Shown here piece by piece: positions 1 through 40,429 of a DNA stretch of 40,429 nt. This DNA comes from Candidatus Thalassarchaeum betae (GTDB lineage: Archaea; Thermoplasmatota; Poseidoniia; Poseidoniales; Thalassarchaeaceae). The stretch covers positions 1-40,429 of the forward strand of contig JAKUUP010000015.1 of assembly GCA_022447095.1 (NCBI GenBank), written 5' to 3'. How positions within the stretch are numbered: the first letter of the stretch is position 1; each line of letters begins with the position of its first letter. A program made the position numbers and the translations under genes. Under the pieces are notes generated by a model that searched no databases, was not told the DNA's origin, and saw only the letters and a list, made by a program, of their open reading frames with translations.

Positions 1-1
1 T

Positions 2-532
2 GACAGCGGCGGACTGGATTGGTACGAGTTCGAGATTTTCTGGGCTTTCTGCTGTGCCGATGATGACGATGGTGACGATGATGACGATGGTGAAGGAGGC
101 AACGACGAACCCTCCAGGGTCACCATGATGGTCATGGGCCCGACCCTGAACGCCCCTATCTCGGACTTCGAGGTCAGATTCCTTTTCGATTGCGGTGAGC
201 CTGACGAGGAGGGCAACGAGCCCCCGTTGTCGGACTGCACAATCGCCGCCTCAAACGGACTTACCGAGGGCTCAGCTGCTGTCGATCCCGCGATTGCCGA
301 GTACGAGTTCACCTACGAGTACCTAGACTACGACGGTGATGGCTTGATTTCAGACATGGACACTTTGGTCATTGACAATCTCATGCCAGACGTCCAGGTT
401 GAGTTGTACGACACTTGGGCCGACCAGTACACTTCCGAATCGTTCGCAACTGCTGAGATGCTACCGGGCTTCGGCGCGCTGATGGCCGTCGTCGTTCTCC
501 TGGGAGCCGCTATCTCAACCCGACGCGACTGA
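2..532 (+). CDS. Secreted EF-hand protein with PGF-CTERM anchor (5' truncated)
   Basis: The frame is open from base 2, so the start lies upstream of the window and only about 176 C-terminal residues are visible. The first residues (DSGGLDWYEF) look like the second half of an EF-hand calcium loop. A second calcium-loop-like stretch, DYDGDGLISDMD, lies near the middle. Between them is an Asp/Gly-rich linker encoded by an 18-bp tandem duplication. The C-terminus has the tripartite PGF-CTERM form: PGFG, a hydrophobic segment, then Arg-Arg. In archaea such tails are processed by archaeosortase A and lipid-anchored; no archaeosortase gene is in this window. Role is probably a surface-exposed calcium-stabilised protein; the function of the missing N-terminal part cannot be judged. 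A hairpin follows the stop codon. Confidence 0.8.
   Translation, partial: DSGGLDWYEFEIFWAFCCADDDDGDDDDDGEGGNDEPSRVTMMVMGPTLNAPISDFEVRFLFDCGEPDEEGNEPPLSDCTIAASNGLTEGSAAVDPAIAEYEFTYEYLDYDGDGLISDMDTLVIDNLMPDVQVELYDTWADQYTSESFATAEMLPGFGALMAVVVLLGAAISTRRD
59..94 (+). repeat. 18-bp tandem duplication coding an Asp/Gly linker
   Basis: Two copies of an 18-base unit (gat gat gac gat ggt gac) lie at 59-76 and 77-94, differing only in the last base. They encode the acidic linker of the PGF-CTERM protein. This is low-complexity coding sequence, probably prone to slippage, rather than a separate element. Confidence 0.8.
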
Positions 533-553
533 ATGGGCTGTGAATTGTATAGT

Positions 554-577
554 CCCTGTCCCCTCTTGGGGACAGGG
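554..577 (+). terminator. Hairpin after the PGF-CTERM gene
   Basis: A perfect 10-bp stem (CCCTGTCCCC pairing with GGGGACAGGG) with a TCTT loop starts 21 bases after the stop codon at 530-532 and ends 29 bases before the next GTG start. There is no T-run behind it, so it is only terminator-like. It could also protect the 3' end or sit in the leader of the next gene. Confidence 0.5.
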
Positions 578-606
578 CTATGAGACCCTCCTAGTCTGCC
601 GCCACC

Positions 607-2616
607 GTGACGGCAGCGGCGGAAGTTCCGCAGGACCCAACGGCCCCCTCTCCCATCGACAGGGAGCTAGATCGGATACGGCAGCGCAGGGAGGGTCGCA
701 GGCGGTTCTTCAGAGGGACTTTCGACGACTGGACCCTACTCTTCGGCCTCATCGCCGGGGTGACGTTCTTTGGGGGCATCGCCCTGATGTCTGCCGGCAC
801 CTTCGCTGCCGATTCAGTCGTGGTGGATGAGACCCTCTCAAGGACTCCTCTAGACACAGGTGAGCAGTGCATTGACCGAACGGGAGAGGCCTACTTCGAC
901 ATCTGGGCCTCCCACGACGAGGTCTTCGCACAGACCCACAACGCACCGGAGAGCGGCACTGTACTCGTCATCGAACTGCTCACCAGCGACGGAGACTCTG
1001 TGAGTCCCATATTCAAGGGAGGACTGGGCGACATCGGGGCGCATCTGCAGTTGAACGACGGAGTGTCCGATGGCGAGTATCAGTTAGTCGCTACGTTGTG
1101 GGCCTCTGATTCCGCTGACGACCTGTCTTCCGTGGCTAATCAGGACGATTACGACAGCGTTTCATCATCACTGTCCGAGATCAAGGCCAAGGAGGTCTCA
1201 GTTTCAGTCGAGGGTGGATCAGCCGAGATCATCGACACCGAACCACGCTCATGCTGGACAATCGAGGGATTGGGCGAGTGGGGTTGGAATCTGATGGCCG
1301 CTGAGTGGTTCGGTGGAAGGGAGACCGCCATGCTATGGGGCGGCGACGCTGGTATCCCTGCTTGGTGGCTGGCATTCGTCTCTCTTGGCATGTCGATCTT
1401 CTTCCTTTGCGTGCAGTACCCGCTGATGCACAGACTCTACCACCGAGATACTGCCGATCTACTATCCACGGCCCAGATGAGGAGACTCATTGAGAGGACC
1501 ATAAGGGGGGTCGCCGAGGACCTGCGCTTCAAGGTCGACTTCGATGGGATGAAACTGCAGGACAGACCGATTTCCATCGACGTCTACCTTCCTTACAGCA
1601 CGACTGGCAAGACCATAGCCACCCCTGTCGACGTCCGCGCTGAGATAACCAAGAACCTGCTTGAGGAGTATGCAATATTCGGCGAGATGCGCCCTCTTCA
1701 GTTGAAGGTCGTCTGCATTGATTCTGTGCCAGGCGACGACCTCAACTCCTTGGACTCTAACTTCATTGCCGGGGGGAGCGGCAGGATACCTCTCGCAGAG
1801 GACTACAGCGATTTTTTCACAGGGATGAGCGCCTTTGGGAAGTTGGAATCAGCAGGTCAGGAAAGTCTGGCGCGCTGGTTCAGGAAGCACGACCTTGTCG
1901 ACTTCGGCACCGCGATAATGGCCGACGAGGAAGCCGTCTTCGTGCGCGTGATCTACCGGCCTGTACAGCGCTTCGCCTACTTCCTGTTCAAGCCGTCCTA
2001 CAAGGACCTCCAAGATGACCTCGAGGAACAACTCTCCTCCGATCTCACACCTCACTTAAGCGGGAGATCACTGGTGGTCAGTGCTCGCAATGAGAAATCG
2101 ACTCTAGCTGACCGAGCTATTGCAGGAAGGGTCGAGCAGGGCGTCAAGGAGTTCACTGGCGAGGCAATGGTAGCTAAGCGAGGAGGGATTGCCGGAGCCT
2201 TGCTGCAGAACCCGTTCATGGGGGATATCCTTTCGTCAGTGGAGTACGTGGCTCACAAGAATCAGGGCAGGATCGACCGCTACGGATATTGGGGACTCAT
2301 CGTATTCGTCTGGATACCCTTCATGGCTAGCGGGGTACTTGTCGGTGCGATGCTCGGACTGGTGGCCAGAATGCCATTCGAGCGTGTCCTAGCAGCCTGT
2401 ATGATAGGGGGGACTGCTGCTTCGCTGACTTGGGCCTACACCGCCAGGGGGATAATCGAGTTCATGGAGAGGTACCACGCGGAGGTCTTCGTCCCGATAT
2501 TACTGGTCATCGCAGTCGCACTCACTTGGCTTAAGATAAGGGACAATAGGATTCGTCGCAGAGAAGAGTTGTTCCGTGACTCAATGGCCTTCTTCGCCGG
2601 GGCTTCAAAGTCCTAA
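607..2616 (+). CDS. Large membrane protein of unknown function
   Basis: 669 residues from a GTG start; an in-frame TAG at 592 fixes this as the most upstream possible start. A basic, probably cytoplasmic N-terminus (1-40) is followed by a membrane segment at about 42-65. Next comes an extracytoplasmic domain of roughly 185 residues with two cysteines (C88, C216) that could form a disulfide, then a second membrane segment at about 252-273. A soluble domain of about 280 residues follows, and the last 110 residues hold three or four hydrophobic segments. I recognise no known domain. It is the first gene of a run with an ABC ATPase and an FtsX-type permease. A role as a partner of that transporter is plausible from position only. 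Confidence 0.7.
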   Translation: MTAAAEVPQDPTAPSPIDRELDRIRQRREGRRRFFRGTFDDWTLLFGLIAGVTFFGGIALMSAGTFAADSVVVDETLSRTPLDTGEQCIDRTGEAYFDIWASHDEVFAQTHNAPESGTVLVIELLTSDGDSVSPIFKGGLGDIGAHLQLNDGVSDGEYQLVATLWASDSADDLSSVANQDDYDSVSSSLSEIKAKEVSVSVEGGSAEIIDTEPRSCWTIEGLGEWGWNLMAAEWFGGRETAMLWGGDAGIPAWWLAFVSLGMSIFFLCVQYPLMHRLYHRDTADLLSTAQMRRLIERTIRGVAEDLRFKVDFDGMKLQDRPISIDVYLPYSTTGKTIATPVDVRAEITKNLLEEYAIFGEMRPLQLKVVCIDSVPGDDLNSLDSNFIAGGSGRIPLAEDYSDFFTGMSAFGKLESAGQESLARWFRKHDLVDFGTAIMADEEAVFVRVIYRPVQRFAYFLFKPSYKDLQDDLEEQLSSDLTPHLSGRSLVVSARNEKSTLADRAIAGRVEQGVKEFTGEAMVAKRGGIAGALLQNPFMGDILSSVEYVAHKNQGRIDRYGYWGLIVFVWIPFMASGVLVGAMLGLVARMPFERVLAACMIGGTAASLTWAYTARGIIEFMERYHAEVFVPILLVIAVALTWLKIRDNRIRRREELFRDSMAFFAGASKS

Positions 2617-2654
2617 CTTTGCTCGCGTGGGGTTGATTATGTCCGCGGCCCTCG

Positions 2655-3362
2655 GTGAACTACGGAGTAGTTCAGATGCCGGAGGCGATGGTCAGTATCA
2701 GGGGCATGGAGAGACACTATGTGATGTCCTCTGAGACAATCAAGGCACTGGATGGGATAGATCTCGACGTCCATGAGGGGGAGCGCATCATCCTGCTCGG
2801 CCCGTCCGGCTCGGGCAAGACGACTCTGCTGAATTGCATCTCGGCCTTGGACAGTCCTACTGATGGCTCCTACAACTTCGGTGGCACCCCGGTCCCACAA
2901 CACGACTCGGAGGCTATGACCACCTTTCGCAGAGAAAACATAGGATACGTCTTCCAATTCTTTAACCTCCTACATGACCTCACCGTGCTCGAGAACATCC
3001 TGCTCATACAGGAGTTGGCGGGAAGCCGCGATGAGGCACGCGCGCGCCAACTGCTCAATCTCGTAGGTCTAGAGGCCGAGGTCGATCGCTTCCCTGCCGA
3101 GATTAGCGGCGGTCAACAGCAACGGGTGGCGATAGCAAGAAGCCTCGCTAAGAGCCCGAGGCTACTGCTTGGTGACGAGTTGACAGGCAACCTAGATTCC
3201 AAGACTTCGGCGATGGTGATGGAGGTACTCGTCAAGGCCTGCGAGGCCGAAGGAATCACCTGTGTCTTCGTTACTCACGATGAATCTCTGATTGACTACG
3301 CGACTAGGATCGTGAGGTTGGACAGCGGCCGGATAATGTCCGACTCGGCTACGGTGGTATAG
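2655..3362 (+). CDS. ABC transporter ATP-binding protein, LolD/MacB type
   Basis: ATPase subunit of a lipoprotein-release or macrolide-export type ABC system. Visible motifs are Walker A GPSGSGKTT, the Q-loop in YVFQFFNLL, the signature ISGGQQQRVAIARSL and the switch histidine in VFVTHD. The Walker B region reads LLLGDELTGNLD; the family almost always has DEPTGNLD, so a Leu replaces the conserved Pro, while the catalytic Glu is kept. The 235-residue frame starts with GTG at 2655; an ATG at 2676 gives a 228-residue protein closer to the usual family length and may be the true start. It is followed after 12 bases by the permease gene, so the two almost certainly form one transporter. Confidence 0.93.
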   Translation: MNYGVVQMPEAMVSIRGMERHYVMSSETIKALDGIDLDVHEGERIILLGPSGSGKTTLLNCISALDSPTDGSYNFGGTPVPQHDSEAMTTFRRENIGYVFQFFNLLHDLTVLENILLIQELAGSRDEARARQLLNLVGLEAEVDRFPAEISGGQQQRVAIARSLAKSPRLLLGDELTGNLDSKTSAMVMEVLVKACEAEGITCVFVTHDESLIDYATRIVRLDSGRIMSDSATVV

Positions 3363-3374
3363 TGAGGTGCTTGG

Positions 3375-5810
3375 GTGTCCACGCTCTTGACTAAGAGGCT
3401 CGCTAGAAGCCTGTGGCGCACCAAGCTCAGGCTCTGCTCCGTCATCCTGATGATCGCCGTCGGCGTCTTCGCAGGAATCTCCTTCGGCACATATGCCAAT
3501 TCTACTCAGACCCTATATGACAACATATACGCTGACGATGAGAACGGAGTCAACCTCCCAGACATCTGGGTCGAGAACTCAGCAGCGACTTGGGACGGAA
3601 CTACCGCCACCTCGCTCTGCCAGACCATCTCCGAGCAATGGCCCGATACCTCGATGCCTCTGGAGACCTGTGAGCCCAGAATGGTCATTGACGGTCTGAT
3701 GTTCCATAACGATGAGGGCGAAGAGAAACTGATTCCGGCGGTGTGGCATGGCATCGACGAGGGCCTAGTCGATCGAGTCTGGATGCCTGAGGACGACTGC
3801 TGTTCAGGAAGACTCGCCTCTGCAGATGACGAGATAGTACTCGACGAGCACGCAGCCTCTGGGATGGAGATTGGCATCGGGGACACCGTATCGATAGGTG
3901 CTGGACATGGCAGAATGAACTTCACAGTGGTCGGGATTGGATACCACTCTCAGCACCTCTACTTCACCCAAACGGGCTCAATCCTCCCTGCCGATCCGGG
4001 CACCTTTGCTACTGGATATCTCTCTGACAATGGAATTGAGCGTCTGGCCAACCTCAGCGCTGGCTCGGCCAACCTCCTCCTCCTAGACGTGGCAGGTTCG
4101 CCCGAGTATGACCTACAGTCGACCGAAGAGGACGAGGGCGAGCGTTTGAGCGAAATCATCTCTTCAGTCAAGGAGGCCATGATGGCCGCCGACGATTCCT
4201 CCTTCATCGCCTACGACAGATCAGGAGTCGATTCCGTCGAATTCCTGCGCGCAGACGCCGAGGGCGCGAGTAAAAGCTACCCAATCATTACGGGAATGAT
4301 TGCGATGGTTGCCGGTATCACCATCTTCCTGAGCCTGCAGAGGTTGATTCAGTCGCAGGCTCGGGAGATTGCCATCTTGCGAACTTTGGGAATACCAAAG
4401 TCGGCGATTATGCCGGGATTCATACTTGCACCTATCGCCATAGGGCTGATTGGCTCCTCTATTGGCATAATCCTGGGTGCTGCATTCGGTGGGCCAGCAA
4501 TGGTCTCGATTTACGAGGATATCATAGGCATCCCGGCCATAGGCTTCCAAACTGACGCCTCCCTCATTATGCAGAACTTCGTAATCGCGATGGGAGTAGT
4601 CCTAATCGCCGGGATTAAACCGGCACTCGATGCTTCGAGAATGCAACCACTCGAGATACTGAGGGGTCAGCACGAAGTCAGACTCTCCTCACGGGGAATC
4701 CAGAGGCTGACCTCGCGTTTGCCGACCACAGTTGGTCTGACCATCAGATCGAGCATGAGGAAGCCAATGAGGCTGATATTCACTTTCTTCGCCGTCGGGC
4801 TGTCCATGCTAATCTTCGGCACTATGTCCCTGATTATGGATTCCATGGGCGAGGTCTTCGGAGTAGATGGCCAGAACTGGGACGCTCAGGTCAACGTGCC
4901 GTTCGGAGGAGAGGACGCGGTAATCGGATGGGCCGAGGAGAACGGGGCGAGCCACGAGTCAATGCTGGTTTTCCCAGGGAATGCAGAAGGGGACACGAGA
5001 CAGTTCCTAGCCTACGGACTCGATGTCATCTCGACCGGCGATGATGCTATGTTGCCACTCAATCTTCTAGAGGGCTCACTTCCTGTCGCCGGAGCCACCA
5101 CCATTCAGGTGTTGATCGACGAGGGGACCCTGATGTTCCTCGAGTGGGAGGTCGGTCAGACCCAGACCGTCATGTTCGGGCCATTCTCTCTCGATGTCGA
5201 GATTGCCGGAGTAACTAGAGGCGAACTCTCTCGAACTGTCTACTTCCACCGCTCAGACCTCTCTGATGCAATAGGACTCGAAGCAACGACAGTGCTCCTG
5301 AGTCTGCCAGATGGTGTCGAGTTGGACGAGCAGATAGGTGAGATGTCAATCGGCATCACTCAGAAGCAGGATATGTTGGACTCCTACGACTCGCTGCTTG
5401 GGAAGCAACAGGGAATCTACAACGCCATTCTCGGATTGGGAATCATCATAGCCATCGCAGTACTCTTCAACACCCTGTTGATGAACCTCTCTGAGCGCGA
5501 CTCGGAGTTGGCCACCCTCAGAGTACTCGGCGCCCCCATTTCAAGGATTAGGTCGATGATGCTAGGAGAGCACCTAGCAATCGGGCTGATTGGAGGGGTA
5601 CTGGCTGCGGTGTTCACGATTGTCATGGCCCAGTACATGATCTCCTCATTCGTTCAGTGGGCTTTCTTCTTCACACTGCAACCCGATATCATGGCCGCAC
5701 TAGAGCTCATTTTGGTCGTAGTTGTGATTTCAGTGATGTGTACTCCCTACGGAACCTGGCGCGTGAGCAGGATGGACCTCGTCGAGAAGGTCAAAGACCT
5801 CTCTCAGTAG
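3375..5810 (+). CDS. ABC transporter permease, FtsX/MacB-like (duplicated FtsX domain)
   Basis: 811-residue permease from a GTG start 12 bases after the ATPase gene. An N-terminal membrane segment (about 20-42) precedes a large extracytoplasmic domain. A first FtsX-type domain with three membrane segments follows at about 300-425, and ends in ASRMQPLEILRG, the usual coupling sequence. After residue 460 the arrangement repeats: a membrane segment, a second extracytoplasmic domain, and a second FtsX domain at about 690-800. This duplicated layout is typical of archaeal and Gram-positive single-polypeptide transporters that work with LolD/MacB ATPases to export or extract lipidated or surface molecules. 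The substrate is unknown. The upstream 669-residue membrane protein may be an accessory component. Confidence 0.88.
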   Translation: MSTLLTKRLARSLWRTKLRLCSVILMIAVGVFAGISFGTYANSTQTLYDNIYADDENGVNLPDIWVENSAATWDGTTATSLCQTISEQWPDTSMPLETCEPRMVIDGLMFHNDEGEEKLIPAVWHGIDEGLVDRVWMPEDDCCSGRLASADDEIVLDEHAASGMEIGIGDTVSIGAGHGRMNFTVVGIGYHSQHLYFTQTGSILPADPGTFATGYLSDNGIERLANLSAGSANLLLLDVAGSPEYDLQSTEEDEGERLSEIISSVKEAMMAADDSSFIAYDRSGVDSVEFLRADAEGASKSYPIITGMIAMVAGITIFLSLQRLIQSQAREIAILRTLGIPKSAIMPGFILAPIAIGLIGSSIGIILGAAFGGPAMVSIYEDIIGIPAIGFQTDASLIMQNFVIAMGVVLIAGIKPALDASRMQPLEILRGQHEVRLSSRGIQRLTSRLPTTVGLTIRSSMRKPMRLIFTFFAVGLSMLIFGTMSLIMDSMGEVFGVDGQNWDAQVNVPFGGEDAVIGWAEENGASHESMLVFPGNAEGDTRQFLAYGLDVISTGDDAMLPLNLLEGSLPVAGATTIQVLIDEGTLMFLEWEVGQTQTVMFGPFSLDVEIAGVTRGELSRTVYFHRSDLSDAIGLEATTVLLSLPDGVELDEQIGEMSIGITQKQDMLDSYDSLLGKQQGIYNAILGLGIIIAIAVLFNTLLMNLSERDSELATLRVLGAPISRIRSMMLGEHLAIGLIGGVLAAVFTIVMAQYMISSFVQWAFFFTLQPDIMAALELILVVVVISVMCTPYGTWRVSRMDLVEKVKDLSQ

Positions 5811-5819
5811 CGATAGTCT

Positions 5820-6602
5820 GTGCGAGTCGTCACTTGGAACCTCAATGGCATCAGGGCAGCCCATCGCAAGGGCCTAGACCGGTTCATCGACCTGATAGAT
5901 GCCGACATCTGGCTGTTCCAGGAGACACGGGCCCTGCCCGAGCAGATGCCGGATGACTGGGCACCTCCGAAGGGCCATGAGGTTCTCTGGCATCCGGCTC
6001 AGAAGAAGGGATACTCGGGCGTTATGACTTGCTCACGAACGGGTATTTCCGAGGTAGGGCGCGGAATTGACACCGAACTCGACGAGATCCGTGACCCCGA
6101 TGGCAGGGTATTGCACACCAAGCACGGAGATTTGCACTGTGTCAACATGTACCTGCCTAACGGCTCGTCCGGGCCCGAGCGCCAGGCGTACAAGGAAAGA
6201 TGGATTGAGGACATGCTGGTCTGGTCCAAGCGCTTCACCGACTCAGACGAGCCTGCACTGCTCTGCGGCGACCTCAACATCGCCCATGAAGAGGACGACA
6301 TCTGGAACCCATCGGGCAACCGTAAGACCTCCGGGTTCCTCGACTGCGAACGCGAGTGGTTCACCCGATTGCTCGACAACGGTTGGCACGACCTCTTGCG
6401 CATCCACATCGGACCGGGCAAGGGGCCGTACACATGGTGGTCGAACCGCGGTCGTGCAAGGGAGGAGGACCGCGGCTGGAGGATCGACTACGTGCTAGCC
6501 AATGCCGCCGCAAGACCCCTGTTCAAATCGGCTGAGGTGCTTCGTGAAGGGGGCCTGACCGTCTCTGACCACGCGCCTCTGATAGTCGACCTAGACATGT
6601 GA
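5820..6602 (+). CDS. xthA: Exodeoxyribonuclease III / AP endonuclease
   Basis: 260 residues, the normal length for ExoIII-family AP endonucleases, from a GTG start 10 bases after the permease stop. The order of motifs is complete: WNLNGIRA (metal-binding Asn), QETRA (metal Glu), YSGVMT, GDLNIAHEE (catalytic Asp/Asn), RIDYVLAN and the terminal SDHAPL with the catalytic His. The enzyme cuts the backbone 5' to abasic sites in base excision repair and has 3' repair activity. It shares strand and close spacing with the ABC genes, so it is probably co-transcribed although unrelated in function. A terminator-like hairpin begins directly behind its stop. Confidence 0.95.
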   Translation: MRVVTWNLNGIRAAHRKGLDRFIDLIDADIWLFQETRALPEQMPDDWAPPKGHEVLWHPAQKKGYSGVMTCSRTGISEVGRGIDTELDEIRDPDGRVLHTKHGDLHCVNMYLPNGSSGPERQAYKERWIEDMLVWSKRFTDSDEPALLCGDLNIAHEEDDIWNPSGNRKTSGFLDCEREWFTRLLDNGWHDLLRIHIGPGKGPYTWWSNRGRAREEDRGWRIDYVLANAAARPLFKSAEVLREGGLTVSDHAPLIVDLDM

Positions 6603-6603
6603 T

Positions 6604-6627
6604 CCGCTCCCTATGGGAGCGGGTTTT
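6604..6627 (+). terminator. Terminator-like hairpin after xthA
   Basis: An 8-bp stem CCGCTCCC/GGGAGCGG with a three-base loop (TAT) is followed after one G by TTTT. It starts one base after the xthA stop codon. It resembles a bacterial intrinsic terminator and marks the end of the 607-6602 run. It also argues against the long reading of the next frame, which would begin at 6599 and read through the hairpin. Confidence 0.6.
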
Positions 6628-6682
6628 ACCGCAAAAGATGGCATGCGCCACCTTTCAAGTGATGAAGCACTGGCGAGGACGC

Positions 6683-7477
6683 ATGACGGATACCTTCGAA
6701 GACAGGCTGGCCCGAATCCTACCGGGCGGCAAGGGAGTCTGGATCCCTATGGACCATGGGGTCGGGGAGTATCCCGAGGCAGGTCTCGAGAGAATGGATT
6801 CGACGGTCGATTCGGTAATAGAAGGGGGTGCTGATGCTATCGTCCTGCACAAAGGAGTGCTGAGCCAACAAGTCGACAGAACTGGTTGGGACAGCTTCGT
6901 CTGCCATGTCTCCGCCTCGACTGTCCATGGGGGGCCACGATCGCAGGCTAAGGTCAGTGTCGCCAACGCTGAGGAGTGCTGGCAGCGTGGCGCTATGGGA
7001 GTATCGGGACAGGTCAACCTCGGTGACGAGGCCGAGCCCGAGATGATATCGCAACTGGGCACGCTGACCACCGAGGCGTTCCCGCTAGGAATGCCCGTAC
7101 TGGGCATGATATACCCACGCGGTCCGAACCTCAAGATTGCGGATTACGACGACACAGGCGGTGTAGCTCACGCTGCCCGGATTGCCTGGGAACTCGGTTG
7201 CAATGTCGTCAAGGTGCCGTGGACCGGCTCAGCCGACTCATTCCACCAAGTCACCAAAGCAGTCCCGATTCCAGTTCTCATCGCGGGAGGGCCTCGAGGC
7301 ATCCCGTTCCGCGAACTCCTCGACATTGTGGAGGCTGCCATGGGTGTCGGAGGTAGCGGAGTCTGCATGGGCAGACAGGTGTTCGGAACTGACAATACTA
7401 CAGCCCACATTGCCGCTCTGCGAGCGATAATTCACGATGGGGCGAGCGCAGCTGAGGCTGCGGAACTCCTTAGGTAG
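6683..7477 (+). CDS. 2-amino-3,7-dideoxy-D-threo-hept-6-ulosonate synthase (DhnA/class I aldolase family)
   Basis: First enzyme of the archaeal alternative route to 3-dehydroquinate: a class I aldolase that makes the amino-dideoxy-heptulosonate from aspartate semialdehyde and a ketose-phosphate-derived donor. The protein shows MDHG near the N-terminus, the probable Schiff-base lysine in NVVKVPWTGS, and the phosphate-binding loops IAGGPRG and GVCMGRQVF. The start is set at the ATG 6683, giving 264 residues as in the family. The frame is open back to a GTG at 6599, but the terminator hairpin lies in that extension, and an ATG at 6662 is also possible. The next gene, 3-dehydroquinate synthase II, follows after four bases and uses its product. 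Confidence 0.92.
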   Translation: MTDTFEDRLARILPGGKGVWIPMDHGVGEYPEAGLERMDSTVDSVIEGGADAIVLHKGVLSQQVDRTGWDSFVCHVSASTVHGGPRSQAKVSVANAEECWQRGAMGVSGQVNLGDEAEPEMISQLGTLTTEAFPLGMPVLGMIYPRGPNLKIADYDDTGGVAHAARIAWELGCNVVKVPWTGSADSFHQVTKAVPIPVLIAGGPRGIPFRELLDIVEAAMGVGGSGVCMGRQVFGTDNTTAHIAALRAIIHDGASAAEAAELLR

Positions 7478-7481
7478 TGAT

Positions 7482-8435
7482 ATGATGGAACTCTGGCTCG
7501 ATGCTACCAACACCGACTCAAAACCCATCCCGGAGGGGGCCAGTCGTGTCTGGGATGGCAGAGCACCGGATGTCGCCGAGGTCGTACTGGGTGACTACCA
7601 CGGACAGGACGAGGCTCGTTCTCTCGTCGGGATGGTGCCATGGATCCTCGTCAGATGCTCCGACTGGACGATGATTCCACTGGAGAACATCGTCGCCGCT
7701 GCCTCCGGCAGCGGGACACGGGTGGCCGCGGCTATCTCGGATGAGGTTGACCTACCGGGTGCGGCCTTCGCGCTCGAGCACGGCGTCGATGCCGTCTTAC
7801 TACCGCCGGAGACAGACTCAGGAACCCTCTGGGCTGCTGCTAGGGAGTTGGCATCAACGAGCACCGAGGAAGACGAGACCGAGCCAACTTCCAGCGAGCT
7901 ATCGACTGCCACCGTGCTCTCGGTAGAGTCAGGTGGCGTCGGTGAGAGGCTCTGCGTCGACCTGATCGAGAGGCTCGCTCCGGGTGAGGGAATGGCAATC
8001 GGCTCCGCCTCAGGGGCTCTATGTCTAATCCACGGCGAGACCCTGCCCTCGGAGTATGTACCGTCGCGACCCTTCCGCATTAATGCCGGGGCGGTGCATG
8101 CATACGCCCTCATGGCAGACGGCTCGACCAGGTATCTCAGCGAGCTTCGTGCCGGTGACGTGGTGGCTGTGTTATCTGCAGACGGCAGTCGGCGCTCGGC
8201 CAGCATCGGACGACTCAAGATTGAGCGCCGCCCATTCCTCCTAGTCCGATTCGAGTGTGGCTCCGTAGAGAGCCAACTCATGGCTCAGCAGGCGGAGACC
8301 GCCCGCTTGGTCTCCCCTGCCGGCGAGGCGCTGTCAGTGACCGGGCTGGAGTCCGGCGACGAGATGCTGGTCCGTCTCGACAGTAGCATGAGGCACATCG
8401 GGCAAGCACTGCCTGGGGAGGTGAGTGAGAGATGA
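7482..8435 (+). CDS. 3-dehydroquinate synthase II (archaeal type)
   Basis: Catalyses the NAD-dependent oxidative deamination and cyclisation that gives 3-dehydroquinate in archaea that lack the classic DAHP route. About 317 residues from the ATG at 7482 (a second ATG at 7485 is equivalent). The conserved C-terminal half is clear: ERLAPGEGMAIGSASG, a RPFRINAGAVHAYAL block, and TRYLSELRAGD. An acidic, Ser/Thr-rich insertion at about residues 125-145 looks like a loop specific to this lineage. The frame could be extended to 7437, but that would overlap the aldolase gene. The stop overlaps the ATG of the shikimate kinase gene (ATGA), showing translational coupling within the pathway operon. Confidence 0.93.
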   Translation: MMELWLDATNTDSKPIPEGASRVWDGRAPDVAEVVLGDYHGQDEARSLVGMVPWILVRCSDWTMIPLENIVAAASGSGTRVAAAISDEVDLPGAAFALEHGVDAVLLPPETDSGTLWAAARELASTSTEEDETEPTSSELSTATVLSVESGGVGERLCVDLIERLAPGEGMAIGSASGALCLIHGETLPSEYVPSRPFRINAGAVHAYALMADGSTRYLSELRAGDVVAVLSADGSRRSASIGRLKIERRPFLLVRFECGSVESQLMAQQAETARLVSPAGEALSVTGLESGDEMLVRLDSSMRHIGQALPGEVSER

Positions 8436-9298
8436 CGGTCTTCGGAACCGGTCGAGCCAACGGTGGGATATCGATACTCCACGCCGCAGGGCTGGGCAAG
8501 GGCTGCTCCGTCGGCCTCCAACTAGAAACCCAGGTCAGTCTGGTCGAAGGGCCGGCTTTCGCACCACAGGACGAGCACAGGGTGCTCGACTCAGTGCTTG
8601 CTGTATGGGGCGAGTTCGGCTACCCGACGCCTGACGGCACCGGGTGGAGGGTCGAAACCGAGGTTCCTGTGGGGCAGGGTCTGAAATCGAGCGCTGCCCT
8701 AGCCTGCGCAGCCGCCCGGGCTCTTAACGAGGCATCGTGGACGGGGCTTTCCGACCCCCAGATAGTCGACATTGCAGTCGCTGCACAGAGAAGGTCGGGC
8801 TGCACCCTCACGGGCAGCATGGACGACGCATGGGCCGCAATCTCACCCGGGTGGAAGTTAGTAGACCCTGAGCAGGCTTCGCATGACTCAATTCTGCTTG
8901 AAGGCGACATCGAGACCGGCTTGTCCGTGCTCGTAGCCCTAAGGGGCCCTAGGAACGGGCGCGTCGAGCCTGAAGCCTTCGCAAATCAGTCGAAATTGTT
9001 TGAGCGGGCCCTGGCTTCGCTTTCCAGCGGCTCCATCTTCACAGCAATGTCCGCCAATGGGATGGCGGTGGCCGCGGCGACCGGGGATGACGAGGCCCTT
9101 CGAATTTGCAACTCGGCTATCGCCAGAGGCGCGATTTCTGCTGGGGTTACTGGCTCTGGACCAGCGATCGCAATCATCTGCTACGAACAGCACGCGGATT
9201 CGCTCGCCGAGTTCGTGCGCGAATCCGAAATGGAGGTCATAGCGGCGGCATTCACCCAATCCCGGATGCAGAGCGAGGAGGCGTCCCGATGGGAATGA
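8432..9298 (+). CDS. Shikimate kinase, archaeal GHMP type
   Basis: 288 residues. Archaeal shikimate kinases belong to the GHMP kinase superfamily and are unrelated to bacterial AroK. The GHMP ATP-binding motif is visible as VPVGQGLKSSAALACAAA at about residue 76. A conserved C-terminal stretch GAISAGVTGSGPAIAIIC fits the glycine-rich motif 3. The enzyme phosphorylates shikimate at the 3-hydroxyl. The ATG overlaps the stop of the 3-dehydroquinate synthase gene, and its own stop overlaps the start of chorismate synthase, so all four genes are tightly coupled. The dehydratase, shikimate dehydrogenase and EPSP synthase genes are not in this window. Confidence 0.92.
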   Translation: MTVFGTGRANGGISILHAAGLGKGCSVGLQLETQVSLVEGPAFAPQDEHRVLDSVLAVWGEFGYPTPDGTGWRVETEVPVGQGLKSSAALACAAARALNEASWTGLSDPQIVDIAVAAQRRSGCTLTGSMDDAWAAISPGWKLVDPEQASHDSILLEGDIETGLSVLVALRGPRNGRVEPEAFANQSKLFERALASLSSGSIFTAMSANGMAVAAATGDDEALRICNSAIARGAISAGVTGSGPAIAIICYEQHADSLAEFVRESEMEVIAAAFTQSRMQSEEASRWE

Positions 9299-10395
9299 GG
9301 TTCGGAGACAGCCTCCAAGTCACCCTCTTCGGTGAGAGTCACGGCTCTTGTGTCGGCGCCCTCATCGAAGGGATGCCAGCAGGCACCCCGATCGACCCAG
9401 CCGCCCTAGTCGAGGACATAGCTAGGCGGCGTCCAGGGCGCAAGGGCCTCTCCACTCGCTCTGAGCGCGACGAGTGTGAGATTCTCTCCGGTGTCTACGA
9501 AGGCAGGGCCACTGGCTGGCCGATACTCCTGCTCACCCGTAACTCAGATGTGCGCTCGTCCGACTACTCCTTCCTCCCCGACCATCCCCGTCCAGGTCAC
9601 GCAGACATGGCCGAGGGCATCCGCTTGGGTGGCGCCAACGACCCTCGCGGCGGCGGCTCACAGTCCGCTCGCCTAACTTTCGGACTGGTCTCCGCCGGCA
9701 GTCAGGTCAGGGCTCTGCTGGATGACGTAGGCTGGTCCTGTGCCGCTCATCTCCACAGCATTGGTGAAGTCAGTGCTAAGCCTCTTTTCGAGTTGGAGAG
9801 GACCGCGGCTTTGGACCCAGCCAGTGACATGGGTCGTCTGAACTGCAGAGACTCGGAGGCGGCGACTAGGATGTCGGAGCACCTTGAGTCAGTAAGAAAA
9901 GAACTCGACACCATTGGCTCGACAGTCGAACTTCTGATTGAAGGACTCCCTCTTGGCGTGGGCGAGCCGTGGTTCGACGGTATCGAACCAGCTCTCGCAC
10001 GCGGGCTGATGGCGATACCCGGAGCCCGGGCCGTCGAGTTCGCCCATGGCATCGACTCGTCATCGATGCGCGGCTCACAGCACAACGATGCTTGGCTTCC
10101 AGGTGATGCCGAACCGACTCCTGAGGGCGCCCAGACCGGTCAGGCCGACGGCGTCCTCGGAGGCCGTTCCACCAGCGCTCCCATCAGAGCCAAAGTTCAC
10201 TTCAAGCCGCCCAGCAGTTTGCCTCGAGAGCAGTTCACGCTACATCTACCCAGCAATCAGGTACGCCCGCTCAAGGTCGGAGGCAGGCATGACCCTGTCA
10301 TCGGCCCAAGGGCTGCTCCCATCGTAGAAGCAGTCGCGATGCTGGTCATCGCGGACCTCGGGATGCTCGGCGGTTTCATTGGCGAGGCTGAGTGA
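9289..10395 (+). CDS. aroC: Chorismate synthase
   Basis: Converts 5-enolpyruvylshikimate 3-phosphate to chorismate with reduced FMN. About 368 residues with family signatures in order: FGESHG near the N-terminus, GRKGLSTRSERDE, the RPGHAD box, a DPRGGGSQSAR box, MRGSQHND, the GGRSTSAPI box and the C-terminal GRHDPVIGPRAAPI. The start is ATG 9289 or ATG 9295; the latter gives an exact ATGA overlap with the shikimate kinase stop. The open frame reaches back to 9106 but that part lies inside the kinase gene. The stop abuts the stop of the convergent membrane protein gene, the two forming TGATCA. Confidence 0.96.
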   Translation: MGMRFGDSLQVTLFGESHGSCVGALIEGMPAGTPIDPAALVEDIARRRPGRKGLSTRSERDECEILSGVYEGRATGWPILLLTRNSDVRSSDYSFLPDHPRPGHADMAEGIRLGGANDPRGGGSQSARLTFGLVSAGSQVRALLDDVGWSCAAHLHSIGEVSAKPLFELERTAALDPASDMGRLNCRDSEAATRMSEHLESVRKELDTIGSTVELLIEGLPLGVGEPWFDGIEPALARGLMAIPGARAVEFAHGIDSSSMRGSQHNDAWLPGDAEPTPEGAQTGQADGVLGGRSTSAPIRAKVHFKPPSSLPREQFTLHLPSNQVRPLKVGGRHDPVIGPRAAPIVEAVAMLVIADLGMLGGFIGEAE

Positions 10396-11331
10396 TCAGA
10401 CGTCCTTCTCGCGCATCTGCTGGATTCGAAGAGGCAGGTTGACCGCGAACATAGCCGCTATTACCGTGAACACCATGATGGTGCCGAGGGCGACTCCGTA
10501 GACACTCGTCAACTCAACGCTTTCCCCTAACCTCTCTGCTGACACCTCGTCGAAGATCCCAACAAAAGCAGGGATAATCAGGTTGATCATCAGCGTCACC
10601 AGTGCGACCGCGGCAGCGATGACGGGCGTGATGGCCAGCGCTTTGTGGTAGCGCGAGGTGATCTTGGTGACTTGCATTACGTACACCTCACCGGTCCGAA
10701 TCGATGTATCCAGCATAGAGAATCGGATGATGCCGCTGGTTAGTTCCATGTACATTACCAGAAACACCGCGTAGAAGATTAGCAGGAGTTTCTGCGATAT
10801 CTCCCCTTCGGGGAGAAGGTCGAGCCCAAACTCGACCTTGCTGCCGGCGAATCGCAGAGTCACTAGGATGAGCAGGACATAGGAGACCAGTATCGCCCTC
10901 TGGTCTCTCTGGAAGATTCCGTACATCCCGCCTACCAGGCCGGACAGTATGATGATCATGTGAAGAATACCGCCGAAGGTAGGGAATCCCAGCATGTTAG
11001 TGATTGTGAACCAGATAGTTCCCGATACGGGAGTCACCATGAAGGTCAGGAAACAGAGCACGAACAGCACTCCGGCTGAACCCATCTGTAGCGAGGAGAC
11101 CATTCTGTCCGGCGGCAGAAATTTCATCGTGCTGACGATTGGCCCCCCGAAGAACGACTCGATGACGCTTGGAACGTGGACTTCTGGAATCGCATCCGCC
11201 GGAATCTCAGAACTATGCTTCAGGTTACCTGCTGCCTTCCTGCGGCTCGGGGGTGCAGACTTCACAGTCTTTCCCTCGTACAGGTGAGCCGTGTCGCTAG
11301 CATCTTCCACTGCAATATCCTCGTCGGCCAT
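10396..11331 (-). CDS. Multispanning membrane protein of unknown function
   Basis: 311 residues with a hydrophilic N-terminal tail of about 75 residues, rich in Lys/Arg/Ser, and then about six hydrophobic segments between residues 80 and 300. No catalytic motif is recognised. It is the last gene of the run DUF4350-MoxR-DUF58-this gene, 13 bases behind the DUF58 gene with a GGTGAG-like ribosome site before its ATG. Multispanning proteins of unknown function commonly accompany MoxR/DUF58 pairs and may form the membrane part of the system; this is inferred from position. Confidence 0.75.
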   Translation of the reverse strand: MADEDIAVEDASDTAHLYEGKTVKSAPPSRRKAAGNLKHSSEIPADAIPEVHVPSVIESFFGGPIVSTMKFLPPDRMVSSLQMGSAGVLFVLCFLTFMVTPVSGTIWFTITNMLGFPTFGGILHMIIILSGLVGGMYGIFQRDQRAILVSYVLLILVTLRFAGSKVEFGLDLLPEGEISQKLLLIFYAVFLVMYMELTSGIIRFSMLDTSIRTGEVYVMQVTKITSRYHKALAITPVIAAAVALVTLMINLIIPAFVGIFDEVSAERLGESVELTSVYGVALGTIMVFTVIAAMFAVNLPLRIQQMREKDV

Positions 11332-11344
11332 AACGTCTCACCCC

Positions 11345-12664
11345 CTAGAATCCTCTCGCCCCTGCTAGAGCGGTGTTGAGCAGCATGTCCGGCTCCCAAT
11401 CCATCACGTTTGCACCTAGGCCGCGCAATTCGCTGAGCAGAATGTCCCGCTCGGTCTTGAGGACCTCATAACCGGTCCTGTCGAGTCGCCTTGCGTCGAA
11501 CTCGAACTCAAGGCTGCTCGGCGATAGGATAGTCACGTCGAAATTCCTCGATCTGAGGTCACGTACAGCGTCGATAACCGTTGGATCGTCCTCGAGCGGA
11601 CTCATGATGATGACCGGACTGCCTCGGTTGATGTGTGGCATGATTCTGTTGGTCACCACCCTCAGTGGTGTGTTGCCCTTGGCCATCGCACCTGCCAGTT
11701 TTGTTAGGAGGACATACAGTTGCTTCTTACCGGTGTCTCGGTCGACTGAGACAATCTCATCGCCATAGGTGACGAGACCGACCGAATCACGGCGGGACAA
11801 GAAGTACTGTGACAGGCTCGCAGCAGCTCTGGTGCTGTACACCAATGAATTCCGGCTCACAGGGCCAGTCTCTGCGACCGACCTGCTGTCGACAATCAGG
11901 ATGATGTCGCTGACGGCGTCTCGTTCGTACTCGTTCACCATCATCTTGCCACCACTGCGAGCGGTGGCGTTCCAGTTGACCTTCCTCATCGGGTCTCCAG
12001 GGATGTATTCTCGCAGGTTGTAGAAGTTCGAGCCCTCACCGGGGTTGCGGATGTTTACGGCTCCGGTGAAGATTTTCGGAACCCTGCTCTTGATCATGGC
12101 GTCCTTGATGTCCTCCATCTTTGGGAAGACTAGGAAGTCGTCGTAGAGGTGTATCTCACGCTCGTTGTGGAACAGCCCGAAGGCGTCCTGTACTCGTATG
12201 CATACTGGGCCGAGTGTGTAGAATCCCCTCAGGGGCGTCTCGATGGTGTACGAGATTTCTGTCTCTCGCTGGGGGCCGAGTTCCATCAGCACGTAGTTAG
12301 CGCCCTTCTTGATGCGCATTACCTCCGGTACTCTGTCACGGACCTCCAGAACCTTGGAGAGATTTGAACGGTTCTGGATCCTCAAAGTGACATCGATCTC
12401 GCCATCCTCGAATATCCTAACAGAGGAAACTCGACGAAGTGCCGAAACTGAGTGCAATTGGATTCCCTCGTCGGTTTCGGCATCGTCCATCCTCCTCCCG
12501 GATGCCGCGACATCCGCGTGTGAGGTTCGGAACGCCGCCCAGGTTAGGAAAGACAGCAGCACCACAGCGACTGTCACCAACTGGGGGTTGCGTAGGACGA
12601 GGCCGAGCAGATAGAGAGCGATAGCCAGCGCTGCGAACATCGCTGACTTTCGGCTCCATGCCAC
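11345..12664 (-). CDS. DUF58 domain protein
   Basis: 439 residues. Two hydrophobic segments lie at about 8-45, followed by a beta-rich region. The DUF58 core begins with NPGEGSNFYNLREY, then PGDPMRKVNWNATARSG. The C-terminal part resembles a von Willebrand A fold, with IILIVDSRS in the place of the metal site. DUF58 proteins are regularly encoded next to MoxR ATPases, which are thought to act as chaperones for vWA-type partners; that arrangement is present here. The start is GTG at 12664, supported by an AGGAGGT ribosome site eight bases upstream (12671-12678). Confidence 0.9.
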   Translation of the reverse strand: MAWSRKSAMFAALAIALYLLGLVLRNPQLVTVAVVLLSFLTWAAFRTSHADVAASGRRMDDAETDEGIQLHSVSALRRVSSVRIFEDGEIDVTLRIQNRSNLSKVLEVRDRVPEVMRIKKGANYVLMELGPQRETEISYTIETPLRGFYTLGPVCIRVQDAFGLFHNEREIHLYDDFLVFPKMEDIKDAMIKSRVPKIFTGAVNIRNPGEGSNFYNLREYIPGDPMRKVNWNATARSGGKMMVNEYERDAVSDIILIVDSRSVAETGPVSRNSLVYSTRAAASLSQYFLSRRDSVGLVTYGDEIVSVDRDTGKKQLYVLLTKLAGAMAKGNTPLRVVTNRIMPHINRGSPVIIMSPLEDDPTVIDAVRDLRSRNFDVTILSPSSLEFEFDARRLDRTGYEVLKTERDILLSELRGLGANVMDWEPDMLLNTALAGARGF

Positions 12665-12702
12665 GCCCCCTACCTCCTAATTCGGACTCCTTTGCATCTT
12701 CC

Positions 12703-13758
12703 TCAAACGGTAGGGACCGGCACTTGGCGAAGGACGTCTTGGATGACTTCCCCGCTCTGGAGTCCCTTGATCTGATGTTCTGGCTTCAAGATAAGTCGGT
12801 GTGCCACTGCCAATTCTGCGATTGACTTCACATCGTCAGGCGTTACGAAGTCGCGGCCGCGCATCGCCGCAGCGGCGCGAGCAGTCTTGAGCAGAGCCTG
12901 CGAACCTCTCGGCGAGGAGCCGACGAGAACTCGTGCGTCCTCGCGGGTTCTGGCGACTATCTCGACCATATACAGTCTGACAGCGGGATCGACGTAGACA
13001 TCCTCGATAGCCTGCTGCATGGCGACGACTCGGGCTGGGTCGGTGATGGTCTCTACTTCGACAGCGTCCTTCTTCCTAGCGATACGGCGGTTGAGGATTT
13101 CGACCTCGTCAGCGCGGTCTGGGTATCCGACACTCATCTTCATCATGAAACGGTCGAGCTGAGCCTCAGGCAGCGGGTAGGTACCTTCCTGTTCGACCGG
13201 GTTTTGGGTTGCCATGGTCAGGAACGGCGCCGGTAGTTTGTGAGTAACTACGCCGACCGTGACTTGCAACTCCTGCATGGCCTCTAGAAGGGCCGCTTGC
13301 GTCTTTGGTGGCGCCCTGTTGATCTCGTCAGAAAGCAGTAGATTGCAGAAGATGGGCCCTGGCTTGAAGGTAAACTCGCCCTTCTTCGCGTCGTAGATAT
13401 TCGTGCCTGTGATGTCTGCTGGGAGCAGGTCAGGTGTGAACTGTACACGCTTGAAGTCGCATCCCAACGCATCTGCGAAGGTGTTGGTCATCAGGGTCTT
13501 AGCTAGTCCGGGGTAGTCCTCAAACAGCAGGTTGCCGTTCGATAAGATGTCCACAAGGACGTTATCGATTACGTGTGCCTTTCCGATGATGACCTTCTGC
13601 ACTTCGGTGCTAATGGCCCCTCCGATCGCGCCGACCGCAGTCAACTTCTGACTCATCTTCTTCTTTCCACGTGCGGCGTCGGCCTTCTTCGCGTAACCCT
13701 TCTCGACATTATCTGGCGGGGCTTTTTCAGTTTTCTTTGCTGGTGGTGGTGCATTCAT
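12703..13758 (-). CDS. MoxR-family AAA+ ATPase
   Basis: AAA+ ATPase of the MoxR type. Walker A is DYPGLAKT, Walker B is LLLSDEINRAPPKTQAALLE, and the sensor region reads ATQNPVEQEGTYPLPEAQLDR. The C-terminal lid contains the SPRGSQALLKTARA block typical of the family. MoxR proteins are believed to help assemble or activate complexes with vWA/DUF58 partners. I place the start at 13758 (351 residues): the strong GGAG ribosome site at 13767-13770 is eight bases from that ATG but only two from the in-frame ATG at 13764. The first 35 residues are Lys/Pro/Ala-rich and probably disordered. Confidence 0.92.
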   Translation of the reverse strand: MNAPPPAKKTEKAPPDNVEKGYAKKADAARGKKKMSQKLTAVGAIGGAISTEVQKVIIGKAHVIDNVLVDILSNGNLLFEDYPGLAKTLMTNTFADALGCDFKRVQFTPDLLPADITGTNIYDAKKGEFTFKPGPIFCNLLLSDEINRAPPKTQAALLEAMQELQVTVGVVTHKLPAPFLTMATQNPVEQEGTYPLPEAQLDRFMMKMSVGYPDRADEVEILNRRIARKKDAVEVETITDPARVVAMQQAIEDVYVDPAVRLYMVEIVARTREDARVLVGSSPRGSQALLKTARAAAAMRGRDFVTPDDVKSIAELAVAHRLILKPEHQIKGLQSGEVIQDVLRQVPVPTV

Positions 13759-13766
13759 TTTCATCT

Positions 13767-13775
13767 CTCCTTTTT
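13767..13775 (-). promoter_or_regulatory. Ribosome binding site for the MoxR gene
   Basis: On the minus strand the sequence AAAAAGGAG lies just before two in-frame ATG codons. Its spacing is right for the second ATG (13758) and too short for the first (13764), so it decides the start. It lies in the 18-base gap behind the DUF4350 stop codon. Confidence 0.6.
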
Positions 13776-13776
13776 T

Positions 13777-15381
13777 TCAACTATTTTTGCCCCATCGTCT
13801 GATTGCCTGCATTAGCTGGCGCAGTTCTTTGGGGGAGTAGGTTCGGCTCTGACTGTATGCCAGTTCTACGAGCCGGGGGTCGCCAATCATTGATTGGATC
13901 TCAGATGGCGGTTTTGCGGCCATTTGGTCACGAGTCAAGTCGTGGTGGACCCTGATTTTAGTGAATAGAGACTGTTGGACGCGAAGGCGGTATGTGCTCG
14001 GGTCGAGCTTATTGGGCCGTTGGTTGAATTTAGTAAGGTCGAACACGTGACGCCAGTTCTCCTTCTCGGGGACAACCATCATGGCCACCAGTAGGAGCAG
14101 GCCGACATTCAGCACGACCAGCCACTTGAGGAAGGTGTTCGAAGTCAGCAGTACTACGGTGCCCATGGTCTCGACGAACGGCGCGGAGACCACTCCGGTG
14201 ATGTGGCGACTCTCGTCGAAGACGACTTGGAACTCCCCCTCATCGTTTCTGATTTCGCCGGACAACTCTAGGTTGTCGAACTCCATCATTGAATGAATCA
14301 GGAGATCATAGTAGACCTCGTTGCCTTGCCACTCGTTGTTGTCGTGAATCTCTTGCATCCAGCAACTTCCGATGACACCCTCGCAGGAAGGGCTCAAACC
14401 GGTCGCGACTGCCTGGGGCAGGGTCCACAGCCGGTTGGAGAAGGCCTCCTCATCGGAGACGAAGACGATGCTGCCGGTTACGTGCAACTCGCCGATGTCT
14501 CCGCCTACTAGGCCACCCTGTCCGGTGCGAACCCGGTCATAAGCGGCGATGTTTGGGTAATCGAAGCGAATCATCAGTGTCAGATCACCGGGGGCTGGGT
14601 TCAGCGCGTTGCTAGCATCGCCATCACCCATGAGGTCGATGAAAGCCGACGACGAGGCCCTAGCGAGTACCTTGACGTCCCTGTGTTCAGGTTCTTCAGT
14701 ATCTTTGAGTGATGGCTCAAACTTCATACCCGTGGGAGAGCGGAACATAACTGGAATCCTGCAAGAGACAGGGTTTTCGTTGACAATCTGGAACTCAGAG
14801 CACCCCTTCCTAGAAGCCCCCGCCCCCATCCCGTCGACGTCCTCCTGCACTGCGGCGACGCTCCAGACATTCTGCCATGAGGGATAGAGCGGCCCATTAT
14901 CGTCGTATTCGAGCCAGTGCTGATTTTCGTCGTTCAGCGGGTGTCCGAAGTAAGTGACCCCGAACTTGGTGGCCAGCCGGTTTGCGTTCGTTCCATCGGC
15001 TGCGACAATCACCTTGCCACCCTTCTCAGTAACGAAGTCGTATATCGCATCAGCTTCAGTCTCGTCAATAGGCTTCTCTGGAGCGATAATCAGGAGCATG
15101 GTGCGATGAGGATCCTTCCAGTCATTGACCAGCATTGGCGTGGACATCGTGTTGGCGATGAAATAACCGTCATCCGAATCCTCGCCATCATCATCAGGAT
15201 CAGCGAGCGAGTCCCGCATGTCGGAGAGTTGGTACAACTCCTCATTTTCGTATGCAGAATAGGCGGTCGACTTGCCCATCACGAACAGCATCGGAAGTAG
15301 TAGTAGGAGCACTATGGTAATCGCCAAGGATCCAACCACGTAGGTGGTGAATTGGATTTCTTCCTTTGCCTCATCAGCCAT
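13777..15381 (-). CDS. DUF4350-like membrane protein
   Basis: 534 residues. A membrane segment at about 14-36 is followed by a large extracytoplasmic region. Residues 95-145 contain the DUF4350-like core, with IIAPEKPIDETEADAIYDFV and then GGKVIVAADGTNANRLA, resembling a glutamine-amidotransferase-like fold. A second membrane segment lies at about 415-437, before a cytoplasmic tail of about 90 basic residues. Genes of this kind commonly head operons with MoxR and DUF58, and this one does: MoxR follows within 20 bases. Substrate and role are unknown. A weak GGTAGGA ribosome site precedes the ATG. Confidence 0.82.
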   Translation of the reverse strand: MADEAKEEIQFTTYVVGSLAITIVLLLLLPMLFVMGKSTAYSAYENEELYQLSDMRDSLADPDDDGEDSDDGYFIANTMSTPMLVNDWKDPHRTMLLIIAPEKPIDETEADAIYDFVTEKGGKVIVAADGTNANRLATKFGVTYFGHPLNDENQHWLEYDDNGPLYPSWQNVWSVAAVQEDVDGMGAGASRKGCSEFQIVNENPVSCRIPVMFRSPTGMKFEPSLKDTEEPEHRDVKVLARASSSAFIDLMGDGDASNALNPAPGDLTLMIRFDYPNIAAYDRVRTGQGGLVGGDIGELHVTGSIVFVSDEEAFSNRLWTLPQAVATGLSPSCEGVIGSCWMQEIHDNNEWQGNEVYYDLLIHSMMEFDNLELSGEIRNDEGEFQVVFDESRHITGVVSAPFVETMGTVVLLTSNTFLKWLVVLNVGLLLLVAMMVVPEKENWRHVFDLTKFNQRPNKLDPSTYRLRVQQSLFTKIRVHHDLTRDQMAAKPPSEIQSMIGDPRLVELAYSQSRTYSPKELRQLMQAIRRWGKNS

Positions 15382-15547
15382 ACAGATTCCTACCTTTTAC
15401 CAAATTGTATGCTATGGCAGCACCTACGGTGCTTAGGCGAGCGTCATTTTACAGTTATATGTTGCTGATATTAGTTTGTTCTAACGAGTTGATTTCATCA
15501 TCTTCAGTGTTCTTTATGCACCTTCTCAGTACTGTGGTATCAGCGCC
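15382..15547 (-). promoter_or_regulatory. AT-rich upstream region of the DUF4350-MoxR-DUF58 operon
   Basis: 166 bases without a gene, clearly more AT-rich than the flanks. On the minus strand, TATA-like stretches occur as ATATAACT (15453-15460) and as CATACAATTTGG about 25 bases before the ATG. A small inverted repeat, AGCACC/GGTGCT with a TAC spacer, lies at 15419-15433. A promoter for the minus-strand operon is likely here, but the exact TATA box is not certain. Confidence 0.4.
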
Positions 15548-16492
15548 TCAGTCCCCTGCTAATGAACATCTACGATTGCTGACGAACAATGCTACTGCCA
15601 GAGCGCATAATAGTGACGCTATACTAGGCGCCGGCAGGCTTGAACTAACCACCTCTACAGGATCACTCGGATCGTCAGGTTCAGTGGTGTCTTCAGGATT
15701 TTCTAAGGGGGGCTCGACCACAACCGTTGTCTCGTCGCTGGCGAGTGCCGAGCCACCAGAATTCATCGCCCCGTTAGAGGAGACGGTGACCTCGATTTTG
15801 CAGTTCCTGCGGGGATGACTCTCGGATGCAGTGGCTACGAGGTCTGCCTCAGTCATCTGGCCCGCGCCGATGTCTCTAGTCATTAGCACGTCCAGTCCGT
15901 TGTTGGTAGTCAGCAGCGGGCAGTTGTCTGTGACCTCGACTTCACCGATCTTGTCCTGCACGTTTCCCCTGTTGGACACAGTGACTCGTAGGATGACGTC
16001 CGAGCCTGCGTTAATCGGGCCGACAGGGTCAGCGAGGTCGATTTCCATCGAATAGATCGTCGGAATCTTCAGCTCGCCGGTGGCTTCACGGCTCTCTCCC
16101 GGCAGACCGATGGGCAGACCCGCCCTAGAAATCAGGTTGGCTGTGATAGTGAACCCCTCCTTGGAGTCCGCTGCGAAACTCCAGACATCTATACCGGTCA
16201 CTGAGAGTGTGAATGACTTGTTCGTACCGCCGCTAATGGTCTCTGACTCAGGACCATCGGCCTCGCCGCCGAAGGGAATTTCGTACTCGAACTCGACCTC
16301 GATATCCAATACCTCCTCATTATCAACGAAGAACTGAATCGTTGACCTCCCTTCCTTATCGACGTTGAAGGGAATATCTTCATTGTCGTCATGGTATTCG
16401 ATTCCGAGGTCCCATGCGCCCAACTGGCCCTGCACAGGCATCGCTGAGGCTAGAAGCAGGAATGAGATGCCGATACTCAATCCAGATTTCAT
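15548..16492 (-). CDS. Secreted, C-terminally anchored protein with a CARDB-like domain
   Basis: 314 residues. The N-terminus is a clear signal peptide (MKSGLSIGISFLLLASAMPVQG) with cleavage likely near residue 22. Two beta-rich regions follow; the second (about 170-255, with VILRVTVSNRGN) resembles CARDB/adhesion-type Ig-like domains of archaeal surface proteins. An acidic, Pro/Thr-rich linker leads to LPAPS, a hydrophobic stretch and Arg-Arg, the same tripartite form as PGF-CTERM but without the PGF residues. The gene starts one base after the stop of the molybdenum hydroxylase FAD subunit, so it appears to be part of that operon. No catalytic residues are evident. Confidence 0.78.
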   Translation of the reverse strand: MKSGLSIGISFLLLASAMPVQGQLGAWDLGIEYHDDNEDIPFNVDKEGRSTIQFFVDNEEVLDIEVEFEYEIPFGGEADGPESETISGGTNKSFTLSVTGIDVWSFAADSKEGFTITANLISRAGLPIGLPGESREATGELKIPTIYSMEIDLADPVGPINAGSDVILRVTVSNRGNVQDKIGEVEVTDNCPLLTTNNGLDVLMTRDIGAGQMTEADLVATASESHPRRNCKIEVTVSSNGAMNSGGSALASDETTVVVEPPLENPEDTTEPDDPSDPVEVVSSSLPAPSIASLLCALAVALFVSNRRCSLAGD

Positions 16493-16493
16493 A

Positions 16494-17480
16494 TTAGACT
16501 TCCAATAGACCGCTGCCTGCTCGCTTCGTTAAGACCTTGACCATCTTGCGTCTGTACGACGGAGGATACCAGGTGTTCAGTACTGGCCTGACCGCTTTCC
16601 TAATCGCCTCGGCCAACTCGTTGACGCTGTCCTCGCCGCTCCAATCCCCGAGTGCAGCCTCAGCCTCCTCTGGGTGGTATCCTGGAATCGCCTCAAGCCC
16701 GGTAGTAGCGACTCTGAGTCCGGAAGGGACTCCATTGGAGCCAGATTTCCACAGTACTGCGACCCCCGCCTCGGGAAAATCCCATGATTCTCTCTGTCGC
16801 AGCTTCTGGTAGTCTCCCTGCCACTTCGAGTTGTCCTCAGGTAAGGTGAGATGAGTAACCAGTTCACCGGGCTCCAAAACGTTGCGAGTGATCCCATCTA
16901 GTTCAAAGAACTCGGTCAGAGGCATCGATCGTGTGCCAGTTGGGGTGGCTAGGTGGATGGTCGCGCCTAGGCACATCAGCACCGGGGCAAGGTCGGCTTG
17001 GTAGGTTGCGACGCAGAGCGTGTTCTGGTTTGGGATGACTCTGCAGTCGGCCCCAGTCCCGCAATCGCACTTGTAGCACCATTCAATGGACTCACGCCAC
17101 TCCTCAGACTGGTTGAACCAGAAGCATCGAGTGTCGAGGCAGATATTCCCACCTACCGTCCCCGATCGCCGCAGCATCACGCTTGCAACCGTGCCCGACA
17201 CCTTGGCAATCAGCGGGTGCACGGTATCGGACTCGACGAGGTCTTGCAACCGTACCATGGCTCCTATGTGGGTGTGTGTGAGTTCGGAGAGTTCCGGTAC
17301 TCCCGCCAGTGAGATTACGTGCGGCTTTGAGTTCAGGTGCCACTTGTAGTTAGGCAGTAGATCGGTACCGCCAGCTACCCAGTCAAACTCATGACCGGCT
17401 TGGGCGAGTCCGCCTGCGATTGACAGCGCCTCTTCTAGGGAGCCGGGAGTGTGCAGTGAGAAGGGTGGCATGCGCATCAT
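16494..17480 (-). CDS. Molybdenum hydroxylase FAD-binding subunit with 4-hydroxybenzoyl-CoA-reductase-like Fe-S insertion
   Basis: 328 residues of the CoxM/XdhB/HcrB family. FAD-binding motifs are VAGGTDLL (35-42) and SGTVGGNI (106-113). Directly after the second motif is a Cys-rich insertion with cysteines at 119, 135, 138, 140, 146 and 156. Ordinary xanthine dehydrogenase and CO dehydrogenase FAD subunits lack it. The beta subunit of 4-hydroxybenzoyl-CoA reductase has a comparable loop after the DTRC motif, where four cysteines hold an extra [4Fe-4S] cluster; here DTRCFWFNQSE is retained. The C-terminal CO-dehydrogenase-flavoprotein domain follows. The ATG overlaps the stop of the large subunit (ATGA). 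Such a cluster would fit low-potential electron input. Exact substrate is unknown. Confidence 0.9.
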   Translation of the reverse strand: MMRMPPFSLHTPGSLEEALSIAGGLAQAGHEFDWVAGGTDLLPNYKWHLNSKPHVISLAGVPELSELTHTHIGAMVRLQDLVESDTVHPLIAKVSGTVASVMLRRSGTVGGNICLDTRCFWFNQSEEWRESIEWCYKCDCGTGADCRVIPNQNTLCVATYQADLAPVLMCLGATIHLATPTGTRSMPLTEFFELDGITRNVLEPGELVTHLTLPEDNSKWQGDYQKLRQRESWDFPEAGVAVLWKSGSNGVPSGLRVATTGLEAIPGYHPEEAEAALGDWSGEDSVNELAEAIRKAVRPVLNTWYPPSYRRKMVKVLTKRAGSGLLEV

Positions 17481-20236
17481 TCATCACCTCGATGCCTGCG
17501 TTCAATGTGTTTCCAAGCGCTGCCAGCCAAGCGGGGGTTGTCGATGTACTCGCCACTGGGAGTCACACTGACGATCCAGCGTTCATCCTGTTCGTCGGCC
17601 GGAATCTCTGGATCAAACCCGAACAGCGCCCCGTTGTTGTAATCTGGCGGATCCGGGTCGGTGTTGCGAGCATCGTCACGCTCATCGTGCATGGCTGCAC
17701 GGGCCTCCAGAACACCTTGGAGATCTGAATACTCCAACTTGGGTGAAGTCAACTCGAGGGGATCGGAAACTCCCTCTTCCTTGCAACGCCCCTCGATCAT
17801 CTTGTGCATCCTGTCGGGGGTTATTGGCAACTCGCTGGTACGGACACCGACCGCATCGTGGACCGCGTTGCAGACCGCGGGTAGAATCGGTAGCAGTGGG
17901 CCCTCCCCGGCTTCCTTGGCCCCAAAGGGGCCTTCGGAGTCGTTCGACTCGACGATTATAGGCACAATCTCCGGCATCTCGTGTACCGTGGGAATCTTGT
18001 AATCGAGTAAGTCCGGGTTCAGCAGGTGCCCGTTTCTACCGTAACGCATCTCCTCGCTGAGTACCTGCCCCAGTCCCATGTGACACGAACCGATCATCTG
18101 CCCCTTCACCGCTAAGGGGTTGAGTGCCTTACCGCAGTCGTGCGCAGCCCACACCTTCAGTACTCGGGTCTGACCAGTCTCGACGTCGACCTTGACCTCA
18201 GCGACATAGGCCGAGAAGGAGTATGCTGGAGCGATTCCCGCACCTGCTCCCTTGTGCACCCGACCCATCGGCGGAGTCCTATAGGCACCGGATGAGACCA
18301 GAGCACCGGTTTCCTCTTGCGCCTTGTGAAGCGCCTCTAGATACGAGATTCCAACCGCGGGGTCGTCCTTGCGGTAGATGCGCCGGTCACCCATCACCAG
18401 CTTCTCGACCGGAGCATCGGTGACGTCAGCAGCAGCACCAAACAATTTCTGGCGGATTTCCATAGCCGCGGATATCGCAGCGTTGGCATTCATGAAGGTG
18501 ACACGCGATGAGTAGGATCCGAGATCGACCGGGGCGGTATCTGTCTCCCTGCTCCTGATTCTAATCATCTCCAACGGCAGTCCGAGGACCTCGGCCACTG
18601 ACTGGGCGACTACGGTGTCGGAGCCCTGACCTATTTCGGCAGCACCGGTGTGGACGGTCACGCCGCCGTCCATGTCAACCTTGAGGTGAACCGTGGCGTG
18701 TGGGAACTTGTTTGGCTCCCAGTGTATCGGAAGGCCACTTCCGGAGATGAAGAAGCCGCAGCCGATGCCTATTCCGTGACCATCGGGTAACTTGCGGAAC
18801 TTCTCTTTCCAACCCGAAGCCTCCCTGACCCTCTCTAGGCACTCTCGCATGCCAATGCTGGTGACTCTGAATCCGGTAATCGTGGCTGAGTTGGGAGGAA
18901 GCAGGTTAGCGAGTCTGAATGTGATAGGGTCGACTTCCAGCTGTTCGGCCAGATCGTCCATTCCGACCTCGACCGCGCAACGCGAGTTCACCGCTCCGTG
19001 GCCACGCATGGCGCCACTCGCGGGTTTGTTTGTCCACACCCTCGCGCCGGTGTAGTGGAAGGCTCCGATTTCGTAGGGAGCGGTGTGCAGGACACCGTTG
19101 TAGTAGGTGGTGACGTGACCGAACGAAGCGAAGGCACCGCCATCGATCAGAGCATCGGTCTCGATTCCGCACAGCCTGCCTTCGGAGTCAGCGTGCAGAT
19201 TCATCTCGATTCTTGAGGGATGCCTACCGCGATTGACCAAGAAGACCTCCTCGCGGTCGAAGTTAATTCTCACCGGCCGACCGGTCTTACGTGCTAGGAT
19301 GGCAGCGCACATCTCATGCGGAAACGGGTCGGACTTGCCACCGAATCCCCCGCCTACGAAAGTTCGGTAGACGTTGATCTGGTGCATAGGGATATCCAGC
19401 ACGTCGGCTAGTGCTCGGTGAACGTAGTGGGGAACCTGTTGGGGAGTGTACAGAGTCAGACGGCCAGACGGCTCCCAATGGGCGACGACTGCGTGCGGCT
19501 CGGTGAATCCATGGTTGGCTCCGGCAAACAGCCAGTCCGACTTGTGGCTGGCGACGGCGTTCTCAGTCATGCCGGCGATGTCGCCGAACTCCTGGAACAC
19601 TCTTTTCTGGATGTTCGAGGAGCCGATGTGGTACTTGCCTCTGTCATGAATAGGCTCGTCAGCATCATCTAGTCCCTTGCGCATGTCGTGAGTAGCATCC
19701 ATCTCCTCATATTCGACCTCTATCAGACGAGCTGCTTCCCTAGCGGACAACTCGTCTACGGCAGCGACGCAGGCGACCAAGTCTCCGACGTGGCGGACCT
19801 TGTCCCGTGCCATCGCGTGCTCATCTTTGGTCACAGGAAGCACACCGAAGGTACCGCTGGCATCTTGTCCCGTTGCGATGGCAGCCACACCAGGTAGTTC
19901 TAGCGCCCTCGTCGCGTCGATGGAGAGAACTCTGGCGTAATGGTGCTTCGAGCGAACTATCTTACCGATTAGTTCCCCTGGCAGGCGAACATCATCCCCA
20001 TATTGGGCCTGCCCGGTGACCTTCCAGCGGCCGTCGATGAGGGGAGTGGCCTTACCAACCGCAGAACCGGTCACCAGATCGTCGTGCTTGTGGCTCCCGG
20101 AACCTCTGGTCTTGGCGATACGGTCTTCGTCACGCGGCTCGCTGAACTTACGACTGCCTCCTGAGCCAGGTCGTGGAAATGGCAACTTGCCACCTTGCTG
20201 CCGGTAGCCAACAACCTTGTCTTTCTCATCGGCCAT
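17477..20236 (-). CDS. Molybdenum hydroxylase large (molybdopterin) subunit
   Basis: Catalytic Mo subunit of the xanthine oxidase family. Counting from the GTG at 20245, the molybdopterin motifs are GGGFGGK (298-304), AMRGHGA (412-418), GAAEIGQGSD (534-543) and DLGSYSSR (574-581). GAKEAGEG (775-782) holds the expected catalytic Glu (781). The AMRGHGAVNSR and DLGSYSSRVTF wording resembles the 4-hydroxybenzoyl-CoA reductase alpha subunit. At about 919-922 residues it is longer than that family (near 770), with roughly 60 extra residues at the N-terminus and 100 at the C-terminus. GTG 20245 directly abuts the small-subunit stop; ATG 20236, behind an AGGTG site, is preferred. It lies between the small and FAD subunit genes. 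Confidence 0.93.
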   Translation of the reverse strand: MADEKDKVVGYRQQGGKLPFPRPGSGGSRKFSEPRDEDRIAKTRGSGSHKHDDLVTGSAVGKATPLIDGRWKVTGQAQYGDDVRLPGELIGKIVRSKHHYARVLSIDATRALELPGVAAIATGQDASGTFGVLPVTKDEHAMARDKVRHVGDLVACVAAVDELSAREAARLIEVEYEEMDATHDMRKGLDDADEPIHDRGKYHIGSSNIQKRVFQEFGDIAGMTENAVASHKSDWLFAGANHGFTEPHAVVAHWEPSGRLTLYTPQQVPHYVHRALADVLDIPMHQINVYRTFVGGGFGGKSDPFPHEMCAAILARKTGRPVRINFDREEVFLVNRGRHPSRIEMNLHADSEGRLCGIETDALIDGGAFASFGHVTTYYNGVLHTAPYEIGAFHYTGARVWTNKPASGAMRGHGAVNSRCAVEVGMDDLAEQLEVDPITFRLANLLPPNSATITGFRVTSIGMRECLERVREASGWKEKFRKLPDGHGIGIGCGFFISGSGLPIHWEPNKFPHATVHLKVDMDGGVTVHTGAAEIGQGSDTVVAQSVAEVLGLPLEMIRIRSRETDTAPVDLGSYSSRVTFMNANAAISAAMEIRQKLFGAAADVTDAPVEKLVMGDRRIYRKDDPAVGISYLEALHKAQEETGALVSSGAYRTPPMGRVHKGAGAGIAPAYSFSAYVAEVKVDVETGQTRVLKVWAAHDCGKALNPLAVKGQMIGSCHMGLGQVLSEEMRYGRNGHLLNPDLLDYKIPTVHEMPEIVPIIVESNDSEGPFGAKEAGEGPLLPILPAVCNAVHDAVGVRTSELPITPDRMHKMIEGRCKEEGVSDPLELTSPKLEYSDLQGVLEARAAMHDERDDARNTDPDPPDYNNGALFGFDPEIPADEQDERWIVSVTPSGEYIDNPRLAGSAWKHIERRHRGDE

Positions 20237-20245
20237 CTGAATCAC

Positions 20246-20818
20246 CTAGGTGTCTCCACTGTATCCAGGATGAGGGTCACTCATCGCATCTGTCGCATCT
20301 GGCGTGCCTACGCCAGAGACGAGTATCTCCGAGGCAGCGCGCACGGAGTCCACAATCTGTTGGTAGCCGGTGCACCTGCACAGATTCCCCTCAATAGCGG
20401 ACTTGATTTCATCGTCTGAAGGGCTCGGATTCTCGTCTAGTAAAGCAGAGATGACGACTAGGAAGCCCGGCGTGCAGAAGCCGCACTGGCTCCCGCCGTA
20501 CTCAGTGAAAGTCTGCTGGATGGGGTGCAAGTGATGTCCGTCAGCGAGTCCCTCGATGGTGGTAATATCAGAGCCGTTGGCCTCTTGTGCAAGCATCAGA
20601 CAAGACAGTTTGGGCGTCCCATCGACCAGCACACTGCAGCACCCGCAAGTCCCCATGTCACAGCCTCGCTTGGTACCAAGGCTACCTGCTTGGTCACGCA
20701 AGACATCGAGCAGAATCGCATTGCTTTCGATATGCAAAGCAACCTCGGCTCCGTTCACACTGGCGGACCACGGAACCTCGTCCGGCGCCGGCAGCATTGG
20801 GAGTCGGAACTGAACCAT
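20246..20818 (-). CDS. Molybdenum hydroxylase small [2Fe-2S] subunit
   Basis: 190 residues. The N-terminal plant-ferredoxin-like domain binds one [2Fe-2S] cluster through GCDMGTCGCC and a later Cys in KLSCLML. The C-terminal helical domain binds the second through QCGFCTPG and NLCRCTGY. This two-cluster arrangement passes electrons between the Mo site and FAD in xanthine oxidase-family enzymes. About 20 extra residues precede the usual start, and the tail after residue 165 is Asp/Gly/Pro-rich. The gene opens the three-subunit set and is followed without a gap by the large subunit. A hairpin and the Bat-like regulator lie just upstream. Confidence 0.95.
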   Translation of the reverse strand: MVQFRLPMLPAPDEVPWSASVNGAEVALHIESNAILLDVLRDQAGSLGTKRGCDMGTCGCCSVLVDGTPKLSCLMLAQEANGSDITTIEGLADGHHLHPIQQTFTEYGGSQCGFCTPGFLVVISALLDENPSPSDDEIKSAIEGNLCRCTGYQQIVDSVRAASEILVSGVGTPDATDAMSDPHPGYSGDT

Positions 20819-20859
20819 GCAGTGGCCACACCAGACGTGTCATCCTTTGAGCATTCGGT

Positions 20860-20878
20860 TTGACCCCTGCGGGGTCAA
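20860..20878 (-). terminator. Hairpin at the end of the Bat-like regulator gene
   Basis: A perfect 8-bp inverted repeat (TTGACCCC/GGGGTCAA) with a 3-base loop overlaps the stop codon of the regulator and lies 41 bases before the ATG of the [2Fe-2S] subunit. No T-run follows. It may be a terminator, a processing site, or, since it is symmetrical, a protein-binding site controlling the hydroxylase operon. Confidence 0.5.
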
Positions 20879-21522
20879 TTCAAGTCCTCTGCGACCTTTC
20901 TCATGATTTCCGACTCGGCTCTCTGTAGGTGTTCCCCAAGGGTGCTGCGGGCCATTCCCAGTTCACCAGCCAACTCTCTCAGAGAGATATTGGACTCGGG
21001 GTTGTAGTACCCCCTTCTGATCGCATGGGTGACGACTTCTTTCTGTCTCTTGGTCAATGCCTCCGACCACCCATTGCTCTCTTCGCCCCTAATTGATTGA
21101 ACTTTGATATTGTCCGGAGGCAGTACCATCCTCAGCAGGGCTAGGAATCTGCGAATCGACTTTGATAGGCCTGAGATTCTGAGTTCCATCCCCCTCTCGG
21201 CGTCGATGCCGTAGGGGGGTTGGATGTGTATGTTGGACATCTCGATAGCCGATATGGCGAGAGGATGCTTACATAGCAGGCTCACCAGAATGCCATCCTC
21301 GTCCTCTTCGTGCTCCTCGAGGACCTCGAAACTGTCTAGATTAGATATCTCATCCACCGAATGCCCCTCGCGCATCTTGATCTCCGCTAGTTGGGTGACG
21401 CCCTGATCACTCACGGCGAGATGCCCTAGTACTTCCACCCTCTCCGATATCTCAAGAATTCTAGAGAGTTCTCTGGCCCCTCTCAGAGAGGAGATCTTCC
21501 ATCTCAGGACGACCCTCCTCAT
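20875..21522 (-). CDS. Bat-like HTH-10 transcriptional regulator
   Basis: 215 residues. The C-terminal 60 residues match the archaeal HTH-10 (Bat-type) DNA-binding domain: LTKRQKEVVTHAIRRGYYN, then ISLRELAGELGMARSTLGEHL. The N-terminal 140 residues are a mixed alpha/beta region without a recognised ligand motif; in related proteins this part senses a signal. The gene is immediately upstream of the molybdenum hydroxylase genes on the same strand, so control of that operon is the obvious hypothesis. The signal and mode of action are unknown. Confidence 0.88.
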   Translation of the reverse strand: MRRVVLRWKISSLRGARELSRILEISERVEVLGHLAVSDQGVTQLAEIKMREGHSVDEISNLDSFEVLEEHEEDEDGILVSLLCKHPLAISAIEMSNIHIQPPYGIDAERGMELRISGLSKSIRRFLALLRMVLPPDNIKVQSIRGEESNGWSEALTKRQKEVVTHAIRRGYYNPESNISLRELAGELGMARSTLGEHLQRAESEIMRKVAEDLN

Positions 21523-21566
21523 ACCCGTTGCAAGCCAGTTCAGGTATTGAAATCAGCGGGCCATTG

Positions 21567-22787
21567 CTAATTCCAATAGGCCTCGCGAATCGCTTGGTTT
21601 GTCTCCATGCACATGACCACGTCACCGGGCCTGTTGGCAATCGTAGAGGTGCCGTTAAGGTGCTCGATAATGGGCATGACGTTGCTTTCGTTCACGACCC
21701 CCCAGCCCACCTGCGTACAAGGTGCAATTGGCGAAATCGGAGTGGTACCCGAGAGTGGGTCCCAGGTGTTGAACGAGGGATACCATCCTGAGAGATTCAG
21801 GGTGTTGCGAAGATCGTCGTTGGTCAGGGTGAAGTTCGTCCCGTTGACCATCAGCCCACTGCGTGTATCGGGGTCGGCGCCAGACGACATGTCCCCGAAT
21901 TCGGATCTGAGGTGCATCAGGACCTTAGAAAGCAGCCCGGCTGTCCTCGGAGTGGCGAACGAGGTTCCCGATGTTTCGTGGTAGCCGTCAATGTCGTCAT
22001 GGTTGGGCAGTACCTGCGTCCAGTCCGCGGCGACATCAGGGTAGGAACCGCTCATGGTCTCTTTCTGGTCGTCACCTTCCTCGGCGTAACCCGAGATGCC
22101 GATGCTCCAAGGTGGGCCGGCAGTGGAGTCCTGAATCGCGGGTGAGGGAGAGTTGTCGGCAGCGCCGGTATGCAACTTCTTCTTCTGCACCACAGCGACC
22201 TTCGTAGCATCCTCGATACCCGGCACTGGAACGGAGAGTATCGGACCGAAACTCGTGGTGATCAGATCAACCAGAGGCTGGTTAGCAGCTGCTAGGACGG
22301 CAGCGTCGCTGAAACCTTCGACGAAGAAGATGACGGCATCCGGATTGGCATTGAGGACAGCACCGGTCACAGCCGTGCCATGCCCGTCCTGCGGGTCGTC
22401 GAGAATCGGTATGTCGGTGTTATCGTCAGGAGTGGTACCGATGATGCGTGTGCCGCGGAACCAGACGATGTCCTCCGAGGTAATGTTGTCCCAGCACGTA
22501 CTCTTGTCGGCCTCGTACCTCTCTAACCAAGTCCCGTTCAGAGTCACATCGCAGATCTTGGTCACTCCGAAACCTTCGAGGAGCCACTGAGGGTAGGACT
22601 CGTTCATCCGGAAATGATTGTGGTAGACGTTGATCCCAGTATCAATGGGCGCTACCACGCTGAAGGCACCGAAACCCGATTCCTCTTCGGGCAGCACCTC
22701 GATTTCGTCATTGTCCCCCCACAACAGGCAGCCACTCAGTGGGGCGGCCACAACAAGTAGTGAGAGCATCAATGAGAGTTTGCGCAC
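21567..22787 (-). CDS. Subtilisin-like (S8) serine protease, lipoprotein-type
   Basis: 406 residues from a GTG start. A hydrophobic signal segment ends in LSGC, a lipobox-like motif with Cys20, so the protein is probably exported and lipid-anchored. The catalytic triad is visible: Asp49 in APIDTGIN, His136 in DGHGTAVTG and Ser276 in SGTSFATPRTAG. The oxyanion Asn may be N212 in GAADNSPSP, where the usual SAGN wording is altered. The spacing between Asp and His is long, with an insertion of about 30 residues. It lies on the same strand ahead of the Bat-like regulator with a 44-base gap; no functional link to the Mo enzyme is evident. Confidence 0.88.
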   Translation of the reverse strand: MRKLSLMLSLLVVAAPLSGCLLWGDNDEIEVLPEEESGFGAFSVVAPIDTGINVYHNHFRMNESYPQWLLEGFGVTKICDVTLNGTWLERYEADKSTCWDNITSEDIVWFRGTRIIGTTPDDNTDIPILDDPQDGHGTAVTGAVLNANPDAVIFFVEGFSDAAVLAAANQPLVDLITTSFGPILSVPVPGIEDATKVAVVQKKKLHTGAADNSPSPAIQDSTAGPPWSIGISGYAEEGDDQKETMSGSYPDVAADWTQVLPNHDDIDGYHETSGTSFATPRTAGLLSKVLMHLRSEFGDMSSGADPDTRSGLMVNGTNFTLTNDDLRNTLNLSGWYPSFNTWDPLSGTTPISPIAPCTQVGWGVVNESNVMPIIEHLNGTSTIANRPGDVVMCMETNQAIREAYWN

Positions 22788-22990
22788 GCTCTTGCGCCGT
22801 GAAGGAGAGATTTCAGCCTTCGGAGTCTTTGTTGCGTAATTGCAGGCACATTCATGAACACGGGAAGGGTGACGATGTCGTAGGTGGTCGATTGGGATTC
22901 ATAGGCAGGAAATTATTCTCAAACATTTTCAGGTTCGTTAGCAGGAATATTTCGAACATCATCAATTTCGTATTCAGCGCTTTCGGGAAG

Positions 22991-23293
22991 ATGCCCGTAC
23001 GAGTGGGCCTAGCAATTGTAGGATCAGTATGGCTAACAATAGCATTCGCAGTAGGTTTCATTTGGTCTTGGATAGCAATGTTTGAGCAAGAAGAGTTGAC
23101 TAATGCAGTTCAGAATTCGTTGACTGTAATCCTAGTCATAGTGTTGATTTGGATTTCTATTGCAACTTTCATCCCAAGTCTGGAGAGACAGCCTGAAGTC
23201 GTACACGTTACAGAAAGTCACGATTCCAATTTTGTCGAAATATCACCCAGAGAAACTGTTAGTGATGACGATGAGGCCGAATTAGTCGAGTGA
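22991..23293 (+). CDS. Small membrane protein in an AT-rich patch
   Basis: From the ATG at 22991 the product is 100 residues with two membrane segments (about 5-28 and 42-62) and a C-terminal acidic tail ending DDDEAELVE. The frame stays open upstream to 22739, but that part is antisense to the protease signal-peptide region. A TTG at 22892 would add a basic amphipathic segment rich in Phe and Ile. Base composition is visibly more AT-rich than all neighbours. The stop overlaps the end of the convergent xdhC-like gene by 12 bases. I recognise no family; a recent acquisition or a fast-evolving lineage-specific gene is possible. Confidence 0.55.
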   Translation: MPVRVGLAIVGSVWLTIAFAVGFIWSWIAMFEQEELTNAVQNSLTVILVIVLIWISIATFIPSLERQPEVVHVTESHDSNFVEISPRETVSDDDEAELVE

Positions 23294-24124
23294 ATTGCTC
23301 CGCTTCTCAAGGGCCATAATCTCGGCACAGACGGCTACGGCGATCTCTTCTGGTGAGTCCGCTCCGATATCGAGCCCTATCGGGCATCTCACTGAATCGA
23401 CCGCTTTCTCGGAGATGCCTGATTCGATTGCCGCCTCGCGGAATGCATTCCACTTCACCGTCGATCCGATGGCACCGATTCTCGGTCTCGAGTCTCCCTC
23501 GAGTTTGCTCAGCATCCCCAGAAGCATCTCCTGATCCACGCCCCAGTCATGGCCGAGCAGCAGCACATCTGAGAATCTGCTGAGCGTATCACCGTCTTCG
23601 GAGTCGAGGAACTCCGAGACAGTATTGGCATGCAACTCGCTGGCGAACGGGTAACGATCCACATCGGCGTATTCCGCGCGCACATCGAAGACGCTGTGCG
23701 ACCAGCCGAGGGTATCGCAGACGATGGCAATTGCTCGCCCCACATGACCGCCACCCGCGATGAGTACGTGCGGCATAGGATCCATTACCTCCATCGCCAC
23801 TGTAACACGACCTCCGCACAGGCTGTCAAGAGGCGTCGCCTCTTCTCCCTTCGCATCCTTGTAGAGCACAAAAGTCTCGACCCTGCCGCCCTTCTCGCGA
23901 ACCTGCTGGCGCCCTCCGTTGAGCATACCTTTCAGGACGTCCTCCACTTTCATCTCCAAACCAGCACCGCCGATTGTGCCGAATCTGGCCCCATTCGGAG
24001 TCAGCGCCAGTCTAGCACCGGGTTTTCCCGGAACGCTGCCGCTGGCTTCGATTACCGATGCCATAGCCACGCTCTCGCCACGCTCCAGCCTCTCGAGAAC
24101 CCATGTTAGCACGGCGCGGGTCAT
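23282..24124 (-). CDS. xdhC: XdhC/CoxI-family molybdenum cofactor maturation protein
   Basis: 280 residues. The N-terminal XdhC domain contains MASVIEASGSVPGKPGARLA and the GTIGGAGLE motif. A Rossmann domain follows, beginning VLIAGGGHVGRAIA at about residue 123. The C-terminal part has RIGAIGSTVKW and CPIGLDIGADSPEEIAVAV, all standard for the family. XdhC binds the molybdenum cofactor, promotes its sulfuration and inserts it into xanthine oxidase-family enzymes. Its presence near the three hydroxylase subunits supports an active sulfurated Mo enzyme. It follows the ZIP transporter gene on the same strand. The 30 bases before its ATG closely match those before the acyl-CoA dehydrogenase gene. 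Confidence 0.93.
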   Translation of the reverse strand: MTRAVLTWVLERLERGESVAMASVIEASGSVPGKPGARLALTPNGARFGTIGGAGLEMKVEDVLKGMLNGGRQQVREKGGRVETFVLYKDAKGEEATPLDSLCGGRVTVAMEVMDPMPHVLIAGGGHVGRAIAIVCDTLGWSHSVFDVRAEYADVDRYPFASELHANTVSEFLDSEDGDTLSRFSDVLLLGHDWGVDQEMLLGMLSKLEGDSRPRIGAIGSTVKWNAFREAAIESGISEKAVDSVRCPIGLDIGADSPEEIAVAVCAEIMALEKRSNSLD

Positions 24125-24165
24125 GCCCCTGAGAGCGGGTCGTCCGCCTTTGTGATTGCGCTAGG

Positions 24166-24984
24166 CTAGCCAAAGGCGACATCGAGAACCATCATCACGG
24201 CGAAACCAAGCATTACTCCCATCGTGGCGATGTCCCCATTCCCTCCACGGTGGGCCTCGGGAACCAACTCCTCTACCACGACGAATATCATCGCACCGGC
24301 GGCGAACGCCAGCGCGTAGGGGAGGATCGGCGTCGCTACGATAACCAATGCGGCACCCAACACGGCTGCTACTGGTTCCACTGTAGCCGAAAGCTGACCC
24401 CACAGGAAACTGTCTCTTCGGGACAGGCCCTCACGTCGGAGGGGCAGCGAGACGGCTGCGCCTTCCGGGAAGTTCTGGATCCCTATTCCGACAGCCAGTG
24501 CGATGGCAGCACCCACTGTAGCACCTTCGAACCCGGATGCAGCCGCACCGAAGGCGACGCCTACAGCCAGTCCCTCAGGGATATTGTGCAGAGTAATGGC
24601 CGAGACCAGCAGCATACTCCTGCGCCAATTGTTGTCCACTCCTTCGGCCTCTTCCGGAGGGGCGCCGGGGTGCAGGTGTGGCAGGAACATGTCGATTAGT
24701 CTCATACACACGCCACCCAGAAGGAATCCTACTAGGGCTGGGAACCAAACTGGCAAATCTTTCCCTTCTGACATTTCTAAGGAAGGTGAGAGCAGGGACC
24801 AGAAACTGGCAGCTATCATCACCCCGGCGGCGAATCCGAGCATTGCATCGAGGACCTTCCTGTCCAACTCCTTGAAGAAAATCACCAGAGCCGCTCCGGC
24901 GGCGGTCATGAACCATGTGAAAAGACCTGCTATCAGTGCCTGTTGGACCGGGCCATATCCCTCAATGAACCCTACGATGTCCAT
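24166..24984 (-). CDS. ZIP-family metal transporter (GufA/ZIP11-like)
   Basis: 272 residues from the ATG at 24984, with about eight membrane segments. The two metal-site motifs are HNIPEGLAVG and QNFPEGAAVSLPL, characteristic of ZIP proteins, and a His-containing loop (LPHLHPG) lies between segments three and four. It is expected to import zinc or another divalent metal. A longer reading from 25077 would overlap the end of the upstream nucleotidyltransferase gene and is not preferred. It sits between two molybdenum-cofactor genes, but ZIP proteins carry divalent cations rather than molybdate, so a direct role in Mo supply is doubtful. Confidence 0.92.
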   Translation of the reverse strand: MDIVGFIEGYGPVQQALIAGLFTWFMTAAGAALVIFFKELDRKVLDAMLGFAAGVMIAASFWSLLSPSLEMSEGKDLPVWFPALVGFLLGGVCMRLIDMFLPHLHPGAPPEEAEGVDNNWRRSMLLVSAITLHNIPEGLAVGVAFGAAASGFEGATVGAAIALAVGIGIQNFPEGAAVSLPLRREGLSRRDSFLWGQLSATVEPVAAVLGAALVIVATPILPYALAFAAGAMIFVVVEELVPEAHRGGNGDIATMGVMLGFAVMMVLDVAFG

Positions 24985-25021
24985 CAGTCGTTCGAGTCTG
25001 CTGGCGTTGATAAGATGTTTC

Positions 25022-25588
25022 TCACAGGTCCGCGAAAGCATCAGCAAGCCAGTCGAGGTCTTCGGGTCGATCCACATTCAGGTGTAAGTAAGGGTCCGCG
25101 ACATCGATACGAATCGGGTTGATTAGATTGCGCAGAGGGTCAGAAGGCGAACCTTTCACTACCTTAGCCGCATCCTCTGCAGACAGTAGTATTGGGTGTC
25201 CCCCTCTGCCTCCTTGAGTTGGGCAACTGGTGGAAGTCGAGTCCAGTAGAGTTTCTAGAGTGGAGTCCGAAAATCCCGGACGGTCTACCGGTACGACCAG
25301 AATTCTCTGCCCCGCACCCGTGCCTATGTGGCCGATTCCGACCTGCAGTGTACCAGTCCTTCCGGCTTCTGGGTCCGGGTTTACAACGACCCCGCAGTCG
25401 ACAGAGGTAGCAACCTCGTCGACGATTTCTTCGTTCGTGACCACCAGCGGATCGAGACCGTGGGCCTGCAATCTGCTGACGACCCATTCAACTAAACACC
25501 GCTCTCCTATTCTGACTAAGGCCTTCGGTTGACCGAGCCGCTCGCTAGAGCCAGCTGCAAGAACCACGCAGCCGATGTCACTGTTCAT
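25022..25588 (-). CDS. MobA/MocA-like molybdenum cofactor nucleotidyltransferase
   Basis: 188 residues from the ATG at 25588. The N-terminal nucleotide-binding motif LAAGSSERLGQPKALV, the metal-binding Asp in VVPVDRPGF and the GGRGGHPILLS loop are those of the MobA/MocA group. MocA adds CMP and MobA adds GMP to molybdopterin; xanthine oxidase-family enzymes commonly use the CMP form. Because this gene neighbours xdhC and is near the hydroxylase genes, a cytidylyltransferase role is more likely, but the two cannot be separated by reading alone. The frame extends to 25846 inside the acyl-CoA dehydrogenase gene; a GTGAGGTG site supports the shorter start. Confidence 0.88.
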   Translation of the reverse strand: MNSDIGCVVLAAGSSERLGQPKALVRIGERCLVEWVVSRLQAHGLDPLVVTNEEIVDEVATSVDCGVVVNPDPEAGRTGTLQVGIGHIGTGAGQRILVVPVDRPGFSDSTLETLLDSTSTSCPTQGGRGGHPILLSAEDAAKVVKGSPSDPLRNLINPIRIDVADPYLHLNVDRPEDLDWLADAFADL

Positions 25589-25596
25589 GCGACACC

Positions 25597-26742
25597 TCAC
25601 GGGCCGTCCAACAACTCCCGGCTGATGATGAGGCGCTGTATCTGGCTGGAACCCTCGAATATCTGAACGACCTTCGCACCGCGCATCCTCCGTGCTACAG
25701 GGTACTCCTCCGAGTATCCATATCCGCCGAAGACCTGCACTGCGTCGGTGGTGACCTCCATCGCCATGTCGGCGGAGAAGCGCTTGGCGTGAGACGCCTC
25801 GATGGTGTTTCGCTCGCCCGAGTCGGCCTTCTTCGCGGCCCGCCACGTCAGAAGCCTAGCAGCCTCTACCTTGGTCGCCATGTCGGCTATCATGAATGAG
25901 ATTGCTTGGTGTCGGTAGATTGGCTTTCCGAAAGTGCTCCTCTCGTTGGCGTACTGCAGAGCCTCCTCCATGGCGCCTCTGGCGTTGCCGACGGCGTTCG
26001 CGGATATCGCAGGTCTGGAGAGATCGAAGGCGTTCATAGCGTTCATCCAGCCACTGTTTTCCTCACCGCCGATAAGGTTCTCCGCAGGTACGCGAACATC
26101 GTTGAAGTCGACCGCGCGCGTGTCGGAGCAGCGCTGACCCATGTTTTCCTCCTTCTTACCGAGAACTATGCCGGGGCTGTCTGCGTCGATGATGAAACTA
26201 CTCATTCCCCTGTATCCTGCTTCTTTGTCGGTGTATGCTAGAACGAAGAACCAATCAGCGTGTCCGGCTCCTGTGATCCACATTTTGCTGCCGTTGACGA
26301 CGTAGTCGTCACCGTCTCTGACGGCTTGCGTCCGAATCGACTGCACGTCGCTCCCCGCCCCGGGTTCAGTCACGCAGTAGGACGCGATGCAGCCGTCGGC
26401 CACCTTGGACAGGTAGCGCTGCTTCTGATCCTCGGTGCCTCCTGTGATGATCGGATAGGAAGCCAGCATGGTGCTGCCCGATGCAGTGGCGAAACCCGGA
26501 TCCCCCCATCCAAATTCCTCGCAGATTAGGACCTCTTCGAATGAACCCATCCCATAGCCGCCGTACTCTTCGGGAATCATCACTGTGAGGAGGCCGAGTT
26601 CGTGGGCCTTGCGAATCGCTTCCAGCGGGAATGAACTCTCACGGTCCCATTTCTCAGCGTGTGGTTGGACTTCGGCAGCGGCGAACTCGTGAGCCGCCTC
26701 CTGAAGCATACGCTGTTCTTCTGACAGTGCGAAGTCTACCAT
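25597..26742 (-). CDS. Acyl-CoA dehydrogenase
   Basis: 381 residues, the normal length for the family. The FAD-binding signature CVTEPGAGSDVQSIRTQA, the NGSKMWITGA block, the FDLSRPAISANAVG segment and the C-terminal GGYGYSEEYPVARRMR are clear. The catalytic Glu is in IFEGSSQIQR. It oxidises an acyl-CoA thioester to the 2-enoyl-CoA and passes electrons to an electron-transfer flavoprotein; chain length or branched/aromatic preference cannot be read. It is followed after eight bases by the MobA/MocA-like gene, which ties it physically to the molybdenum hydroxylase maturation genes and suggests shared catabolic use. Confidence 0.95.
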   Translation of the reverse strand: MVDFALSEEQRMLQEAAHEFAAAEVQPHAEKWDRESSFPLEAIRKAHELGLLTVMIPEEYGGYGMGSFEEVLICEEFGWGDPGFATASGSTMLASYPIITGGTEDQKQRYLSKVADGCIASYCVTEPGAGSDVQSIRTQAVRDGDDYVVNGSKMWITGAGHADWFFVLAYTDKEAGYRGMSSFIIDADSPGIVLGKKEENMGQRCSDTRAVDFNDVRVPAENLIGGEENSGWMNAMNAFDLSRPAISANAVGNARGAMEEALQYANERSTFGKPIYRHQAISFMIADMATKVEAARLLTWRAAKKADSGERNTIEASHAKRFSADMAMEVTTDAVQVFGGYGYSEEYPVARRMRGAKVVQIFEGSSQIQRLIISRELLDGP

Positions 26743-26764
26743 GGCCCTAGGAGCGGGTCCTCGG

Positions 26765-26788
26765 CCTTAGCGGTTCGCACCTCTAAGG
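26765..26788 (-). terminator. GCGA-tetraloop hairpin behind the Na+/Ca2+ exchanger gene
   Basis: On the minus strand CCTTAG pairs with CTAAGG. After an A/G mismatch, GGT pairs with ACC around a GCGA loop, which is a GNRA-type tetraloop. The hairpin begins two bases after the exchanger stop codon and ends 22 bases before the acyl-CoA dehydrogenase ATG. It is terminator-like in place, but without a T-run. Confidence 0.45.
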
Positions 26789-26790
26789 GA

Positions 26791-27744
26791 CTATTGAGGC
26801 AGGAGGAACAGAAATGCCATGTACGCTAGGTAACCGGCGATCATCGTCGTCCCCACACGTCTGCCGATGCGTCGCTCGTCAAGCAGCATGGCTACGATGA
26901 AGCCCGATGTGAGGACGACGACCCAGATGTCTCTCCCAGCGAACTCCGGCGCTATGATTATCCCACCTGCGTAGGCTGAAGTCAGACCTAGGATGCCTAG
27001 GATGTTTATGACATTGGATCCTAGTATGTTGCCTATGGCAACGCCCCCCTGCCCCCTTAGTCCTGCGACCAGAGTCACCGCCAACTCAGGGAGGGAGGTT
27101 CCCAGTGCCACAACTGAGAGGCCGATGACGGACTCGGAGATACCGTAGTCTATCGCGAGGCCGGTGGCCCCCTCGACCAGCATCTCAGCTCCTGTCCAGA
27201 TCATGTATCCTCCCACGGCGGTGGTCGGAATCGCTAGCAACACGTTTTCAGGCAGCCACGACTTACTGCCCCCGACGTCGACCCCCTCTGCCTTGGAGGT
27301 GCGGTATGAGTAAGTGTAGTAGGCGGCAAGACCCAGTAACATGATGACGCCGAACTGCCCTGTGATTTTCCCGATGAGCACGGTGGCCAGCAGGATCACG
27401 GTGGCGACGGCGACTGCTATGGCGTCGCGACGAACGCCCGGCCCAGGGTCAGATGCCGCACCGAGCACGGCAGCGGTCCCTAGTACCAGCATCACATTGG
27501 CCACGTTGGAGCCCAGAACTCCTCCAACGGCGATATCCGGAGTATCATTTCCAACTGCCTCCAAGGCCACTGCAAGTTCCGGTAGCGAAGTTCCTATGGC
27601 AACGACGGTGAACCCCACGAGGAGGGGGGAAACTCTCATTCTGTTGGCGATAGTGACCGCTCCCTGAACGACGAACTCACCTCCGAGCATCAGCAGGACG
27701 AAACCGGCTATGACAAGCATCATCTCTGTCTCTGCCAAGGGCAT
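26791..27744 (-). CDS. Na+/Ca2+ exchanger family protein (CaCA, YrbG-like)
   Basis: 317 residues with about ten membrane segments in two inverted halves. Each half has the ion-binding alpha repeat: GTSLPELAVALEAV followed by GSNVANVMLVLG in the first, and GTSLPELAVTLVAG followed by GSNVINILGILG in the second. The Glu in each GTSLPEL motif is the conserved ion ligand. Such proteins export calcium in exchange for sodium or protons. It lies 60 bases behind the E1 gene on the same strand and is closed by a hairpin; no regulatory clue is visible. Confidence 0.94.
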   Translation of the reverse strand: MPLAETEMMLVIAGFVLLMLGGEFVVQGAVTIANRMRVSPLLVGFTVVAIGTSLPELAVALEAVGNDTPDIAVGGVLGSNVANVMLVLGTAAVLGAASDPGPGVRRDAIAVAVATVILLATVLIGKITGQFGVIMLLGLAAYYTYSYRTSKAEGVDVGGSKSWLPENVLLAIPTTAVGGYMIWTGAEMLVEGATGLAIDYGISESVIGLSVVALGTSLPELAVTLVAGLRGQGGVAIGNILGSNVINILGILGLTSAYAGGIIIAPEFAGRDIWVVVLTSGFIVAMLLDERRIGRRVGTTMIAGYLAYMAFLFLLPQ

Positions 27745-27804
27745 GTGATTCGCTCTCGGGGGACGGCTCTACGCTCATGACGGTTTGGTAGGGCGAATGG
27801 GGAC

Positions 27805-30681
27805 TCAGGTACACAACCTCTCGATGTGACTAGACACCAACTCGAATGTAGGAATGGTGTGGTCCTCCAGAGTAGGTGAGAACGGGACCGGCGTGTCTAG
27901 TGCCCCGATGACCACAGGAGGCGCCTCCAAGCACCAAAACGCCTCCTCAAGGATACGACTGCTCACGGTGTTTCCCAAGCCCCCGGTCCACTGCGATTCC
28001 TGAAGAACAACGAGACGTCCGGTCCGCCGCACCGACTCGATGCAGGTCCGTGCGTCGAAGGGGAGTATAGTACGAAGGTCTACGACTTCGACTTCGATTC
28101 CCTTCTTGGCGACCTCGGAAGCCGCCTTCATGGCCACGTGGACCATCGCACCCCAAGTGACGATAGTCAGATCTTTGCCACCCCTAACGACGCGAGCCTT
28201 GCCCAAAGAGGTCTCTCCAGCAGCGATTCGCTGGTGGACAGACTCCGTGTCAACAAGTTGGTTGATCGACTCACCCCAACCGGTCAAACCCCCTCTCAGT
28301 GCGTACAATCCAAGGTGTTCGAGGAAGACGACGGGGTCAGGGAGCTCATGTGACTCGATGAGCATGTCGTAGGCGTCTTGCGGAGTACTCGGGAAGACGA
28401 TAACCAGTCCCGGGTCGTTGATGAACCAAGACTCGATCATGTTTGCGTGAAACGGTCCACTGCGGGTCTTGGCGCCGAGAGGTATCCTCACGGTTATGGG
28501 CACGTTGGCGCCCCAGCGCCAGCGTAGTTGGGCCGCGTTGTTTACCAGAGCATTCATCGCGAGAGCGGCGAAGCCACCGAACTGAATCTCGGCGATCGGG
28601 CGCATCCCACCCAAGGCTGCACCTGTAGCTGAGTGGACTATGACGGATTCGGACAGAGGCATGTCGAGTAACTTGTCCGAATGCCCCTTGGCGTTCAGGG
28701 CAAGCATCATTCCGAAAGCACCAGCGATTTCCATGTCCTCCCCCATGAACACTACCCTGTCACCATACTTCTCGGCAATTGAGACCATCCCATTCTGGAT
28801 GGCTCGGCTGTAGGTCCAAGTGTTGGAGGCCTCGGAGAACTCCAGCGAACTCTCACCGGGAGCAAGAGGGGAGTCGATCATAGCTAACTCGCTCTGGAAT
28901 CTGTCGTACTGTTCGGCATGGCTTGCAGCGTCATGCAGACTCGTCACACCTTTGGTGACAGTGTTACCCTCAGGCCATGGCATCTCCATCATCTCGTCTC
29001 GGGCTGCGTCTACCAAGGCCTGCTCCCTCTCCTCTATCGATTTCAGTTCCTTATCGTCCGCACCGAACTGGATCAGTAATTCCCTGTGATTTGGGAGAGG
29101 GTCCTTCTCGGCCCAGTAAGTTAGCAGCTCTCGGTCAACGTAGCCGGGCGGGTTCCCCGAGACCGCACCGAGATACAGATCGTCATGGTGGTGTGCGTGC
29201 CCGCAGCCCCGCATCGTCTCGACGTGTATCAGGGTCGGTCCACCACCAGCGGTCGCGAACTCCCTCGCGACGGCAGTGGAAGCGTAGAACAGTCCGGGGT
29301 CCGAACCATCAATCGTCCATGCTGGCATACCCATAGCGTGACCCTTGTCGCCATAGGTCTCGACTCCGGATTGCGCGGTCACAAAGGTGTCGAGGGCGAT
29401 CTGGTTGTTCTGTATCATGAAGGAGATTGGCAGTCCACGGGCGCCTGCAAGGTTCATCGCCTCCCAGAACTCGCCGCTGCTGCTGCATCCCTCTCCAACG
29501 GGGGCGAGGTGAAAACGGTCTACTGAGAGCCTAGAAGCAGCGAGGGCGATGCCAGTGGTAGTGGCACTTGCTATTGGCAGGGGGGCAGTAGGTGGAAGCA
29601 CACCCTTCTCCCAGTTGCCGATATGCAGGTCCCTTCCACCAGAATCCTCTTGCCCACCGTCCATGTACGATCCCGATTTCCCCATCTGAGCGGCGAAGAC
29701 CTCGGTTGGGGTCTGACCCATGGCCAGTGCCAGTCCGACATCCCTGATCATCGGAGCAACGATGTCGGCACGAGGGCGCTCACTCTCTGGAAGGTCGATG
29801 GCCCTGCGCATAGCGCTAGCGCACGCGACCACCCCCTCCTGCCAGGTCGAACGGAATCCCTTACCTCCGAAGGTGCCGCCGTCAGGAGTAGGGATTCCGT
29901 TCGTTGAGAGGTCCTTGAGATGCTCGTCAACAAGCCTCGTCTGCATCATCATCCTCTGCCACTCAATGCGTTGCTCTAGGGTGATTGAAGCATAATGAGA
30001 AATCCTTCTCAAGCATAGGACGATGTCGAGCAAAAGCCTTGCAGTACGTCGTTCCAGATGCAGTAAACCCGACCTTCTTGGTATAACTTCGGCATCCACC
30101 AGAGAGGATAGAGCGGGAGTCAGCAGGCGCTCTTGCAAGGACTCTTCAAAGGAACTGACATAACTCTTGGAGAATTTGTGGAAGGAAACTCCTCCGAATG
30201 ATTCCGGGGCCCCCATCTCGTCCCAACAGGAGGCCACCGTGTCGAGGTGCCCGTCATGTCTCTCGGCAACGAATCTCAGTAACTCGTCTCGGGCCCATGA
30301 GGAATTCAGAGGAGTTGGAAATTTGAGTGCGGAGCTCGGCTCCCAGCCGGCGCCCCATATGGTCGGCAGGTCACTCTGGGAAACGGTCCCGACAGCTTCG
30401 GATAGAATCGAGCCAGCCAACTCGCCCCTTCGCTGCGATTCTTTATCCCGACGGACAGCCTCATCCTCGAGATCACTCAGGCCCAGAGTGGAACTGCGCT
30501 CCCAGATATGCAAGGCCCGATGCCTCCCCTGTCCGCTCGAAGAACGGTCGAGGGCAGCTCGTATCCGTTTACCGCAGTGCTCGCACCTCCTGTCGAGACT
30601 CTCGGTCGCCCCCCTAGTTCTCCATGCTTGATGACGCTCGCAGGAGGGGCATTTCCAAACCCCCTGACGGATAATCGCCAT
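27805..30681 (-). CDS. 2-oxoacid dehydrogenase E1, alpha-beta fusion with N-terminal zinc ribbon
   Basis: 958 residues. The N-terminus has CPSC (11-14) and CEHC (33-36), a zinc-ribbon pair, then about 170 residues without a recognised domain. An E1-alpha module follows at about 210-545. Its thiamine diphosphate motif reads GEG (396-398), 26 residues, NN (425-426); the usual first element is GDG. The E1-beta module covers about 620-958, with GEDMEIAGAFG, the MPLSESVIVHSATGAALGG block and RIPLGAKTRSGPFHA. Fused E1 proteins act in pyruvate or branched-chain 2-oxoacid dehydrogenase complexes; substrate is not readable. No E2 or E3 gene is near. A TATA box sits for a leaderless transcript starting at the ATG. 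Confidence 0.92.
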   Translation of the reverse strand: MAIIRQGVWKCPSCERHQAWRTRGATESLDRRCEHCGKRIRAALDRSSSGQGRHRALHIWERSSTLGLSDLEDEAVRRDKESQRRGELAGSILSEAVGTVSQSDLPTIWGAGWEPSSALKFPTPLNSSWARDELLRFVAERHDGHLDTVASCWDEMGAPESFGGVSFHKFSKSYVSSFEESLQERLLTPALSSLVDAEVIPRRSGLLHLERRTARLLLDIVLCLRRISHYASITLEQRIEWQRMMMQTRLVDEHLKDLSTNGIPTPDGGTFGGKGFRSTWQEGVVACASAMRRAIDLPESERPRADIVAPMIRDVGLALAMGQTPTEVFAAQMGKSGSYMDGGQEDSGGRDLHIGNWEKGVLPPTAPLPIASATTTGIALAASRLSVDRFHLAPVGEGCSSSGEFWEAMNLAGARGLPISFMIQNNQIALDTFVTAQSGVETYGDKGHAMGMPAWTIDGSDPGLFYASTAVAREFATAGGGPTLIHVETMRGCGHAHHHDDLYLGAVSGNPPGYVDRELLTYWAEKDPLPNHRELLIQFGADDKELKSIEEREQALVDAARDEMMEMPWPEGNTVTKGVTSLHDAASHAEQYDRFQSELAMIDSPLAPGESSLEFSEASNTWTYSRAIQNGMVSIAEKYGDRVVFMGEDMEIAGAFGMMLALNAKGHSDKLLDMPLSESVIVHSATGAALGGMRPIAEIQFGGFAALAMNALVNNAAQLRWRWGANVPITVRIPLGAKTRSGPFHANMIESWFINDPGLVIVFPSTPQDAYDMLIESHELPDPVVFLEHLGLYALRGGLTGWGESINQLVDTESVHQRIAAGETSLGKARVVRGGKDLTIVTWGAMVHVAMKAASEVAKKGIEVEVVDLRTILPFDARTCIESVRRTGRLVVLQESQWTGGLGNTVSSRILEEAFWCLEAPPVVIGALDTPVPFSPTLEDHTIPTFELVSSHIERLCT

Positions 30682-30697
30682 AGTAGCCCGAAAGACT

Positions 30698-30706
30698 ACT
30701 TATACA
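30698..30706 (-). promoter_or_regulatory. TATA box of the E1 gene (leaderless transcript)
   Basis: On the minus strand TGTATAAGTAG lies about 20 bases before the ATG at 30681. Archaeal TATA boxes are centred some 26 bases before the transcription start, which would place that start at or next to the ATG, so the mRNA is probably leaderless. The surrounding 30682-30856 is markedly AT-rich and has no gene. Confidence 0.55.
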
Positions 30707-30856
30707 ACTATTCTTCGATGTATTGCGACAGTTTTTACCATAATTACATCAGACATCCTCATGAACGAGAACATTGTTGAATTTCCAGAGATATATGACT
30801 AATATCGATAGTAAATACCACAAATAATAGTTAGTTTTAACGAATATTCACCATAA

Positions 30857-31981
30857 TTAGTATTTGGGGATAGAAGAATCAATTGTGTCTGACCACTCAT
30901 GAATGCCTCCACGGAGGTTGTAGACGTGGTCTTCGGACCAGCCAGCCACCGCGAGAAATCGTGCCACAGCAGCTGACCTCCCTCCAGTTCTACAGTAGAC
31001 GACAACGTCTCGGTCTCTCGGGATCTCGTCGGTGCGAGTTGGAATCAACAGGTGCTGTATACGAAGATCCGTCCCGTCGAGAGATACGATCATCTCTTCT
31101 TCCCTCCTTCTGACATCGAGCAGGAAAGGGGTCCATCCCCTCTGCATGCGTTCTATGTATTCGGCAGGGTTGATTTCTCGCACATCGCCCGCCTCCTCCT
31201 TTCTTGGTTGGGCTGAGCAGTCTATGGTCTCCTCGGAGAGTTCAGTCACAGTCTGACGAGTAGGATCGTGGGAGAACGATAGGGAGCGCATTCCCATGCT
31301 GAGCGTGTCGATGACCAGCAGCCTGCCGCTGAGTGGCTCGCCGACCCCTAGAATCACTTTGATGGCCTCAGTGGCCTGGATAGAACCAACTATCCCGGGC
31401 AGTACTCCTAGGACTCCTGCCTCAGCGCAGTTGGGCGCGAGCTCTGCCGGCGGGGCCTCGGGAAACAGGTCACGGTAGTTTGGCCCACCGTCGAGGTTGA
31501 ATGTGGTGATTTGACCTTCAAACCTATGTATGCTGCCGAAAACCCATGGCTTGCCTAGGATTTCGCATGCATCGCTGATGAGGTACCTCGTGGAGAAGTT
31601 GTCTGAGCCGTCGATTACCAAGTCGTAACCGCCAATGATACTCAGGGCATTGTCCACATCGAGCCTCAGTTCGTAAGATTCGACCTCGATCTCCGGATTG
31701 AGGTCGGTGAGTCTGCGCTCAGCGGATTCGACCTTCGGATCTCCTAGGGACGCAGTGCCGTGAAGCACCTGCCTCTGGAGATTCGTGATATCAACAGAAT
31801 CGTCGTCTATCACTCCTATCCTGCCTACGCCAGCCGCAGCGAGGTACAGCAGTGCAGGTGAGCCGAGCCCCCCTGCTCCAACAACCAGGACAGAGGCCTC
31901 ATTGAGCAACTTCTGACCCTCTGGACCGACTTCTGGAAGGGTCAGATGCCTCGCGTATCGCGCACTCTGCTCGTCGGGCAT
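30857..31981 (-). CDS. MoeB/ThiF-type E1-like activating protein with C-terminal rhodanese domain
   Basis: About 374 residues from the ATG at 31981 (ATG 32008 is also possible). The N-terminal adenylation domain shows GAGGLGSPALLYLAAAG, DDDSVDITNLQRQVLHG and CAEAGVLGVLPGIVGS. The C-terminal rhodanese domain has its active Cys in VVYCRTGGRSAAVARFL. Such two-domain proteins adenylate and thiocarboxylate ubiquitin-like sulfur carriers (MoaD, ThiS, SAMP) for molybdopterin, thiamine or tRNA thiolation. The zinc-binding cysteines normal in MoeB appear to be missing: NYRDLFPE stands where CxxCFPE is expected, and DPTRQTVTEL where CPxCG is expected. It could supply sulfur for molybdopterin needed by the hydroxylase, an inference. 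Confidence 0.9.
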   Translation of the reverse strand: MPDEQSARYARHLTLPEVGPEGQKLLNEASVLVVGAGGLGSPALLYLAAAGVGRIGVIDDDSVDITNLQRQVLHGTASLGDPKVESAERRLTDLNPEIEVESYELRLDVDNALSIIGGYDLVIDGSDNFSTRYLISDACEILGKPWVFGSIHRFEGQITTFNLDGGPNYRDLFPEAPPAELAPNCAEAGVLGVLPGIVGSIQATEAIKVILGVGEPLSGRLLVIDTLSMGMRSLSFSHDPTRQTVTELSEETIDCSAQPRKEEAGDVREINPAEYIERMQRGWTPFLLDVRRREEEMIVSLDGTDLRIQHLLIPTRTDEIPRDRDVVVYCRTGGRSAAVARFLAVAGWSEDHVYNLRGGIHEWSDTIDSSIPKY

Positions 31982-32042
31982 ATCACGCCGAGAGGGCCAA
32001 TACAACATGGGCACTTCGGTCGGAAGCCCACTTTGGCGCCAC

Positions 32043-32978
32043 TCAATCGTGGTTTTCCAGCCACTTTTCGGCATCCATGGCCGCCCGGCACCCCATTCCA
32101 GCGGCGGTGACTGCCTGCCGGTATCGCTTGTCGACGACGTCTCCGGCGGCGAACACCCCGGCAACACTCGTCATGGTGTGCTCGGTGTGCAGGATGTACC
32201 CGGAGTCATCCATATCGACTTCACCCTCGAGGAAACCTGTCATCGGCTTGTGACCGATTGCGATGAAGGCTCCAGTACACGAGACCTTCTCTTCGGAACC
32301 GTCTCGGGGGTCCTCTAGTATGGCTCCAGTCAGACCGTTCTCGTCAGAGAGCCAACTCTTGACTTGCCTGAATGTCTTGATATCGATCTTGGGGTGATTG
32401 GCGGCGCGTTCGTACATCACCTTAGACGCTCGAAAACCCTCGCGCCGGTGGACGATGGTGACCTTGCTCGCAAATCTGGTGAGAAAGGTGGCCTCCTCCA
32501 TCGCAGAGTCGCCGCCACCGACCACGATAACCTCCTCCTCGCGGAAGAAAGCGCCATCACAGGTCGCGCAGGTGGAGATTCCTCTACCCTTGTACTCGTC
32601 CTCACCCTCGACGCCGAGCCAGATGGCCTCCGCACCGGTGCAGATGATGACAGCCTCGGCTCGAAACTCCTCACCTTCGACCCAGACCCCGAAAGGCCGC
32701 TCGGAGAAGTCGACTCTCTCAACGTTCTTGTCGTGAACCTCTAGGCCGAAGCGCTCGGCCTGCTCGCGCATGTGAATCATCATCTCCGGGCCTCCTATGC
32801 CGGAGGGATATCCTGGGAAGTTCTCTACATCGGAGGTCAGCATGAGTTGGCCGCCGGACATGTAACCGGCGAACATTAGAGGATCTAGCAGCGCACGGGC
32901 GGCATATAGACCGGCGGTGTAGCCTGCAGGCCCGGAGCCGATGATTATCACATTGCGCACTTCATCGCCCACGGGCAT
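32043..32978 (-). CDS. trxB: Thioredoxin reductase (TrxB)
   Basis: 311 residues from the ATG at 32978; a TTG at 33002 would add eight residues. FAD motif IIIGSGPAGYTAGLYAAR, redox-active CATC in STCATCDGAFF, NADPH motif VVGGGDSAMEEATFL and the C-terminal FAAGDVVDKRYRQAVTAAG with the FAD-contacting Asp are all present. The enzyme reduces thioredoxin with NADPH. The MoeB-rhodanese gene follows on the same strand with a gap of about 60 bases, so the two may be co-transcribed. Confidence 0.96.
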   Translation of the reverse strand: MPVGDEVRNVIIIGSGPAGYTAGLYAARALLDPLMFAGYMSGGQLMLTSDVENFPGYPSGIGGPEMMIHMREQAERFGLEVHDKNVERVDFSERPFGVWVEGEEFRAEAVIICTGAEAIWLGVEGEDEYKGRGISTCATCDGAFFREEEVIVVGGGDSAMEEATFLTRFASKVTIVHRREGFRASKVMYERAANHPKIDIKTFRQVKSWLSDENGLTGAILEDPRDGSEEKVSCTGAFIAIGHKPMTGFLEGEVDMDDSGYILHTEHTMTSVAGVFAAGDVVDKRYRQAVTAAGMGCRAAMDAEKWLENHD

Positions 32979-33050
32979 CGCCAATCGAGGGACGTCCTTC
33001 AACCCTGCTCCGCAGTTATCGTTCGAATCTGGGCCCCAACTCCATACTCA

Positions 33051-33070
33051 ACCATTAATTGGCGTCAATT
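33051..33070 (+). promoter_or_regulatory. Candidate promoter/operator between trxB and ppsA
   Basis: The only AT-rich spot in the divergent intergenic region is CATTAATTGGCGTCAATT. It contains an inverted repeat AATTG-GCGT-CAATT (33057-33070). The part CATTAATT could be the TATA box for the rightward gene, placing transcription start near 33082. A regulator could bind the repeat; the assignment is tentative. Confidence 0.35.
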
Positions 33071-33116
33071 GTCACTGCCGTTTGGTCTTAGTGGGCCAAT
33101 GGGGAACTGGGAATTC

Positions 33117-35777
33117 ATGGGGTCGACTTCACACATACTATGGTTCGATGAGGTGAACCGCGAGGACGCGTCTGTAGTAGGTGGTAAGGGAGCTTCCCTC
33201 GGCGAGATGTACTGCAACCTCAGAGCCACAGGAGTCGACATACCGAACGGCTACGCCACGACCTCGCACAGTTACCACGAGTTCATCGAGACAGAAGTCC
33301 CCCCAGGTATCTGGGACCAAGTCGTGGAGACCGAAGGGATAGAGCACATCAGGAGCCTCGCCATCATTCAACCAACTCTGTCCGATGCACTGAAAGTCTG
33401 CATCGAAGGCTCAGACCGCCACGCCTCGCTGGATATGCACGGAAGAGCGGAACTCGCGAGGGCACTGGTCCTCGAAACCCCCGTCCCCGAGTCGATATCT
33501 GATGCAGTTGAGGATGCATACAGGATGCTCTGCGAGCAGTATGGTAAGGGCACAGACGTGGCTGTTCGCTCTTCTGCCACCACCGAGGATTCTGAGGACG
33601 CTTCCTTCGCTGGGCAGTACGAATCCTTCCTCAATATCCATGGTGAGAAGAACGTAGTACTGCACTGGCGCAAGTGCGTCGCTAGTCAGTTCACCGAACG
33701 AGCCATCTGCTACCAGCTTGACAGGGGGATGGACCCACTGGCTAGCCCACTGTGCGTCGTAATCATGAAAATGGTCCGCTCGGATCTAGCCTCCTCGGGT
33801 GTGATGTTCACCATCGACCCCGACTCCGGCCACGATGGAGTTGTCCACATCGCAGCCTCTTACGGCCTCGGCGAACTAATCGTACAGGGTACGGTCTCAC
33901 CCGATACCTACACAGTCTGGAAGGAGGGCCTGCTGAAGGATAAGTTTGCAGTCGTCCACCGGCACCTCGGGAGCAAGGACCAGAGGATGGTCTATGCCAG
34001 TGACGGCGTCCGTGCCACCACAATCGAGGAAGTGCCGTTCTCGGAGCGCAGGGATTGGGTTCTGAATCATGGCGAGTGCAAGCGGCTAGCCGACATGGCG
34101 CTCCGAATAGAGCAGCACTATGGCATGCCGATGGATATCGAATGGGCCAAGGACGGTGGCGATGGCAGCCTGTACATTGTCCAAGCCAGACCGGAAACGG
34201 TCCACGCCAAAGCTTCCTCGCACGCGCTCATCCGATACGAGATGGATCCCGCTCTGGTCGAGCGACTGAAACAGGGTTCCGTGCTGGCGACTGGTCAAGC
34301 CGTGGGCAAGCGAATCGGCTCCGGACCCGTCCGGATATACAACTCCTATCGAGAGGTCATCGAGCGCCGCCGTGCCCTGCAGAAGAGACTGGCCGACGGC
34401 GAAGGGATCGAGGACATACCTTGGGACGAACTCGTCTTTGAGAATGGGGACGTCCTCGTGACCGAGATGACAACCCCTGACTGGGAGCCGATGATGAAGG
34501 AAGCCTCTCTAATAGTCACTCGGAAGGGAGGTAGGACCAGCCACGCGGCTATTATCGCACGAGAGTTTGGAATTCCCGCCATCGTCGGATGCGCCAACGC
34601 CCTCAAACTCGAGAACACGAGAAAGATCACCGGTTCCTGCTCAGAGGGCGATACAGGGTATATTTTCGATGGCGTACATCCCTTTGAAATCGTCGAGCAC
34701 AAGGTTGACACCTCGACCCCGCTCAAGACCAAGATCAAGCTCAACGTAGGATTCCCTACCAAGTCATTGGTCGACTCACAACTCCCGGTGGAAGGAGTTG
34801 GTCTAGCTCGAATCGAGTTCGTACTCTCGGGTGAGATAGGTATTCACCCTCTCGCCTTCGTTCACCACGCTTCTCTCAAGAGATACCTTGAGACCGGTGA
34901 GACCGACTCAAATCTGGAGCCGTTCGCCCGCAATCTTGTCAAAGAGCCAGAGGAAAACCTCAGAGAAGTCGTCGACGCCATCGAGAGGCGGTGCTGGAAC
35001 TACGATCACCCACGAGGCTTATTCATCGACAAACTGCGAGAAGGGGTCGGACTCATATGCGCTGCATTCCACCCGCGACCGGTCCTAGTTCGGCTTTCCG
35101 ACTTCAAGTCGAATGAGTACCGCGACCTGCTTGGAGGCAGCGTATTCGAACCAGTTGAGGAGAACCCGATGATTGCTTGGCGAGGGGCCTCGCGATACCT
35201 CGACCCGATTTTCAAGCCGGCCTTCGAGATGGAATGCGAGGCCATGGCCTCGGTGTTACACGACTTCGGCCTAGGAAACCTGCAACTGATGGTGCCGTTC
35301 TGCCGCTCCCCGGAGGAGGGTGAGGCGGTCAAGGATATGCTCGAGGAGCATGCGATAGGACCCAGCAATGGGGTGCCACTGTTCGTCATGGTCGAACTAC
35401 CCTCTAACGTCATCGACGCAGAGAGTTTCATCGAAAAGATGCAATTGTCAGGCGGCTCTATCGGGACCAACGACCTCGTACAGACCGTCTACGCTGTCTC
35501 GAGGGACGATCTCGAGGGCTATCAGCACCAAGTCGACGCCCGTGCACCGGCAGTCAAGTCGATGATCCGTACCGCCATCGACGCATTCACCTCAAGAGGG
35601 CTGGAAATCGGTATCTGCGGTCAGGCCCCCAGCGACCACCCTAGTGAGTTCCCACCGTTCCTCGTCGACTGTGGGATATCCTCAATCTCAGTCACTCCAG
35701 ACACGGTCATGGCGGTGCGCCAGACCGTGCTCGAGGCCGAGATGATGATTGCACAGGGAATCGAAATCGAGGAATGA
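33117..35777 (+). CDS. ppsA: Phosphoenolpyruvate synthase
   Basis: About 886 residues from ATG 33117, whose N-terminus MGSTSHILWFDEV matches the family; ATG 33099 and TTG 33069 are alternatives. The ATP-grasp domain has VGGKGASLGEM, RSSATTEDSEDASFAGQY and GVMFTIDPDSG. The phosphohistidine domain reads GGRTSHAAIIAREFGIPAIVG, with the catalytic His. The C-terminal PEP/pyruvate barrel shows GLARIEFVLSGEIGIHP, IGTNDLVQ and the catalytic Cys in GICGQAPSDHP. The enzyme converts pyruvate and ATP to phosphoenolpyruvate, AMP and phosphate, the entry to gluconeogenesis. The usual SNDLTQ motif is TNDLVQ here. It is divergent from trxB and stands alone. Confidence 0.95.
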   Translation: MGSTSHILWFDEVNREDASVVGGKGASLGEMYCNLRATGVDIPNGYATTSHSYHEFIETEVPPGIWDQVVETEGIEHIRSLAIIQPTLSDALKVCIEGSDRHASLDMHGRAELARALVLETPVPESISDAVEDAYRMLCEQYGKGTDVAVRSSATTEDSEDASFAGQYESFLNIHGEKNVVLHWRKCVASQFTERAICYQLDRGMDPLASPLCVVIMKMVRSDLASSGVMFTIDPDSGHDGVVHIAASYGLGELIVQGTVSPDTYTVWKEGLLKDKFAVVHRHLGSKDQRMVYASDGVRATTIEEVPFSERRDWVLNHGECKRLADMALRIEQHYGMPMDIEWAKDGGDGSLYIVQARPETVHAKASSHALIRYEMDPALVERLKQGSVLATGQAVGKRIGSGPVRIYNSYREVIERRRALQKRLADGEGIEDIPWDELVFENGDVLVTEMTTPDWEPMMKEASLIVTRKGGRTSHAAIIAREFGIPAIVGCANALKLENTRKITGSCSEGDTGYIFDGVHPFEIVEHKVDTSTPLKTKIKLNVGFPTKSLVDSQLPVEGVGLARIEFVLSGEIGIHPLAFVHHASLKRYLETGETDSNLEPFARNLVKEPEENLREVVDAIERRCWNYDHPRGLFIDKLREGVGLICAAFHPRPVLVRLSDFKSNEYRDLLGGSVFEPVEENPMIAWRGASRYLDPIFKPAFEMECEAMASVLHDFGLGNLQLMVPFCRSPEEGEAVKDMLEEHAIGPSNGVPLFVMVELPSNVIDAESFIEKMQLSGGSIGTNDLVQTVYAVSRDDLEGYQHQVDARAPAVKSMIRTAIDAFTSRGLEIGICGQAPSDHPSEFPPFLVDCGISSISVTPDTVMAVRQTVLEAEMMIAQGIEIEE

Positions 35778-35821
35778 CGGCCTCTCCGCTGTCTTTCACT
35801 CTGAAGGCGACTCGGCAGTGA

Positions 35822-36217
35822 TTACTCTACCATCGCCGCGACCGCGCCGACAGCGGCGCGAGCGTGTGATTCTAGACGCGGTTCGATGTGCTCGGGCTCA
35901 GCGCCCGGGCCGATTATCCCGAGCCCGATTGGCTTGTTGTGAGAGATTTGTAACTCTATGATCGCCTTGGTCACGGACTGCCCCATGACGAGCCCGTGAT
36001 CGGTCTGCCCCCGCTCGATGATGCCGAGCACTACAGCGCCATCGACATCCTCTCTCTGAAGCATTCTGTCGAGAGCCAGAGGAGCCTCCATGGAGCCGGG
36101 CACCCAAGCCACATCAGCGACCCCCCAGTTCTTGGCTTCGGTTTCATCACGGGCGAACTCAAGCATCTTCTCGACGTGCTCGCGGTGGAAAGCACCGCAG
36201 ACGATTCCGAGATTCAT
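35822..36217 (-). CDS. ribH: 6,7-dimethyl-8-ribityllumazine synthase
   Basis: 131 residues. Motifs are WVPGSMEAPLAL, GIIERGQTDHG (with the catalytic His) and KPIGLGIIGPG, which correspond to the substrate-binding loops of lumazine synthases. It condenses 5-amino-6-ribitylaminouracil with 3,4-dihydroxy-2-butanone 4-phosphate. At 131 residues it is at the short, archaeal end of the family. Its ATG overlaps the riboflavin synthase stop (ATGA), and it is the last gene of the rib operon. Confidence 0.94.
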   Translation of the reverse strand: MNLGIVCGAFHREHVEKMLEFARDETEAKNWGVADVAWVPGSMEAPLALDRMLQREDVDGAVVLGIIERGQTDHGLVMGQSVTKAIIELQISHNKPIGLGIIGPGAEPEHIEPRLESHARAAVGAVAAMVE

Positions 36218-36819
36218 CTTCCTGACTCCAGCATTCGGGCGACGGTTTCGACCACCGCTTGAGTCATTGGATCGACCTCGATGTTAACCAAGGCACCTTC
36301 GGCCTTGCTGCCAATTGTGGTCCTCTCTAGAGTCTCCGGAATCAAATGTACATCGAATGACTCATCTCTGACACTACCGACGGTGAGGCTGATTCCGTCG
36401 ACGGCGATGAAGCCTTTCTCCATCACAAATGGTCTGATTCCAGAAGAGATAGCAATCCCCATGTCGACACCCTCGCCGACCTCGCTGTGACTCAGCACCT
36501 CCGCTGTGGCCATGACGTGCCCAGACAGGACGTGCCCTCCTAACTCGTCGCCCATACGCAGTGCCCGCTCGAGGTTCACTGAATCACCCACATCTAGGCC
36601 TCCTAGTGTCGAGCGCTCCAGCGTCTCGGGTACCGCATCGAAGTCTACGGTGCTACCGTCCATCCCAGTAGCAGTCAGGCAGACGCCGTCGACGGATACG
36701 CTAGCACCCATCTCGAGCTCATCGCTCAGACTACTCATCTTGATGGAGAAGCGACGTACTGAGTCGCCATCCGCTATCGAGATCACCTTTCCGGTGCCCT
36801 GAACGATGCCGGTGAACAT
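36214..36819 (-). CDS. ribE: Riboflavin synthase, bacterial two-domain type
   Basis: 201 residues from the ATG at 36819, preceded by a strong GAGGAGG ribosome site. It begins with the diagnostic MFTGIVQGTGKV and carries two lumazine-binding repeats: SVDGVCLTATGM with PETLERSTLGGL in the first, and AVDGISLTVGSV with PETLERTTIGSK in the second. It dismutates two lumazines to riboflavin and the pyrimidine precursor. Many archaea instead use an unrelated synthase that resembles lumazine synthase, so this gene probably came from bacteria. An extended frame to 36906 lies in ribL and is not used. Neighbours ribL and ribH overlap or abut it. Confidence 0.95.
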   Translation of the reverse strand: MFTGIVQGTGKVISIADGDSVRRFSIKMSSLSDELEMGASVSVDGVCLTATGMDGSTVDFDAVPETLERSTLGGLDVGDSVNLERALRMGDELGGHVLSGHVMATAEVLSHSEVGEGVDMGIAISSGIRPFVMEKGFIAVDGISLTVGSVRDESFDVHLIPETLERTTIGSKAEGALVNIEVDPMTQAVVETVARMLESGR

Positions 36820-36820
36820 C

Positions 36821-37279
36821 TCAATCCTCCTCGTAGGGGCCACCTTCGTTACTAGGCCAGATATCGAGGATCCTAGAGATGATCTTACGAGTTCCATCCA
36901 AGTCATCGGAGAGCCCTTCTACCCTGACGACCTCGATGTTGCCGTGGCCCCGGCTCTCCAAACCTGTTCGAATGGCATCAATTGAGTGCTTTTGGTCATA
37001 GCCTAGAGCAATCACATCGGGCTTGACGACATCGAGGATATCGAAGATAGGGAGAGTAGGAGGATTGCCCACGACGGCCTCGTCCACCGGCTTCAGCCCA
37101 GAGACCATCCTACAACGAAGATCGTGGCCCGTGATCGGCTCGTGCTTCTGCTTGCGCACCGTGTCATCGTGAGCCACCACTACGACCAACTCATCACCCA
37201 GCGACTTAGCCTGCTCGACGTAGTGCAGGTGCCCTGCATGAAGGAGGTCGAAGACGCCGACTGCCATCACGCGGACCAT
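36821..37279 (-). CDS. ribL: FAD synthetase, archaeal RibL type
   Basis: 152 residues of the cytidylyltransferase-like superfamily. The nucleotide-binding HxGH is HAGH in FDLLHAGHLHYVEQAK, with ALGYDQKHS and a C-terminal GTRKIISRIL (in place of the ISTT-type motif) also visible. Archaeal RibL transfers AMP from ATP to FMN to make FAD. Here its placement inside a riboflavin operon supports that role over other nucleotidyltransferases of the superfamily, such as glycerol-3-phosphate cytidylyltransferases. A GAGGGTGTGAG stretch precedes the ATG. The stop lies one base ahead of the riboflavin synthase ATG, so they are translationally coupled. Confidence 0.9.
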   Translation of the reverse strand: MVRVMAVGVFDLLHAGHLHYVEQAKSLGDELVVVVAHDDTVRKQKHEPITGHDLRCRMVSGLKPVDEAVVGNPPTLPIFDILDVVKPDVIALGYDQKHSIDAIRTGLESRGHGNIEVVRVEGLSDDLDGTRKIISRILDIWPSNEGGPYEED

Positions 37280-37322
37280 ACTCTCACACCCTCAGTCATA
37301 CAGACCAGTCTCAATCCTTCGC

Positions 37323-38036
37323 TTATTCGTTTATCCCAAACGCTTCGAGTATGTCGGCCCCGGTGATCATCGGTATGCCGTTCTTCCGAGCGTATTCTCT
37401 GGCATCTTCTACAGGTAGAGCGCCGTCGCCGTCAGGCTGCAGCATCTCTGCTCCGATGGTGCATGGAGAGTGCCCCGAGAGACGCGCGATAGCAACTGCT
37501 AACTCTGTGTGGCCCTGACGTGTCCTGAGGCCTTGTGGTGACTCTCTGCACACCGGGATGTGTCCAGGGGTGCGAAACTCTGCTCCGAGAGCAGAGCGGG
37601 CCTGCTCACCGCTCGCCCCACTCGCGAGCAACTCACCGGCCAACTCACCGAACCTCCGGGTGGTCAGAGCGCGGTCGCGGTCTGTGATTCCAGTGTAAGT
37701 ATCCCGGTGGTTAATCGATACGGTGAACGCCGAGCGGGTGTCGTACTGCAGGTCGTCGGTCACCAGTTCGGCGAGAACTGGGTTCTCCTCGACCAGAGCC
37801 GGGTGCGAGTGAATGTCTTGCAGCCACGGTAGCCCGAAGAGCTCGCCGACCTCATTGCCAACAGCGAGGAAGAGCAGACCTCCGCAGTCCCTCCGCAGAG
37901 TGCGCATCACCTCGGGTGTGGCCGCGTCAGCAGGCCACAGCAGGTCAGTTTCGCGCTCCCTGAAGGCGGAGTCGAACACCATCACCGGATCCCCTGCGGT
38001 GAATGCGGCGACGGCTTGCTCCACGCCGGAGACCAT
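37323..38036 (-). CDS. ribB: 3,4-dihydroxy-2-butanone 4-phosphate synthase
   Basis: 237 residues; single-domain, not fused to GTP cyclohydrolase II. The acidic loop FDSAFRERETDL stands for the usual DDEDRENEGD region. TGITDRDRALT, RTPGHIPVCRESPQGL, RQGHTELAVAIARLSG and GAEMLQPDGDGALP complete the active site. It converts ribulose 5-phosphate to the four-carbon donor used by RibH. It is the first gene of the ribB-ribL-ribE-ribH operon. The leader is short and contains no FMN riboswitch; a perfect palindrome lies about 33 bases before its ATG. Confidence 0.95.
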   Translation of the reverse strand: MVSGVEQAVAAFTAGDPVMVFDSAFRERETDLLWPADAATPEVMRTLRRDCGGLLFLAVGNEVGELFGLPWLQDIHSHPALVEENPVLAELVTDDLQYDTRSAFTVSINHRDTYTGITDRDRALTTRRFGELAGELLASGASGEQARSALGAEFRTPGHIPVCRESPQGLRTRQGHTELAVAIARLSGHSPCTIGAEMLQPDGDGALPVEDAREYARKNGIPMITGADILEAFGINE

Positions 38037-38062
38037 GTATGCCGGAGGGGCCTTACCTACCC

Positions 38063-38070
38063 GTTATTTT
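38063..38070 (-). promoter_or_regulatory. Candidate TATA box of the rib operon
   Basis: On the minus strand AAAATAAC lies about 27 bases before the ribB ATG, where a TATA box for a nearly leaderless transcript should be. It touches the palindrome at 38069-38085. Confidence 0.35.
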
Positions 38071-38085
38071 CGGTCGCAGACCGAA
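38069..38085. promoter_or_regulatory. Perfect palindrome between ribB and the GHMP kinase gene
   Basis: TTCGGTC-GCA-GACCGAA, a 7-bp perfect inverted repeat with a three-base centre, stands in the 82-base divergent gap. It abuts the probable TATA box of the rib operon on its upstream side and lies 33 bases before the kinase ATG. It is well placed to be an operator for one or both genes. As RNA it could also form a hairpin in a kinase leader. Confidence 0.45.
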
Positions 38086-38118
38086 TCCTTCTCATGGGTC
38101 GGAGATTTGCCTCGTTCG

Positions 38119-38988
38119 ATGGCGGAACGCGTGGAAGTAGTGGTTCCGGTCCGAGTCGACCTCGCAGGAGGGTGGACAGATGTCCAGCCGTACACGGGTG
38201 ATTTCGGGGGAGAGGTCGTCAACTTCGCAATCAATCGATACATCCGTAGCGTCATGGAGAAGGACGCGGAGGGGCGGATACGGGTCGAGTACAGTAGCGA
38301 CATCCCCACAGGTTCGGGTCTCGGGACGAGTGGAGCGATGAACGTCGGGCTGATTGCGACCATCGCTGGAGGTGGCAAGAGCCCTGAGGATATCGCCGAG
38401 ATCGCCTTCCAGTTCGAGGCACTTCTCGAGAACCGCGGCGGCAGGCAGGACCAGTGGGCCGCTGCGCGTGGTGGATTCAACCACATGCTCTTCCTCGGTG
38501 ACGAGGTTGAAGAGATACCATTCGAGCCGATGCGCTCGGCGAGAAACTGGTTGCGCAAGCACTTCATCATCGCCTACACTGGGATCGAGCATACCTCGGG
38601 CGACATGCACTCCGAGGTATGGGATCGCTATGGTCAGGGTGATGAGTCTGTAATCGGGGGACTGCACCTCATCAGAGGGGCCGCGCGAACTATGGCTGAA
38701 GGCCTTCAGCGTGACCGACGCGAACTCGTGGTCAAGGCACTGAAAGATATCTGCAAAGGAGTCGACATGCTCGATCCAGCGATCCACGACCCGTTCCGAG
38801 GCGTGATCTACCCTCTTCTCGAGTCAGGCTCTGTGGTCGCTTGGAAGGCACTGGGTGCGGGCGGCGGCGGCTCCGTGGGCCTGCTTTGCTCCCCAATGGG
38901 CATCAGTACGGCTGTTTCCGCCATCGAGCAGGCAGGTTGGGAAATCATCGAATGGGACTACGACGAAGAGGGCATGCAGGTCAATTGA
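38119..38988 (+). CDS. GHMP-family sugar kinase (HddA-like)
   Basis: 289 residues from the ATG at 38119. The N-terminal motif VPVRVDLAGGWTDVQPY matches D-glycero-D-manno-heptose 7-phosphate kinase and fucokinase-like proteins. The ATP-binding motif is IPTGSGLGTSGAMNVGLI, and motif 3 is KALGAGGGGSVGLLC. These kinases phosphorylate C1 of a sugar or sugar phosphate on the way to a nucleotide-activated sugar for glycans. The exact sugar is unknown, and no adjacent nucleotidyltransferase supports a choice. An open frame continues upstream to 37813 inside ribB antisense and is ignored. Confidence 0.87.
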   Translation: MAERVEVVVPVRVDLAGGWTDVQPYTGDFGGEVVNFAINRYIRSVMEKDAEGRIRVEYSSDIPTGSGLGTSGAMNVGLIATIAGGGKSPEDIAEIAFQFEALLENRGGRQDQWAAARGGFNHMLFLGDEVEEIPFEPMRSARNWLRKHFIIAYTGIEHTSGDMHSEVWDRYGQGDESVIGGLHLIRGAARTMAEGLQRDRRELVVKALKDICKGVDMLDPAIHDPFRGVIYPLLESGSVVAWKALGAGGGGSVGLLCSPMGISTAVSAIEQAGWEIIEWDYDEEGMQVN

Positions 38989-39028
38989 CGACTGTTGACT
39001 ACCTAAGTCTCAAACACCACCCCACTTT

Positions 39029-39049
39029 CGTCCTGCCCATGGCAGGACG
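39029..39049 (+). promoter_or_regulatory. Inverted repeat enclosing the protease start codon
   Basis: CGTCCTGCC and GGCAGGACG form a perfect 9-bp stem with the loop CAT, so the AT of the ATG at 39039-39041 lies in the loop and its G in the stem. In an mRNA with a leader this hairpin would hide the start codon. A leaderless transcript would not contain the 5' half. Confidence 0.45.
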
Positions 39050-40429
39050 CCGTGAAGCACTGGCCTCGGCAATAGTCCTACTCTTCCTGATTCCCCTTGC
39101 ATCGTCGACGATTATGGCACAGCAAGAGGCCGGTGGATTCGATGCCGAGGGCAACTGGAGCGCATCTGTCGAGCACGACGTCCACCCCTATTGGTGGCTA
39201 TACTGGAGCCGCGACAAGGACTCCAACGAACTGGATGACAGACTTGAGTGGCTGCTTGAGCAGCCCGCCGAATTGCAGCAGGATTGGTGGAGGAGGGCCC
39301 CTCCAGGAAGTGCTAGGGTTTTCGTCGACTACGACCACCATCCGACCGACGCAGACGTCTCGGCTCTAGAGGCCCTCGGAGTCGAGGTGACGTTCCGCTT
39401 CACCTACCTCGACACTGTCTCTGCCACCGCCCCGTTCGATACCCTCCTGAGTCCTGAGGGCATCCGGGCACTTCCCGGAGTAGTGATGGTCGAGGACCTT
39501 GGTCTGGCAGAGCCGAATATGCACGAAGCAGTCCCAACAATGGGAGTAGATCAGGTTTGGACCGACCTAGGGCTTGACGGAACCGGCTCTGTAATTGCGA
39601 TACTCGACACCGGCGTCAGAGGCGACCACGAGGGTCTCAACGACATGGACGACGACCCGTTCACCTGCCTCGATGAACCTCCCGACCCCCTAGACCCGAA
39701 TCCGGAACCCATCCCTGCTGATTGCGACCCGAAGATTATCGCTTTCTTCGATGCAGTCTTCACTGACGAGGAGCACGATCCCGCCGAGTCATACGACTCT
39801 GGTACCCACGGAAGCCACGTGGCGGGAATCGCCGCTGGGAGTGGCGGCGGGCAGACCGACCCTGCCACCGGTCTGAGATATGTCGGAGCGGCCCCCGGCG
39901 CTTGGCTAATCAACATCCTAGCGTGTTGCGATGGCGACATCGAGGACGTCATGCAGGGCGCTCAGTGGGCGATTGACAACAAGGATAAGCACGGAATCGA
40001 CATCGTGACCTCCTCACTAGGCGAGCAACAGTTCGAGATTCATGTCGACAACGACGGTAACTCCGCTTGGAGCCGTCAGATGGATATGGTGGTCGAGGCA
40101 GGAATCATCACCACGCTCTCTGCAGGCAATGAGTTCGGAGGGGCTACCTTCGCTGGATGCAACACCATAGACAGTCCGGGTGACGCCCAACTTCCTGTGA
40201 CCGTGGCAAGTCTCGACAAGGACCTAGGGCTAGCCATTTACAGTAGCCGGGGATACACATCCGATATGCGAGTAAAGCCCGATGTTGCTGCCATCGGATC
40301 TAGCATAATGGCACCGGACGCCGCCACTCAGGATGGATACACCAGCAAGTCAGGTACTAGCATGGCCACTCCATTGATGGCCGGTATTGCCGCGCTGATG
40401 ATTCAGGCCAACCCTGACATGACTCCCAC
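39039..40429 (+). CDS. Secreted subtilisin-like (S8) serine protease (3' truncated)
   Basis: 463 codons from the ATG at 39039 run off the window end without a stop. A signal peptide (residues 1-27, hydrophobic LASAIVLLFLIPLASS, cleavage likely after IMA) is followed by a propeptide-like region to about 165. The catalytic domain has Asp190 in ILDTGVRGDH, His257 in GTHGSHVAG, the oxyanion Asn364 in LSAGNEFGG and Ser441 in SGTSMATPLMAG. An acidic, Pro-rich insertion with two cysteines lies between Asp and His at about 205-240. It is an exported protease for extracellular protein breakdown. The C-terminus, where a PGF-CTERM anchor could be, lies outside the window. Confidence 0.93.
   Translation, partial: MAGRREALASAIVLLFLIPLASSTIMAQQEAGGFDAEGNWSASVEHDVHPYWWLYWSRDKDSNELDDRLEWLLEQPAELQQDWWRRAPPGSARVFVDYDHHPTDADVSALEALGVEVTFRFTYLDTVSATAPFDTLLSPEGIRALPGVVMVEDLGLAEPNMHEAVPTMGVDQVWTDLGLDGTGSVIAILDTGVRGDHEGLNDMDDDPFTCLDEPPDPLDPNPEPIPADCDPKIIAFFDAVFTDEEHDPAESYDSGTHGSHVAGIAAGSGGGQTDPATGLRYVGAAPGAWLINILACCDGDIEDVMQGAQWAIDNKDKHGIDIVTSSLGEQQFEIHVDNDGNSAWSRQMDMVVEAGIITTLSAGNEFGGATFAGCNTIDSPGDAQLPVTVASLDKDLGLAIYSSRGYTSDMRVKPDVAAIGSSIMAPDAATQDGYTSKSGTSMATPLMAGIAALMIQANPDMTP

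Follow-up and report, generated by a model that had tools for sequence, protein, structure and literature searches.

Gene locus and domain architecture

The window, i.e., the whole stretch of 40,429 nucleotides of Candidatus Thalassarchaeum betae that was analyzed, carries on its minus strand a gene for a 958-aa protein (Table 1). Three Pfam E1 domains were identified within this single ORF in alpha-then-beta order, namely E1_dh (residues 304-568, 123 bits), Transket_pyr (623-793, 77 bits) and Transketolase_C (827-946, 123 bits). Each scored above its Pfam cut-off, which confirmed the E1 alpha-beta fusion proposed in the first-pass annotation. No Pfam domain was found in residues 1-303.

Table 1. 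Positions of the fused E1 gene, its parts and its conserved neighbors in the window
Feature	Position	Strand	Details
Predicted single-chain E1 alpha-beta	27805..30681	minus	958 aa, ATG 30681, stop 27805-27807
Zinc-ribbon-like part, residues 1-43	30553..30681	minus	C11-x2-C14 ... C33-x2-C36, four short predicted strands
Basic stretch and helix, residues 44-95	30397..30552	minus	DRSSSGQGRHR...IWER; 46-55 low confidence; predicted helix 68-92
Helical module, residues 100-235	29977..30384	minus	Alignment: whole order; model pLDDT mostly 84-98
E1 alpha part, residues 236-600	28882..29976	minus	Pfam E1_dh and VIA fold match
ThDP/metal motif GEG ... QNN, residues 396-426 (Glu397, Asn425, Asn426)	29404..29496	minus	Alignments
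RGCGHAHHHDDLYLG loop, residues 491-505	29167..29211	minus	Equivalent of canonical RxxxHSxSDD E1 alpha loop, then extra residues
E1 beta part, residues 618-958, with Glu678 and His745	27808..28830	minus	Pfam and VIA
ThiF/MoeB and rhodanese-like protein, upstream	30857..32167	minus	Family in 40/40 loci
Calcium/sodium antiporter family, downstream	26791..27744	minus	TIGR00367 above cut-off; 39/40 loci
Acyl-CoA dehydrogenase, downstream	25597..26742	minus	33/40 loci

The predicted model of the protein had a pLDDT of 82.7 and a pTM of 0.85, with values below 50 in residues 428-432, 438-440 and 494-513. The alpha part matched the Thermus BCKDH alpha chain 1umb_A (VIA Z 34.0, rmsd 2.3, 320 residues, model range 221-581), and the E1 alpha fold begins near residue 221-235. 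The beta part matched 9a5n_A (Z 37.8, 314 aa, rmsd 2.2) and 1w85_B (Z 37.1), and PDH and BCKDH beta chains were tied at Z 36.4-37.8. The fold of the whole chain also resembles transketolase and DXS. No family-specific NCBIfam model reached its cut-off (TIGR03181, 129 versus 411 bits; PRK11892, 200 versus 454 bits), and the PDH equivalog cut-offs were missed widely (129 versus 411, and 200 versus 321 or 454). TIGR00239 was not among the NCBIfam matches of the fusion, and its assignment as a SucA-type 2-oxoglutarate dehydrogenase E1 was rejected. Judged by domains, folds and catalytic residues, the protein is a predicted E1 of the alpha/beta 2-oxo acid dehydrogenase class. A chance ORF, a frameshift or an annotation artefact is ruled out by the order-wide conservation described below, and a viral origin was rejected after a scan of viral_contigs with six peptide patterns gave no relative.

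Gene neighborhoods were compared in 40 loci, 39 fetched ones and the window; some of them end at contig ends, so that lower counts do not mean absence. In addition to the neighbors in Table 1, a thioredoxin reductase (40/40), a MobA-like protein (37/40) and a protein that we take to be XdhC-like (33/40) were conserved near the fusion. For the acyl-CoA dehydrogenase no specific NCBIfam cut-off was reached. Neither an E2 (0 of the 40 loci) nor an E3 gene was found beside the fusion gene.

A helical module of the order and a ribbon of one clade

The CPSC...CEHC ribbon noted earlier at the N-terminus was recovered, with the Cys pairs C11/C14 and C33/C36 lying among predicted strands at residues 6-10, 17-21, 28-32 and 39-43; putative zinc binding is read from this Cys pattern only. 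The CxxC..CxxC arrangement was present in 24 of the 52 order proteins and, with one more that is cut by a contig end, in 25/52. In protein-to-protein comparisons, 24 further genomes among the 60 of the order encoded a matching ribbon, with identities of 37-72%. Residues 44-95 were found only together with the ribbon, and residues 1-95 occur in 25/52 order proteins, all inside one clade of one family. In a tree of the remaining protein, the 25 ribbon bearers likewise formed one clade (support 0.90) that included 0 ribbon-less members. Because all bearers form one clade within one family, the ribbon was gained once and late, and because 27 of the 52 order members lack it and all of these keep the enzyme, it must be dispensable for the basic reaction. 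The zinc ribbon thus appears to be a later accessory in one clade.

Matches of the ribbon family to zinc ribbons (TFIIB-type and others) were weak, with E 0.001-0.08, and came from just 1-2 of 37 members. Evidence for or against the proposed docking of the ribbon to an E2 or a nucleic acid was not encountered. When ribbon-less genera were searched for a free-standing ribbon gene, only weak matches at E 0.002 or worse were obtained. The best of these in the own genome (C2) lies within a protein of 126 aa that in our reading resembles TFS/RPB9.

The helical module follows at residues 100-235. No Pfam match was obtained for it in the window protein, and its best profile match to a solved chain had an E of 0.38. 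When the fold of residues 1-240 was searched, the best Foldseek match had an E of 1.0, and the best VIA match (6eqo_B, Z 5.8, 82 residues) was judged to lie below the level that can be trusted for a helical part. An N-terminal stretch of about 170 residues without assigned family had been described before; the missing assignment held, but its length is nearer to 190 residues. The module probably serves in assembly or regulation. As had been suspected, the domain combination of the fusion was not matched elsewhere, and the order-wide helical module is, along with the invariant rebuilt active site, the real novelty of the protein.

The thiamine motif and the substrate loop

Asp is the usual metal ligand of the ThDP motif. 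The first-pass annotation had GEG in place of GDG, and indeed Glu397 of G396-E397-G398 takes, in the alignment, the position of the GDG Asp of 1w85_A and 1um9_A, two E1 alpha chains of solved structure; literal GDG is missing from the fusion. Glu at this position was invariant in the order (52/52 proteins) and in 80/80 named loci, a count that rests on the best 80 of 328 relatives. Among 33 other E1 proteins, Asp was present in 30 and Glu in three, a rate that is biased since the sample was partly fetched with a GEG-bearing query. Glu was found in the two-gene E1 of Peribacillus asahii, which is encoded in an operon with E2 and E3, in that of Haladaptatus halobius, and in a single-chain E1 of Parabacteroides, which carries GES. 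These occurrences spoke against the idea that GEG marks a lost or altered metal binding. Canonical E1 proteins of the same phylum carried GDG in 21/21 cases and Glu in 0/21. A literature search for GEG versus GDG in thiamine diphosphate enzymes found no account of this exchange; for ThDP decarboxylases, which are a different family, a survey (PMC3534367) reports that the corresponding residue is Asp in 91% and Glu in 7%. GEG is thus old and fixed in the fusions, yet it occurs elsewhere, and Glu397 may substitute for Asp as metal ligand.

Residues R313, N426, R491, H495, D649, E678 and H745 were identical in 18/18 aligned fusions and in 33/33 other E1 proteins. By analogy with PDH and BCKDH work, Glu678 is taken to serve in thiazolium activation, and His745 and His495 are taken to be the histidines of reductive acylation. 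In contrast to these residues, four places are fixed in the fusions and differ in the 33 others. Ile312, which precedes Arg313, is replaced by Tyr (26), His (6) or Phe (1), and Ile428, which follows NNQ, by Trp (16), Tyr (11) or Phe (6). Asp431 is absent from all 33, with Ser in 28. The His497-His498-His499 stretch of the loop does not occur in the others, all of which (33/33) have Asp at the position of His499. The loop sequence RGCGHAHHHDDLYLG was found in 52/52 order proteins and in 79 of the best 80 of 328 relatives, and the motif PMIRD in 52/52 and 80 of the same 80, respectively. When 72,556 plasmid records were searched with the loop region, six weak matches were obtained and nothing else. 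The active site is therefore rebuilt, which the first-pass annotation had not noticed, with the catalytic residues kept and Ile312, Ile428, Asp431 and the HAHHHDD loop (nearly) invariant in the family. Because the substrate pocket differs from that of a canonical E1, the fusion is expected to act on another substrate than the two-gene E1 encoded in the same genome (see below).

Distribution and comparison with known E1 enzymes

A full-length or contig-split homolog was present in 58 of 60 order genomes and in 25/25 of those at least 90% complete; the fusion was missing from G001 (67% complete) and G033 (60% complete). Among 194 genomes drawn from the phylum, the fusion was found in 48/48 genomes of the order, and a match of comparable strength in 0/146 others, which included five of the same class (best match outside E 2.5e-80, inside 7e-196 or better). 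The outside matches that were read are two adjacent genes, except for L200, a shorter and different fusion of 682 aa. Relatives were encoded in 328 of 330 pattern-matching stretches of genome_contigs. The nearest named records belong to Candidatus Thalassarchaeum and other Marine Group II (MGII; Poseidoniales) archaea and show full-length identities of up to 86%, and identity across the order is about 60%. No published account of the MGII fusion was found in the literature searched, which covers few subscription journals and includes the accessible parts of PMC9723583, PMC11237513, PMC6461757 and PMC3904984.

In the tree, the fusions are set off by a single branch (support 95, length 1.64 substitutions per site) from the 33 other E1 proteins, which include both the PDH/BCKDH-like type of Thermoplasmatota and the acetoin-like type (the type names are our own). 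E1 fusions fall in several places of the tree, and those of MGII stand apart from all 33 others. A descent of the fusion from the two-gene E1 of its own genome is ruled out by this tree.

The fusion as such had been regarded as unusual, but this did not hold: fused E1 ORFs occur in 5/33 sampled loci, and RefSeq names the Parabacteroides product 'alpha-ketoacid dehydrogenase subunit alpha/beta'. The four bacterial single-chain E1 proteins that were read have 677-717 aa, those of Paracoccus, Shinella and Sinorhizobium 692-717 aa. They share the alpha-then-beta order in one chain with the MGII fusion, and the Parabacteroides protein also the Glu, but they lack the ribbon and the helical module, take a separate place in the tree and have an adjoining E2. 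The E2 gene is adjacent in the three annotated loci (Parabacteroides, Paracoccus and Shinella), and the ORF that follows the Sinorhizobium gene, where the record is unannotated, reads as an E2. With the two-gene PDH and BCKDH enzymes 1w85, 1umb, 1dtw and 1ols the fusion shares the Pfam domains, both folds, the catalytic residues and QNN. Unlike these, it is a single chain with a 235-residue N-terminal extension and GEG, has Ile312, Ile428, Asp431 and the HAHHHDD loop with its extra residues, and is encoded without an adjoining E2. The E1 proteins of Peribacillus asahii and Haladaptatus halobius resemble it in the Glu of the ThDP motif, but are encoded by two genes and have Tyr or His before the Arg and an aromatic residue after NN. 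Fusion and GEG are known variation.

The probable E2 partner and the genome context

The own genome was searched for E2 and E3, as had been suggested, and one E2 and an E3 were found, both in a separate cluster (C23). The single 2-oxoacid_dh E2 lies there in the order lipA, E1 alpha (GDG), E1 beta, E2 and E3. LipA and E3 scored above their NCBIfam cut-offs, the alpha gene reached 339 versus the PDH cut-off of 411, and the last gene of the cluster is read as lipB-like. The two-gene E1 of this cluster (L031) belongs to the same enzyme class and the same cell as the fusion; unlike the latter, it has the motif IGDGASAEGD and the canonical loop HSSSDDP and groups with other Thermoplasmatota E1 proteins. 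The E2 was present as a single copy in 56/60 order genomes, including 25/25 of those at least 90% complete, and was not found in four.

Two other lipoyl-fold proteins of the own genome carry EAMKM, presumably the biotin-carrier motif, and both are therefore taken to be biotin carriers. A cluster on C45 encodes a carboxyltransferase, an enoyl-CoA hydratase, a biotin carboxylase and a biotin carrier, all below NCBIfam cut-offs. In our own reading of the pathway it resembles a leucine-breakdown cluster, which would need BCKDH. The genome also encodes two 2-oxoacid:ferredoxin oxidoreductases (OFORs). When it was searched for a SucA-type E1, TIGR00239 matched only the alpha gene of the C23 cluster, with 16.9 bits versus a cut-off of 770.

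Discussion

We put an about even chance on the reading that the fusion is an active, Poseidoniales-specific, single-chain ThDP-dependent E1 that feeds the sole E2 of the cell from a branched-chain or similar 2-oxo acid. In the proposed mechanism, the alpha half would bind ThDP and a divalent metal via Glu397 and Asn425/Asn426, and the beta half would provide Glu678 for thiazolium activation and His745 for acyl transfer. Reaction of the 2-oxo acid with ThDP would release CO2 and leave the enamine, and the lipoyl domain of the sole E2, that of the C23 cluster, would then receive the acyl group. As substrate we would first expect an amino-acid-derived 2-oxo acid of the branched-chain or a similar type, and a hint of branched-chain or related keto acids also comes from the neighboring genes. 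The conserved linkage to an acyl-CoA dehydrogenase (33/40 loci) and the C45 cluster support this reading. Architecture, conservation, fold, catalytic residues and the single E2 are observations, whereas activity, partner, substrate and the roles of the N-terminal parts are inferred from them. Against it stand the missing adjoining E2 and E3, the family-specific NCBIfam cut-offs, none of which was reached, and the invariant changes of the substrate and cofactor loop, which could mean a different reaction. The MoeB-like, antiporter and XdhC-like neighbors have no tie to keto acids, the order keeps its gene order widely, and the two OFORs could take some of the acids.

It is rather unlikely that the fusion is the E1 of the ordinary pyruvate (or 2-oxoglutarate) step, with the C23 two-gene E1 as the branched-chain enzyme. 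The best PDB sequence match of the beta part, the Bacillus (Geobacillus) PDH E1 beta chain, ranks ahead of the BCKDH chains and the genome lacks a SucA-type E1 (TIGR00239, 16.9 versus 770 bits), but the beta fold scores tie PDH and BCKDH, the fusion falls far under the PDH equivalog cut-offs, to which the C23 alpha chain comes much nearer (339 versus 411), and pyruvate and 2-oxoglutarate fall within the range of the two OFOR systems. We likewise consider it doubtful that the fusion has left the lipoyl E2 and acts on a new substrate as a stand-alone decarboxylase or carboligase (acyloin, acetoin or transketolase-like). Such an enzyme gains weight because of the rebuilt loop and the missing E2 neighbor in 40/40 loci, and would agree with the long separate branch, the invariant loop changes and the similarity of the whole chain to transketolase and DXS. 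However, both His745 and His495, the equivalents of the reductive-acylation histidines, are kept in 18/18 aligned fusions, and E2 and fusion occur together in 25/25 genomes at least 90% complete, a weak argument as both are simply universal. With a similarly small probability, the MGII fusions are a separate ThDP family whose rebuilt pocket and HAHHHDD loop serve a new substrate or reaction and whose helical module is a new docking part. In that case the rebuilt site may accept a polar or dicarboxylic 2-oxo acid or serve a second metal, and the helical module would let a second E1 plug into the shared E2 core.

A regulatory or nucleic-acid-bound enzyme, made so by ribbon and helical module, is very unlikely: the general CxxC-CxxC ribbon is followed by an Arg/Lys-rich stretch and single members weakly match TFIIB-type and other zinc ribbons, but these matches (E 0.001-0.08) concern just 1-2 of 37 members, the ribbon is missing from 27/52 proteins and no tie to DNA or RNA was seen. 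That GEG in place of the usual metal ligand Asp marks an inactive pseudo-E1 is highly improbable, since all other universal catalytic residues are invariant, Glu occurs naturally in other E1 proteins of E1-E2-E3 operons, and the protein is conserved at about 60% identity across the order.

Marine Group II archaea are described, in the accessible part of PMC6461757, as the most abundant planktonic archaea of the surface ocean and as protein-degrading heterotrophs. In each near-complete genome of the order examined here, the fusion is a second E1 in addition to a single complete canonical complex. Both the N-terminal extension and the rebuilt active site seem to be confined to Poseidoniales, with the ribbon apparently a clade-level ornament, and a GEG thiamine motif should not be taken to mean that an E1 is inactive. 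With its rebuilt active site, the fusion offers a substrate prediction that can be tested. If both E1 enzymes share the one E2, they would provide a simple example from nature of one core served by two E1 enzymes of different build.

Genes surrounding the fusion E1

The minus strand of the window reads, from the translations, as encoding a three-part molybdenum hydroxylase (CoxM/CoxL/CoxS-like). In the neighborhood comparison of 40 loci, including the window and some loci that stop at contig ends, a MobA-like family accompanies the fusion E1 in 37, and a family named XdhC-like from its translation accompanies it in 33.

Elsewhere in the window, two further gene groups were named by eye. One looks like lumazine synthase, bacterial-type riboflavin synthase and cytidylyltransferase; these genes overlap each other, and MFTGIVQGTG, the start of the putative riboflavin synthase, lies internal to its ORF. 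The other reads as an archaeal shikimate-pathway gene run.

Gene groups in the window and in the source genome (G000)
Feature	Location	Strand	Remark
CoxM/CoxL/CoxS-like genes; farther on, accessory genes (XdhC-like, MobA-like)	window 16494-20818, 23282-24124, 25022-25846	minus	hydroxylase and XdhC names from translations
Lumazine synthase-like, bacterial-type riboflavin synthase-like, cytidylyltransferase-like	window 35822-37279	minus	named by eye
Putative aldolase, 3-dehydroquinate synthase II, GHMP-type shikimate kinase, chorismate synthase	window 6599-10395	plus	named by eye
Complete lipA-E1a-E1b-E2-E3-lipB-like cluster	L031 7085-13745, G000 contig C23		single run

Other E1 loci

The sole E2 of the source genome sits in the canonical cluster on contig C23.

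Among the fusion homologs, the gene in L177, a named Thalassarchaeaceae record, is frameshifted, with 64 stops across the matched range, which is probably an assembly error. Locus L116 (NZWI01000049.1), titled Candidatus Neomarinimicrobiota bacterium, is a contig carrying the fusion at 75% identity and is probably an MGII contig under a wrong label.

Another E1 alpha-beta fusion is found in the same phylum, in a different family (L200, genome G103). Unlike the window fusion it is shorter, with 682 aa, and has the GDG motif; in the tree it clusters with the GEG-type E1 of Haladaptatus with a support of 100.
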